Assembly (NCBI GenBank): GCA_021234535.1
Contig: CM037841.1
Span: 13,908,825-13,972,824 of the forward strand
From: Stichopus chloronotus
Taxonomy: Eukaryota > Echinodermata > Holothuroidea > Aspidochirotida > Stichopodidae
Reading direction: 5' to 3'
Length of the DNA stretch: 64,000 nucleotides
Shown here piece by piece: positions 1 to 64,000 of this stretch. The first letter of the stretch is position 1. Each line of letters begins with the position of its first letter. Made by a program: the position numbers and the translations under genes. A model generated the notes under the pieces. It was not told the DNA's origin. It saw only the letters and a program-made list of their open reading frames with translations, and searched no databases.

Positions 1-137
1 ACAAATGGCGATTCTCATTCTACTACAAGAGAAACAAATTATAACACATGATAGCGTGGAGCAACTGTACAGGATACTGAAAAAGAAATCATCAGCGAAA
101 ATTCTTTTGAATTACATGAGTTTGCTAACACGGCCAG
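1..137 (+). CDS. Partial exon, DED-like death-fold domain of GBP-like gene
   Basis: An open exon runs in from the left edge of the window and ends at a strong donor (GTAAGC at 138). The frame is open from position 2, and the Met at 5-7 is probably internal. The last 44 residues contain an L-L-Q-E-K segment, then helix-forming S-V-E-Q-L-Y-R-I-L, a basic linker K-K-K and a final L-L-N-Y helix. This spacing resembles helices 4-6 of death-effector domains such as those of caspase-8 and FADD; a CARD or other death fold is possible. The exon ends in phase 1, leaving one G. That G joins AA at 5064 to make a Glu codon, so it is phase-compatible with the GTPase gene. Whether unseen exons lie in the intervening 4.9-kb intron cannot be decided. 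Confidence in coding is good; confidence in the DED label is moderate because only the C-terminal half is visible. Confidence 0.55.
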
Positions 138-3100
138 GTAAGCAATACATATTGTGTTGATACTATGAAACATAATCATACATATGCATGTCAAATTTTT
201 ATCAGTTTTGCACCTAGCTTTCACCATCTGGAAAAAAATATTGATTGTACCGAAACTGTCTACTAAGAAATTTTCTTTAGACTATATACCTGTATACAAA
301 TTCACATATGCTGCATCAAGAGATCAAAGTTGTTGTCCAATCGTCGGCACAGTTGACGGACAAATCTAACAGGTGTTTTTAACAATAAAATTCATTACAC
401 ATTGCATTGCATTTTGACTTATATAGAAAAGTCCTGATGAAAATTGATAATCACGTCGCTAGGGAAAATTTTGTTTCTTTGTTGGAATTCCTATAAATTT
501 CCTACGGTAATCGAACTTATTCATTATTCATTTCCTTGACATATAGGTCTACTTTATTCCATACTTAGGTTAGATCTCTTTGTACAGCCTACCCTCCCCT
601 TACTATCATAGTCAAAACAAGTGAAACGGGGATAAATGGAACAATGCAAGTGAAGCAATGGGCTACCCAACTGTTTGGTTAGATTAGGTTTCAGCTAGCA
701 ACTGATGTGTAGACTTCTAAAGTGGGAGCTAATCGATCATTTTGAAAAAGTTTTGATGGCATTTGTGGCCACAACGGTGCGATAAAAAATACCTTCATAA
801 GTAAGACTTGCAAAAAACACTGGGTAACTTCAAGAAAAGTCTGATATGACAAAAAAAAGTCACTGAAATCATGTCCGATTATGTCGAGGAATTGCGTCTG
901 GTGAACGGTTGTTCCTGAACAACTTTTGAAGAGGGAGATTTGTGGGTATCGTGTGACGTTTGTCCTCGTGCACGTACACGTGAGAAGGTGGTGAGACAAA
1001 AATTGCTACAAACCTTTCTAGCAACATATTACTGAGTTTCTGCAATTAAAAAAGGGCGGGGTACCTATGTCTCGTTATAAACTGCTGGGTAAAAGTTAAC
1101 CAAGTTGGTTAAGATGTGCAAATTGTTGGGTAACTCAAGGAAAGTAATTTTTGGCAAATTTTTTGTTACCCAACCCTTTGCAACGAGGCAAACGTGACCC
1201 CGTTACGTAACATGGGTAAAAGTTTCTTTCAAACGTTTGTAAGAGTGTAAAAGCAATTCTTCTTCCTTACCCAAACAACTTTTAACTATTCTAAACTATA
1301 ATAAGTGATGTATACTGTATGCATTGGAAGAAGATGTGCTTCCTAACCTCAGTTTTTCTTTCGTCCTCCTCCATCTTTAATGGGGACTTTTCGATTCAGG
1401 ACGGTAGAGCAACAGGACGGGAAATTACGGCACGCTTACACGGCGTCATGAGATTTAAGGAGTTCCGTTCTTTTTTAAGACAACCAACGATGCGTTAAAA
1501 TGGCGAGGGCAATCACGCTTGCATTCATTAACAAATTTACAAAGCTTTGTTGGCTTCCAACCTCATCACTATGCTGTAACAATGAAAGAGGGAAATTCCT
1601 ATGGCAACCCTTGTACTGTCATATTTCTACATCGGACGTTAAATTGGTCGACGACAGTTCTGAAAATCAACAGGATGGAGGAATGCTGGCTTCTGCTCAT
1701 CTGCAGTCCAAGTTTTTGTTGCACGTACCATCCTCTTTGTCAACTGTCCTGAAATGGAAAAGTCCATATTATAAATTAAAAAAAACACAGCCCCGAATTG
1801 ACGCAAGAGAAATGTCCATTCAAGTCTCATTAGGATCACCGTATATCGAGTCAATAACAATGCTACGATAAAACATGCAATAACATTTATATTTCTCGGC
1901 TTATCTCGCTTTTCCACGCCCATTCTAATAAATTAAATCACAGATGACAGTTTAGTTTTTTCATTTCTACAGTTGTGATAGTTTACCCTTACCACTAGGG
2001 GACCCAGGATTTTTTTTTTTGACCACTTACCTTATTTTCGTGCATTGTGGGAGAGGTCCTCCTGAACTGAAGGGTTCATATAAAAGTAGTGACCTTAATA
2101 TGGTTTACGACTGTATCTTTCAAAACCGTAACGAGAGAAGCAGTAATGAGATGTCAGAAATATAATATTTGTGAAAGGTGCAATCGATCAATCGATATAT
2201 TGGGTAGCCCGTGCACAACTTCCTCCCCCATCCTCACTCGCCACTTTTTAATAAACTTAAAACCCACGTATGCTTCATGTAATATACTTACAAAAATAGC
2301 AAACATCACACGCAGGACAATATTAGAAACATAAACACGTTTTCAAAACTGTATATTTTACACACCCCTGCGACCTTCTTCAGCACTAACGATTGAATGA
2401 AGAAAAAATATTTAAAAACAACAGATCAGAAAGGCTTGTACATGCCCACTTACAGCACCGACTTGGGGATAAACGAGTGGGCAATCCACGGAGTTTCAAA
2501 TTTCATCCCTATTGTTTTCTCCTGAAGTAAGCTGAGCTGCATATTTCATCAATGACTCAGATTTTACGTTGTGGGTAGAAGTGCTGAATTCCAGTTAATT
2601 AAGTAGAGATTTTGCACGTAATGTCATACTTGGCAACTGTTGTTACGCCGCCGCACTAGATGGACTCAGTTTTTCGTGTAACTAGTACCAGGCCGGACTC
2701 AGTACTTGAACACTGAAGTATTGTTATTACTACAGTATATTTTCATATTTTTCGTTGTATATTTTCATTGCTCATAGATGGTAAATGGTCCTTAACTGCG
2801 TAGCGGTAGAATGTACTAATCGGAGAATCAAGAAGCCGGAGCTAACGTTACACCGATTTCCTGCAAATTAATAAAGAAGCAGACGGTCGGTTATTAGCAG
2901 TGCGTTGTTTTGTTTTCCACAATAGAGCGTTTCCATGAGGAACTTCACGTCACTGTAAAACCTATATAGCATTGCAATACACCGCGTTAGCGTCGAACGG
3001 CATACATACCTGCATGCTCGTACATATCATGTGCCTAGATATCGAGAGTGCGTCAAAAGTACTCCCAAAAACACGTGACCGTCGGAGTATTCCTCATATC

Positions 3101-5063
3101 CGCACTTCCCGTCACTGCGTATGCGGGAATGCTTGGCTCAGTACATTGTTCCACTTCTTAAAAACTTGTGCAGTAGATCTCTTTATGTTTACGTTGTAAC
3201 AATACACTGAGTGAAGGTATTATCAACGCACGGGAAATGACATTGGCACAAGACGTTAACACTCAGCCAAGAACTGGTTGTATAGCTTGAAATACCGTGT
3301 CACATTAATGGAAAGGCAAATATGTAGAAGCTACGTTGACACCATCATACTACAACCACCAAACACTGTATTATCATCTTTCCCCTTGACCTGTGACGTC
3401 ATCAGTCGGGCGGACACTACATCTCACACCGAGGCACCCACCTACCAAGTTTGACGTTAATATGATTTATCGTCTAGGAGAAGATCGTGACGCACTTTTT
3501 CATTTTTGCCGTTTTGACCTTTAACCACATGACTTTTAACCCAGAGATGTCATAGGTATATATAAAAAAAATCTTGTACCCTCTACTGTATACAGATTAT
3601 TGCTTTACAACTCTTAGGATATTCACACATAGAGAAACTTCTAAACACGTTTTGTTTTCGTGACCTGTGACCCTTGACCTTTTACCTATGACGTCATATC
3701 AGTCTGACGATCACTATAAAACATACCCGGGCATCTACCCAACAAGTTTAAAGTTTACCCGACTCACCGTCTTGGAGGAGATGGTAACACATTTTTTAGA
3801 GCATTTTCGACGATTTGAGCTTTAATCACGTGACCTTTGACCTTTAGAGCATTTCTGCCGATTTTACTTTCATCACGTGACATTTGACCTGGTGACTTCA
3901 AAATATTTCTGAATTTTTTCGTGTTATCAAGTTTCCATTTATGGTAGTTTTATCACTCTATTATATTTATATTCACACATTGAGATAATGCTAAAAATGG
4001 GTTTTTCGTTTTCATTACATTTCACCTATGACGTCATCACTCCGGCGGACACAATATGACATGACATTACAGTCGTGCTAAAACCCTGCTGAAGCGTTCA
4101 ACAAACCCTCTTTCATGCCCTATTACACATGTATTACGACGAACATGATACCCCTTGCCAGGCAGCTCAAGAAAGCCTAGACATTGGATTGACACACCTG
4201 AATTACTTTAGGAGAAAGATGTTTAATTGACCATGTGGATTATCACAGCATGGGGTGATAAAACTGACCTAAGGCCATGACAATTTGCAAGAAGTTGAAC
4301 CTCAGTAGAACAGAAGAAGACTGAGGTTGAAGTCAATCCCATTTTAACGTACGAATAAGGGCATGACATAGCCTGGCACCTATCGACCAAGTTAATAGTT
4401 TGTCCGACTAACCGTCTAGGAGAAGATCGTGACACACATTTTAGAGCATTTTGCCGATTTTACCCAGTTAAATCGCGTGACCTTTGACCTGGTATCGTCA
4501 TCAGTACTTTTGAGAAAAGTTATCGCATTATTTTCTTTTTATATATGGTAGTTTTATAACTCTAGGATATTCACACTGAGATAATGCTAAAATGCAGTTT
4601 TCGTTTCCATAACCACTACCATCACCATGTTTGAGTTTCATCCGATTTACCCTCTAGGAGGAGATCGTGACACAAATTCGGTTGTACACACACACACGCA
4701 ACTTTGTTTTCCACTCATTCCGAGGACCTCATTGTGCTTTCTTTTGTTTGTTTTTTTTTCCTCAACCCTAACCTTAACAATAGACTATTTATTGTTAATC
4801 TTGAGAGGACCGGAGTAATCTATTGAATTTTCCACAGAGGACCTAAAATTTACTGTTTCGGTCCTCGATCCCACCCGAAAACAAGTGCACATACACAGTC
4901 ACACCTGCACACAGCCACACACATTTGGACCCCCTTCTCACCCCCTGACCCCATGGGTAATCCCGAATCATGCCATTTGTATACCAAGGTATACTTAGAT
5001 AAAATGCTGCTTAAGTAACTTGAAAGTCTTTCAGTTATTTATCTTTTGATATCTTTCTGACAG
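138..5063 (+). other. Probable 4.9-kb intron of the GBP-like gene
   Basis: This stretch begins with donor GTAAGC and ends with acceptor TTTCTGACAG. No further exon is convincing. A 123-codon frame at 1500-1871 has no recognisable domain or splice context. Positions 3360-4680 hold a diverged repeat cluster with regulatory-like motifs, entered separately, and 4690-4930 are rich in CA and C runs. The region 800-1250 has several scattered copies of a GGGTAA-type word but no clear element. Confidence 0.5.
3360..4680 (+). repeat. Diverged tandem repeat cluster with CRE and DR1-like motifs
   Basis: At least four related units can be aligned on the shared phrase CGTCTAGGAGAAGATCGTGA at about 3470, 3766 (diverged), 4412 and 4650. 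A second shared phrase, ATTCACACA-GAGATAATGCTA, occurs at about 3621 (partial), 3970 and 4570. The palindromic CRE core TGACGTCA occurs three times, at 3394-3401, 3689-3696 and 4029-4036. TGACCTTTGACCT, whose reverse complement is a perfect nuclear-receptor DR1, occurs at 3831-3843 and 4478-4490. CACGTG E-boxes lie next to two of these phrases. The motifs may simply belong to the repeat consensus. Confidence 0.7.
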
Positions 5064-5381
5064 AAATCAAGTTCACGGGAATTTTGGAGCCAAAAAATCA
5101 TTTCATGAAACACCACGTCTCTTTAGATTTTGAGGTTTACAGGAAGCTCAACTCTTTCTTCGAACAAAGGTGTCACGTTGTCTTATGTCACATCGAAAAA
5201 GGTATTCAGTTCAAGGCAAAGGTACCGACTACGGAAGCTTTAAATTATCTGGTTCAAGCTTTGGAGAGTTCAGAAATATCTACAGAGGTTTCCTCTATAC
5301 TTGGTATTCATGGTGCTCATTTCAAGCTGGAACTTGCAAGAAATAACGTCGAAAGTGTAAGGGCGAGCCTTGATAAGGACC
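5064..5381 (+). CDS. Symmetric phase 1-1 exon, possible TRADD-N-like alpha/beta domain
   Basis: This internal exon of 318 nt (106 codons) is bounded by acceptor TTTCTGACAG and donor GTGAGTATG. It starts and ends in phase 1, so it can be inserted or removed without a frame change. The downstream junction makes an Arg codon (C from 5381 plus GT from 5640). There is no ATG near its 5' end; the frame is already open from the acceptor. The protein has an H-V-V-L-C strand, a G-I-Q-F-K-A-K-V-P strand followed by a T-T-E-A-L-N-Y-L helix, then I-S-T-E-V-S-S-I-L and a final F-K-L-E-L strand. This order recalls TRADD N-terminal-like domains found beside death folds in invertebrate proteins, but that is an inference without a search. 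The apparent stop at 5393-5395 lies in the intron. Confidence 0.7.
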
Positions 5382-5639
5382 GTGAGTATGTTTAAAGATT
5401 TCTCTACAGTAAAAAGTTACGACATTAAATTAAGATACACGTGTAACAATTCCATATTCGTTTAGACTGCTAATATTCCTGTCCCTACTTTAGAGCTACT
5501 TTCAGCTTTGAATAGAACTCATACCAAATTTTAAAGTTTCGTTTGTATGCACTGCACTTATATATTGCTTGTTCTAATAGGCTTAGCGTCACCTTGTCAT
5601 TTTACTGTTTACTAATCAGATATAACTGTGCTTTTTCAG

Positions 5640-8600
5640 GTACTACTGCCGTTCCATTGTGCCTTCCTGACAACTGCACATGGGATGATAAAACAAAGAA
5701 AATAACTGTTGACAAGATGAATCCAAGGAAAATACTCAAGATTTGCGGAAATGGAGCTGATATGCTCGAAGAAGTGGGTGATAAACCTGTTGTTGTGATA
5801 TCCATTGTTGGTCCAGCAAGATCAGGAAAGTCGTTTCTTGCGTCTCAATTACTGGACGGCGTTTCATTTGAGCTAGGTCACAGAGCCACATCTCACACTA
5901 CAGGTATATGGATAGGTGTGGGACCGACAGCCATCCCAGTTGGAGATGACGAAGCAAGGTTTGTCATATTAGATGCCGAAGGCTTGGGAGGCGTCACTCC
6001 TGATGAAGGTGGTGTTGATTCAAAATGGGAGCATAAGATTTTTTCACTGTGTGTTCTTCTGAGTTCTTTCGTCATCTACAATACTCAGGGAGTCCCTGAT
6101 TATAGTGAATTGGATAAACTTGGTTTCATTGCTGAATTTAGCAGTGCCATTTTTAATGAAAACCATGAATCAGCAAATGTAAGTTTTAGTGATTTTGCTC
6201 CCAAATTTCTTTGGTTAATTAGAGATAATCTCAAAAATCCAGAGTATAAGATCAATGGGTGGACTAAGTTTGTGAATGATTACCTGCTGGTTCCCAGGCA
6301 ACACGAAAATCAGAAGAATAAGATTCGAAAGTCCATTACATCCACATTTAGCAAAATTCTTGCGACAGACCTCCCCCCTCCCACCTTTGACCCAAAAGTT
6401 GTTACAAATATATTAGCAGATGAAAACAGAAGCATAGTCAACTCAGAATTCATTGCGCGACTTGAAGAGGAAAAAAAGAATATTTCGTCTCTAGCCAAAG
6501 TAAAAGTGATGAGAGGTAGTCAGGTTACTGGACGCCAACTACATGAAATTTTGAAGCAAATAATGCCGGCAGTTAATGATGAGGGCGACAAGCTTGACGT
6601 TACTAACATGTGGGATAACGTGGTAAAGTCACAAATGCAACATTACACTGATAGAGCAATCGAACGTTATTCTAGAGAGATGGGATTAGCACCCATTCCT
6701 ATGGAGGAAGAGGAATATTACGAGCTCCATGAGAATTGTACGAAGGTTGAAATCCAAGAATTTCATTCTTCAACCAGACGTTTTGAAGACACGATACGCG
6801 AGAGACAGATTAGCATTATCAAGCATGAAATTAATTCAAAGTTTGAATCATTAGAAGTAAAAAATGAAATGGAATCATTTAAATTTAACTCCAAGTTGAT
6901 TGCGGAACTAGAGAAGAAACATTTGAATGACTTTAAGGGCTCCAGTTGTGAAAGTCTAACATCTGCAGAGAAAGATCTTATTAATGAGTATAATCAGCTT
7001 TCGAAGGGACCCAAAGCCAAAGAAGTTCAACAAAAGACTCAATTGCAGCGTGAAGTTACAATTAGTACACTACGCAAAGGTATACTTGAAGCTGCTATGA
7101 AGCAATCGCTTGAATTATTTCATAGCGCATTGACATCGTTATCATTAGAACAAAATCTCGCTAATGTGAATGAATTGTGTGCTTACAAGGAAAAACATCT
7201 TCAGCAATCATTAAATATTTTTTCAAAAGCCAGATGCAAGTATTCAAATTGCACTGTTTGTGCAGCGTTCAGTCATGAACTTGAGCAAAGATTAAACCAT
7301 ACATATGATAAAATTGAAGCAGATTTGACTCACAAATCCGAAGTTGACTGCCAAGATACCATCGACTCTTTAATAGTAGAAAACTTGCAACAAAATAGTA
7401 TGGATATGTCGTCGCTTCAGTTCTCCCAATGTTTGAAAATCAAGGAGGAAATAATTCTTCGCTATGACAAAGAAGCTAAAGGACCAGCGAAAGATAATTA
7501 TAGGAAGAAGTGTATCCAAAAAATCGACTCAGAAATTGAACGCATCGAATTGTTAATACTTCACGGTGCAAAAAAAGCTGCTTATGACGAGTTGTCAAAA
7601 ACAGTGAAGGAACTGGAAAAACGTGAGCAAAATGATGCCAAACAATTAAGCATTGCATTGAACGAAAGGGAACAATCTGTGAAAAGGCTGTTTGACGAGA
7701 AGTGTCGTGGTATGAAAGAGTTCAAAGTAAATCACTCCAGAATCGAATTAGAAATTGTAATAGGAATTGTCAGAGATGTCCTTACAATTGTGAACCACCT
7801 TAAATGGTTTAACCATTGCGTAAATGAGTATTACTGTGAGTTAGAGAAAGTGAAACAGCAATATCCCCTGGACGAAAACGAACTCAGGGGCAAAATATCT
7901 ACTGCTTGTAAGAATGCAAGATCTCTTTTGAATGATTACAAGAAAAAAGAAATGTCCTTTCAAAGCAATGATGCAATTCAGAGCATTTTGTCTGATATTA
8001 TCGAATTCGATATGGTCTCCTTTGTGAGTGAAAATTTTAAACAATCAATAGATCAATTCGAGAGAATAGGCAGTGAAATGTTGTTAAAAGCTAGCAAAGG
8101 ATGTAGTGAGTTGGTTCCAAGAAATTTAGCTATCGGCGGCACGGAAGCTGTGACAGGTGATTATGAACAAGTTAGACTGGACTGCATGGATGAATTTGAA
8201 AGACTTGGAAATGGAGTATTGAAGCAGTATTACCGTCATAAACTTGAAAGTGATATTGATAAGCTAATTCTTGCTTCTCACGCAGGAATTGCTGACAATA
8301 ACTTTAAGCAATTATTAAGGAAGTTTAGGTCATCAGCCGAAAATATTCTGATCAATGGACCATGTGAGACGGAAGACCTGAATGAGAAACTGAAAAAGAT
8401 AACTCATGAACTAAATCAAGAGACAGAAGGACTTTACAAGTCGGTTAAAGATTGTAATTTTACGTTAACAGAGGAAATGATAACAAGCACAGCAGACAAT
8501 GTTAAATGTTACATACAAAATAAAAATCACAGACTCTCTGTTGAATCATGCAATGAGTGCCGTCTTAATGTATTGCAAATGCTACACAGTAAATGCAAGG

Positions 8601-9439
8601 ATTTAATTGAGGACCAACAAGATGGTTTCGAAAATCCAGAAAAATATTTCTGCCACATTAAAATGACATTCTTTAATGACTATTATGATAAAGCAATTGG
8701 ACCAGCGAAGGAAATTGTTGCCGAGACATTAGAGGTAGAAATTGAACGAAAAGTAGACGAAACTCGCAAATTATTGAAACGAAATATATTTGAAAAGACA
8801 ATTATCAAGGCAGCAAGCACGTTTAAGACTTGCTGTAATAGGTTTAATGCAAAAGTGACCACATGTGGTGAATTTGACATAGATGTATTACACCAACAGT
8901 TAAACGAGAGTCGTGAAGCCTTTGTGAAGTCATTTCCGTTCGAAGAAGAATTAGATAAGCTGAGTGATGCTTTACAAAAACAATGTGACGGAAGTTTTCA
9001 ATCTGCAAAGCCAATTTTGAGTATGACGTTTCTTCTGGAAGGGAAACGTACATACGAAAAACTCATTGCAGAAATACAAGAACATATCTTGGGAGAAGCC
9101 GAACTTCAAAATAGAGTAGCACAAGCGAGAGAAACGTTTTCACAGAGATTTAAGCAAAACTTTCTCCGTGAGTATCCCGAAGTTTCACTTGACTTGGAGA
9201 ATTTCATGTCAACTTTAGAAAATCTTCTTCCAGATGATAACCACCGTCGTTCACGTGACCATTGTGAAAACGTGCTTCAGGATGCATTAAATGACATAAA
9301 ACGTCATAAACAAGGGGGAATGGCTGGTTTTCGTGACTGGTATGAACAAGTAAGTAAAGGACCTGCAACTGAAGAAATCTGGAGCGAACATTTACCAATA
9401 ATTAAAGAGAGCTTTAAGTCTCGTTGTGTCATTTTGTAG
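5640..9439 (+). CDS. GBP-like large GTPase with long helical stalk and CaaX box
   Basis: This single 3.8-kb exon has acceptor TGTGCTTTTTCAG and adds about 1265 residues. The Met at 5543 is inside the intron and is not the start. The G domain is of the GB1/RHD3 type: P-loop GPARSGKS at 5810-5833 with the GBP arginine-finger position kept, switch motif HTTGIW, G3 DAEG at 5972-5983 and the GBP-type RD guanine motif at 6221-6226. All these suggest an active GTPase. Downstream, nearly all-helical sequence extends about 900 residues, against about 280 in human GBPs. It contains four copies of a Y-x(3,4)-K/I-G-P-x-A-type motif near 6988, 7461, 8682 and 9338. The first matches the GBP helical-domain motif best. 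The protein ends in CVIL (9425-9436), a CaaX box of geranylgeranyl type as in human GBP2 and GBP5. In this family such proteins coat vacuoles or pathogens and assemble inflammasome platforms. The gene sits downstream of DED-like and TRADD-N-like exons in the same phase. It is clearly not a classical GBP1-7 orthologue. Confidence 0.92.
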
Positions 9440-9463
9440 TACTGTATCAATATGAATTCACTT

Positions 9464-9465
<2 letters not shown>

Positions 9466-9526
<61 letters not shown>
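9466..9526. repeat. (TA)n microsatellite
   Basis: About 30 uninterrupted TA units begin 27 bases after the GTPase stop codon, within the probable 3' UTR. The reading frame of repeated Y-I that crosses it on the minus strand is an artefact. Confidence 0.97.
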
Positions 9527-9530
<4 letters not shown>

Positions 9531-9714
9531 TCTGGAATCGTCCTTCGGGTTTTCCGCGCCGGTTGGCACAAGATTCGTACCCTTGCAGGAAAAATAGATC
9601 CTTTAACCACACAGTCGGCGGACATACGGATTAGTACACAATCTCAAGTACAGTTCCGGCTCGCCCCGCCCCCACAATTCATCACAATAACCGTAAACGT
9701 TCGTGAGCGAAGGG

Positions 9715-9720
9715 AATAAA
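9715..9720 (+). terminator. Candidate poly(A) signal of the GBP-like gene
   Basis: AATAAA is found 276 bases after the GTPase stop, in non-coding sequence. It is the first canonical signal downstream on this strand. No transcript evidence supports it. Confidence 0.4.
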
Positions 9721-11910
9721 GCACCAAGACAGGTATTAGGTTTCAGCAATCAAGCCATAAATCAAGATTCTGGCTCTATGAAACTTCTCGAAATTTCACG
9801 CAGGGAAAGATTGCATATGAGTTTTATACAAAGATTACAAATAAATTACATTCGTAGTCTAGGTTTGGTAGCTTCCTGAAAAGGATTCATGCGTGGAGTG
9901 ATAGAGCACTGATGAACTTGTATATAAATAAGACATGACTAGAACAACGTTACTTTCACTACATTGATCACATCGGCACACATTACGTCGTTATGATTGG
10001 CGTCATTTGTAACCCTGTCTAATCCGCATTATATATCAATTACATTTATATGGTATCGTCCCAAAGAAGGTACATTATTTACTATTTTTACGGGATATGG
10101 TTAGGCTCGCGACCAAAGAAACTGTGAAAAATTCTCCATACTTACACTGTGCATTTCGTGAGAGAGGGCAACGTTAATACAGTACGTGTTGTGAATTTAC
10201 GTACATGTATTAAAATCAGTATAAAATAGCTTTATCGGTCAACTTTTCGGAGAGATGTCGTTGAAAGATCACCTAAGATTATCAAAACCACTGTTTATTG
10301 AGACCTCAAATATTTTTGGATGTGTTCTAGTGAATTTTACTCTTCGTGTGATTCGTAGGCCTAATTCGTAAGCGAGGTAGATAGATCCTACGCATCCTGC
10401 TAGTCCTAGACGTTACAGCTGAGTTTGTGTTTGATAAGCCTACTGAACATCAACCAGAAAGTGAAAGAAGAATTAAAAAATAAAAGTTACCTCATTTTCT
10501 ATTTCTTCTTTAACATGTGCATGTGTGCTGGTATATCTGCTATATCTATTTTATGCTATTTCAATCTTGCAAATTTAATGCATGAGTATGCCTATGCAAA
10601 GTAGGCTTAACTTTCATAGAAGATAACACAAGACAACTTCACTAAATCTACAAGGGAAATTGAAATCCGTGGTAGAGCAGTGAGACTTTTAAGCACAGAA
10701 CAGGGCATAAAAAGAGACAAAATTACACATGAGAAGAAAAGAGAAAGTAAAAGTTGACGAAACATCAACAGCAAAAGTCAAAGCAAGTTCAAACGTAAGA
10801 TATAAAAGCAAAGTACCCAATCATCTTAAAGGAGTGGACGCTAATTGTGAAATGGTTCTGCTCATGAAAGAGGCACGGAAGCGATTAGCATGGCTTTATA
10901 CAGTCAGTAGGCTCACAATTTTTCCCTCTGAAATTTCCATGAATCGTCATTCAAACTGGTCTCAGTCTCATATACCATACATGTAAGTGGAGAGTGAGAT
11001 CATGTCCGCCTATTGATTAGGGAGAACGAGGTCAACCATCCACCACTTCCATTTTCAGACTTTTTTTTCTGTAAGATCATAATTTTCAAGAAGTACCCCT
11101 GTAACGCCTAAACAAAAAGCGACCTTGAAAATCATAAAATAAGAATGACGGTACCTGGTCAACTGCTAGGCCTAACCTAGTACACGAAAAAAATCTAGGG
11201 ACTACGTCAGTAGACCCAAGTGGGTTATGTCATAAAGTTTTATTGCACTCTTCCCTGTCTTGTTGGAATGGACCATTTCTTTCCCCTCACGCTTACATAC
11301 CGGTAGTGTACTTGAAAAAGTTATGTAAGAATAATTTCTGTTTTTCAATTTGGTTATAAGGTCTAAATTTATATGAGAATCACTTAGTAATAACATTTTT
11401 ATGCACGTTATCTTGCCTTTTATTAACTAGAGGCTTGGTCTTGAACATCTAATTGACTTTTAATTTGATTGGTTTGCGGTTATAATCATGGCGAAAGGTC
11501 GTTAATAGTCATAAGTAGGTCAAATGCTAATTGATACGGCACAAACAAACTTGACCTTAAGTCATACAACAATCATAACAATGGAGCATATGGCAATATC
11601 CTGAGCGGTTTAGGACCACAAAATCATAACCGGGCAATTTATTTCCCACAAAACCTTGGACGTGGGATAACAAAAATGATTTCGATCACATAATTTATCA
11701 CTTGATTGCTTTTGGAAGTTATCAATGTCCTCTACAATGTTTGACATATCTACCTGAAGTGGATAGTAGGTTGATTATAGCTGTTTCCTGGACTATACTA
11801 AGAATTATCGGCAAGTATCATTACAGCGATTAACCCAATTTTAGTTTTTATTTCAAGCCTGTCTCTGGCCGATCGCGGCTACGTCGAATTTGCCATGCAA
11901 ATTCAAATTT
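9721..11910. other. Intergenic, no gene recognised
   Basis: Unremarkable AT-rich sequence. An 85-codon open frame at 10729-10986 is Lys-rich at its start and shows no domain, splice context or family resemblance, so it was not called. Confidence 0.5.
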
Positions 11911-12225
11911 CTAGTTTCTGTAGCGATTGTGTCTGAATGATTTTGTGTGGTTGTTGTACCTGGTTTTAAACTGTCCGCTTGCAAGGCCTATGTATGATGT
12001 GTTGTTATTGTTTGATGTAACTGTGGCTTTGTAGAGGACGTCACTCCTGAGACAGTTTCCTCTTAGTGGGCAGCTGTTTCGTTGTCTGCAGTTGCATGAC
12101 TTTTGGTTGGGTTCCTGGTTTGTCGATTTCAGGACGGTTGAGTTGTGCGACTTGATGATTTGTTCCATATTTCTCATGCAGCTGTAGCTGATTTTCAGCG
12201 CATTCCTGTTGAAGTTTGCTATATG
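11911..12225 (-). mobile_element. Penelope-like element fragment, GIY-YIG endonuclease region
   Basis: The minus strand is open from 12225 to the stop at 11911, about 104 codons. It encodes a Y-S-C-M-x-N-M segment, a Cys cluster (C-N-C-R followed by C-P-L and N-C-L) and then V-L-Y-K-A-T-V and Y-I-G-L-A-S-G-Q-F-K-x-R-Y-x-x-H. This combination is typical of the endonuclease end of Penelope-like retroelements, a GIY-YIG variant that nicks target DNA. A stop falls just after the F-R-H-N-R-Y-R-N stretch, where intact elements continue, and no reverse transcriptase is visible upstream. The copy is a short dead remnant. Confidence 0.75.
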
Positions 12226-14590
12226 TCAGTCATGTTAAGAAATACATATGTTTTTCATACTGATATCTTGCCAACCAAGTGAGTGTTTGGTAGCAGATAT
12301 TGCTGCTAAATAGTAGCATATAGCATAATAGTTGGTCTCATTTTCTTTCAATTTGTGACACTGTTAAAAGCCCATTTTTACAACCGCTCCAAACAATCAC
12401 TTGACATAGCTCTTTAGATTAATCATCCTTTATATACAGTCAGTGAATGTTCCATTTGCCAGCAAATCCCTGCCAAGATTTACAACTACTTTCTTTTTAA
12501 TGTCATCATAAGCACTTCCTTAGGAATGTTCACTTTCGGAAGATATAGCCCATGTTGCTTTTGTTGTCTCGCTCAATTTGAGATATTTAGCACAATTTGG
12601 GGTCAGGAACTTTCTATCCACTTGTGAATTACCTTTAAGAGTCTTCATGACAACAAATTTTTATCAACGCTAACGGAATCTCTTCCCTTGTTTTCAGATT
12701 ACTTTTTGTGTGAAGTGATTGTGTGTGTATGTAAAAATGAGATGTTGGCAAGGAATCACAAAGTCATTTGATTTTCTGGTTAAATAAAGTAATGGAAATC
12801 TGTTTCAGTTTCCTTATGCTTTTGTAAGTAACTGTAAGTTACAACTAGTTTTGTTAATGGGTGTAGTGTGTACACTTAATATTCTAAATATTTGGTTTGA
12901 GTGATTCTTCAATGTATAATAACCAAATTGAATTACAAAGTATTAAGTAAGTATTTCAAGTTTCTTAATGTGTAAATAACTGTGAGTAACCTCATCTCCC
13001 TGTCATTGGTAATCTAAAAACATTTCAATAAAAGACTTTAACTTTCACTTTCACTTTTGACAATGGATTTTTATCATTCGGTAAATGAGAAAGTAACATG
13101 TGATAGACACCAACGGCAGATTTCATCCTAGAATGTTGCTTACTGTTAAAGCTATTGTAATTTCGTAAATTCATAAAAAATCAATCAGAGAGCTGTCAAG
13201 ATGATATTGTGATGCCATAATCTGATCACTTTTAATTGAACAGTTATTGTTTTTCATAATATGTTAATTTTTGGCGCTGGAGCATACACTCTCTGCATTT
13301 GCACTTTTAATATTATTAATATGTTATTATTTCATGTGCAAAACTCTTTACATGTGGATTGTAGGAAATAAACGAGCATTGTTTATGTGACATAATAACT
13401 CAAGTCTGTGTACATTCAACTAAGACAAAAGTAGCAGTATCTTTCTCTGAAGCAAACGTGTATAACTTAAAAATGGAAGGCAACAATATGTTTGAATGAA
13501 ACTTTTGGAATATGTTTGTTAAATAACTTTGTTTCATTTTTCCCACGGTTTTCTTCTCCTAAGCATTTGTGTTGATCGAGTTTGGTAAATGGTGTGATTA
13601 ACATAAAAGAATGACACTCCTTTACAGCTGCATAGGTACTTTTTTCTTTTAATTAAATACTATAGTATGAAAAGAATGTTGATTTTTCATAAAGATACTA
13701 CGCTCAACCTGTATCATATTTTTTGTAAATATTTGCTACTTGTCGAACCAAGACGTCTGGTACTTGTTCTGTAAATGACGACATGAGCATGAACTTCAGC
13801 ATAACATTTGCAACCCTCTACAACTGAAAAATTTAACTTTCAAGGCACATACTGGCTTCATCAGTAAATTCACTTGTAGTACAGGTCGTTCCTAAATCTT
13901 TCTGATCTAATTTATAACGATCTTTCTTAAATTTTCCATTTTGTTTTTCTTATGAGTTCCTGTCTTTCATTTCTTTCTTTTTTATCAATTGAGACCTGTT
14001 TCAATTACACTGTCAGTTTTCAAACCTAGTAACTGAAAAATTACACTTTGTTTAAAATATTCGTTAAAATAATGAAAATGTAGAATTTTATTTGATCACA
14101 AAGAAGTCTTGGAGAATTTGATCTCGTATCAACATAAATATGTGATTCGTATCGATTTAAATGCTGGTTGGTGTGAAAATGGAAGAATTGTGACTGGCAC
14201 TTGCTGACGTTTTCTGTAAGTTAACCTTTTTATCTTTGTTATATATTTAAGTGCATGCTGCAGCAGGTGTAATCGAGGATTTCTTTTCCATTCACTGGGT
14301 AATATTTTGCAAAATGTTTTAAATAAATGTATTGTATCATGTAATTATCCAGTCAACTCTCGTAGCAGGTACAGTAGTAACCCCGAATAAATTAACATTA
14401 CTCAACAAAAACTGCTCTGAGTTATTAACTTGTAACAAGGCCAGATTCTCCCTCATACAAGAAAAGATCGCGCTCATTTTGTTTGGGTGAGCCTAGCAAA
14501 TGTGGCACGGTTTCTTAGGCATTAAAAGGTGGATAGCGCCATTATTTAGAATGATGTCTGCTGTCTTTCCCCTTTTTTGTCACGGAAGGT
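12226..14590. other. AT-rich intergenic DNA, no gene recognised
   Basis: No supported coding frame. A segment ending near 13055 carries AATAAA at about 13026 followed by CTTTCA-type repeats, which resembles the 3' end of an old retroposon or transcript but cannot be assigned. Confidence 0.4.
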
Positions 14591-14599
14591 TTGTTTTTC

Positions 14600-14760
14600 C
14601 TTTTCTTGCCCTTCATACATTATATTTTTTTCCCTTGAAGCTGTAGAGGAGAGAGAATATTGGTGAAAGATTCATCAGTACATATTGGATTCGAACTCAT
14701 GATTGTAACACTTACTTAAGTAATCATTTAGAGTGTCCCCTAACCCACTGCGCAACAAGT
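14600..14760 (-). mobile_element. tRNA-derived SINE-like head (pol III A and B boxes)
   Basis: Read on the minus strand, TGCGCAGTGGGTTAGGGG (rc of about 14738-14755) resembles a tRNA A box. About 40 bases later GAGTTCGAATCC (rc of 14687-14698) is a near-consensus B box. The spacing is that of a tRNA gene, but no acceptor stem or cloverleaf can be closed, so a tRNA-derived SINE or tRNA relic is more likely than a functional tRNA. The 3' limit is a guess. Confidence 0.45.
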
Positions 14761-16860
14761 GCACATGGAAGATTGGGTTGATCAAATTATTACAACTATC
14801 CTTACCGCAATAATATCTATATAATAATCGTCAAACCTGTTTTATCGTGTTATAACACAGCAGCGTTTTGAATATCTACCATTAATGGTAAGGACTGATC
14901 AGGCCAGGAGAATTGGGTAGATTATCTGTACCACAATTTAGTGCTTGCCAATGTGCGAAAGCAGAGTTGTCTAAATACAGATCCTTCAGATGTTGGAGAT
15001 ATTGAATCAGTATTGGTTATTTGGTTTCACTTTTCTTCCACGTAGTGAAAACTATTTTTATTTCTGTCTACAGCATCTGCGGGGAAGGCAAATCATGTGG
15101 CAGTGTAAAGTATCAAAGTCTCTTTGTTTTGCAAAATCATTAGAAAAAGTGTTCAAAATATTCCAGGGAGTCACTCAGTGGGGATTATAATTTGATTCTC
15201 AACTGTTCAATGGTGATGCTGGTGGTACGACTGTTATCAAATGAATAAACAGTTGTGTAAGGAATAAGGATGATATCAGTTAGGGAAACTCATTTCAGAA
15301 CCAGAGTTTTACATCAAACGATATTACTTGACTGAAATAAATACGAGAGGGGAATCTAAAAGTATAAAACAGCGACTAAGTTTTCTCACAGTGTAATTGT
15401 TGAGTGCTAAAAGGATGTAGCATTTGGCCATCATAAAACACCTATGTTAATACCGTATGTGAGCAATAGCACAATGCATGTTTCTAAAACAACTGTGACC
15501 CTAATCGAGCAAGTTCAGTGATATGATTGTCCCGATTGTATAATAAGTTAAATCACCCTACATCAGTCCCATCGATGACTGATCAATGTAAAATGGAGGA
15601 CGATGTCCTGAAAGAACCCATCTACACATGAGGCGATCGTTGGTTTTGGTTACGAAATGGAATCTGTCAGTCACTGTACTATATGAGAGTGTCACTGGTA
15701 ACTAAGCTACCATATACCATATACATCCAATACTAACAGACTTCGGCTGACAAACAATCAGGCTGGGACATGATATTGATCCTCACACATACACGCACAC
15801 TCAAAATATTAGCGAACGCATTTTAGTGAACGCAATACTTGGTTGACATCCTCCCCTACCCCCCATAATAACTGACCTTGCAATGGAGGTTCAATATGAT
15901 ACTCGACCAGTGAAACGTACATTCTGTAAGAGAAACCAAATTAAATTAAGCCTTGGAAATATCTCCATAAAATATGGAAAAGTGTTTGACAAAAATCTTG
16001 TCAAACAAAAAATTGTTTCCTTGCAAAGTTATACACTAATGAATTTCAAAGAAGAGTGCCCAATACGTTTGCCTCAACTAAAAGTAAATAGACTTGAGTA
16101 AGTCGAATTATGGATTTCTTTGTTTCCTTTCCCTATAAAATGCACTTGCACTTGCACACATTTTGCGTTAAATTACTGAAGTGTTTTATGTAAGTCAAAT
16201 TATTGAGACTCTGATTTGAATATTTTATAACATCGTACATTCTAAAGAAACACAAAAACCTCTCAATTACAGATGGCCGGTTATCGTCACCGTGATAATC
16301 TCAGAATGACAGCTTCCTGGTCGATTTGTTAGGAACTTTCCAACTAAAAGATCTCTAACAGTAAACGACATTATGTGCTAGATGAAATTTGATGATGTTC
16401 CAACACACTTTTACTCCCAGTCTCATTTAACAGTAGAATTTCTTTGTCAAACGTTCTAATTTTCGTTCTTCTTTAATACTAATTGTCGTAATTCAAGGGA
16501 AAGTTTCAAGTTGGTTGTTTGGTATGATGGCGACACTGGTACTACATACAGTCCGTGAGAGGTACCCACACGAGGAGATGACGGGATATCTCCTTGCATA
16601 TCTCCAGGAGGTTCGGTGTTGGATCACGGTCGTTTGATGTGTTTTTCGTTATTTCGTCGCTTAAAGTGAACTTTGCGTAGGAAAAGGTCCCAAATTAACC
16701 TTTTCATTAAGCTTCAGTTCCTGTTAGTTAATTATTACTTCACTTTTTTTAAACTCTTCGTCATATTTAAGCAAATTATACTTGTTCTGTCATAATTCCG
16801 TGTTTGTTTTTGTATTGTTCAAAACCAATAAACGAAGGAAACCAGCCTCGAAGAAAAATC
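14761..16860. other. Intergenic, no gene recognised
   Basis: Short frames at 14990-15190 and 15883-16101 (72 codons) show no domain or splice context. No structured repeat is evident. Confidence 0.4.
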
Positions 16861-16869
16861 AAATAGGGT

Positions 16870-19800
16870 TACCAGTGCCAATTGATAATTGATTTGTGTG
16901 AATAATAAAGTTTTCTTTCGTTTAAAAATAATAATAGATAGAATCCCTCATAGATGTCCGTTAATCGACTTTCCCATGTAAGCTCCTGAAAAAGTGCGTC
17001 AGTATTTTCTAGAGTGGAAGAAAACTTGTCCGTATTATTGGAAATATTGTGCCTTTGAACCCCTTGCCACTGTACATGTTGAGCCAATGGCCCCACAAGT
17101 GTTGTTGTAGGGGCCCAGAGATTCGACATACGCCCAGGAGAGTAGAAGACATTTTGTTTCGGGGGGGGGGGTTCTGGCACGTGTGGGTCCAAAACCTTTT
17201 GTATGTTGTATTTCGGGTAATGGGGGATCGGACCCTTTGACCCCCTGTATCCGCCCATGCAAATATTGTACTAAGGCTACCTAGAAGGTGAAAAACCACT
17301 CAAAAAGGGGACGAAGACACCTCCTTCCTTACAACCATCTCCCAGTAACAGGCCAACTCACTCATTTCGTGATTTCCGTCGCCTATTAAGCATTACTGTA
17401 TAACTTTTTTTTTCAAGGTGGCCATCATTTACAAAGTTATCGTTGCAAGAACTAGCTTTATACTTTATTATGCAATCATCGTCGCCTGTATAGCAAAGTT
17501 ATGAGAAACAATCGCTGGAGAGTAAAAATAGTTGAAACTTCACTGGAACTACAATTTCCCGGGGAAAAAAATTATACAAAAAATGCAAAAAATAGTGTAC
17601 CATCCTTTGTCTAAGGTTACCTGGTCGTTGTAAATTTCTCAGAAACAAAATCTGTTATCGTTAGAAAGTAAAAGTTATTTAATTATCTTTTCTGAAAATG
17701 ACAATAGCATAAATATTCTAGATAAGATCAGTCCAAACTAAGTTTTTTCCATAAAACATTTTATCTTTAATTGAGAAATTGCAGACATAAGATCATATTT
17801 TAGGGCTGGTTGCATGCAGCTCAGGTACACCCGGGAAGTGCCGTTTCCTTCCATCTGGAGGGTTTGAATTTTTTGAAGCCAAAATTTTCTTGGACGCTCC
17901 GCACCAACAATGGTGGCACTCCGCTTAGACATAAACCCCACTATAGTTTGTAACAAACATAATTGATTGAAACAATCTCTGCTTCCGCCAAATTTGACAC
18001 CTGTGCGCCATATGGGCTCAGCAAAAAAAGTTATTTTCAAGAACTGAAAAATGAAAAAATAAAAGAGGATTTGTAGCATTATTATTCTCTGATCGCCTTA
18101 GAAACACTGAATTGTAATGTCAATTTTAATAAATTTATATTTTTTCGCACGAATTGATTTATTTCAGACATGAAATGCATATTTCAAGATTGGTTACATT
18201 AAGCTCAAGTACACCCTCTCAGTGCCGTTTTCTGCCATTTGGGGCTTTGAAAACTTGTACCTTGGCCTTGTACCAACCAATGGTGGCCCTCACCTTAGGT
18301 AGTAATGGCACTAATTAGTCACATCTGCTCCCCCCCTCAAAAAAAAAAAAATTCTAGGTGTCGGTGTTCCTATGTGTTCAGCCAAAAGTATTTGCCAAGT
18401 TCTCAAAGAAGCCTGGGCACAGATATGGACTGAGGTGGATGGACTGTGACAGGTGGAAAAATATTTCAATTACACAGAAACAAATTAAGAATGAGTAACT
18501 CATTCAGACAGATAAAAAATAAAATAATTGCTTAAAAAGTAGGAATTACTGCAGATGAATTCAATAAAATCTAGCATTAAATAAAGCACCATTTTGCATT
18601 CAACCCACCCTACGTTAGTAAAAGTTTTCCAAAAGGGTGGACACCCTCCCCTTTCATCCCTCCTGTCGCGGGCCCCATCTTCTGCCTAATCCTATATCCG
18701 CTACTGACCTTCCCTATAGTTGGCTGCTCCACGGCTGTGGAGGTAGAATGTAGACGTGGGGTGAAGTCTGTTTCGGAGAAAAAGACCGATTTTTTTGGGG
18801 GGGGGGCGGAGGGGGCGCGCCCCCGCGCTTTGAAATTAGGAGACGAAGCTACTATATTTTCCCTACCCTTGATAGGAAAAAAAAGAAGTTTTCACGCGCT
18901 TGATGAGCTATGTAGTTTCCAGTAAAAAGTCAACTTTTCCTACAAAAGTGCATCTTTTTTTGCTGGCCTGGTTTACGTCCGCATACATTCACGGTACTCA
19001 TCACTGGCCCTGCCAGGATTATTAAACACGAGTGGAGGAGGCAGGGCCGTAGCTAGTGTCATGACTTTACGGGTTGCAAAATGTCCCACATTCGGAATGG
19101 CTGGATATGTGTTTTTATTAACTGAAGTGGCGACGCTACCGCAACAGTTTCGGAGAAGGGAATACATTCTCATATATCACCATCAATTAGCGCCTACTTT
19201 TTCGGCCAAAACGGCACTTTTCGGGTGTCATGGGCTGCACGTTCCCACTAACTCTCAGTGAAATAAAAGTCTCATGTCTGCATTTTCTCAATTAATGAGG
19301 AAAATCATTCTATAGAAAATGGTAATAACTGGAATACTCTCACCTAACGTATTTATGCTATCGTAATTTCCAGAAATTCTGAGTGCTACTTTCTAGAATT
19401 GACTATTTTTTTTTCTCTTTGAAAGATTTTCAACTGCCGGGTAACTTTAGACAAAACGTGGTGCAATACTTTGCATCTATTGCAGTCACATTTTTTCCCG
19501 AGGAACTTCTAGGTCCAAAACACTTATTCCAACAACTTTTCAAGTACTTTCCGGTGACTACTTTCTATTGGTTTTCGACAACTGTCGATGATTCTATAGC
19601 CGCGGTCGAGCATAGTATGAACCGGCCAATAAACACCGTAGACAAGGACGACAAAAACCCAGCGTTTTCACTGGAAGAATAACTTTAATTTCTCTTTCAT
19701 TTCTTTCCTTCTTTCTCTTTCTTATTTCCTTCCTTCCTTCCTCATTTCCGTGAAACCTACAGTCAACATAAATACAAAAATACATTAATTATATCAAAAA

Positions 19801-20790
19801 TGCATACGTACAAAAATAAGTCTACAAACTACAAAATATAAAGAACACAAACATTAAGAAATATACTAACCTCCCTGAGTCTGTTCAAATATTAAAACAA
19901 TTCCCGCGGTGTTGGCAAGAGTACGGTATAGGTGTAATAATGAGCTCTATAGAGGCAGATCTTCCTTCTGTGACCAGTTAGTACCAGAATGGCGAGGCAA
20001 CGCCCAAAATTTACCTTAAATACGAGGCTTCTGACTAAACATATGGCATGCACATTCTTTTCTATTAAGTCTAAGTTTTTTCTATTAAGCCTAAGAAATC
20101 CAGGAATTCGGAGCAACCTGGTTGCACTAACCCAAAAAATGTACACAATGAATTGCTGCACAGGCTGGTATGCACCTAACGCAAACTTACAGCAAGTGAT
20201 ATAAACAACTGCCGCTACATGCCCCTCAAAATGAACAATCATTTTCTACTTAAATTACAAATTACTCACTAATAATTAAATTACATCAAAACAACAAAAT
20301 TCATATTAAATATTTCGACCATCTTGACATTTCACTTGTATCATAATGGAACACGTCATACACACGTTTCTTTAATCTTTCAATGCACAAATCGGCCAAC
20401 CATATTAACGTGTGTATCCCAGGACGCATTCTTACGAGGCTTACCTTCAATCGCATTACAGGATTGCACCATATTGAATCGAAACATTTCAGAATTACAC
20501 TCACTGTATCACAATATTACAGAATTGCATTCTTGCATCAAACTTGACATAATTGCATATCAAAACTTTACAAAAGTTTCCCACATTTCAAACATTACAG
20601 AATTGTATCTAATTACAAAAAAATACAAAAATTCAGCAATAACATTAGACATTACAGAATTGTGTTGAACTACATCGAAAAGCATACAAAATTCGCAAAC
20701 ATATTTCATGAATTCGAGATAATCACAACAAATACAAACAATACATTCTCCCTAGTACAATGAAGGAAGTCTTCTATATGGCCCCTCGTG
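16870..20790. repeat. Zone of nested, decayed repeats with poly-G/poly-C runs
   Basis: The zone contains repeat-end phrases such as ACCCCCTGTATCCGCCC (near 17237-17256), CCTATATCCGCTACTG (near 18690) and GGGCCGTAGCTAG (near 19043). It also has long G runs at 17161 and 18797. Two diverged direct copies of one family lie at about 17765-17960 and 18170-18305. They share the order G-C-T-C-A-G/A-G-T-A-C-A-C-C and AATGGTGGC. Overlapping frames at 16869-17299 are produced by these low-complexity repeats and are not genes. Positions 20450-20670 repeat the word CATTACAGAATTG and could be LTR or tail sequence of the neighbouring BEL/Pao element. Confidence 0.55.
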
Positions 20791-20806
20791 GGGGTACCAA
20801 TATACA

Positions 20807-21130
20807 TTATGTATCCCCTTTGCTTTCCACCAACAATACTAACTTGTGCACAGGTCGCTCTAAAAAAGTTAGCTGACACCTTCGCTTGCCCTTATCATTT
20901 AAAGGAGAGCTCATTACAACTTTCACTTTACGAACACAGTTGTCCTTATCGGGGTAAGTCTCTACAACTCTAGCTAAACGCCACTGATTTCTACTAACAT
21001 TATCCTCTTTAACAATGACAATATCGTCAACCTGCATATTTCTGGATGGTAAGGTCCATTTTTGCCTAGCTCTTATGTTAAGAAGATATTCCTTTCGCCA
21101 ACGTGTCCAAAACTCATTGGCGAGATATTG
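20807..21130 (-). pseudogene. BEL/Pao integrase C-terminal (DUF5641-like) domain remnant
   Basis: The minus strand reads R-Y-L/I-Q-Y-L-A-N-E-F-W-type residues, W-R-K-E-Y-L-L-N, then V-D-D-I-V-I-V-K-E-D-N, W-R-L-A-R-V-V-E-T-Y and a final L-E-R-P-V-H-K-L-V-L-L. These are the hallmarks of the domain that follows the integrase core in BEL/Pao elements. The frame ends at 20807. It is separated from the integrase core by an insertion or G-rich expansion near 21140-21215. Confidence 0.85.
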
Positions 21131-21249
21131 AATCCTACGCCGTCTTTTACAACAGTAAACGTCAGAAGAGGTAAATACGCCGGGGGGGGGGGGGCAGCAA
21201 AACTTCAGATTTTTGAGTCAAGAGATGGTTGGGAGTCAATGGAGCGAGA

Positions 21250-22470
21250 GATTTAGGATCGTTTAAAGTGTCTGCAGTTAAAGGTTGACTGTTTACAATC
21301 GCTGTCGCCTCACAAAGAAAGGTACGTAAGCCTTCGTCATCTAAGTGTCTGTCAGGAATGAATTAACAAGGCGTCGAGAACATTACGCACGGTGCGAATT
21401 TGTCTTTCCCAAACACCTCCCATGTGGCTAGCGCCTGGTACATTAAATTTGAAGGCAAATAAATCACAGTCTCGCAGCGAAAGAAATTCCTTAATAGCAT
21501 CATGATTTAGCTCAGTTACTGCTTGTCTAAGTTTGTTTCTTGCTCCTACAAAATTTGTCCCTTGATCTGACCGCAGTTGTCTAATCCGGCCACGCAGTGC
21601 AAGAAATCGCCTCAAGGCATTCAAGAATGAGTCTGTGCTTAGAGAGTCTGCTACTTCAACATGAATAGCCCTAGAGTTCAAACATGTAAACAAAGCGCCA
21701 AAGCGTTTCATTGTCTTTCGACCCTCCCTCACATAAAATGGACCGAAATAATCTACCCCGCAATATGTAAACGGTGGAGATGACTCTAATATATCGGTCG
21801 GCAAATCAGCCATTCTTTGGGTTTGGGTCTTCCCGCGCAATTTGCGACAAATAACGCATTTGTGGATAACGCTTGACACTAATGACGTACAACCAATTAC
21901 CCAGAAACCATTTCTCCTAATCTCATTTAAAGTCATTCCTCTTCCCTGGTGCTCGACCTTCTGATGATAATGACGAACAAGCAAATCTGTAAGATGATGT
22001 TTACGAGGAATTATTATAGGATGTTTCAGTACATCTAGATCAGCGTGCTTCATGCGGCCACCAACCCTTAAAATACCGTTATCATCTAGAAAGGGATCGA
22101 GACTGCGCAAAGAACTAGAGGACTTAACATTGCCCTTAGAAGACAAATCCCTGATCTCTGTTTCGAAGCAACTCATTTGCAATGACTTAACTATCCCTAA
22201 TTGAGCTTCATGTAAGTTAACAACCGAACATGATCCATGATCAGGTGACTGTGGCTTTAGGTTGTCTACACGTGATCTCAATTTACGTTTTAGACTCAAG
22301 CAATGCGCAATGCTTCTTTTAGCCTTGTTCCAAGAAGAAATGTGGTCTAGTCTAGAAGGCTCAAAATACGATGGAAAGCGCGCACTCCGAGTGACAAAAA
22401 CCTTAACCCCTCTAAGTTCTTCATCATTCTCGCATACTTCTGGGGCAACACTGTTGTCACTCGGAATCTC
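21250..22470 (-). pseudogene. BEL/Pao integrase: zinc-binding and catalytic core remnant
   Basis: The longest block (315 codons from 22299, with homologous residues continuing up to about 22470). It has an H-x-x-K-V-E-H-Q-G zinc-binding segment and C-V-I-C-R-K-L-R-G. The three acidic catalytic positions are all present: V-D-Y-F-G-P, S-D-Q-G-T-N-F and W-E-R-Q-I-R. The block ends downstream in a stop at 21352, but related residues (L-D-D-E-G-L-R-T and V-N-S-Q-P-L) continue in another frame to about 21250, showing a frameshift. The enzyme would insert retrotransposon DNA; here it is broken. Confidence 0.9.
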
Positions 22471-22476
22471 GCTATT

Positions 22477-22990
22477 TCAAAGAAAACGTGGTCCATTGAA
22501 CCAACTAGGATGACTAATTAACTGTGATGCAGTCAATCCTCTAGCCTTACCCATTGCGAGAGTGCAATGAACCCTACCTTCTGCATTCTTTAGGCGCAAG
22601 TAAGAGCATTGACCGTATCCTGTAGTACTAGCATCGAAGAAATGGTGCAACTCTACCGCGCATGCGTGAAATGAGCGGTCTGGTTTGTAACATCGTTTAA
22701 TTTTGATATCCTCCAAAGTAGACAAACTGCTTCGCCAGCGCTGCCATAGAGAGAGCATATTATCAGGGATGGGGGCATCCCATGACAAACCCTGACTACA
22801 CAATTGTTGCAGTATCTGTTTTCCTACCAGCATAACGGGAGAAAGTAAGCCTAAAGGATCATAAACCGATCCTAGAGTGGACAAAACACCTCTTCTGGTC
22901 AGAGGATTATCCTTCAGAGTGATTCTAAACTGAAGAGTATCTGATTCGATGCACCAGTGTACCCCTAAAGCTCTCTCGGTGTCGTCTAGC
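22477..22990 (-). pseudogene. BEL/Pao connection/RNase H region with internal deletion
   Basis: The minus frame reads L-G-V-H-W-C, S-T-L-G-S-V-Y-D-P-L-G-L-L-S-P and F-F-D-A-S-T-T-G-Y-G-Q-C-S-Y, the start of the RNase H-like fold. It then passes directly from T-L-A-M-G-K-A-R to G-L-T-A-S-Q-L-I. In intact members well over 100 residues, including the remaining RNase H active site, lie between these two motifs, so most of RNase H is deleted. Confidence 0.8.
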
Positions 22991-23029
22991 CCTAAATTCA
23001 GGCGTTTTTCTTCCTTACAAGAAGATTCT

Positions 23030-23731
23030 TGATTAACAGAACTTCGAAGAGAATTTATGCAATTTTAGGCCAACCTTGCCGCAAAGCGCTCTAGTTCTCT
23101 GTATTAGATCTATGGCTGTCTCATCGCTATCTACTGATTTAAGACCATCGTCCACAGAAATTACGATGAATGAAGTCTGATACATCAGCGCCATATTTGT
23201 TCCCATAATCTACTGCTGCTTGCCTCAGACCGAAATTCGCACAACCTGGAGAGGAGGTTGCCCCAAAGAGATGGACAGTCATGCGATACTCCGCAGGGTT
23301 ACCATAACGTCGCCATTTTCCCACGATAGAAATCTAAGAAAATCCCTATGCTCATGGTTAACTTTGAACTAATGGAACATAGCATCTATGTCGCATGTAA
23401 AGGCAACTGACTCCTGGCGGAAGCGGCATAGCACACCTTCCAAATTGTTTGTCAGATTTGGGCCTTGCAGTAAGTGATCATTGAGAGACTGATTCCTGTA
23501 CTTGGCACTACAATCGAAAACAACTCTTAATTTGCCGGGTTTCTGCGGGTGATATACGCCGTGATGCGGAATGTAACTGACGTAACCATCGTTTCTTGCG
23601 AGCTCATCCTCGCGAACAATTTCTGCATACCCTTTACGAGTTAGATCGCAAATAAAATGTTCGTAGGCAGCCTTGTAGGTAGAGTCTGTAGCTACACGTC
23701 GTTCTAATCTCTTAAGTCTATGCAACGCCAA
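23030..23731 (-). pseudogene. BEL/Pao reverse transcriptase remnant, frameshifted
   Basis: The block 23731-23369 reads G-Y-V-S-Y-I-P-H-H-G-V, R-V-V-F-D-C-S-A and L-N-D-H-L-L-Q-G-P-N-L, then T-C-D-I-D-A-M-F-H with the first catalytic Asp. A second block, 23324-23139, continues in another frame to H-R-N-F. The catalytic double-Asp motif lies in a third frame near 23145-23155, because a short deletion shifts the frame exactly at the active site. The enzyme is inactive as it stands. Confidence 0.85.
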
Positions 23732-23752
23732 TTCTCTGTTATTTGGTAATAC

Positions 23753-24260
23753 CTACATTTCAGCCCTAAATGATAAGGGCATTTCGTAATGTCCATCACC
23801 AGTTTGATGGACCTTAGTCTTTAATGTCTCTAGAAACCTAAGGTCGTCCTGAGAGTAGCCATCTACATTCATGTCCCCGTCACTAAAGTCTTGCTCAAGT
23901 AGTTTGATGATCTGTCCGGGATTGACTTCCTTCGGACCGAAAACAAATGTGCACATTATGTGTAAATGAAGAAATAACGTTCACAAGAGCTGGAACCTCA
24001 TATGTAAATATCCTGTGACTGAGACCTATTGGATCACACAAGTTATCATTAACTCCAGAGGGTTCAACGATCCCTACAATGCCCCATCCTAGATCTGTTC
24101 TTTGCCCGTAAGGACCACCATCCATATGTGGGGGTGGGATTACTTCTTTGGGCATTAAGGCTCCAGGGCAATCATACCCAATCAAAAGACCAATATCACA
24201 GTCCCCTCTAATAACACCTCCCTGGTAAAAGCTAGTTCGTGCACCGATGTGAAAAAAAAA
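23753..24260 (-). pseudogene. BEL/Pao protease-to-RT linker remnant
   Basis: The minus frame 24240-23895 contains C-D-I-G-L-L-I-G-Y-D-C-P, a P-K-E-V-I segment and T-D-L-G-W-G-I-V-G. These are the conserved residues at the end of the aspartic protease region in this family. The frame then shifts to the block 23956-23753 (V-N-P-G-Q-I-I-K-L-L-E-Q-D-F and H-Y-E-M-P-L). Upstream of about 24240 the reading is in unrelated repeat sequence. Confidence 0.75.
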
Positions 24261-24389
24261 AAATGTTATGCAATGAAGTACTTTGATAATGTAGGGAAAA
24301 CATGAGATGAGTGGTGGTTCGACTGGGGGGTTGTAAGCTAGAAGGGAGGTGTCCCTCACCCCCCCCCCCCCTTTTGAGAAATGTTTCAC

Positions 24390-26100
24390 CTACTAGACAA
24401 CCTTAGATGAAATCTAGTGCAATATTTTGCATATTTTGAAGTCATTCAATGTGCTAGACTGAGATATGAAAAATACCATCTGGTATTTCAGATTTTCTGA
24501 CTATCAACGCTTCTATACTTCATTATGAGAAATTCCAACTGATATCAAAATTTATTGAGAATTTTTTTTTTCAATTACCAGGTAACATTAGATAATCTGG
24601 CATCTTTCTATGTCATAAAATGTTCTAGACCGAGATACGAAAAATTCCGTGTGATATTTCAGATTTTCCGACTATCGTCGGTCTGATAGACTTTCGGGTG
24701 AGTCACCCGCCACACACACTCTGTATAGCCACGACCCTGGTGCTCATAAGTAGTCACAGAAGCTAATATTTCTGACAATGTCTGGCATTGGTTTAAGTTA
24801 TACTGTGATCCATATGAGCCATAATAATTTCAGGGTGCCAAAATTCCGAGTAACAGAATGAAGCAACTCTTCAAGGGAGCACTATAGTATTTTGAGGTGG
24901 ACGTAATGAACAAAGTTTGACTGACAGTACATCACATAGGCCTAGTGTGCTAATTGGATATAGGGCTTTCTACTTTGCAGTTGGAAAAAAAAAATCAACA
25001 CTTTTGGAAGGGGGGCCCGGACTCCTTGGCTCCCCCTAAATCCGCAGCTGGCGGGGGCAGATTACCCCCTTCCGGAAAGCTTAAAGAATGGGAGCATGAT
25101 GTTGAAAAATAAAGGAGAGGAAAAAAAGAAAAGCAAAAATGACGAGGGGGAGGGATGTAATTAACTTGCCCGAGATGGGGGAAGTGGCCATGTTAAACAA
25201 TGCTTCACAAGTGTGATCTTTTTCATGATATTGAAGAGTATGAAACGGATTAAACAACACGATTGAAACCAGGTCTTCATAAAGGTGTGAAATGGTTGGT
25301 TCGAGGTTTCGATTCACGCTTCCGTCGTTTATTCGCATTCGGGTAGACGATGAAATTCGCAACACGAGAACGGTTCCCGGCATATTTATTTCACCCAGGA
25401 CCGTCGCATTGGCAATTCTCCACCCCGATCAGTCGATCAGAACCTTGGATATTAATGATGTCATAGATTCTGGAAATGTTCCTGTATTTTATCCAACCCT
25501 AATGCTGAATTAAATAAATTCCCCCAAAATATCGAGATTGCCAGTATGCCAACTAAGATCATTGTCAATGCAAACCAATATCACGTTGCTATCTAAAAGT
25601 ACTTCAATTCCTTTACTTACAATACGTTAGTTCTACTATTTATAAGTACCTCATTCTCATGTTTTGTTTTTTTTTTTAAGAAAAAATGAAAATGTTTCAC
25701 CATGCAACAAGCTAATGTTTTGCCAGGGCATTTCCCCTTTCAAAAAGTCCAATCGGGTTCTACGTCGCTCCGTCGGTTGCGTTTGATATTGTTCAACCGC
25801 CAATTTACATTTTATTTTCTAGCTTAAAATGGATAGAATATAAGAAAAAATGATACAGGATATATGCATAGTGCATTATGACTAGAACTGTACCATCTCA
25901 ACCCATCTGATGATGTACTACCATTTTTTTTCATAAATTGATTCCAGTTATCTCATTAATCGAGAAATTTCAGGCATGAGATCCCTATTTTAAGGTTGGG
26001 TACACGGGCGACGTTTCCCCCAGTTCCCCTGCCCCACCTTGCCCAATCCCTGTTGAGACTCCTCTTTCTCTTCCCTCACTGTTAAATCCCCGGCTATGTG
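24390..26100. repeat. Nested repeat sequence upstream of the BEL/Pao copy
   Basis: A C run at 24358-24371 borders a segment with an internal direct duplication. The phrase T-CTAGAC-GAGATA-GAAAAAT occurs at 24451-24507 and again at 24622-24678. CCCCCTAAATCCGC near 25034 and the GGTTGGGTACA phrase near 25995 resemble repeat ends seen at 17-18 kb. No gene is supported; a 73-codon frame at 25292-25513 has no recognisable features. Confidence 0.45.
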
Positions 26101-29100
26101 GTTTTTCCCCGGCTGGCTTCGGAGGAGGTGCCAGGACTTGCCCCCTCCACCTTTAAACACCCTAGCTGGGTCCCTTATTCCTCAGCAAAGGAATCGTGAG
26201 TCTAGACTGAGTGGCCCGGTCCATTGAATATTCTCTTTTTGGGTATTATTATTGTTCATGTGGGGAAAGGTTAATAAAGAGGAAGGAAAAAGCCTCCTCT
26301 CCGTGGATCCGAGCTTGATGATTAAGCCATCAGCTGTCTCCCTGTTTCAGTAACTGTGCCCCCAACCCCTTCTCACCAGATGCATGCTACATCATCTTGC
26401 ATTCAAGTCAAGTGGTTCGCTAGCTCCAAAGTTGAATGGTCAAAGTACTGTATACACAGCACACTGATTCCACTCTGTCAGTGGTCTACACAACTCAACA
26501 CACTGACACTGTCTGACAGCACAATTCGTACACAGTACAAAACCTATCTTCGATCGTAACACACGTACTACACTACTAAGTCACTGGGACTGACGCTAGA
26601 CAGAGCATTAAGCCAAGGTTACTTGAAGCTCCCAGACGGACTTCGTGAAATCACTGGTAATCTCGAGACTGGAGAGCCTGTGCCAAAGTTTCTCAATATC
26701 TTTAGGAACACTGTGAAGCCTCTTGTGGGATTCTTACTGTTTACTGTATCATATTCAGAAGATTCAGGCCTAAGTTACAGTAGGTCAATGTCGTGGGGCC
26801 TACTGTACTGTACGTGCACAGTGTCTGTCAGTGGTAACTGGTAACTTAGTATTACTAAGTTACAGTAAATTGTAAGCCAACCAGAAAGTCAGGTGGATAG
26901 ACCTTAGAAGGGAAATGAATACTAGACTGAATAGCTTCTCTGCAGTTAGGCCTAATCAATGTAGTAATTAGTATGTTTGCACCTAGAATGACACACCTAA
27001 GGATTTGATCGATGATTATGAAGTTGGTAAAAATCCAAAAACACTCATTTAGATGGGGTTTTAGTACAAGCAGTACCTCACAAATGTAATGATAATTTAA
27101 CTGAAAAGATCTTCTGTGCTGTCGCTTCTCATCTTAAAATCGAGAATAAAGTGAACCCAAGATTTCTGCTGTTAGAAGTTCCGTAGTGCACCTAAGCTGA
27201 CACATTGTAGCCCTGGTGGAGTTGTAAGCAAAGTCAAATGGCAGAGTACTGTAGCATTAGCCATGATGTGTACTCATCATAAATATTTACAGTATGTGGA
27301 GCAGCTGGATCATCATTTTAGAGACATGATGGTATTTTTAGTTGTATTTTTGGTTGCTTCAAATGTTGAGTGACATTTCAAATTAGGATACGAATCCAGC
27401 CTCTAGGCAAGGGTGGAAAACCCTCATCAAAGAACCAGAGAAAGTGTGGCAAGCTTCATTACCGACATATGTTTAAAGAATTATGTCATTCTGCTTTCGA
27501 TAAAGTAGGCTCGGTTCTCTGAAGTTATGCACTTTCAGCAATAGCTATGGGTACGTCATTCTTGGTGCACTTATAGCACTATACTCAGTACAGTGCCTAG
27601 TTGTAGTCCTAACTTGTACTAAAGTACCAAAGCATGCATTTCAAACAGTAGGCCTACAGTACCACAGCTCACTGCTGTGCATGAAACTGAGATATAGAAC
27701 AGTAGTACATTATATTGTAAAATTTTAGAATACCCCATCTTTCAGTCCTACTAAGAGAGGGTGCTAAATCAACTTTTTTCAATAACTCTGACAACACTGT
27801 GACTACAGTATTTCAACTCCTCTAAAAGTGGTATTGTCCCTGCGACTGGGACTCCAGCAACTTATCTTATTATGCCTGTATGTATATATGTATGGACAGT
27901 ATGAACGAAATACATGAAACGAAACGAAACCTTGACTCCAACTTTAGGTATAAATACTGTACGTCCACCCAACTGTCTCAAACGTGCTTTGACTCTGCAT
28001 GAAAAAAGAAAACGATTGAACCTACATAAACTTTGGAGACCTACTGTATAGGTTGGGTTGGAATTTGCAACTTAACTCCAACAAAAGGAAGAACTTGAAT
28101 AGTGTGGGATATTCTTAAATAAGAGGCCTACTCCCATTGTGCATACACCAAAACGTTGCGCACTGCCAAACATTACGCACCCCTAAACAACAAGCCCGAT
28201 AATGCAACGGCCCAAGCCGCTTGACAAAGTTTTGACAATCAATACTTGTCATGACTGAAAAGAAAGCTGAAACAATGTTTATTTAATGGCCCTTGCTTGA
28301 TTAGTCAGTTGCTGCCTATTGCTACAAATTTCCAAATCATAATTTTGACTGTTCAGTGGACTTGTTCATGACCATTTTTGTTGGTATATACTGTACAGTA
28401 GCTTATTTACAGGTAATTGCTGTAGCCTGCACTGCAGGTAGGTACTGTAACTTCCAGGCAGGATTCCATCTCATTGTATCATTAACCCAAGCAAATGTTG
28501 GTTGAAATCAGGGGTGCACCAAATGTCAAATCCGGCCTGATTTGAGGACTTTACCAAATTCGGCATTCTTCCGGACTTTTTCTTAAATCTGGCTGGATTT
28601 GTAGGTAGACAATACAATTCAACTCAATTTACTGCCAGTCTGAATAGATGCAATAATCTACTGTATTAATAATATTCGGTGATACTGTAGGATTTTATTC
28701 CTATCACAAACTTTCAACATGCTGAGGGGCTGCGTCATACCTCTACCCCCATTCAGAAGAGACAGGTAGATGTTGATTTGGAATCGCAAGTACGGTACTG
28801 ATTTTGCTTAACTCCTGTTAAAAAAATTTTTCTCGAATGGCACACTCTATTTAAAAGTGTTGAAAAAACAGTTAAAGCGATAAACTTTTTGAACAAATGA
28901 TAAAGTCTGTTGAAAAAATTTCCACCGCAGAGGTAGTGTTTGTCAAGCACATCGCTTGGAATTTCCATGAAGTTTCAATAACATTTATCGATAGAAAACC
29001 ACAAATGTTTACAAGCAAAGATCTTTTCTTTAAAACTGAAATTGTTGCCACACGGTCGTGCCTCACAGTCGTAGCCTTAGTGCTATCTAAAGGTATCTAA

Positions 29101-32100
29101 AGCAAGACGTCCACGCTTGCAATTTTAGTGCAACAATCAAATGTGGCAACAGGAAGGCAGAGTAAAAGAAAAGGTGTAACTGTAGGCTTTTTTTTTTTTT
29201 TCATTCAGGCCCTTGTCTGGTGGGCTCAAACATCCCCAAGATCTGGAGTTCTGCTTAGCCTATGATAGCAGGCCTACGTAAGCAACAGTCAAAAATGGGT
29301 TTTAATTTGTTGGTCATAATTGTCATGTAAAATGTTCCACTTGCGGTAAAGTCAAACCCCGTACTGACAAAGCTGCATATGGGCCTCTTATTCACAGTGT
29401 CCCCCCCCCCCCCCCCTTTTTGGCATTCCTTATCATTGTTATCAATGGGTGCTATTTTGCAAACGTATAGCTGCAGACATGCAGGGGTGATTTCTGTGGT
29501 CAGGAGCAGAAATTCTCATTTACAAACCACTTTTGAGAGAGAAAAAAGAAAAAAAAAACATGGGGGAATGTGGGGGGAAAAAATTGCTTTTAGGCCTAAT
29601 GCAACAATGACAGAATAGAGATAAAGTCACTAAAGCAGACAACGTCAGAGAAAATATTTGTTCGGACTTCTGATTCCATTGATAAATTTGAAATGTGGCA
29701 TTCTTTTTACTTTTTAGTCCAACCAGAGAGTTGTTACTTCCTGGTCCAACCCATCGAAAGGATAAATCACTTTCAGTTGTCGAAATACAATTGTGAAGGC
29801 CTAACAACCAAACTTGTGACGTTTTCTGAAATCGGTGACATGAATGATTTATGATATTCACCATACAGTAAATGAAGCCTGTAAATTACTGTCATTGGTT
29901 AAAATATATGTAACAACCAAAATGGTGACTATCCCAAATTGGTGACTTTGATAATTAATGATGAATATTCGCCATCAATGAAAACACATGTATATTACAG
30001 TATGTACTGTACACATTTCAGCATTGGCTCAACTTGTATGCCGCACAGTTGCACGACACACCTAAGCAGTTGCAGCAGTAGTTAGTAATTCATGTCTGGA
30101 ATACATAGACATTACCTACAGTAGGGTATAGGCTAGCCAGGCCAAGGAATTGTTTGTACTGATGCTTGGCCCTGTTATTTACTTTTCACAATTGCACCAC
30201 TACTGCAGTATTCATTAAGTAATAGTGCATGAAGTTACATGTAATTCATATGTGCAGCTGAGTGTGTGCATGAATTCTTGAGAAATGGGGTTACAGTACA
30301 ATCATTCATCAACATTGAAGAACATACTGTAACGTAAGGCTACCGATTCTAGAAACAGTGTACTGTAGGACTAACGCTGGTTCTTTCAAATTTGAGGCCT
30401 GTGTAAATTGTAACATGTGCTTATAGGCCTTAGGAATAGTCGGCAATCAATGCCGGCTTTACAGTATGACACAGGAGGTGAGGGGAATAGATTTGCGGTA
30501 TTGTGACTCGCAGCTAGGGAGGTAGGCTACAGTACCCCCCCCCCCCCTTGCCAAACACCAATCCACCGTCATGTATTCTCAGTTATGTTTTCAGCAATCC
30601 AAAATGAATTTTGTGCGAGGTACACTGCTAACACACAAACCAGATCTGTAGACAAAGATTTTTCAACTCACATTTTGTGTTCATAAAAGAAAATGTAGAT
30701 CACTCAAATGTAAGGTGCAAACTTAGAAATTACAAGTCCTTTATGCAACCACAGACAAAACGAAAGCCTACTGCTCTACTGTATTTGCCATACTGTATAC
30801 AGCTGCAGTACAATACTGTAGGTTGCATTCATATCATGTTGAAAAATAGTGATCTGCAACACTCGTGCAGGTGAAAGGAATTTGCAGATTTTGCACCTGC
30901 AAAAGTGATTACTTCTGATTGGCTCGTGCGGAGATTCATTCGTAAACTTTCTTTACTACTGGAAGTGCAATGCTAGGGATAGTCTTCAAAGATTACAATT
31001 AATGAGATTAATGGTACTGCGGTTAACAAGTCTATGGTAGTTTAATAGTGGATGGCCTTTACTTTGTAATCATGCTTATAACTGTGATAATGTACACGTG
31101 CACACAAGAGGGAAATTCATGGTTTTTAGAACAATGGGTGATGAATCCATAAATATATGTAACCGTCTTTGTTCATCTTTTTATACATTATGGCTTACAT
31201 AGAATTTCTACTATTAGGGTAGGAATTGTTGAGGTAATCCCATAGCCTTTTTTATTTTCATTGTCATTGATAGTGCTTATTGTATATACAATGTAGGCAT
31301 TTACCAGTCATCCGAGAGTAACCAAATCCCTAGAAATATGCATGACTAGTGGCCCGTAGGACAATCAATATCTATGGAGTAGCTCAGAAATTAACCGTGA
31401 AATGAAATTTAACAAAAACAAAGCAACTAAGGTAAGAAATCTTTCTTACTCTTACAACTATCATAAAGTTTTGAGAGGTGGAATCTGAAGATGTGCTTAT
31501 TTATCATGTTCCATGATTGAGATGTGATACCCGCATGCTAGCATGAACCAATCACGTTCAGTATCGAGGGTACACTTCTAAGTCATCTAGTGATCACTAA
31601 ATGAGTGTCTTACTGTACTAAGGCCTAAACTTAGATAAGTCTGATAAGGGGTACATGTACTGTACCGTAGTACAGCAGATTGATGTTGGGAAGGGATTGG
31701 TCTGTTGATCAGTATTTCACGATCAGTTGATCGTCTTCCAAAGCTTAGGCCTATCTGGTTTCTACCTGAGACTATTGATGCCCTGTCAGTTTCTGTAGGA
31801 TTCACTGCAGGGTGTACAGTAGGAGAGTATGACCTCAGCCAGGGGAAGTACATTACCCTGCTGTGATATACTGTAGTGCAGTGTGTCGGCAACACCAGAC
31901 GGTGCAGATTAGCATAAATTGCGTAGTAGGGTTAATGGCGAGTTTCAGCTGTTTCATAAGTTTGAAGCAGCTATGAACTGATTGGTTGATCGACAATGTG
32001 CGACGACTGAGGCAAATGCCAGTGTGATGGCAAACAGTCTCTTGTGAAGAATCTGTTAGCTTTCATGGCTGTTCAACTGCTGCCAGAATTTGAATGTTGA

Positions 32101-32640
32101 GTCCCTCTCAAGAAAATAAAATACTGTAACTATATCCAGTGGCATCCAACATTCCCATCTCATTGGAAGGGGTTGCTCAGTGCTGGAAATTCTTGTTTTC
32201 CTTTTGGGGATTTCTTTGATAAATGTCAGTATGTTCCACTTGTGCCAAGTAAAACATGTACGGTATGTTTCAGTTTTCACATACTATAAAAGATTAACAA
32301 GTGAACTCTACATGCCTTCTCTGTTAGTGCAACATCACATATCCTTGAAAATGGAAAGAAAAAAACAAGAATTTGTCATTCTTGTATGGATTGTGCATAT
32401 CATGGAATAATTGTCAGAGTGCAATCAAGAGCAATTTTATGCTGTGAAGTGAATGACTTTCTGGTATAAATGAAAACATTCAGCCTGTAAAACCTTGCAT
32501 TAACTGGTGTCAGAATTTACACAGAAAAGTCAACACAGCATTTGTTGGTTTGGACTTTCTTCCTTTTTTGATTGTTCTCTTAAGTGTCTGAAAACAATGC
32601 TTTCACTGTCTCGTTTAAGTTGCAGAGCTAAGGTCGTAAG
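26101..32640. other. Long intergenic region rich in the word TACTGTA
   Basis: No gene could be supported over 6.5 kb. TACTGTA/TACAGTA words and their palindromic form CTGTACAG recur every few hundred bases. C runs lie at 29400-29417 and 30535-30547. The segment 29234-29400 is one copy of a repeat that recurs at 46880-47045. Short frames such as 28897-29100 show no family resemblance. Confidence 0.45.
29234..29400 (+). repeat. Interspersed repeat, copy 1
   Basis: This segment matches 46880-47045 in the same orientation. Shared phrases are AGCCTATG-TAG-AGGCCTAC, AATTTGTTGGTCATAATTGT, CACTTGCGGTAAA and ATATGGGCCT in the same order and spacing. The family is not recognised. Confidence 0.75.
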
Positions 32641-32658
32641 CACCTACACCCACTAGCG

Positions 32659-32792
32659 ATGTCGGGGGATGCTGGTAGAAGATCGTTTCACGGAGAATTG
32701 AAGAAGAAGTACTTGAAGGTTCCAGACCGATGGCAGGATAGAGACCGAAGCGTTTTTGGATGCCAGCCAGGATTCAGTCATACCATTGTTAG
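32659..32792 (+). CDS. Candidate first coding exon, possibly of the GLTP gene
   Basis: ATG at 32659 opens a charged, basic frame (E-L-K-K-K-Y-L-K, W-Q-D-R-D-R) that ends at donor AG|GTCAGT at 32793 in phase 2. It is 2.3 kb upstream of the first recognised GLTP exon, which begins in phase 1, so at least one more exon would be needed to join them. The residues do not resemble the GLTP N-terminus. It is reported because start context, composition and donor look real, but it may belong to nothing. Confidence 0.3.
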
Positions 32793-33294
32793 GTCAGTTC
32801 AAAATTCTAGGCCAGTTTGTTCTAATCTACATTCAGACTGTGTGATTGTTCAAGTGTCTGGTGAAAATTGCGTGCATTGTCTAGAAGTTGAATGACAATG
32901 ATAAGCAGACCAGACAGCACAGCTATGCTGATGAAATGCATTTAGGAGGAACCTGCTATTTATGATGACATAACTGATGTTCATGCTGAGTTTAATCGGA
33001 GATCACAATTCACAGAATGCTCCAAATCAAGTCATCATATGCTGATGTGCTGATTGTTGCAAGTATGGTGTTGTTTTCATATCAGATACTTGAGGGAGGC
33101 CTGCCCTCGTGGGGCGGGGTGGCGAGTGGGCGGGGTGGCGGGTGAGCGTCCGGGGAAACTTCATTGCTCAACAAAGGAACTTTGAGTACTGGCACAGAAT
33201 GAAGCAGTAAAAGTGTAAAAGAATAATTACACATAATAGTGAACACAGTACGAAGTGAAAGAATGAGAATGAGAACTAGCAATATGAAAATATA

Positions 33295-33540
33295 TTCTAC
33301 ATAAAAAGAAAAGCTACAAAAACAAGCCACATGAAATGTAATACAAGCTACAGAAAAACAAAGCCACCAAAAGCAAAAGCTGCCTGAAGAAGCTTTATAA
33401 AACAAAATTTACAAAGAAAAAAGCTACAAAAAATGCATATTGCAGTCACAAAAAGAAGCTACATAAAACAAACGTACTTAAAAAAAAGCTATATAAAACA
33501 AAACGACATGAAACATAGCTACATATAAAACAACAGAAAC
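33295..33540. repeat. Degenerate AAGCTAC-A-AAAACAAA short tandem repeat
   Basis: Imperfect iterations of AAAGCTAC followed by ATAAAACAAA or similar give an A-rich tract. The antisense hydrophobic frame at 33082-33405 arises from this composition. Confidence 0.6.
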
Positions 33541-34047
33541 AAATAAAAGGAATGAGACAAAACTGAAAATGATGTAGACAGTAAAGGACTCCTTAGCAAT
33601 GAACGCTTTGATTAAAGGCCCTATATTGCACTGGGTAAAAATGAATTCTCTAACAATTGACAAGAATTACAGGGAAGAGGAAGTCTAGTGGTGCCCCCCA
33701 TGGTGCACCTGTCTCATAACTTGTCTGTTCAGTGGATGGCTGTAATTATTCAATAGAGTGTCTAATGAAGTCTGAAGGTGGCACTGATGAACTTGGTGAA
33801 CTTCTTTCAAGTCTCTCCCCCCAACCACCTATGAAGCTTTTCTAATAGTACTAGCAATTATCTGTAATTCCACCTTAGACACATTTCTGCCCCAACAAAT
33901 TAAACAATACCCTTAAACACTACACAAAGATGTTTCATAAAAAATCTTAAAAATTCCTGGACAAGCATTGAAAACATATGAAAATATGTTTTTTCATCTC
34001 AACACTATTTACAAACACATCCCAGTCTGTATAGTTCAAGTCTACTC

Positions 34048-34483
34048 TTAGTTGTTCCAGTGCATTGTCATGTCACTTTTGAATAGTACCTCCAAGTATG
34101 GCTGGCTTAACCCTCTGCACAATGGGTTTGTATTTTGGAACCAGACAAACCAGATCATGATCAGATTAACCAAGACTGGGCAATTGCAATGAAATGTACT
34201 GTAAGCATCTTTAATGTTCGAATAAAGTAAATCAAGAGCAGCCTCACAACCGTTTGGACAAATCACGTTGATAATAGTGAATGTTACTCTTTTGTAGACT
34301 GCAGTGATTAAGATTGCCATTGACAATGGTAAGCGTATCTGGGGCACTTGATTCAAATTGATCAATTACATCCAAACACTCCAGTGCAGCTTCCATAGCA
34401 CTGTGGAGACTACAGTACCCATATACTCTACTCAATACTTTAGCTGGTAGTCTCAACAGTGCTACTTGTTCTTTGTAAAACAA
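34048..34483 (-). mobile_element. Non-LTR retrotransposon endonuclease remnant
   Basis: Two overlapping minus frames, 34483-34244 and 34365-34048, together read A-A-L-E-C-L-D-V-I-D-Q-F-E, then D-T-L-T-I-V-N-G-N-L-N-H-C-S-L, L-D-L-L-Y-S-N-I-K-D-A-Y-S and L-E-V-L-F-K-S-D-M-T-M-H-W. This is the back half of the exonuclease/endonuclease/phosphatase-type domain of LINE elements common in aquatic animals. At least one frameshift and several stops break it. No reverse transcriptase follows. Confidence 0.75.
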
Positions 34484-35086
34484 TATTCACCAAATCCTAT
34501 GTGCAGAAAATCTTTCTGGGTATATGTCTTAACAGTCTTATCAAGATACATAACCTCAGCAACCCATACTGTTGCCAGAGGCAATGGGTTTTATGTATCT
34601 TCAGTAAACAGTAGATCAGAGCTGCCCTGTACCCTTATACATGTATGTTTGTGTTCATGACTCATTCAGCAGGTGATATGCCTGCTGAGTTACAGTGGGC
34701 CACTGTAATTTCTTTTCCAGGACAGTTTGCATTAGCCTGCCTTCATGTGTTGCAAAATTACATCAGACAATAAATGGTTGATCCCCTATTAATAGAAGTA
34801 AAGTAACACTACAGTATAATCAGTGTTGATAAATGAGTCCACAGTTGGCACAGTGAACTGTACTGTACACATTTCTGGAAGTTTGGTCAATGTTTCACCT
34901 TGTAAAGTACAGTCATGTGTAAGTTTAATCTTGACAATTGAAGATTTATACTGTACAGGACATGAGATACACAACATGTATGATGCTAAATTGCTAATAT
35001 CACATTCTAATGCATCACTGTAGTTTGCAGTGGAGTCGTCATTATATCGTGTCAATAATGCCTAAAATTATCTTATATTTCTGCAG

Positions 35087-35145
35087 ACAGTTTAGGATCA
35101 AAAGCCTTTGTTTTCGTCAAGAGTGATGTGAACGGAAATATAAGC
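35087..35145 (+). CDS. GLTP gene exon, start of ligand site
   Basis: This 59-nt exon is flanked by acceptor TATTTCTGCAG and donor GTAAGTAAAG. It encodes S-L-G-S-K-A-F-V-F-V-K-S-D-V-N-G-N-I-S. The Asp and Asn align with the Asp48 and Asn52 sugar-binding residues of human GLTP. It is too short to appear as an open frame by itself. Confidence 0.9.
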
Positions 35146-38100
35146 GTAAGTAAAGTCACCCACTCTCCTCCTTTGTATGTAGTTCTCGTAGAATCTTAGT
35201 GAACCTCTAAAGAAGGACATGCCTCTCCAGTGATGCAGATGTGTGGGTACAGTGCACAGAACTGTATTGTACAGTTCTGTATATAGGAATGGACTCAACA
35301 CAATTTTGTGGATTCTTCATACAGTAGGGACTTAATATTCAACATAAGTGGAAGTGTGGAGATAATTATGTTTGTATATACTGTATTTAATTTGGTGGTC
35401 TCAGTTCTAGTGTATTGTACAGGTACAATCACTGTAGTGCATACAGTATATAAGTTGGTTAAAGTGTGCTTTACGTGAAGGGAAATAGGGCATTTAAAAT
35501 TCACCAACATGACATACAAAGAAAATTTTAATCATTGTTAAGCCATCAGTCTTATCAATAAACATATGCCAAAGCTTCATCTCCTCAAAACATTATGCAT
35601 GTGATGAGTAACAGAGAATGCATCATTTGAATTTTGAAAAGTTTGGGTGAACAAATTATTGCTGTGCAACAAATAATTGAATTTTTATCTGTGAGGACTT
35701 TGTTTTTAAAAAGAAGGCTAATCTACTGTCCTTGCTTATTTTAAATAATCTATCATTCTATGTTCACAAACACTGGTTCTAAAAATATGGTCGTTTCTTT
35801 AAACAAACGCCTCATTTCCCTTTAAAAATGTTTGCCATGCTGATCCGTGTCTTGATTCTTAAAGGATCTATATCAGTTGTCGCCAACATATTAAACTTGT
35901 GTTTAAATATGTTTGTTAACAGGAAATTAATACATTCTACATGTATACTGTATATCAGTCTAACGTCACCATCTGGTCAGCCACAGATGTGGAAATATTG
36001 TGTTTCAAGCTGAAATATGAAGTTGGAAGTTTGTCAGTGAAAGTGAAATTCTGCGAAGTATGTCACAGCTGCTACAAAAGTAACATTGTTTAAGCCCTAT
36101 TTTTGCATAGATGAATATTCATATCCATTCCGAATTGGTCTGTTTGATTTCAAGTAACAATGATTAAGTGCTATGCTTTCCTGGAGAGTCTGAATTTTGT
36201 AGGGCCAACAAAAATGTCAAGACAATGTTCATACGTAAGGATTTTGAAGAGTTTTTTTTTCAGATTTTTTTTTCACTTTGTATGCTTTCTGCTTTCCCTT
36301 TTCCATCTTGGACAGAAATTAAGGAAGAGGCACAGCGAAAATCCAGAAAAATTTAAGACTCTCCATGATATGGTAGACGATGAAATAGAAAGGAAGGTAA
36401 CAGATGCAAAGAACTCTGCCACAGATGCACTACTATGGCTTGTAAGGTAATGTTCATAGTCAATCAGTTTACAATATTGAACTTGGAGCAAAGTGGCTGA
36501 TTCTTTCAAATCTCCAAGTAATGAATATTATTTAAGTAGTAATGAATTTTTCACATTTTGTATGTAGGAGTTTTAAAAGGACTTCAGGATTTTGTAATAT
36601 ACTCTGATGAAGGTTTGGTTGTGCACAAGTAGTGTTATAGAGTAGGTCTTTGGCTTAATTTTTGCACATTGGTATACCCATCTTGTGTATTGCCTTTCTT
36701 TAATTATAATATCTGGTGATTTATTTCCCTGATATATGCAGTTTCCTGGTTATGTAATATGATCTACAGTTACCCGTTTTACATTGCGTGTGTCAATATT
36801 ACAGTACAGCTACGGCACTAATGTGTGACTTTGATGTAATGTTGCCACGTTGTTGTAATGTTGTTTGTTGCAATGTTGATGCAATGATGATGTTCAGCAC
36901 AGAACATATAGCACAGGTACTGTAAATAGAAACAAGGACCATTGCTGAGGGGGGGGAGGGTTGCATCTTATTGTGATACAGAAATCTTGATAGTGTCAAA
37001 CAAATATCATAGGGCATGGTGTGAGGAAGTGAAACTGGTCAAAAAAGTTTAATAAGTACAAATAGTATTGCTTGATAATCCTATATGGCACAATGGAATA
37101 AATGCATGAACTACCTCAGGTCTGCATAGAGCTACTCAGCAGCCTACATCCATCTTGTGTGTCAGTGAGCCAATTTATGCAATGTGGCCAGGGTTGTTCT
37201 GTATACAGTAAACAAGCATATTGTGAACTGTTTGGAATCAGATTCCTCTCTTTTCCTTCAGCTTAAGACAGCTATAGGAATAGTTCAGCAAGAAACCCAA
37301 TAAGGGCAGGAATTTATCGTTACCTACAGTACCACTGACTAGGATTGGATATTTTATCATAAAATATGTGTTTGGTAAATGAATAGTGAAATGGTCGTCT
37401 GTTCTCGTGCAAGTCCCTCCTAAAAATCAGTGCAAGTGACATTCCGTGCAAAATTTTTAGCATAGAGCTACTCAGCAGCCTACATCCATCTTATGTGTTA
37501 GTGAGCCAATTTATGCAATGTGGCCAGGGTTGTTCTGTATACAGTAAACAAGCATATTGTGAACTGTTTGGAATCAGATTCCTCTCTTTTCCTTCAGCGT
37601 TAGACAGCTATAGGAATAGTTCAGCAAGAAACCCAACAAGGGCAGGAATTTATCGTTACCTACAGTACCACTGACTAGGATTGGATATTTTATCATAAAA
37701 TATGTGTTTGATGAATGAATATTGAAATGGTCGTCTGTTCTCGTGCAAGTCCCTCCTAAAAATCAGTGCAAGTTACATTCCCTGCAAAATGTTCTGTCTG
37801 TACTTTCATTACAAAAATTGGGCACAAACTAAGCCATATCTCTTAGCCTATTGAAGATTTAACCCTCTCTGCAGACCATTGCTGATACGCCTTATGCATT
37901 CTTCCAAGATCAATTGTCCAAATTAATATATTTTTTTTCTGAATACTTCACTGGCATGTGGTAATGTAGTAGGCCTGATAGTGCATCTACTAAATACTCT
38001 TTGCATGTAAGTTTAATTTTGTCACCTTCCAAGAGACTTTTTTGTCTGATGTCAGAAACAAAAACTACTTCTACTGAGTTTAGTTGTGTGAACTACAGCT

Positions 38101-38167
38101 CCATTGCTGCACCCTTTTTTTTAGCACATACCAGCATGCTGGTGTGAGCTTTTGTTATCACACAGTG

Positions 38168-38226
<59 letters not shown>

Positions 38227-41200
38227 CTCTGTCCACACTTGTTCAAAATGCTTCTCCTCCCACATGCTTTCATGGATTTGTTTGAAACTTGGACGTAATG
38301 TTTCCTAGGTGGTGGGCTTTTTGGGGTGTTCAGGAATTTTTGGTCCAAGGTCCCATATGGGCCCTGTGGCCCATTTTATGTAATTCCACAAAATGCTTCT
38401 CCTCCTACAGATACTCTTGTACAGTGGTGATGGTTCATAATAAAACTCTGTTAGTGGTACCTTTAGGGGTGTTCAGGAATCTTTGGCCCAAGGTCCGATG
38501 TGGGCCCAATGACCCATCATGTGAAATTCTGTTTGAAATGTTGCTTCTCACACATGCATCCATGGATTTATATTTAACTTGGACACAATAATCCCTGGGT
38601 GGTGCTTCATCTGGGGTGTACAAAAAAGTTTCAGTCTAAGGTTCCATGTGAACCCTATGGTCCATTTTATGAAATTCTACAAAATGCTTCTTCTCCTATA
38701 GATTGTATTGTACAATGTTGATGGTTTGTCACAATGATGCTCAGTTATTGGTCCCTTCAGGGTGTTCAGGAATTGGTTGTCCAAGACCCCCATGTGGGCC
38801 CAATGGCCCATTTTATGTAATTATGCAAATTACCTGTTTTCTACTGTTAAAGTGCCCCTTTAAACTGTTGTACACATCTCAAATATCCCTATCATGCATG
38901 AATGATAATTGAATAATTGGACAGTGTCAGTTGCTATTCTAATTGAAACTGTGTATTGCCCTCAGGTATGTTGACCAGTATTTGGACTTAAAGGGGCACT
39001 TTGAATTGTTTCATGAACTTCAGTTTGTCTAAAAGATCAAACTTCTGCAATGTTGGGGCTCTAGTTAATGAAATTCTGAAAATTGTTCAGTCCTACAGAT
39101 TTTCTTGTACAGTGTTGATGATTTGGTATAATGATACTCAGTGGTGCCTATAATTTGACATAATGATACATAAATGGTACCTTCAGGATGTTGAGGTATG
39201 AGCTTCTGCACCAATTGGTGCTCTAGTTTTCTTTGCACTAATCTCTTTCCTTAGGGACAACATTCTGTCAGTAGTTTACTAATGTCTTCATATGGAAGGG
39301 ATTTTAAATAAGTGTAGCAAATCAAAAACCACTTGCCGTAAATGCCTACCATAGCAGCGTTAAATAGCAAATTTGTGACAAAAGCAGGATGCAGGCACTG
39401 TATTAGATTCTTTTGTGCAATATGTCACAGAATTGTTAAATGGAAAAGAACAACTATACAGTTGCAGCATTGAATTTCTCATAGTAGTTCTTTCCTAAGT
39501 CATTGCAATGCTATCTTCACAAAAGTTTAACCTCTGGTGACATCAAATAACCTTTGACCCCTAAAATAAGGTACCTTCACTTCATGTTTACACTCACTCT
39601 CGTGCTGTCAGTCTGCAGTTTCCATCTTCTATCTATCAAGAGATATTGCATCAACAGACTTTTTCCATCCACACTTTCCAATGTCCCTTGCCCTCTAGTA
39701 AGGCCACAAAAGTAACACTGCAGTGTTCTCTTGACGACAACACAAATTCATGGCAAATCCTATCACTCACTGTTGTAGCCACATACACACGCAAAACGGG
39801 TTAAGCGACTGTAGCATTGCTACTGTGGTCTTTCAAAGTGTGATAGATATGACCTTATGATAGTGCAGTGCATAGTGAAAAATAGCTAAGCTCATGCAGT
39901 TGTTAGGTTATTTAACCTGAAGATTGACCTCTTTATTTTCTCACAGAGGGTTGCACTTCATCTGTATGTTCGTCCTTCGTGTGGCAAAACAAAAAGAGGA
40001 GGAAGAGAATCTTCAACCTTGCCTGCAGGAGGCGTACGAAACTACATTGAAAAAGCACCATGCTTGGCTGGTGCAGAAGACTATACAGGTTAGTTTATGT
40101 TGGTTTTATACAAGGACCAAGGGATAATCAGATCAAACATCGAATCCGGTGGATATTTAGCGCTGTGGGTTAAATATCAGATTGGCAAAATTTAGTGAAT
40201 TCAATCTTGCAATGTTCAGCTACCTAAAAATACATTTTCTTCAAGGGACGTAGTAATCACTGATTCAGTATAAGAATTAAAACATCCCCATGGGGGCTAT
40301 TTTCCATCTGAAAAGGTAAATAGACACCGGTGGGAATGGGTAGGGGCAGCTATGGATTGGAATTGGATCTTTTGGTTGCATCAGGGAGGTGGTATTAGAT
40401 GGAGATCTATCGAAAACTCTTTCTTTGAAGCCTACTAGTTGCCGCCAGTAATCTCTTTTGTGTGTTGTTCTTGATGATTCAATAGGCTTAAGAGGTGTTA
40501 AGAACTAAGTACAAGCGGGAGATGTCGTCTGCTACATCTCGATGAGCAGGTCGCGAAATTTGCCCCTCGCCTTAACATTGCCAGTCGCTTAAGCTGCAAA
40601 TAAATTTGAGGGTTTCGACGCGTTTCAACGCTATTTACAACACACTTGTCTAGTACCCTACAACTTGCTCAAAATGAGGGTGTCTTTTAGATCATGCCAT
40701 CAAATGCGAAAATAAGTCAAAAACCGACGGCAAAGTTTAGTCTTATACTTCCTTTGCTCATTTGCATAGACCATGAGCACTGGTTTATAGCCAGCATCAT
40801 AAGGTTTTTTGGCAATAAACAGTTGTTTGGAATGTCCGAACAGTGTTTCGTACTTGACTGTCGGCAACTAGTTAGACATTAAAGCATTCCTTTAACTAAT
40901 CTTTTTTGTTGGGGTCGCTGTAGGTATGAAGGAGCAGATGAGGTTGCCTAGATATTAGACAAAGGTGTCTCAATGCCTTTTAGTTCAATAATCCCCAATT
41001 AAAGGATTCAGTCTCTACTCTAAGGTCAGTCTCATTGGATTAGCATAAATTAAAGTTTCCGATGGATCTCCATCTAATAACACCTCCCTGGTTGCATCGA
41101 CATGGAACATCTTTTTTATAAAATACAGGATTGGTAAATGTTTGTAATTGGGCTAAGCTTGAGTTAAATATATAATTTGATACCTAAAGGTGATGGATTG

Positions 41201-41891
41201 GAGATCAGCTGATGTTCAAAAGTCAGCAAGGCAGATATGCATGGGAAAGTGTAGATTACGAGGTGTAAGGATATCGGGTTGCTCTGTGATATGATGTAAC
41301 AGCATTGATAGCAAAGGGATAGGATATCAGGCCGTTGCTGTGGTGAAAACCTTGGCCAAAGGATCGGCAGACGAATTTAGACCATGTCAGTAAACACATA
41401 GTTCCACATCACCAAGTCACTATATCTTTGTTGTAAACTTAACTTCTGGTGTTGGAGATCTCTGTATGAAAGGAAACACTTACAAGTACATTCCTAATAC
41501 TTATATAGTTACCCATAATAACTAATAATTCCAAGTATGCTTAGACAGATTTTTGGCAAAGAGTATATGAAATTCTGTTAGTGCATAGTGTTCAGAGATG
41601 CGTCTCACTTCTGTACTTTTCCTCAAACTATCTGTGATTTGTATAAAATGAGAAGCCCCTCCTCAGCAAACTTCAGGTCTCAGGTTCTCTTTTTCATGTT
41701 CACTTCTACAGCTTTCGTTCAAAGCCGCACCTTATTATTCCGACCTGATGGATTCCCTCTCCAATGGGGCCTCAAAGGAAGTTATCATAGAAGATATAAA
41801 TGAATATGTCGATGTCCTGCAACAGAACATCGACGCAATCCAAGATTTTTACGTGAAAAGTGGATTACCGGAGACGCCGTTGTCATGTTGA
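35087..41891 (+). CDS. Glycolipid transfer protein (GLTP) family gene
   Basis: Four exons with matching phases are recognised: 35087-35145 (enters in phase 1), 36316-36446 (phase 0 to 2), 39947-40088 and 41712-41891 (stop TGA at 41889). The joined product is about 165 residues of a fold usually near 200. It carries the GLTP glycolipid headgroup signature: D-x(3)-N-x(2)-K across the first junction, Trp in L-L-W-L and His in K-K-H-H-A-W. GLTP-fold proteins carry single glycosphingolipids or ceramide-1-phosphate between membranes in the cytosol. The N-S-A-T-D-A-L-L-W-L-V-R-G-L stretch is closer to the PLEKHA8/FAPP2 GLTP domain than to human GLTP. This could therefore be a stand-alone GLTP or the end of a PH-GLTP protein; no PH domain was seen upstream. 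The exon for the first helices is missing. AATAAA at about 42144 may end the transcript. Confidence 0.9.
36316..36446 (+). CDS. GLTP gene exon with the conserved Trp
   Basis: Acceptor CCATCTTGGACAG precedes K-L-R-K-R-H, supplying the Lys55 equivalent. The exon ends in the A-L-L-W-L-V helix containing the Trp96 equivalent, which stacks on the sugar ring in known structures. Donor AG|GTAATG leaves two bases. Confidence 0.9.
37125..37793 (+). repeat. 336-bp tandem duplication in a GLTP intron
   Basis: Copy 1 (37125-37460) and copy 2 (37461 to about 37793) are directly adjacent and roughly 97% identical by eye, with about a dozen substitutions. The high identity indicates a recent duplication. 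The unit has no open frame of note and lies in the 36447-39946 intron. Confidence 0.95.
38167..38225. repeat. (TCTA)n microsatellite
   Basis: About 14 perfect TCTA units lie in the GLTP intron. The plus-strand frame 38084-38308 that reads Y-L-S-I through it is an artefact. Confidence 0.97.
38246..39215 (+). repeat. Alternating about 145-bp tandem array (A-B-A-B)
   Basis: Units begin with AAAATGCTTCT-CTCC at about 38246, 38391, 38537 (diverged) and 38681. Odd units continue with CATGGATTT and ACTTGGAC. Even units continue with AGAT and TTGTACA-TG-TGATGGTT. All share a GGTGTTCAGGAAT and TGGGCCC-A-GG-CCCA phrase. A further even-type unit lies at about 39090-39215. This is a higher-order repeat of about 290 bp made of two subtypes. 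The exact 15-mer inverted pair at 38849-38863 and 38988-39002 lies in the gap. Confidence 0.75.
39947..40088 (+). CDS. GLTP gene exon with the conserved His
   Basis: Acceptor TATTTTCTCACAG and donor GTTAGT bound a 142-nt exon. It encodes G-L-H-F-I-C-M-F-V-L, an acidic loop K-E-E-E-E and the A-Y-E-T-T-L-K-K-H-H-A-W-L-V-Q helix. This contains the His140 equivalent that contacts the ceramide amide. Confidence 0.92.
40382..41090. mobile_element. Non-autonomous hAT-like element with TSD
   Basis: The ends are inverted repeats: CAGGGAGGTGGTATTAGATG at 40382 and its near-perfect complement ending at 41090. The similarity extends about 35 bases inward. The 7-mer GTTGCAT directly flanks both ends (40375-40381 and 41091-41097), a clean target-site duplication. 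CAGGG termini are typical of hAT elements, which usually make 8-bp duplications. The 709-bp interior has no transposase, so it must have been moved in trans. It lies in the last GLTP intron. Confidence 0.8.
41712..41891 (+). CDS. GLTP gene terminal exon
   Basis: Acceptor TTCACTTCTACAG opens a phase-0 exon with L-S-F-K-A-A-P-Y-Y-S-D-L-M, the A-P-Y motif shared by the family. A helical C-terminus follows (Y-V-D-V-L-Q-Q-N-I-D-A-I-Q) and the frame stops at 41889. The last residues are P-L-S-C. AATAAA occurs about 250 bases downstream. Confidence 0.93.
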   Translation, partial: LSFKAAPYYSDLMDSLSNGASKEVIIEDINEYVDVLQQNIDAIQDFYVKSGLPETPLSC

Positions 41892-42729
41892 GGTGACGGA
41901 CGTAGACCGATGATCAAATTTAATTTATTATTAAGACTGCCAGTAAGTCCTCAACTCAAATCTGCTATATATACCATTGTGGTGTATGAATGAATATTCA
42001 TGCTATGTTTGTGATACGTAAGATCAAAGGTGTGATTCGCAATGGCTGCATGAAAACAAACGTATAGTTGGATGATTAAACTGTTATTCATCAATGAACA
42101 TAAATATCATATTTCTCATGATATTTCATCATGTGTTAAATCTAATAAAGCAAAGGTGTATCAAAGGTTTACTCAGAAATTAAAGTTTGATGCAATATCA
42201 TAGCCACTTTTCCTAAAAATGTCCCGAATAAAGGGTTTGACACGACTTGGTTTTGTTGACTTGAAATGCTAGAAAATTACATAAATTTAATGAGTTCAGT
42301 CATCATAGAACAGTTGGAATTATCATAATTGCAATTACAAACTATTAAATTGTTGTATTTCAGTTAAACTGATGCATTTACGTGGCAGTACCACAGACTA
42401 GAAATGTGTAGCACTTTGTGTTTGGTGTTTGGAAGGGGGATGTCACAAGGGGAAAGTACTGACGCATGTTCATGGGCAAGTAACTGCTTGTGTAAAACCA
42501 GATACCCTTTGAAAAGAGAATCAAGAATGAAAAACACAGATCTACATTACATCTTGGGAGCACTATCTGCATACACCATGTAGTTGTTCGCAGGTCCATC
42601 GTTATCTTTTTAGTCAAATTCCATTAACGTATAGTCAAATAATAAATAGCAATTACAATGAATAATTTATGACAAATAGTCTTAGCTAACTGAAGGCTGT
42701 CAAATATGGAACTGTTGGATTAGGTAAAA

Positions 42730-42930
42730 GGGGGCAGATCCAGAAATTTGTGAAGGGGAGGGGGGTGGAGATGACTATTGAGCAGTGTCCTGCTGAACTA
42801 TAATTTATGTCGCTCTAAAAAAAAAAAAGGTGAGTACAGTTCTGAAAAGTCTGCCTTCTTTTGCTTTCAAGGTTCCTTTTCTTCCTCTTTTCAAAGTGAT
42901 GTATGATGTATACCCCCCTGTATCCGCCCT
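42730..42930. mobile_element. Short MITE-like element
   Basis: The left end GGGGGCAGATCCAG and the complement of the right end (CTGTATCCGCCCT at about 42918-42930) form imperfect inverted termini about 200 bp apart. The same CTGTATCCGCCC terminus occurs near 17245. No clear target-site duplication was found and the superfamily is unknown. Confidence 0.4.
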
Positions 42931-45900
42931 CAAGTAAGCATTGTGGTAGCTCTGTCTCGTTGCTAAGTAGTTTATTTCATGATTCACTCAGAGGAACTTT
43001 TCTTGGGAGGATAAATTAATTAAAGACAAATTGTCTTACCATTACAGTAACATTTTTTTTTTTATAGAATCAAAAGGTGTAATGACCCTCTGTTGCTGGA
43101 TCGTATTTTTAGGGTTTACATGTTCTTGAAAGGTTGCTTTATTTAGGTCAATAGAATGTTAATTATGGGAGGTTTAAAGCATTGGGCAATATGGTCTATG
43201 TAACTGTTTTTAGTAACTAGGAATATGCAAAATTATGCAAAATTGCTATACTTTTAGCAACACAATTTTTTTTGTGTGTGTGTGCTTGCTTTCAATATTT
43301 GATGATGTTTTCCATATGCAATGATTGGTTTCAGAGTTCCACCGAGACAGCACAGCCTTTGTGTTGTTCATTAGTTTTCCGTATGCATGACAATGTTGCT
43401 AATTTTAGCAAATTGGTAAATTAGATCATTTCCAAAGATCTCTAACATGTGACTATGTGATGTGCTATGTGACAACACTTGTGACATCTAGTGTGTGACA
43501 TTAAGTGTGTCACATCTATGTGACATCAAGTGCCAGTGCTCATAGTACTTCAGTAGGTCAATGTACAGTACTACTACAAATTGGGACTAAATTTCAAAAA
43601 TTAATGCAAGTATGAAAATTAAAGATGCTCATGGTGTGCGCAATGATTACGAGGGCAAGCAAATTGCAACAGTATGCAGCTATTCATCAACTAAGCACCT
43701 ACAGAAACTATTGATATTTGTAAAAGAAAACACAAGCAGTTTTAACAGATGCAGGGCACTTTCTCAGCACATCATCCTTAACATGAACACTATTACTCTG
43801 TTACTGTGAATCTGCTAGATTCTGAAGCTGATTGATGTTATGCATGGCACAGAGTGGACTTTTGCTGTGTAATTAAAGTAGGTTGGGCCACAGTAAGTAT
43901 TAAAGGGTTTTGAACTGAACAAGTTAATTCCTTTCATGTTACTGTAATTTGGCATGGTACTGAACACCTGTAGCTCACAACCCTCACAAGATGGTAGTGT
44001 TTATGCAAAAAGGAATATATTATTTCAACCAGGTTTTTTTATTTTCGTAAAACAACTTCCTAGACATCGAAATCTTTCTCATTTAATGTACTGTTTGTTG
44101 ATTTAGAGCAGGGTTTCTTCTTCTGCATGTATCTAGTATTTGGGCTTTTCAAGAGTTTATGAAGGATTATGTTAATATAAAGTATGAATTAATCAAAATA
44201 AAGCCTCAATCATGAGGAATGGCTGATGACTATCCTTCCTACAGTACACCAAGGGGATATATCTTGCTTTTCATGACTTTCAGCAGTTAGAGGTATCCAC
44301 AGCTTTAAATTGAGCTTTATGCCAAGAGATTGTTTGTGTTCAATTTCCTGGCATCTTGTTGCCCAACTGAAACTGGATTTATTTTCAGGGCAGAATTGAG
44401 GGTCATCAGGACCTTCTACTGAAAGTGTAACACACCACCTTCAGTCAATGTTGAGCATACAAGAAACCTCTTGGCTCTATACATTCCCAAATTGCAGGAA
44501 GTTACATGCTCTAGATCTTGTGTGAAGCATTGGGGAATCTGCTCAAAAATTGTAATTTTAAGGAAAAACTGTATGCAGTTGGGACATGTTTTCCACAGAA
44601 AATGACTTTGTGTTTTATCTCAGTGTTTGTCAAAGCTCCTATTCATTGATTCTAAACATACCTAAACTTAGTATTATTGCAAAGAGAAATGTTTTCTGTA
44701 TTGGGATTTCTATATGGGATTGTCTAATTCAACTAAGCCACCTTTTGACACATCTTGCTTATGTGGTACTCAAACTTACCACAACAACATTATGAACAAT
44801 TAGACGGCTTAGTGTTAATGTTCACTTAATGTTAATGTTAGTGTTAACTTTCACACGATGCCACAAGATGTGTTCATTCTGATTATTCACCATACCAATA
44901 CAATTGTTAGATTACACAGTATGTGTTCAAGGGGGATCATCATTCTTCTCACAGTCACCAGAATTGATACGTAAAATATTTCTTGGACAATCAAAACGAT
45001 ATGCTGTAATGAAACTGAGCACCCTGTTAAACATAAAATAGTAGTTTTCGTTGCATGACTCACAAGATTAAAAATCAAGAAAGATCTGCATAGATGAGGT
45101 CAGAAGAAAAGTATTTTGCAATTATAATTGAAGCTAAATGAACAGATTCATTTTCATGAAGTTTCTTAATAAATTTGTCAAGATATGAAGACCGCCTTTA
45201 TTTTTTTTTTTTTTTAATGGAGACCACCCTCAGTATGTTGTCCACAGATTAATACACAAACCTTGACATATTAGAGTTAAGACACAACTACTACTCACAG
45301 CAGGTAGCAGTTCTTTAAAACATGTTTGTATTCCCTATCAACAGGGTGTAAGTATGATGGTTAACACACAGCTATAGAGGGTAGTCAATAGTCAAAATGT
45401 GTCAAATAATCGGTTACCTCCGAACTCTTGTGATACTTGATTGAATAAACTCAGGAATAAGTACTAGTTCATTACATGTAAATATATCTCATGCAAAATG
45501 GAAAGTCATTTTAGTGACTGGTTGGCTGGAGGTGGCTTGATCCTTCATTTGTCTCCCTGCTTCTGTTTTTCTTTCCAAGTTACTAATTACCATCATGAGA
45601 GTGCAATATGAGGAATAATTATTCAAAATATAAATATTTCTTCAAATTCTTCTATTACTTCAAATCAAACTATGACATATTTTAAAAGAAAAGGTGCTTG
45701 CCAGGTATGTCCAAAAGCAACGTAGCTATATTGTTTTGTGTGTTTAGTTATGCTCTATTCAAGCTTTGCTTATCTTTATTTGTGAATGGAGTTGACAGTT
45801 GGTCTCTTCCTGTGCCTGTTCAATGAACAAAGTTTATTGGAATAATGTAGAAGTTAACATAATCATTAGTTCATTTATATGTATTAAATCTCTTTTTTGT

Positions 45901-46619
45901 AAGTTTGATTAAATGGTCTCAATCATTTTTAAGGAGTGAGGGACTATTTGTTGTTTAGTAATTACATGTGTGGATTTAATACCTTGCTGTGTCTTTATCA
46001 TATAAAGTTAAGGTCAGGCTTGATATAGGCAGGGCAGATCACAATGTTTAGTACACTAAAGTAGTTTTGGTGCAAGTCACGGTTTAATGTTGTCAGTAAG
46101 CACCGTAATTTCTGTAAGTATGGATTCCACTAATCTACAATCACAAAAAGACCTGACTGTTGGCATTGCTTTGTTGCAAGATTGGTTTTGTAAATGTGTC
46201 ACAACAACACATTTGCTTCAAAAAATCCCTGATTTATCTTTAGTTACATTTGTGCAATGTTCCACTTTGTTGTATGAACTGCTAAAATATTCCAGGGAGA
46301 TAAATCTCAGTCCGATAAATCTGTCTCAATTGGTCATTGATTCGTCCATCTTGCTGCTACCAAGTATTATCTCAAGCATACCAGCAATATCAGTTGGAGA
46401 AACATTTTAGGCAGAAGCCCTTTAGCATATGCAATCAATGCCAATAGATTAAACGATCTTATGTAGTCTTTTGGTTATCTGTATCACTTTGGGATGATAG
46501 TCCCTCTTATGGTGTCAATGTGGGTCAGTAATGTTTTGATTGTATCTGTGTGGAACAGTGATGAATGTGATGTTATCTTTGTGGAGTAGTAATTTGACTG
46601 TGTGTGACACCACTTCTTT

Positions 46620-46662
46620 TTTTTTTCTTTTTTTTTCTTTTTTTTCTTTTTTTTGGGGGGCA
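46620..46662. repeat. Poly-T tract with C interruptions then G run
   Basis: T8-10 blocks separated by single C, ending in GGGGGG. This is simple-sequence DNA next to a repeat-rich segment. Confidence 0.9.
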
Positions 46663-46715
46663 TGCATGCACAAGTGAGACAGTATTGCCTTTTATGCTGT
46701 CATTGTATTACTTAC

Positions 46716-46764
46716 TTTGATGGTGCTGACACTTTTCTTCTTGCGTTAGCCTCTCATCGGCCAT
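46716..46764 (-). CDS. Candidate first coding exon of an unplaced minus-strand gene
   Basis: On the minus strand a good initiation context (AAGATGGCC) opens 16 codons, M-A-D-E-R-L-T-Q-E-E-K-C-Q-H-H-Q, followed at once by a strong donor A|GTAAGTAAT in phase 1. The charged start and perfect donor suggest a real first exon, but no downstream exon was identified in the next 5 kb. The upstream 200 bases are partly repeat. It could be chance. Confidence 0.3.
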
Positions 46765-46879
46765 CTTTCCAGGACTCACTGGTTGAGTTCTGGCAGGCTG
46801 CTGATTGGCAGACCGCCTAGTCGTAGGGGACTGGCCCGCCCTTGAAGAGGGTGAGTGAGGACCCCCATAACTGCCAACG

Positions 46880-47045
46880 AACCCCCACAAGATCTGTAGA
46901 TCCAATCAGCCTATGGTAGTAGGCCTACATTAGCAACATATGTAATGATTTTAAATTTGTTGGTCATAATTGTCGGGTAAAATGTTTCACTTGCGGTAAA
47001 AGTTAACCCCCCCACTGAAAAAGCTGTATATGGGCCTGCTGCAAG
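46880..47045 (+). repeat. Interspersed repeat, copy 2
   Basis: Second copy of the repeat at 29234-29400, in the same orientation, with a short C run replacing part of the copy-1 sequence near 47010. It partly overlaps the putative upstream region of the minus-strand exon at 46716-46764. Confidence 0.75.
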
Positions 47046-47049
47046 CAAT

Positions 47050-50000
47050 ACTTCTCTTACCTACACCAAAAATTCTTTATGCACAGTTTTTCATGAAGCA
47101 ATTTCTAGGCAGTATGAGCTCTATTTGTAGGCCTATTTATAAACCTGAGTTTGTCAGGTCAGGGATATAAGGTACATGAGTGACATGTCATCTTTTGTGA
47201 CCACAGTATTCTGTATTATGTTATTAGTAGTGTAAGGGGTATTTTATTACATTTCTTTCTTTAAAGTATGTGTTACATTCACCGAAGGTGAAATGGTCCT
47301 TATACTTTGATGTATTAAATTTCATGTAGTTTCAACACTTGTAGGTTTTATTGCTGTTATACATCACACCGTACTGTAGTACAAGCATAGTTAGCATTAG
47401 TAAATGTTACTGTGAAAGGAACGTTCTTTGTTCATTACATCTCTTAAATGTAACTTGTCTCTGTTATTTGTTTGATTTTACTATAGTATTTAAAGACATT
47501 TGTAGATTTATCAATCTCTTCATAAAAATGTGTTGTACGACATTGCCACAAAATTTGCATGCAAACAAGGTAGTCAATTAAACGGAACTCATGCTAATGT
47601 GCCTTTGAGAATATCAGGGTTGTAGTGGAGGCCTCAGAGTCGTAGGCATTGGTGGTCTTCAGGCCTTCATACACAAAGTGTTAACACCAGCCACAATTCA
47701 AGGCCAGCCTCAGCCTACCAGGACTCGACTACAACATACTGAAGAATGTATTCTATTTAAGATGTTGTATAGATAAGTAGATCACGCAATAGTATAACCA
47801 ATCCAGTGGCATACCACTGCAAAATTTTCAAATCTATATTACAGTGCATGCTAGACAATGGGTCATTGACATCCAGTTGGCATACTTGCACCAGTTTATC
47901 AATGGTGTATGGTACTGAAACGTTTAGCAGCTGATGTTAGAAAAGTAAATGCAAACAGTAACAACTATGCTCCGTATTCATTCCATGGCAAATCACAAGC
48001 TATGGTGACATCATAGTCTACACTTGTTCTAGTCTCAGTCATAAAGTCCATCATTTTAAGGTTATTGCAGTTTTTCATTGGTATGACACATTGTTATTTA
48101 TACTCTTATTCCTTGCCTAACTCTTTACATCTGCATGAGGTGAAAAATCATGGCCGCTGTCATGGCGACTAATAATGCCATGGTTCACCACTGTTGGGAT
48201 TGAGGTGAAGACCACTTTTGTCATTTTAAATATTTAGCTAAGTATTTCCTTCTTCCTGCATTAAAAATAAGAATCAGCTCAAATGGAACCATTGAAAATC
48301 TGCACAAATTTTGTCTAACTATACATGTGCTTGCTTGACATTGATTTAGTGTGTGGTGTAGGAGTATGTGTGGAGTGTGAATATAATCATCTGTCATGGC
48401 TTATGTATGGTCTGTACTCTGTACATGGCAATATCTTAATTATGCTTAAGTTACAGTAATTTTTCATAAATTTTAATGTATGCCATCAAATTACTTGATG
48501 TTGACAAAATAATGATTTAACACAACCAGCAAATTATTTTGGCTGTTTCACATCAAACTGATGCATCTCTGTTCTTTGTTTTCTGTTGATGTCCATGGTA
48601 ATCAATTCATCAGTCTCTTGACATTTCCTGCTCCAGAGATGTGCCTATACCTCAGAGCTTCCAGTGGCTTTGATCGTTGGGTCTCCCATTGGGGCCTGCT
48701 CTTTGACCCCACCAGGGAGCCTACAGTACATAAGAAGCCCCCCTCCCCAGCCCCACTCTTTAAAGATCCCACTGCAGGCTTGATTTTGCACATGTGAAAT
48801 GGGTTAGGCCCAAATTTCTTTGGCCCTTTATTTTCCCATCACACTTTCTGGTCTGAAATTTGGCTGTCATCGTGGTCAGTTCAGTACTGTATGATATTAC
48901 TGATTCATCTTTCCTCTCCCATTAGCAAATCAGTTGTCTGGATTTGTAAAATAATTTGACTCAGTCATCATCACCCCAAGCTACAGTTTGGCTAGGAGTA
49001 AGCAAAATTGCTAAATGGTGCTGTTCTTTGATTGATAATATATCCTAAAGATTCAGACTACTGTAGCTCATATTACATATACCAGCATACACAGGTGTGG
49101 AGTGATTTGATTACACATGTGGTCCTTGTATGGAGATGTTTTACACCGGTTGTGGGAGGGACTTGAAGTAAGTGGTTGGGAGAATTGAAAGTGGGGCGAT
49201 GAGTCACTGCCTTTAACTGGGTAATAACACGCATTAAGTGCGGACTACTTTTTTTTTCACTCCTGCTAGCTTCTTGTGAGAAGCAAATAGTACATCCACC
49301 TTCTGTGATAAAAGCAAAGCTGTGGTGCCATGATCAAAGTGTGGTAAGCAGTCCACCCAGACTTTCATGCAACTATAAAGGGTGATGGGTGATCAAGGAG
49401 TAGCTGATCTTCGCAAATAATATATCCTCAAACTTTACAAGAGATTGGCCTCTTGGCCACAAGAATTATTGATGAGTTCCAACGACTTTGAAAATATAAA
49501 CTAAGCACAAAGTCATCGCATCTGCCTGCTTTTAGAAGACAATTTCTAAATTGTTAGTAAAATCCACTCATGTTTGATGAACTGTATGGTTAGCCTAATT
49601 TTGCCACATCAAAACATTTATTATTGCTCAGTTTTTGCTCTTACCCAATAAGTAAACAGATGGGTTCCATTGCCAAGCCAAAGAGCTCCATACATCTGTA
49701 GATTTTCAATTGTTTTGATTATGACCACAACAGCAAGGACCCTCATACTGTTACTGTGACAAACTTCAGTTCACGCTGATTTTCAAGTCACAGGCGTTCA
49801 AACTGATCTCTTTTTCATCACATGTTCATTTTCCTACAATAAAGAGCAGCAAGCATCACTCACTGTCCATATTCCGCATAAAATTTTCAGCAAGTTGTTC
49901 AGCTTGAAACATGCACACAAGGTTTACAACCTTTGACCTCTGCAAACATGTGGGTATGGGCTACAAAAACAACTTTGAGACAGGAACTACTAGAGGAAAT

Positions 50001-51628
50001 TTACCTCTGATTGCTAGGGATGAGCGGAACTACTAACAAAATCAATAAAGGTTCACGCAAGTCTGCATATCAAATTTCTCTGCCGTATTTCTGCTGTTAG
50101 TACTGTTACTTGTTGTCTCGTGCGTACTATACAAGGTAACCAACTTTTAGCTCTGTATGAAATTTAGGCAATTAGCGCAGGCCTACTAATTTCACTTTTT
50201 TTCAAAATCTGCATTATAGCCTGCTGTTAGCACACTATGCATGAAATAGCCATCACTTTGCTGTGTCTAGATAGTGATCATGCTTCACAATAACCCTTGA
50301 AGCTACATGACATAAACCGTAACATGTTATCATGTCATCATAAATGATTCACCCCTTCATAACAGAGTGCTAAATTTGATGCAATGAAATGGCACATTGA
50401 TGTTTTTGGATCAATTTTCAGTTATTTGTCAAAAGATTGTAAATGGCAGACAGGGAATTAGTGATGGAACAAGGTGTATTGTGAGGAAAGTAAATTTTAT
50501 AGCAACAAACTAATGATATGCTACTTGATAAAGTGATTGCTGATGTTGAACAAAAACAACTAGTAAATAATCCACAGTGGAAACTACATATCCCTCAGCC
50601 AAAACAGATGCAAGCAAAAACATGCAAAAGAGACATTTCATTAGCCCCATCATCGAGAAAGACAATTTCATGAGGCATGTGCAAAGTACTGCACTTATTG
50701 AGCCTGCATGATTCTACATCATGTTTTGTCCATACCAACTTTTTTGTCATATATTACAGCCTTCTCTCCACCCTCTACCCCCCCCCCCTCTCTCTCTCCC
50801 GACCCAAAAATGGGGAATTCAAGTGGTTTTGCGATAGGGGATGAAGACCATGCGTGAGATAAGTGGGATTCCTATCAAATGGTTACCATGCAGAACAATC
50901 CCGAAAGGAGAACAGGTACACATCTTTCTTTGTTGTCACTCTTCACTGATGATCACTGGGTACAAAATTTTGATGTTGAGCTTCTCACTTGCAAAAGAAA
51001 AATGTCTTATACAAAAAAAAACTAAACAAATTGAATGTAAAAATTTTTGAGGAAAAATTTATTTCCAAAAGAGTAGATTTCAAGAAGAGGCTTATTTGGC
51101 AAATGACACGCAATGACTTGCAGTTAATATTACCCCTCTTTAGCTTGTCTTGGAATCAAACAGTAATTTGCGCGTCAGTTCCGTCAAACCTGTAAACCTA
51201 TCGTACCTACAGTGGTTGAATCACTGTTTGCTCCTGAGTCAATCATGGTACTGTATTGATATGTCTGGTTAATTCTTGGGTGCTTGGTAGACACCAAGTG
51301 AAGCAACCATCATGTGCATCTTTGTTTACCGTCAGTTCCAGAGCAAAATGAAAGACATAAATGCCACTTCTAAGATTCAAAATGGCAAAATCTGAAAATT
51401 GTTACAAGTTTTGGTCCTGTGGAATACTGTCTGCATGCAGCCTGAAATGACCACAGAATTTGTTGCACAGGATATAGACCTACTTTGTCTGTGATCACAA
51501 TGATTTCTCTAAACCTTCTGTGACTGCCATAGAATCCTGTCAGAATGAAATTACGAGATCGGTTGCGTTTCTGCATTACAAACTTCTGAGTCAGGTTATT
51601 CGTTGGCTGTTCTGGAAGATGGTATCCA
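47050..51628. other. Intergenic, no gene recognised
   Basis: No supported exons on either strand. C runs and CT repeats lie at 50777-50798. TTTATT at 51058-51063 (AATAAA on the minus strand) could serve the zinc-finger gene but is 570 bases beyond its predicted stop. Confidence 0.45.
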
Positions 51629-51722
51629 TTATTTCGTAGTGTTCGAAGACTTTTTAGTGACGCTTAATGTACCCCGTTGGGACATGTTGATCCTTGCCGA
51701 AAGCCTCTTGTAGAAGACTGGT
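51629..51722 (-). CDS. Predicted last exon of the zinc-finger gene
   Basis: Acceptor TTTTCGTTTCAG on the minus strand leads into a frame that accepts the two bases left by the previous exon and forms a Glu codon. It then reads P-V-F-Y-K-R-L-S-A-R-I-N-M, a Ser/Thr/Lys-rich tail and stop TAA at 51631-51629. A phase-0 reading of the same exon is also open for 22 codons, so the frame rests on the donor phase. Confidence 0.5.
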
Positions 51723-54700
51723 CTGAAACGAAAATGAATAGTACAGGATTCATTTATTAAGAAAACAAAAATCACACAATGTCAAAAGCGTGTAAATCCG
51801 TTAGTGTTTACACCTCGTCCAAAAATTCGGACCCTGGTATCTGCAGTTGGTAACTGGTCTGGTATCTGGGTAAGAAAAAAGATGACTTCTGTTTGAGTCT
51901 TCCACTTGTTGAAGTCATAAAATGACTTGCTTTGCACAGTAACATAACACCATGTGTCTTATATGGGCACGATTACAAAGTAACAGCATGTGTACTGAAA
52001 TACCAGAAGGATTAGATTATGTTTGATCTTGACGCTGTCTTTACTTTTAATGCATATGTCAGGTTGTACACAGGATAGATTACATCTTTCAATGAACAAA
52101 AATGACAGTACCTACTTTGAAAAGCAATGGGATTGGTATAAAAACAGTGAAAAACAGAAATCGTATTTGAAAATTAACGGTTCCATTATGAGCACCTACA
52201 TAATAAATATATAACAGTACAGGTCTCATTGGTGTATCAAAAACACGCTACTCAAGTCTTCGCTCCTTGGTCGGTATCTGGAATTGTAGTATTTGGTGAA
52301 AGCACTGCATTTACAAATAACCTACAAACTGATCCCATCATTGTGGCATCAGTGATCCTGAGTTGTTCTGACGAACTGAATATTCAACACTAGTGTACTT
52401 CCGACAACCAATCCTCACATGATATCACACATGTTTATCCCTTCTAGAGAGGTAACTACCTTCACCATTCTGGCTATCAGTTCATGTTTGATCGTGTGGA
52501 AGAGGTCTTCTTGAGACAGGATTTTAGCAAATTATTGAAACTGTGAGGACTAGGTGCTTCCCACTGGCTTGTTCAAAGAAGCATATGATTGACTTTAATG
52601 AAAACTGTCAACCACTACATTATCGTATTTTACACTTTTTGTGAATGATAGAACTATATATCAAGACTATAAATTATATGGCAGAATTAACCACCTGAAA
52701 CCTATTTATTTTCCCAAATTGTCTGAATGGTCCAGTCAAAAGCCCTACCAAAGTTTTAGATATAAACTTTCAATGTTGCTACTTTTTGCCTCCGCACACA
52801 ATCACTTTAAGTTTTTGCTTACACATACAAAGTAAATTAGTGAAACTGTGGATCTGTCTAGCAATTTCAGAACTAGGTCCTGTCATTATCAGTCGGGTAC
52901 CTGGATAGTGGGTACACTCTGGCAACACTAGTATAGGCAAACAATTGGGTGCACTGAATACTCACTCTCCAGGGTGAAGCTTCTGCATGTGGGTTCTGTA
53001 GCAACTTCTGTCCATCCATGACTTGTCGCAAATAGTGCACTTGTGGGGTTTTACACCGGTATGTTTCACCTCGTGGCTTTGACGGGCCGCAAAGAGAGAA
53101 AACCTCTCATCACAATATCTGTAAGTTAAAATTGAGACTTCAATGCACATTGCTTTCAGTGCTTCTGCTTCACAAGGAGCTACAATTTGGTGATGTTCTG
53201 GAATCAACGACTTGACGATGGTCCCTAAAAGGGTAAATCGGTGGACTTTATAAGGGCCCTGCTGCATTAGGTACTGTGCAGGCCTCTACAACCAATTTCT
53301 TTAAGAACTGCATCAACTGCAATGGTTTCTTTTCACAATGAATGATTAGTGACAAATTTACGTGGATAAAAATGGCAACTCAAGTTTCACAGTTCTATTT
53401 CTATACAGATCTAAGAACATGACAATAATTTCCCCAGAAGTGAAGTAGAAATGCAGTAAACATAATCAGTTTTATGTTGTTTGATTGTTTGATTTAAATC
53501 AGCAGGATCAAAATCACGATTAAAATCAACAATGCTGCATAAAACACAAGGCTGAAAAGTATAGGCAATCTATGTCCATGTATGGGGTGCAAGATACTGT
53601 ACAGTATGCCAGAAACAAGCAGACAATAATCATTCAATGCTGTAGTTGTGATATACATTGTGAAACAAATTTTTGCACCTCCTCCATAATATAAATCCAC
53701 ATCTCTGTCGCACATTTGTTGCAACAAGAAAAAAAGAAAAATATCTGCAAATGCAAATTCAATCAGAAAGTGCCTCAGTAGGCTTAAAAAAAATGTAAAC
53801 TATTATGTGGCCTATGATGACGTTCCACAAGTAATATGCATGATGCCTTTTAACCAAGCAGTTTTCCATGCTCAAGCTAGAGAGAAGAATGACACACATA
53901 CTGTAGTGTGCTCATGACACATAAAAATTGATGTCCTTTGATAAAACAGCATTTGATCAAAGTGTAAAAAGTCAGGCAAGATGTGTGTTCACAACTACCT
54001 ATGATACCTGCAGCATTCCTCTTTTAAGTTACCTGCATTTAATTGGCTTTTCACCGGTGTGTCGTCTCATGTGTTTTTTGAGGTCCCAGACACTCAAGCC
54101 ACACACAGCGCAGTCCGCTCTCTCGGACGTGTGCAATTTTTGGTGGTAGTACTTGGTAGAGAGTGCCATGACTTTCCCACAGATATCACAGGTGTACATC
54201 TTACCCTCATGTTGAGCCATGTGATTTCTTATGTTGCCTTGCTTGATGAGTTTATGGCACAGTTGGCACGTTACGGAGTAACTTTGTCGGTTCTGATAGT
54301 ATTTACTCTTCTTAGCTTTTGCTCGCTTTACATCAACATCTACCTCCGCCTCTCCGATGCCATGCATGTTATAAGCATGCCTGTTGCAGCTCTTGGAGTC
54401 ATCAAACTTCAAGCCGCACACTTTGCATACTGCAGGAAAAACCTCAAAGTGACGTCGCTCATGTTTATTGCGACCAGATGTTGACAGGAAGCTCCGTGGA
54501 CAGTATCGACAAGTGAATTCTTCTCTTTTGTTACTGTGTAGTTCCATGTGGCGTTTCAGGGCCTCATTTTTCTTGTACATTTTGCCACATATTTGACAAA
54601 TATGATTCCCCCTTGAAGGGCCATCATGGATTTTCATGTGATCTTTCCTCGAGTTCATTCCCACAATTTTGCCACAAACATCACATAGGAACGCCTTTGC

Positions 54701-55924
54701 TTCTTTTAACTTTTTCCAATTTTCATTCGCTGTGTCCGAACGGAACTTGAACATCTTGCGCCGTTCCTCTTCTGTTAGATGTCTGATGAATGGAACCTTT
54801 CTGTGGCCTCTACCAACTGAGGTTTGGGGTCCTGCGCTAGCACTGACTCTATAAGAGCTACTACACTCTACAGGTTTAGCCTCTGGATACACTTCAAAAA
54901 TACTTGCAATAGCTTCCAGGAGTCCTCCACTATTGCCACCATCTTCTGGCGTAGAGGGAACAAAGGATGATGCCTCAGTTGAAATGACGCCGACGTCCTC
55001 CAGATCGACGATGTCCACTGACTTGCCGATGCTCTCAAAGTCTGCAGTTTGACCAGGAGAGGAGGTGTCAGGATTAATGTCACTTGTCAAAGTATCAGCT
55101 GGTGCATGTTTGCCACTGGTAACCAAATGATTTGTGACTTCTTGACATTCTACGTCAGGGAGTGTATCGGTGCTTTCTGGTTCTGGAGGTGATTCTGTAG
55201 GTGGTTCTGGTAATGATTCTGATGATGATTCTGGTGGTGGTTCCTCTACATGAGGACTCACTGGACCGTCCTCTCTTCTTTCATCAAGCAGTTGCACTGG
55301 TTCACTCTGCATCTCATCAGCCCCAGAGACACCGTTCTCTCCATCATCATTCACTTGTCCACTCTGCATCTCATCAGCCCCAGAGACACAGTTCTCTCCA
55401 TCATCATTCACTTGTCCACTCTGCATCTCATCAGCCCCTGAGACACGGTTCTCTTCATCCTCCTTCACTGGTCCTTTCTTCATCTCATTAGCCCCTGAGA
55501 CACAGTTCTCTCCATCATCCTTTGTTTTCTCTATTCCTGCTCGCAGCCTCTTTAATCTTTTCTGCTGTCTTCTTACCTTCATTACTGTCACTTTACTTGC
55601 CCTCCTTGGTCTTGATTTCCCTTGACTGGTCTCCTCGGTCACAGGCAGCTCTACATGGTTCATTAGGCTGTGCATGTGATCCAGTGCAGTGTGAGTAAAC
55701 AGATCAGCCTTCTCTATGGCAGCTGCTAGTTCTGAAACCATGCCTGCGTCAAGCATGACCATTCCGTCACCGTTGAGTGGGGCATCTCTGGTGTCTGGAA
55801 GGGAAAACTTTTGACATGGACAGGTTACAAGGACACACTGGACAACTTTCTTTTCTGGATTTTCCCAGGTGAAGACTAGAGGTCTTTTGTCTCTGAGGAT
55901 CTTTACTTCCACTTCAATAACACC
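51629..55924 (-). CDS. C2H2 zinc-finger protein gene, nine fingers
   Basis: Three phase-compatible exons read on the minus strand: 55924-54033, 53118-52966 and 51722-51629. The product is over 700 residues without its N-terminus. Order: a beta-rich start (V-I-E-V-E-V-K-I-L, F-T-W-E-N-P), a helical A-A-A-I-E-K-A-D-L-F segment, basic R-R-Q-Q-K-R-L-K-R, four acidic 18-residue repeats, a Pro/Glu/Ser-rich region and then C2H2 fingers. Seven fingers lie in the large exon (the seventh has a short C-to-H spacing), the eighth is split by an intron, and the ninth ends at H-P-G-E. Such proteins are usually sequence-specific nuclear DNA-binding regulators; the target is unknown. No KRAB, BTB or ZAD domain is visible. 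Upstream exons may lie at 57607-57723 and 59570-59615. Confidence 0.88.
52966..53118 (-). CDS. Zinc-finger gene exon, fingers 8 (part) and 9
   Basis: Acceptor TTTTAACTTACAG supplies the third base of an Arg codon started in the large exon, completing finger 8 (C-R-Y-C-D-E-R-F) and adding finger 9 (H-K-C-T-I-C-D-K-S-W). The exon ends GA|GTGAGTATT. If it is not spliced, TGA at 52964-52962 terminates the protein one residue after H-P-G-E. Both isoforms are possible. Confidence 0.85.
54033..55924 (-). CDS. Zinc-finger gene large exon, fingers 1-7 and acidic repeats
   Basis: Acceptor TCTCTCATTCCAG precedes G-V-I-E-V; the Met upstream at 55963 is intronic. The donor CAG|GTAACT splits finger 8 between its two Cys residues. 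Fingers 1-7 lie at about 54690-54040, including two with non-standard linkers and a basic K-R-A-K-A-K-K-S-K spacer between fingers 4 and 5. The plus-strand frames over 54059-54484 and 55201-55491 are antisense shadows. Confidence 0.93.
55290..55520 (-). repeat. Four 54-bp in-frame repeats in the zinc-finger gene
   Basis: Four 18-codon units share D-D/E-x-E-N-x-V-S-G-A-D/N-E-M. The middle units are nearly identical at DNA level, indicating recent unequal exchange. The repeats are acidic and could act as a disordered spacer or activation region. Confidence 0.9.
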
Positions 55925-56579
55925 CTGGAATGAGAGAGACAAAATGTTGCAAATAATCTTCATAGTCTATCCCATTTTACAATATCCTAAGTATGATCCA
56001 TAATTGACAAGGAAAAGCTACTCAGAACAACCCTAATGGTTTTTAGACATTTTAAACAGTACTCTTTCATTCAAGGCAATTCATGCATTACAATACAATT
56101 TTTGTAAGCAGCTGAGGTCCCCATCAAATCTGAAATCTTGGAATACTTTGCTTAATTTCAATTTGTGCAGTATTTAGCCATTTAAGTTTACAACAAGACA
56201 TCATGAACCATGTTCATCGACACTAGATGCTAACAATCTTACAGACCTGTAATACCCATACAGTAGGTGCACATCCTAGACAAAAAGAAGCACTTTCACA
56301 TTAAATGAACCAGAAAGCCAAAAAGCTTTGTGATTCCTTGCCACATGGTTATATTATAACAAAGTTGAATTATCCACATGACAAGTATAAGGTCAACTGC
56401 AGTTATTTTTCTTGATACACCACAAGCCTTTAACTCAAAATGATCTATATTTTGGGTAACCTGACATGACCGTGACATTTGACGTCCATCAAAAGCAATA
56501 GGGATCACCTACCCAGTATGGCCAACCCACACATCAAGTACAGTATGATATCAGTCAACATTACCCTTCTGGAAAGTCA

Positions 56580-57218
56580 CTACCACATTTCCAACACTGG
56601 GCTTTGTTTGCACCATTTCTTTTTGGCACTGTCCCAGTTTTTCGGTAGTTTACTTTGTACTGTTTCCACTTTTGGTCCTTCAATTTCTGTACCATTTTGA
56701 TCCGAGATAATAAGTGCTCTCCCTAAGTCAAGTATCTCAGTTAAGTTGCGGTTCGGTTCCTTCAACACTCTTCGCGGCAATCGTGATGAACTGCAACTTT
56801 GAATTATCTGTGATTTGATTTCTTTATCTATATCCATAAACTGACAATAATTTGCTAATTGCCTCAGCCTGGTGGTAAACACATCCAACGTTTCGCCTTC
56901 CCCTTGCTTTGCTTGACGAAACTTGAAAATCGCGTATTCAGTATTTTGTATAAGTTGAAAATACTCCGTCAGCTTGGTTTTTGCTGTGTCATAATCTGTA
57001 GAGTCTCCAGTTTCATTAAGTGTTTGAAATATTTCAGTAACGCTTTCCCCTCCAAAATGAAGTAACATTGCCCTTTTACGAGCTTCATCCTTGATATCAA
57101 ATGCAATGAAGAAGTTTTCCAATCGAAGTAGCCATTGCTCCCACCCGCACCGCATGCCAATACTTGCATGATCCGAATTATCTCTGAGACTGAACTCAGT
57201 AAAATGTGGATAGGCCAT
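56580..57218 (-). mobile_element. Ty3/gypsy-type gag ORF, solitary
   Basis: A 212-codon frame opens with M-A-Y-P-H-F. It has the gag capsid-like order W-E-Q-W-L-L-R-L-E-N-F-F, L-L-H-F-G-G, N-T-E-Y-A-I-F-K-F-R-Q-A-K-Q, E-T-L-D-V-F-T-T-R-L-R-Q-L-A and S-Q-I-I-Q-S-C. A zinc-knuckle start (Q-C-W-K-C-G) appears only after a one-base frame change near 56600 and is then cut by a stop. No protease, RT or LTR is seen nearby. The main frame is intact over its length, so it is either a young truncated insertion or a retained gag gene. It lies in the same orientation as, and just upstream of, the zinc-finger exon. Confidence 0.8.
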
Positions 57219-57606
57219 TTTAATTGTCAGAATTTAATCCATTTTCTTCTAGTATTAAGGTCTTCCTTGAAGGTTTTCAGAGTCAAGGATCCCATCTTCA
57301 TCCCCATTGTAAGATTTTGAGAAAACACACTGGAGACTCAGCAATGCATCTTGCTACTTGTATTTCTGATGGATATATAACTGCAGATTATTCTCATAAT
57401 AAAGGCCAATACATCAAATATTTATGGAATGCCTTAATATACACAGGAGACAGTCAGTGGTAAACTGGGCAGGAGTCTTTGTTCTATCAAAGAGATAAAT
57501 GAAGCGCAGGTGACAGCTTTCTGACCCCATGACCTCCCAGTTACTGAGACAACCTATGGCGGCCTCTGAGGGAGTGTTTGAAAAGTAAAAGTTATTCTCT
57601 ACTTAC

Positions 57607-57723
57607 AAATGCAGTACAGTATATGGAAAACGCTATTTCAAACATGACATGATCCTGATTGGCTTCCATAGGCTGGGAAAATGCTATTTCAAACATGACA
57701 TGGTCCTGATTGGCTTCCATAGG
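57607..57723 (-). CDS. Candidate upstream exon with a 51-bp internal duplication
   Basis: On the minus strand, acceptor TAGGCCTTTTCAG and donor GTAAGTAGAG bound 117 nt that are open only in phase 0. The exon contains two in-frame copies of P-M-E-A-N-Q-D-H-V-M-F-E-I-A-F-S-Q (51-bp period) and ends in A-F. Its phase fits the large zinc-finger exon (phase 0 at 55924). It does not fit the small exon at 59570, which ends in phase 1, so a further exon would be required. The second copy also carries an acceptor-like TTTTCCCAG. It may be non-coding. Confidence 0.35.
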
Positions 57724-58163
57724 CTGAAAAGGCCTAAATAAGTTTGCAATGACATTGAGTTAACTGTGTGGAAGAAACCAAACACTGCCAATAGTAATGT
57801 TGCACAATGAAGCCCCATATGCATTTGTACGGTAGTTTATAATAACCACAATAATGGTGTTTAGGTTATTATTATTGTTTTAAAGTGAAAAATTATCCCC
57901 CCCCTCTCTATTGATAAGCATTAAATTTCACAGGGTCGTGAACCTGTTAATAACAGACAACCTTATCAAGTTTAAAACAAATCTGACCCACAGATAAGGA
58001 ACTATGGCAGTTTTAACATTTTTTGTTTTATCCCATAACCTCATTAATATGCAAGATTTGGACACCAAAAACAATAGGGATCATCTACTCAATATGGGCA
58101 ACCTACATGCCAAAAATGAAATTACTCAGAGTAACCCTTTTTGAGATAGAGTGTTTACGAGCA

Positions 58164-58212
58164 ACCGTCACACACACACACATACATACACGCATACATA
58201 CACACACACGAC
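58164..58212. repeat. (CA)/(CATA) microsatellite
   Basis: CACACA and CATACATA simple repeat. Frames reading through it in H-T are artefacts. Confidence 0.95.
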
Positions 58213-59569
58213 ATCAGGACTGCATAGATTCCCCTGCCTACGGCAAGGAATCAAAAACAAAATTCAAATCTGTACTGTGGTACTGCAAGGGTCTAGTTTA
58301 CAAATACTACATCTAACGAATTCCAGACACAGTGAAATGTCGGATCTTGCTTAACATCAGCATTATTGCATGAAATGGTGTGTGCTCATTGCAAACAGCC
58401 ACTGACCACAAATAACTGCTGGACTATTGAAAACTTTCTAATGCATTGTATACTCAGCTTACGAACTGCAAAAATCTGATCAATTCCTCTAATATTGATA
58501 CAAAGTACCAGGTAAAAAATTTTGTCCGTAGTTGTCCAGTGAAATTTGACTTGCAATATATCAAAAATGAGTTTTAGCTCTTGTGGTAATTGGGCACTTC
58601 TGTACTCAGTGTTGTAAAGCATTCATTATTACAGTAAGTTATTCCTATAATCCTATTCTTACGTGCAATACTATACCAACTACTCTAGTATTGAACAAGT
58701 TTTCTTGATGCAAAGCTAGACACATAGCTAGACAAGACACACGTACTGTACAAGCATACCTGAATATCATTTACAGGAAAGATTAAATATGCAAACAAAT
58801 TCAACAATTTTCAATTGTTGGAACTGCCTGTAATCCGGATTTGGGCTGTACATTACAAATGAGGGTATAACATATTGACCTGCAACTGCAGTAAGGGGTT
58901 TGTGAGTCAACAGGCAACCAACTGTTTCTCTGAATAACTTCATCTTAAAATCTGCAGGTAGTTACAGTATATACAATACAAAATCACAGTGCTTTTTAGC
59001 TAGCTTTATGGACATGATGTACGGTATGAGTGTACATTTTTATTACAATAAGCACATCAATTTCAATATACTCTCAGTGACTTATTAAGAACAAATAGTA
59101 CTATACTTAGACATAAATTCCAGACAACTCACTGGTGTTGGTATCCACCAGTGATTACACTTACCCCTTGCTTCACTAATGCATTAGGTTTGACCTACTG
59201 TAGCTCAAAGTGCAATTGAAATCTATTCTGACACCACTGTAAACTTCTGAACACAAATGAGCATTTCAAAGCGAAAGCCTCCACATTTCTTAAGCTTGGT
59301 ATGCACAAAACAATATTCAGTGTCATGAGCATCCAGTCTTCTTGAACTTTGGGTAATATGTTTAGAAAATGCAAATTTGGACTCTGAAAAGCAGAGTATT
59401 AAGCAACAGTTACTATATCTAATCTGATGTTATGAGAATTTTTCATATCCACTTATTGTAACTCTGTTCTTTCTTGTCCTGCTTGAGTTTGCAGTGCAGG
59501 CAGAGCTCATGTACTGCGACACTAAATATTGCAACAATAAGCAGAAAAAAGTTTTGCAATGTAACTCAC

Positions 59570-59615
59570 CATACTTGAAGCATTGACCACTGTTTGTCAC
59601 AGGTTCAGTCTGTAG
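59570..59615 (-). CDS. Candidate 46-nt exon upstream of the zinc-finger gene
   Basis: Minus-strand acceptor TTTGTTTTCAG and donor G|GTGAGTTAC enclose 46 nt that are open in only one of three frames, reading L-Q-T-E-P-V-T-N-S-G-Q-C-F-K-Y. It would enter in phase 0 and leave in phase 1. Both splice sites are strong. Assignment to the zinc-finger gene rests only on position and orientation. Confidence 0.45.
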
Positions 59616-60469
59616 CTGAAAACAAACAAGACAGATTTTTTAACAAAATTATTTGAGAATTATGATTTTTAACCACTACTGAGCTGTACTATGCATGCCA
59701 GAGATACTGTGTACAACAACTACAGTACTGATTTCGCTTAGTTCCCGATAACGCTCGTTGACAAAAAATTCAACTAAATCAATGCATTTTCCCACGAAAG
59801 TTATCTAAATCTATCTATTTTTATCAAATCACCAATTAGTGACTATCGAACCGTATTTTGTCGAAGTTTCAACGAAGTTTGTCGAACAAATTCCAAACGA
59901 TGTTCATCGATGGAACAGGGTTCGATAACGAGCGATATTGGGCGTAGAAAACCTAAAAGATAGACGTGAAACGGCCGTTTGTTATTAATATTACCATAGT
60001 GAGACCCAATGAGGTGTTATCTTGTGGACATCGAAACAGATCAGACTTTTTTGCATGTAGTTAAACCATAATCGACCCGATATTTTTTTCGTTCTTCTGT
60101 AGCATTTTCTTGTTTGCACAGTAGCCTATTAGGAAAAGCTACTCACTGTGCTGCACGGTGTAGTATGCAGTGTACGTAATTGAACAGCATGTGTATAGGC
60201 TTGTGCAACACAGGTCAGGGTTTGTGATACGTTTGAACAATCACGGTTTGTGATACGTTTGAAATACCTCTCTTAGCGTGCAGATCTCTGCAGCGTACGG
60301 TAACCAGGCGGCCAGGGACTAAGTTGACCTAACAGGTGTAAAACCAAGAAGCCACACCAAACACGCTCAAATAAAAATTTTCAGTGCATGTCATTCAAGG
60401 TTTAAGTTATCACAGACAGACAGTTCCCAAATTTTTAATATAATGATCTTGGCGTCGTCTGATTTTTTT

Positions 60470-61110
60470 TTTTCAAATGTTCGAAACTTTTTCATAGTTT
60501 CACAAAGATAAGAGGGGATCAGTTGCGTGAACTTCAACCATTAAATGAGGCAGCTTGAAACATCGTAAGGCTTTCAAGAACAGGTGAAGAAAAGAGGCTG
60601 CAATTCAGTTTTGAGTATCTTTTCCTTATTAAGAAAACACTTTTTGAACGTGCAAAAACCATTGAAATTCATTTCGCACGTTCGGAAATCTTTAAGTGCG
60701 TTTGAATTTTTTTTTGTTTCAAATATTCGAAAGTTTATCACAACGCCCAAAAATGCTTTCGTAGCTTCAAAAATCTTTCCGCGGGTTCGGAAATGACTTT
60801 GCGAGTCTTTTCGTAACGTACGTTTTTTTTTCTTTTTCAAATGTTCAAAAAATGATCACACGTTCAAAACAAGAAACAACAAATGATTAATTGCGTGTCC
60901 TTTGAAAATTACAGTCATCAATGCACTTGAATCTCTTAATTATGAAAAAAATCTGACTTCATAAACATTCTGGCGCGTCGGGAATGCTTTGGTACCTTCG
61001 AAAATGTTTCACACGTTCGGAAATACTGTGTGTTTGAAAAGCTTCCCGTAGGTTAAATACAAGTCTTTGTACATATGTTCGTACACTTTTCGCACGTTCA
61101 AAACAAAAAC
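60470..61110. repeat. Diverged tandem repeat with TTCGAAA/CGTTCGGAAAT phrases
   Basis: The phrase TTTCAAAT-TTCGAAA and relatives recur at about 60473, 60716, 60834 and 61072. CACGTTCAAAAC recurs at 60859 and 61092, a 233-bp step. GGGTTCGGAAAT or ACGTTCGGAAAT recurs at 60672, 60783 and 61013. The spacings fit a unit near 118 bp with a dimer period near 235 bp. Units are poorly conserved. Confidence 0.5.
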
Positions 61111-61871
61111 CAAAAAATTACTTGATTAGCCTACTTGATAACGAGTTCCCCTAGTTGAAAGTTCAAAGTGCAACTGAATTTTCAAGGATCAACACTGGGA
61201 CTTGCCGAATTTATTTATTCATAAATGTAACGAAGACAAATGTGACAAATGTATCAAAAAGCCTTAGTTATAATTTCAGAATTTTCCTAACAGTATTGTG
61301 GAAAATAAATGTTTATTTCCATCAAATCCTGCGGTTACGAGATGACAACTATGTCGTTTTCCTCCCACAGAAATAAATAATGTTCATGATTCAGTAAAAA
61401 GAAAAAAAAAACACCGCACCTGTTGGCTCCATAAGATAAAAAAAGGTTTTAACTCACCTAATTATGCATTGTCCATAATTGAAAATGGAAATAAATCCAT
61501 GTTGATTTCCAACGTTTTTTTTAATTCCATTAAATCTCGAGATTGCAAGGCGTGCGCACTTCAGTACCGATCTGATAAAACATTGTAGCTACATTAATAA
61601 CAGTTTCTTGATAATCTCTAGTTTTTTATTCCTTTCACAGCTCATGAAGCTGTTTACTTCGATTTCATTGAAATTCATTTACGTACGTGTACTAACTGTT
61701 AATTGTTTTGTAACAATCTCATATACCGGTACCGAACAAATCAATCACACGGTTTCTTTTGTATAAAGAAGAAATTTGACATTTTAAAATTCGGACAGCT
61801 AAGCGGGCATTGCAAAATTATCAGGCGTTTACCGTGTTTTTCTTTTTACCGCATCGCAATTGAAAGCAAAG

Positions 61872-63543
61872 GCTAGTCCAGTCTGTAATCTTCCCGTTAC
61901 ATTTCTTTTAGTTTTGAAAAGTGGCTGGGAATAGTCTGCCAACTTTTGTCAACTCTGGACCACCCTCCCCTATTCTCTTTACCGCGACTGCACACCTGTT
62001 TGTTCCATTTTTCGCTTTAAAAGAATGGCCCGTGTAACTTTTTTTCCACCTTTTACTTTCTTTAAGAAATATCTGGGTCAACACCTGGTCGTACACCGAC
62101 CCGGAATTTTTCAAACACCTGTTAGATAAGGGTAAGGCTGCATAATGAGCTCAGTACTCATACCACGTGCAGGAGATCCCTTAGTAGTGAAAGAAACTGG
62201 AAAGAAACCTTTACACTATTAGCAGCACCCAATACCAACTGGGTATAGAGAAAAACATTCATGTGTAACGTTATACAAGCATACGAGCATTCATCAGGCT
62301 TAAAAGAAAAAGTACCTTTGTTCAAATGGACTCTTCTTTGAGGATACTGATAAATTTGGAATTGTATAAAATATTTTTTTCCACTGAAAAAACAGGTTTG
62401 ATACTACAATGTAATTAAATCATCTGACTCGTTCAAAAACATTTCGTAATATGTTCGATAATCGTTTTTTTTTCTTCTGTTATGTACAAGTTTTCTACCA
62501 ATATTTGAAAACTTTGTGCAACTTTCTTTTATGGTTCTAGCCTACTTGGCACTTGCATACTGCAAATTGTTAGCAATCAGTACAGCAGTCTCATGAAGGA
62601 ACAGTTTTATTTTACTCTTTATCGGTTTTATGAAATAAAAAGCTAGTCGCTTTTTGTTTTGCTCAGGCTGAGGAGCACTGGGCATAAAAGCGATCATTTG
62701 TCATCACAAAGAATTGTGCTCATTGATTGACTACACATGTTTATGAATAAAGACCTTCGTTTGTAAAATTTTGGGGATTTCCCGTGTATTACGTATTGTT
62801 AGGGGAGGATGTCATGCTATTGCCAATTGAAGTACACCCTGTTTTAATCATACACGTGGATGAGCCAACGGAGTGTGTATAATAGAGCATGCGCGCAGTG
62901 CTAATACAGTGGCCATGGGTGTCAATGAAAGTATAAACCAAAGGATGGGGTTTCATTTGGGGACATTTCCTGCCGTGTACGTTTTGTTCGGTTCGGGTTT
63001 TGTTGCAGTAACATAAATTCGTCCGTTTGGAAAACACTGAAAAAAAAATTAAAAAAAATATCCAACCTGGGTTTTGGTGAAAAAAAAAAAAAACATTGTT
63101 CAACTCAAAATTGCTCCGTACTCTCAAAGGAGAGTCCACTTAAAAGAAGGTACTTTTTATTTCCCGCGCTAGTGAACGGTAGTATAACGTTAATGTAACC
63201 TTACACATAAATGTTTTGTCTATACCCAGTTGGCATTGGATGCTGCTTGCAGTTGGTTTCTCTGCATGGGGGGGGGGCATTATGCAGCTGTAAGTTACGC
63301 TTGCAGGTGGTTTGAGAAATTCTGGGACGCGCGTGACAAGGGTCGTGACCCAGATATTGTAAGAAAAATAAAGGTAGAAAAAGTTTCCAGGCCATTCTTT
63401 ACCAGGAAAAAAGTAATTGGAACAAAGTACACCTGTGAAAGTTGGGGGAGAGTGGCCCAGTGTTGACAAAAGTTGGCCGACTATTCCCAGTCATTTTTCA
63501 AAAGAAAAAAGGATAGGTAGCGGGGAGATAACAGACTGGTACA
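61872..63543. mobile_element. Foldback element with about 370-bp inverted arms
   Basis: The left arm (61872 to about 62275) and right arm (about 63180-63543) are inverted copies. The complement of the right arm follows the left arm throughout: CCAGTCTGT-ATCT-CCC at the outer end, then GACTGGGAATAGTC-GCCAACTTTTGTCAA, AATATCTGGGTCA, CAGCTGCATAATG and CCAACTGGGTATAGA at the inner end. Arms are diverged and contain indels. The 900-bp centre has no transposase. Small minus-strand frames inside (61908-62114, 63140-63469) are arm-derived and not genes. Confidence 0.8.
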
Positions 63544-64000
63544 CAGTGTGGTGTGCTACCTCAGTAAAAGGACAATCATCTGGCTTTGCAGTGGCCGCAT
63601 TTTGGTCACATTGCGCGAAGGCATCTCTTTCTTGTTCAGACTTTTTTACCCTTTCTTATGACGCCATCCAAATTTCATTCGAAATTTGATTATTTCGACA
63701 AGGACTTACCAGAGACATATATGTGCAAGTAAAGACAGAATCGAGTAGCTGTGGTCACTATGGGCATTGCATGCGCTATTTGCCTCTTAAGAAGGATAGC
63801 CTACATTTCACACTTAAACAAAATAAGGCGATTGAATCCTTCAGAATTTGGTCTAAATTACAGTACATGGAGATTTCATATCAAACAGACCTAAATAATT
63901 ATAAAGTAGATTGTATTTTAATTTTAAGTCATCAAACTATGCCCTTTTTTACAAAAAACTTAAGATGTAATTGATTAGATTATTTCACAATTTTTCAACA
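63544..64000. other. Right edge, no gene recognised
   Basis: AT-rich sequence to the end of the window. An 83-codon plus-strand frame at 63723-63974 has no recognisable motif. Confidence 0.4.

Follow-up and report, generated by a model that had tools for sequence, protein, structure and literature searches.

A predicted three-exon gene of Stichopus chloronotus that joins DED-like and TRADD-N-like modules to a guanylate-binding protein GTPase with a repeat-built stalk

The stretch of DNA considered here (the window) comprises 64,000 nucleotides of contig CM037841.1 in assembly GCA_021234535.1 of the sea cucumber Stichopus chloronotus, and its beginning carries, on the plus strand, three exons that can be read as a single gene. 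Joined, positions 2-137, 5064-5381 and 5640-9439 translate into 1417 residues with a terminal stop only, as an earlier note on this DNA had proposed; both junctions are in phase 1, and the split codons close in the way it had described, G+AA (E) between exons 1 and 2 and C+GT (R) between exons 2 and 3. The splice sites read, in order, CAG/GTAAGC, GACAG/AAA, ACC/GTGAGT and TTCAG/GT. The 3' part of exon 1, corresponding to about helices 4-6 of a DED-like death fold, lies at 1..137; intron 1 (138..5063, GTAAGC ... TTTCTGACAG) is delimited by splice consensus and has a shorter counterpart, equal in place and phase, in a paralog described below (paralog B). Exon 2 (5064..5381, 318 bases, phase 1 at both ends) encodes a TRADD-N-like module of RRM fold and is followed by intron 2 (5382..5639, GTGAGT ... 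TGCTTTTTCAG), likewise delimited by consensus sites. Exon 3 (5640..9439) is a single GBP exon that holds the GTPase domain, a long helical stalk, the terminal CVIL and the stop.

Several lines of evidence bear on this layout. The tblastn homology of nine of the 11 relatives compared begins at the exon 3 acceptor (5633-5645). Among plus-strand internal exons of 300 bp or more in the 64 kb, exon 2 alone passes simple splice cut-offs (donor at least 7/9, acceptor at least 10 pyrimidines of 15, starts between 5500 and 9440 excluded). When the codon usage of exons 1 and 2 was scored against that of exon 3, exon 2 did best in its own frame, with 4 of 36 other open stretches of 100 codons scoring higher; for exon 1 a wrong frame outscored the proposed one, and the test mildly favours exon 2 but not exon 1.

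The identity of exon 3 as a guanylate-binding protein (GBP) GTPase is clear from its sequence. The GTPase domain PF02263 is matched at E 8.4e-29 (101 bits against a gathering cut-off of 21.1), the PDB sequence match is GBP2 (7e58, E 1.8e-25), and a predicted model of the first 1200 residues resembles GBP1, to which it aligns up to about residue 486; the GBP-type exon with a CaaX end that the earlier note had recognized is thereby borne out. The motifs found are GPARSGKS, TTGIW, DAEG and LIRD, with RD standing in place of NKxD. Three of them were followed through an alignment of 13 rows (12 of the 13 relatives, P0011 being left out, over 1200 of the 1265 residues of exon 3): in the P-loop GPARSGKS (G1, 5810..5833, plus strand) G57, P58, R60, G62, K63 and S64 are invariant, as are D111, E113 and G114 of DAEG (G3, 5972..5983, plus strand) and R194 and D195 of LIRD, the GBP RD motif (G4, 6215..6226, plus strand). 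Residues 1-1000 of exon 3 had no match in a plasmid collection.

Beyond the GTPase domain the protein continues into a stalk built of repeats, all on the plus strand. Three units are matched strongly by a stalk-unit profile, at 6722..7132 (motif YNQLSKGPKA, 93.0 bits), 7184..7609 (YDKEAKGPAK, 88.0 bits) and 8378..8827 (YYDKAIGPAK, 91.9 bits), and a weak unit lies at 7901..8332 (11.4 bits, i-E 1.1e-5); in the joined protein the profile picks out seven stretches in all, three strong, one moderate and three marginal. The profile was built from motif-centred stalk pieces of relatives, P0001 included, and strong matches at the positions corresponding to P0001 are therefore expected; the weight of the result lies in one profile fitting several places. 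Y-x-GPAK-like motifs occur at residues 602, 760, 1166 and 1385, and relative P0004 (2086 residues) has eight of them, four spaced at 231-233 residues. The great length thus stems from a GBP helical unit having been duplicated, and the same holds for relatives that lack the DED-like part. At E 1 the window protein has no listed match to the C-terminal helical domain PF02841; P0008 and P0012 do match it, and the window stalk matches the profile that includes units of both. At the very end stands a CaaX-type CVIL followed by the stop (9425..9439, plus strand), and P0001 also ends in CVIL. A CaaX box ending in leucine usually favours geranylgeranylation.

Exon 1 had been put forward as a DED ending at 137. 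Its 3' end is indeed at 137, but the exon extends beyond the window, which contains just the last 45 codons; in the upstream assembly DNA the frame stays open for 66 codons further, with an AG acceptor in front. The full exon takes up window positions -165..137 (L010:9660-9962; 0 is the base preceding window base 1), that is 303 bases, and begins and ends in phase 1. In scoring with a six-sequence profile of human DEDs (DD, CARD and PYD are not among the controls) the open stretch containing the window part ranks first of 667, though at least 8 of 5000 shuffles of that fragment score higher; the full exon matches at E 0.018, the open stretch holding it leads all 875, and shuffles do as well in 2 of 5000 cases. 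Exon 1 of paralog B matches the same profile at E 0.12. With hhalign the two exon 1 sequences align to the six DEDs over 64 columns at P 0.0015, the probability being only 17%; as controls, stalk units against the DEDs give P 0.18 and exon 1 against stalk units P 0.054. Neither the full exon nor its window part matches the Pfam DED family (PF01335) at E 10, the only Pfam hit of the full exon being DUF7189 (E 0.088), and PDB sequence searches with exons 1 and 2 together, with exon 1 and with the full exon 1 returned weak, unrelated matches only. An RxDL motif near helix 6 is a DED hallmark; it is absent from exon 1, where SAKI is found in the window and SGQI in paralog B, and is also absent from caspase-8 DED2. 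The DED profile and hhalign lean towards a DED, Pfam, PDB sequence and motif do not, and the exon is best called DED-like, a putative death fold that stays under every curated threshold.

Exon 2, for which a TRADD-N identity had been suggested, is in a comparable position, the fold of its predicted model speaking for that identity and the motif and family searches failing to do so. Its nearest structure is the TRADD N-terminal domain (rank 1 in Foldseek, ranks 1-2 in VIA-align), with 9-10% identity in the structural alignments to 1f3v and 1f2h; the model was made from single-sequence input and is of low confidence, the best of five alone exceeding pLDDT 45. It points to a TRADD-N-like module, an RRM-like fold with TRADD-N as nearest structure. 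At E 10 Pfam holds no family for exon 2, a search of NCBIfam gave nothing relevant, and a homology search with the N-terminal 155 residues, which because of the query length covered proteins of about 250-795 residues, gave no match at E 10 among 163 candidates. Of the checks proposed in the earlier note, profile searches recovered PF02263 but neither a DED nor an exon 2 family in Pfam, and PF02841 was not listed at E 1; structure prediction supported the proposed identities of exon 2 and of the first 1200 residues of exon 3. The uS motif is placed at the turn between TRADD-N strands 2 and 3 (PMC8195603, section 8). In the exon 2 model strands 39-44 and 48-52 flank the turn KGI, without the uS serine, and the matching turn of paralog B is DKEN, also without the motif; the serine of the TRADD-N motif is accordingly missing from the window exon. 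Both in the window and in paralog B exon 2 sits between the DED-like exon and the GBP effector exon, a placement that fits the TRADD-N pattern provided that exon 1 is a death fold.

The gene lies on contig C13 of the 719 Mb assembly and has a second copy on C9, 22 kb of which is 98.7% identical (opposite-strand pieces and those of at most 150 bp being left out of the count); the duplicated block continues in pieces of 94-99% identity from about window -33475 to 24727 (leaving out those of at most 300 bp or at most 88% identity). In this second copy exons 1 and 2 are identical to those of the window and no stop falls inside the GBP exon, and all exons and splice sites are intact in both. The copies differ at 0 of 303 bases in exon 1, 0 of 318 in exon 2 and 13 of 4926 in intron 1, figures that are uninformative as to constraint on the first two exons. 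In exon 3 there are 28 amino-acid-changing and 12 silent codon differences, which give no sign of strong constraint and look near neutral.

Of particular value is the more distant paralog B, on the minus strand of C9 at about 27298429-27301153, in which a DED-like exon, a TRADD-N-like exon and a GBP exon follow each other in that order, with gaps of about 0.7 kb and 0.4 kb. Identity over the three exons is 37-50%: 36 of 95 aligned residues in exon 1 (score 184, against a maximum of 51 in 1000 shuffles), 33 of 84 in exon 2 (136 against a maximum of 50 in 1000 shuffles) and 50% over the first part of the GBP exon. Between the window and paralog B conservation is highest at second codon positions (0.71 in exon 1, 0.62 in exon 2), third positions standing at 0.45 and 0.43, respectively. 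Exon 1 of paralog B ends CCAG/GTAAAG, exon 2 runs from GCAG/AAA to CA/GTAAGT, with phases as in the window, and an AG/GT was read by eye at the matching place before the GBP exon. Chance does not account for this likeness. Because a paralog this diverged keeps exon order and phases, the three exons appear linked, in agreement with the original proposal. The GBP exon of paralog B stays in frame for only 346 codons and no longer encodes the RD motif; the architecture may therefore be in decay at this locus, and paralog B may be dying. A further copy, C (L023), retains a degenerate exon 2 relative with a stop early in frame, and no exon 1 relative was found near it at E 1 (L023, L031, L032). Four other GBP loci with upstream DNA (L004-L007 with L015, L017, L019 and L021) show no DED or TRADD-N exon at E <0.01, a threshold at which more diverged exons could be missed.

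The possibility that exon 2 is a chance open frame was rejected on three grounds: the plus strand has no other exon of this class once the GBP exon is set aside, the exon 2 model lies nearest to TRADD-N, and paralog B has a related exon. Judged from genomic sequence, the predicted architecture of DED-like part, TRADD-N-like part, GBP, stalk and CaaX-type end is very probably real in this genome.

The holothurian relatives share the rear of the protein more than its front. P0001 (72% identity) keeps the frame to the end. P0002-P0008 and P0012, from Apostichopus japonicus and Holothuria leucospilota, have the GBP start and a repeat-built stalk in common with the window protein, but their N-termini differ, with no DED-like part seen by eye, and none of the eight ends in CVIL. 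In the six Apostichopus proteins (P0002-P0007) other N-termini, short or repetitive, precede the GBP exon start. By eye, P0008 alone among the 13 relatives carries something comparable, a stretch the size of a domain, ahead of the GTPase. It resembles exon 2 weakly: 0.35% of 2000 shuffles score as well, hhalign gives P 0.0072 with a probability of 5%, and BLASTP of exon 2 against P0008 gave no meaningful match.

Fusions of this kind are already reported. Kaur et al. 2021 (PMC8195603, section 11) describe a TRADD-N of the DEDD2 clade and a death-fold domain, usually a DED, as the constant regions of proteins whose variable parts, fused to TRADD-N, include GBP GTPases; the kind is thus known from 2021, and the novelty implied in the earlier note is weakened to that extent. 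The same source reports DEDD2-clade TRADD-N domains as expanded in echinoderms (18-23 copies) and other marine animals and as associated with retrotransposons, and treats death fold, TRADD-N and variable effector as a recurrent architecture of apoptosis and immunity in marine invertebrates. Its sections 8 and 11 name neither a multiplied stalk, nor a CaaX end, nor the species of a GBP fusion, and our literature search found no report of a TRADD-N/GBP fusion beyond it. Added here are the exon boundaries, evidence from a paralog that the exon order is conserved, a test of the middle module's fold, the repeat-built stalk and the CaaX-type end. Zebrafish Gbp4 (DrGbp4), the fish GBP with a C-terminal CARD to which the earlier note had correctly alluded, also has a death fold covalently joined to a GBP, and its loss leads to caspase-1 defects (PMC9005921); there the CARD is C-terminal and TRADD-N goes unmentioned in the parts of that paper considered, whereas the death-fold-like part of the window protein is N-terminal. 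TRADD (1f3v, 1f2h) and DEDD2 share the TRADD-N-type fold, DEDD2 with an N-terminal DED as well, but carry no GTPase. Vertebrate GBP1, GBP2 and GBP5 have the GTPase domain, its motifs, the first part of the stalk and a CaaX-type end in common with the window protein, which differs in its DED-like and TRADD-N-like N-terminal modules and in a repeat-built stalk about three times as long as theirs (GBP1 chains have 592 residues).

Vertebrate GBPs dimerise and polymerise on membranes in a GTP-driven way, are anchored by prenylation and recruit caspases by means of their coats; the coat and the caspase platform are made of different proteins, which come together on bacteria. The N-terminal part of vertebrate TRADD has TRAF2 as its partner. 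Against this background the reading we favour, with somewhat more confidence than doubt, is one host immune-type gene, consisting at least of the DED-like, TRADD-N-like, GBP, repeat-stalk and CVIL parts, whose product would coat membranes in a GTP-driven way and cluster adaptors of the death-fold type. The CVIL end would be prenylated and anchor the stalk to a membrane; on GTP binding the G domains would dimerise, and the molecules would coat a pathogen or the membrane holding it, as vertebrate GBPs do. Such a coat would crowd the N-terminal modules, the DED-like part nucleating death-fold assembly together with a caspase or adaptor that carries a DED and the TRADD-N-like part recruiting a partner, as TRADD does TRAF2. 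With coat and N-terminal modules on the same protein, the vertebrate two-step of a coat and a separate caspase platform would therefore be contained in one chain. Taking the architecture as given, we consider the case for the death-signalling mechanism evenly balanced. A stronger form, a one-chain inflammasome in which assembly of the coat would by itself nucleate a DED filament and switch on a caspase-8-type protease, no separate adaptor being needed, is more doubtful; the multiplied stalk would then set the distance from coat to head, its length varying among paralogs by unit duplication.

Other readings must be set beside the favoured coat. That the modules are really fused, but serve only to oligomerise or target the GTPase, for instance in restricting viruses or intracellular bacteria, would agree with the absence of the RxDL and uS residues; the recurrence of death fold, TRADD-N and variable effector in apoptosis and immunity (PMC8195603) speaks against it, and we think it unlikely. 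A little less likely still is that two neighbouring genes are involved, a DED/TRADD-N adaptor continuing into other 3' exons and a GBP gene entering 5640 from another first exon. The three-exon join is predicted from genomic sequence, and the six Apostichopus relatives show that short or repetitive N-termini can precede the same GBP exon start. Exon 3, however, starts at a phase-1 acceptor and has no Met before MNPRK, the phase-1 donor of exon 2 is only 258 bp upstream, paralog B keeps the three exons in close order, and P0008 has its weakly similar stretch directly before the GTPase.

Least probable is that the window gene has no function today and is a copy decaying within a birth-and-death cluster. 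Degenerate GBP pieces do lie about 17-19 kb upstream and on another contig, most with internal stops, and the near-neutral look of exon 3 between the 98.7% copies points the same way, but the intact exons and splice sites of both those copies argue against decay, as does P0001, which at its distance has kept both frame and CVIL.

If the favoured reading of a membrane coat bearing death-fold modules is true, a natural fusion of GBP and death modules in an invertebrate would be independent support for the two acting in one pathway. A single protein would then allow tests of both coat assembly and death-fold nucleation, and the repeat-built stalk would offer a natural series of GBPs differing in length.

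The block that carries the gene is present in two copies of at least ~58 kb, one at window -33475..24727 (negative positions lie upstream of window base 1) on the contig of the gene, C13, and one at C9:27227538-27168743, on a second contig of the same assembly. The copies, matched in pieces, are 94-99% identical and lie on two chromosome-size contigs, and the pair is either a recent segmental duplication between chromosomes or a second haplotype misplaced in the assembly. Between these near-identical copies the GBP exon, exon 3 (window 5640-9439 vs. C9:27184608-27188402), differs at 1.05% of bases, with 28 changing and 12 silent codon differences, whereas intron 1 differs by only 0.26%; this unevenness may be due to gene conversion or to diversifying change.

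Degenerate fragments of GBP genes, most of them interrupted by stops, lie at C13:13895108-13897913, where the distance to the GBP exon downstream is ~17-19 kb, and at C9:27204944-27208853; the gene is therefore part of a birth-and-death cluster. BEL/Pao-type retrotransposon pieces (window 20807-23752, minus strand; Peptidase_A17, integrase and DUF5641 matches) lie within the duplicated block, ~11 kb downstream of the gene; nearby retrotransposons are described for TRADD-N genes by Kaur et al. 2021 (PMC8195603). The window also contains an exon on the plus strand with a match to the glycolipid transfer protein family (36148-36450; PF08718, E 1.1e-9) and, on the minus strand, a C2H2 zinc-finger open frame (54029-55966) and a PNMA/gag-like one (56580-57233).

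In the holothurian GBP relative P0004 (2086 residues, named as Apostichopus japonicus), residues 1021-1946 comprise four tandem stalk units, repeats of a GBP helical segment, of 227-233 residues each, closely similar by match to a profile built in part from those units themselves. Unit duplication is thus a source of variation in GBP length.
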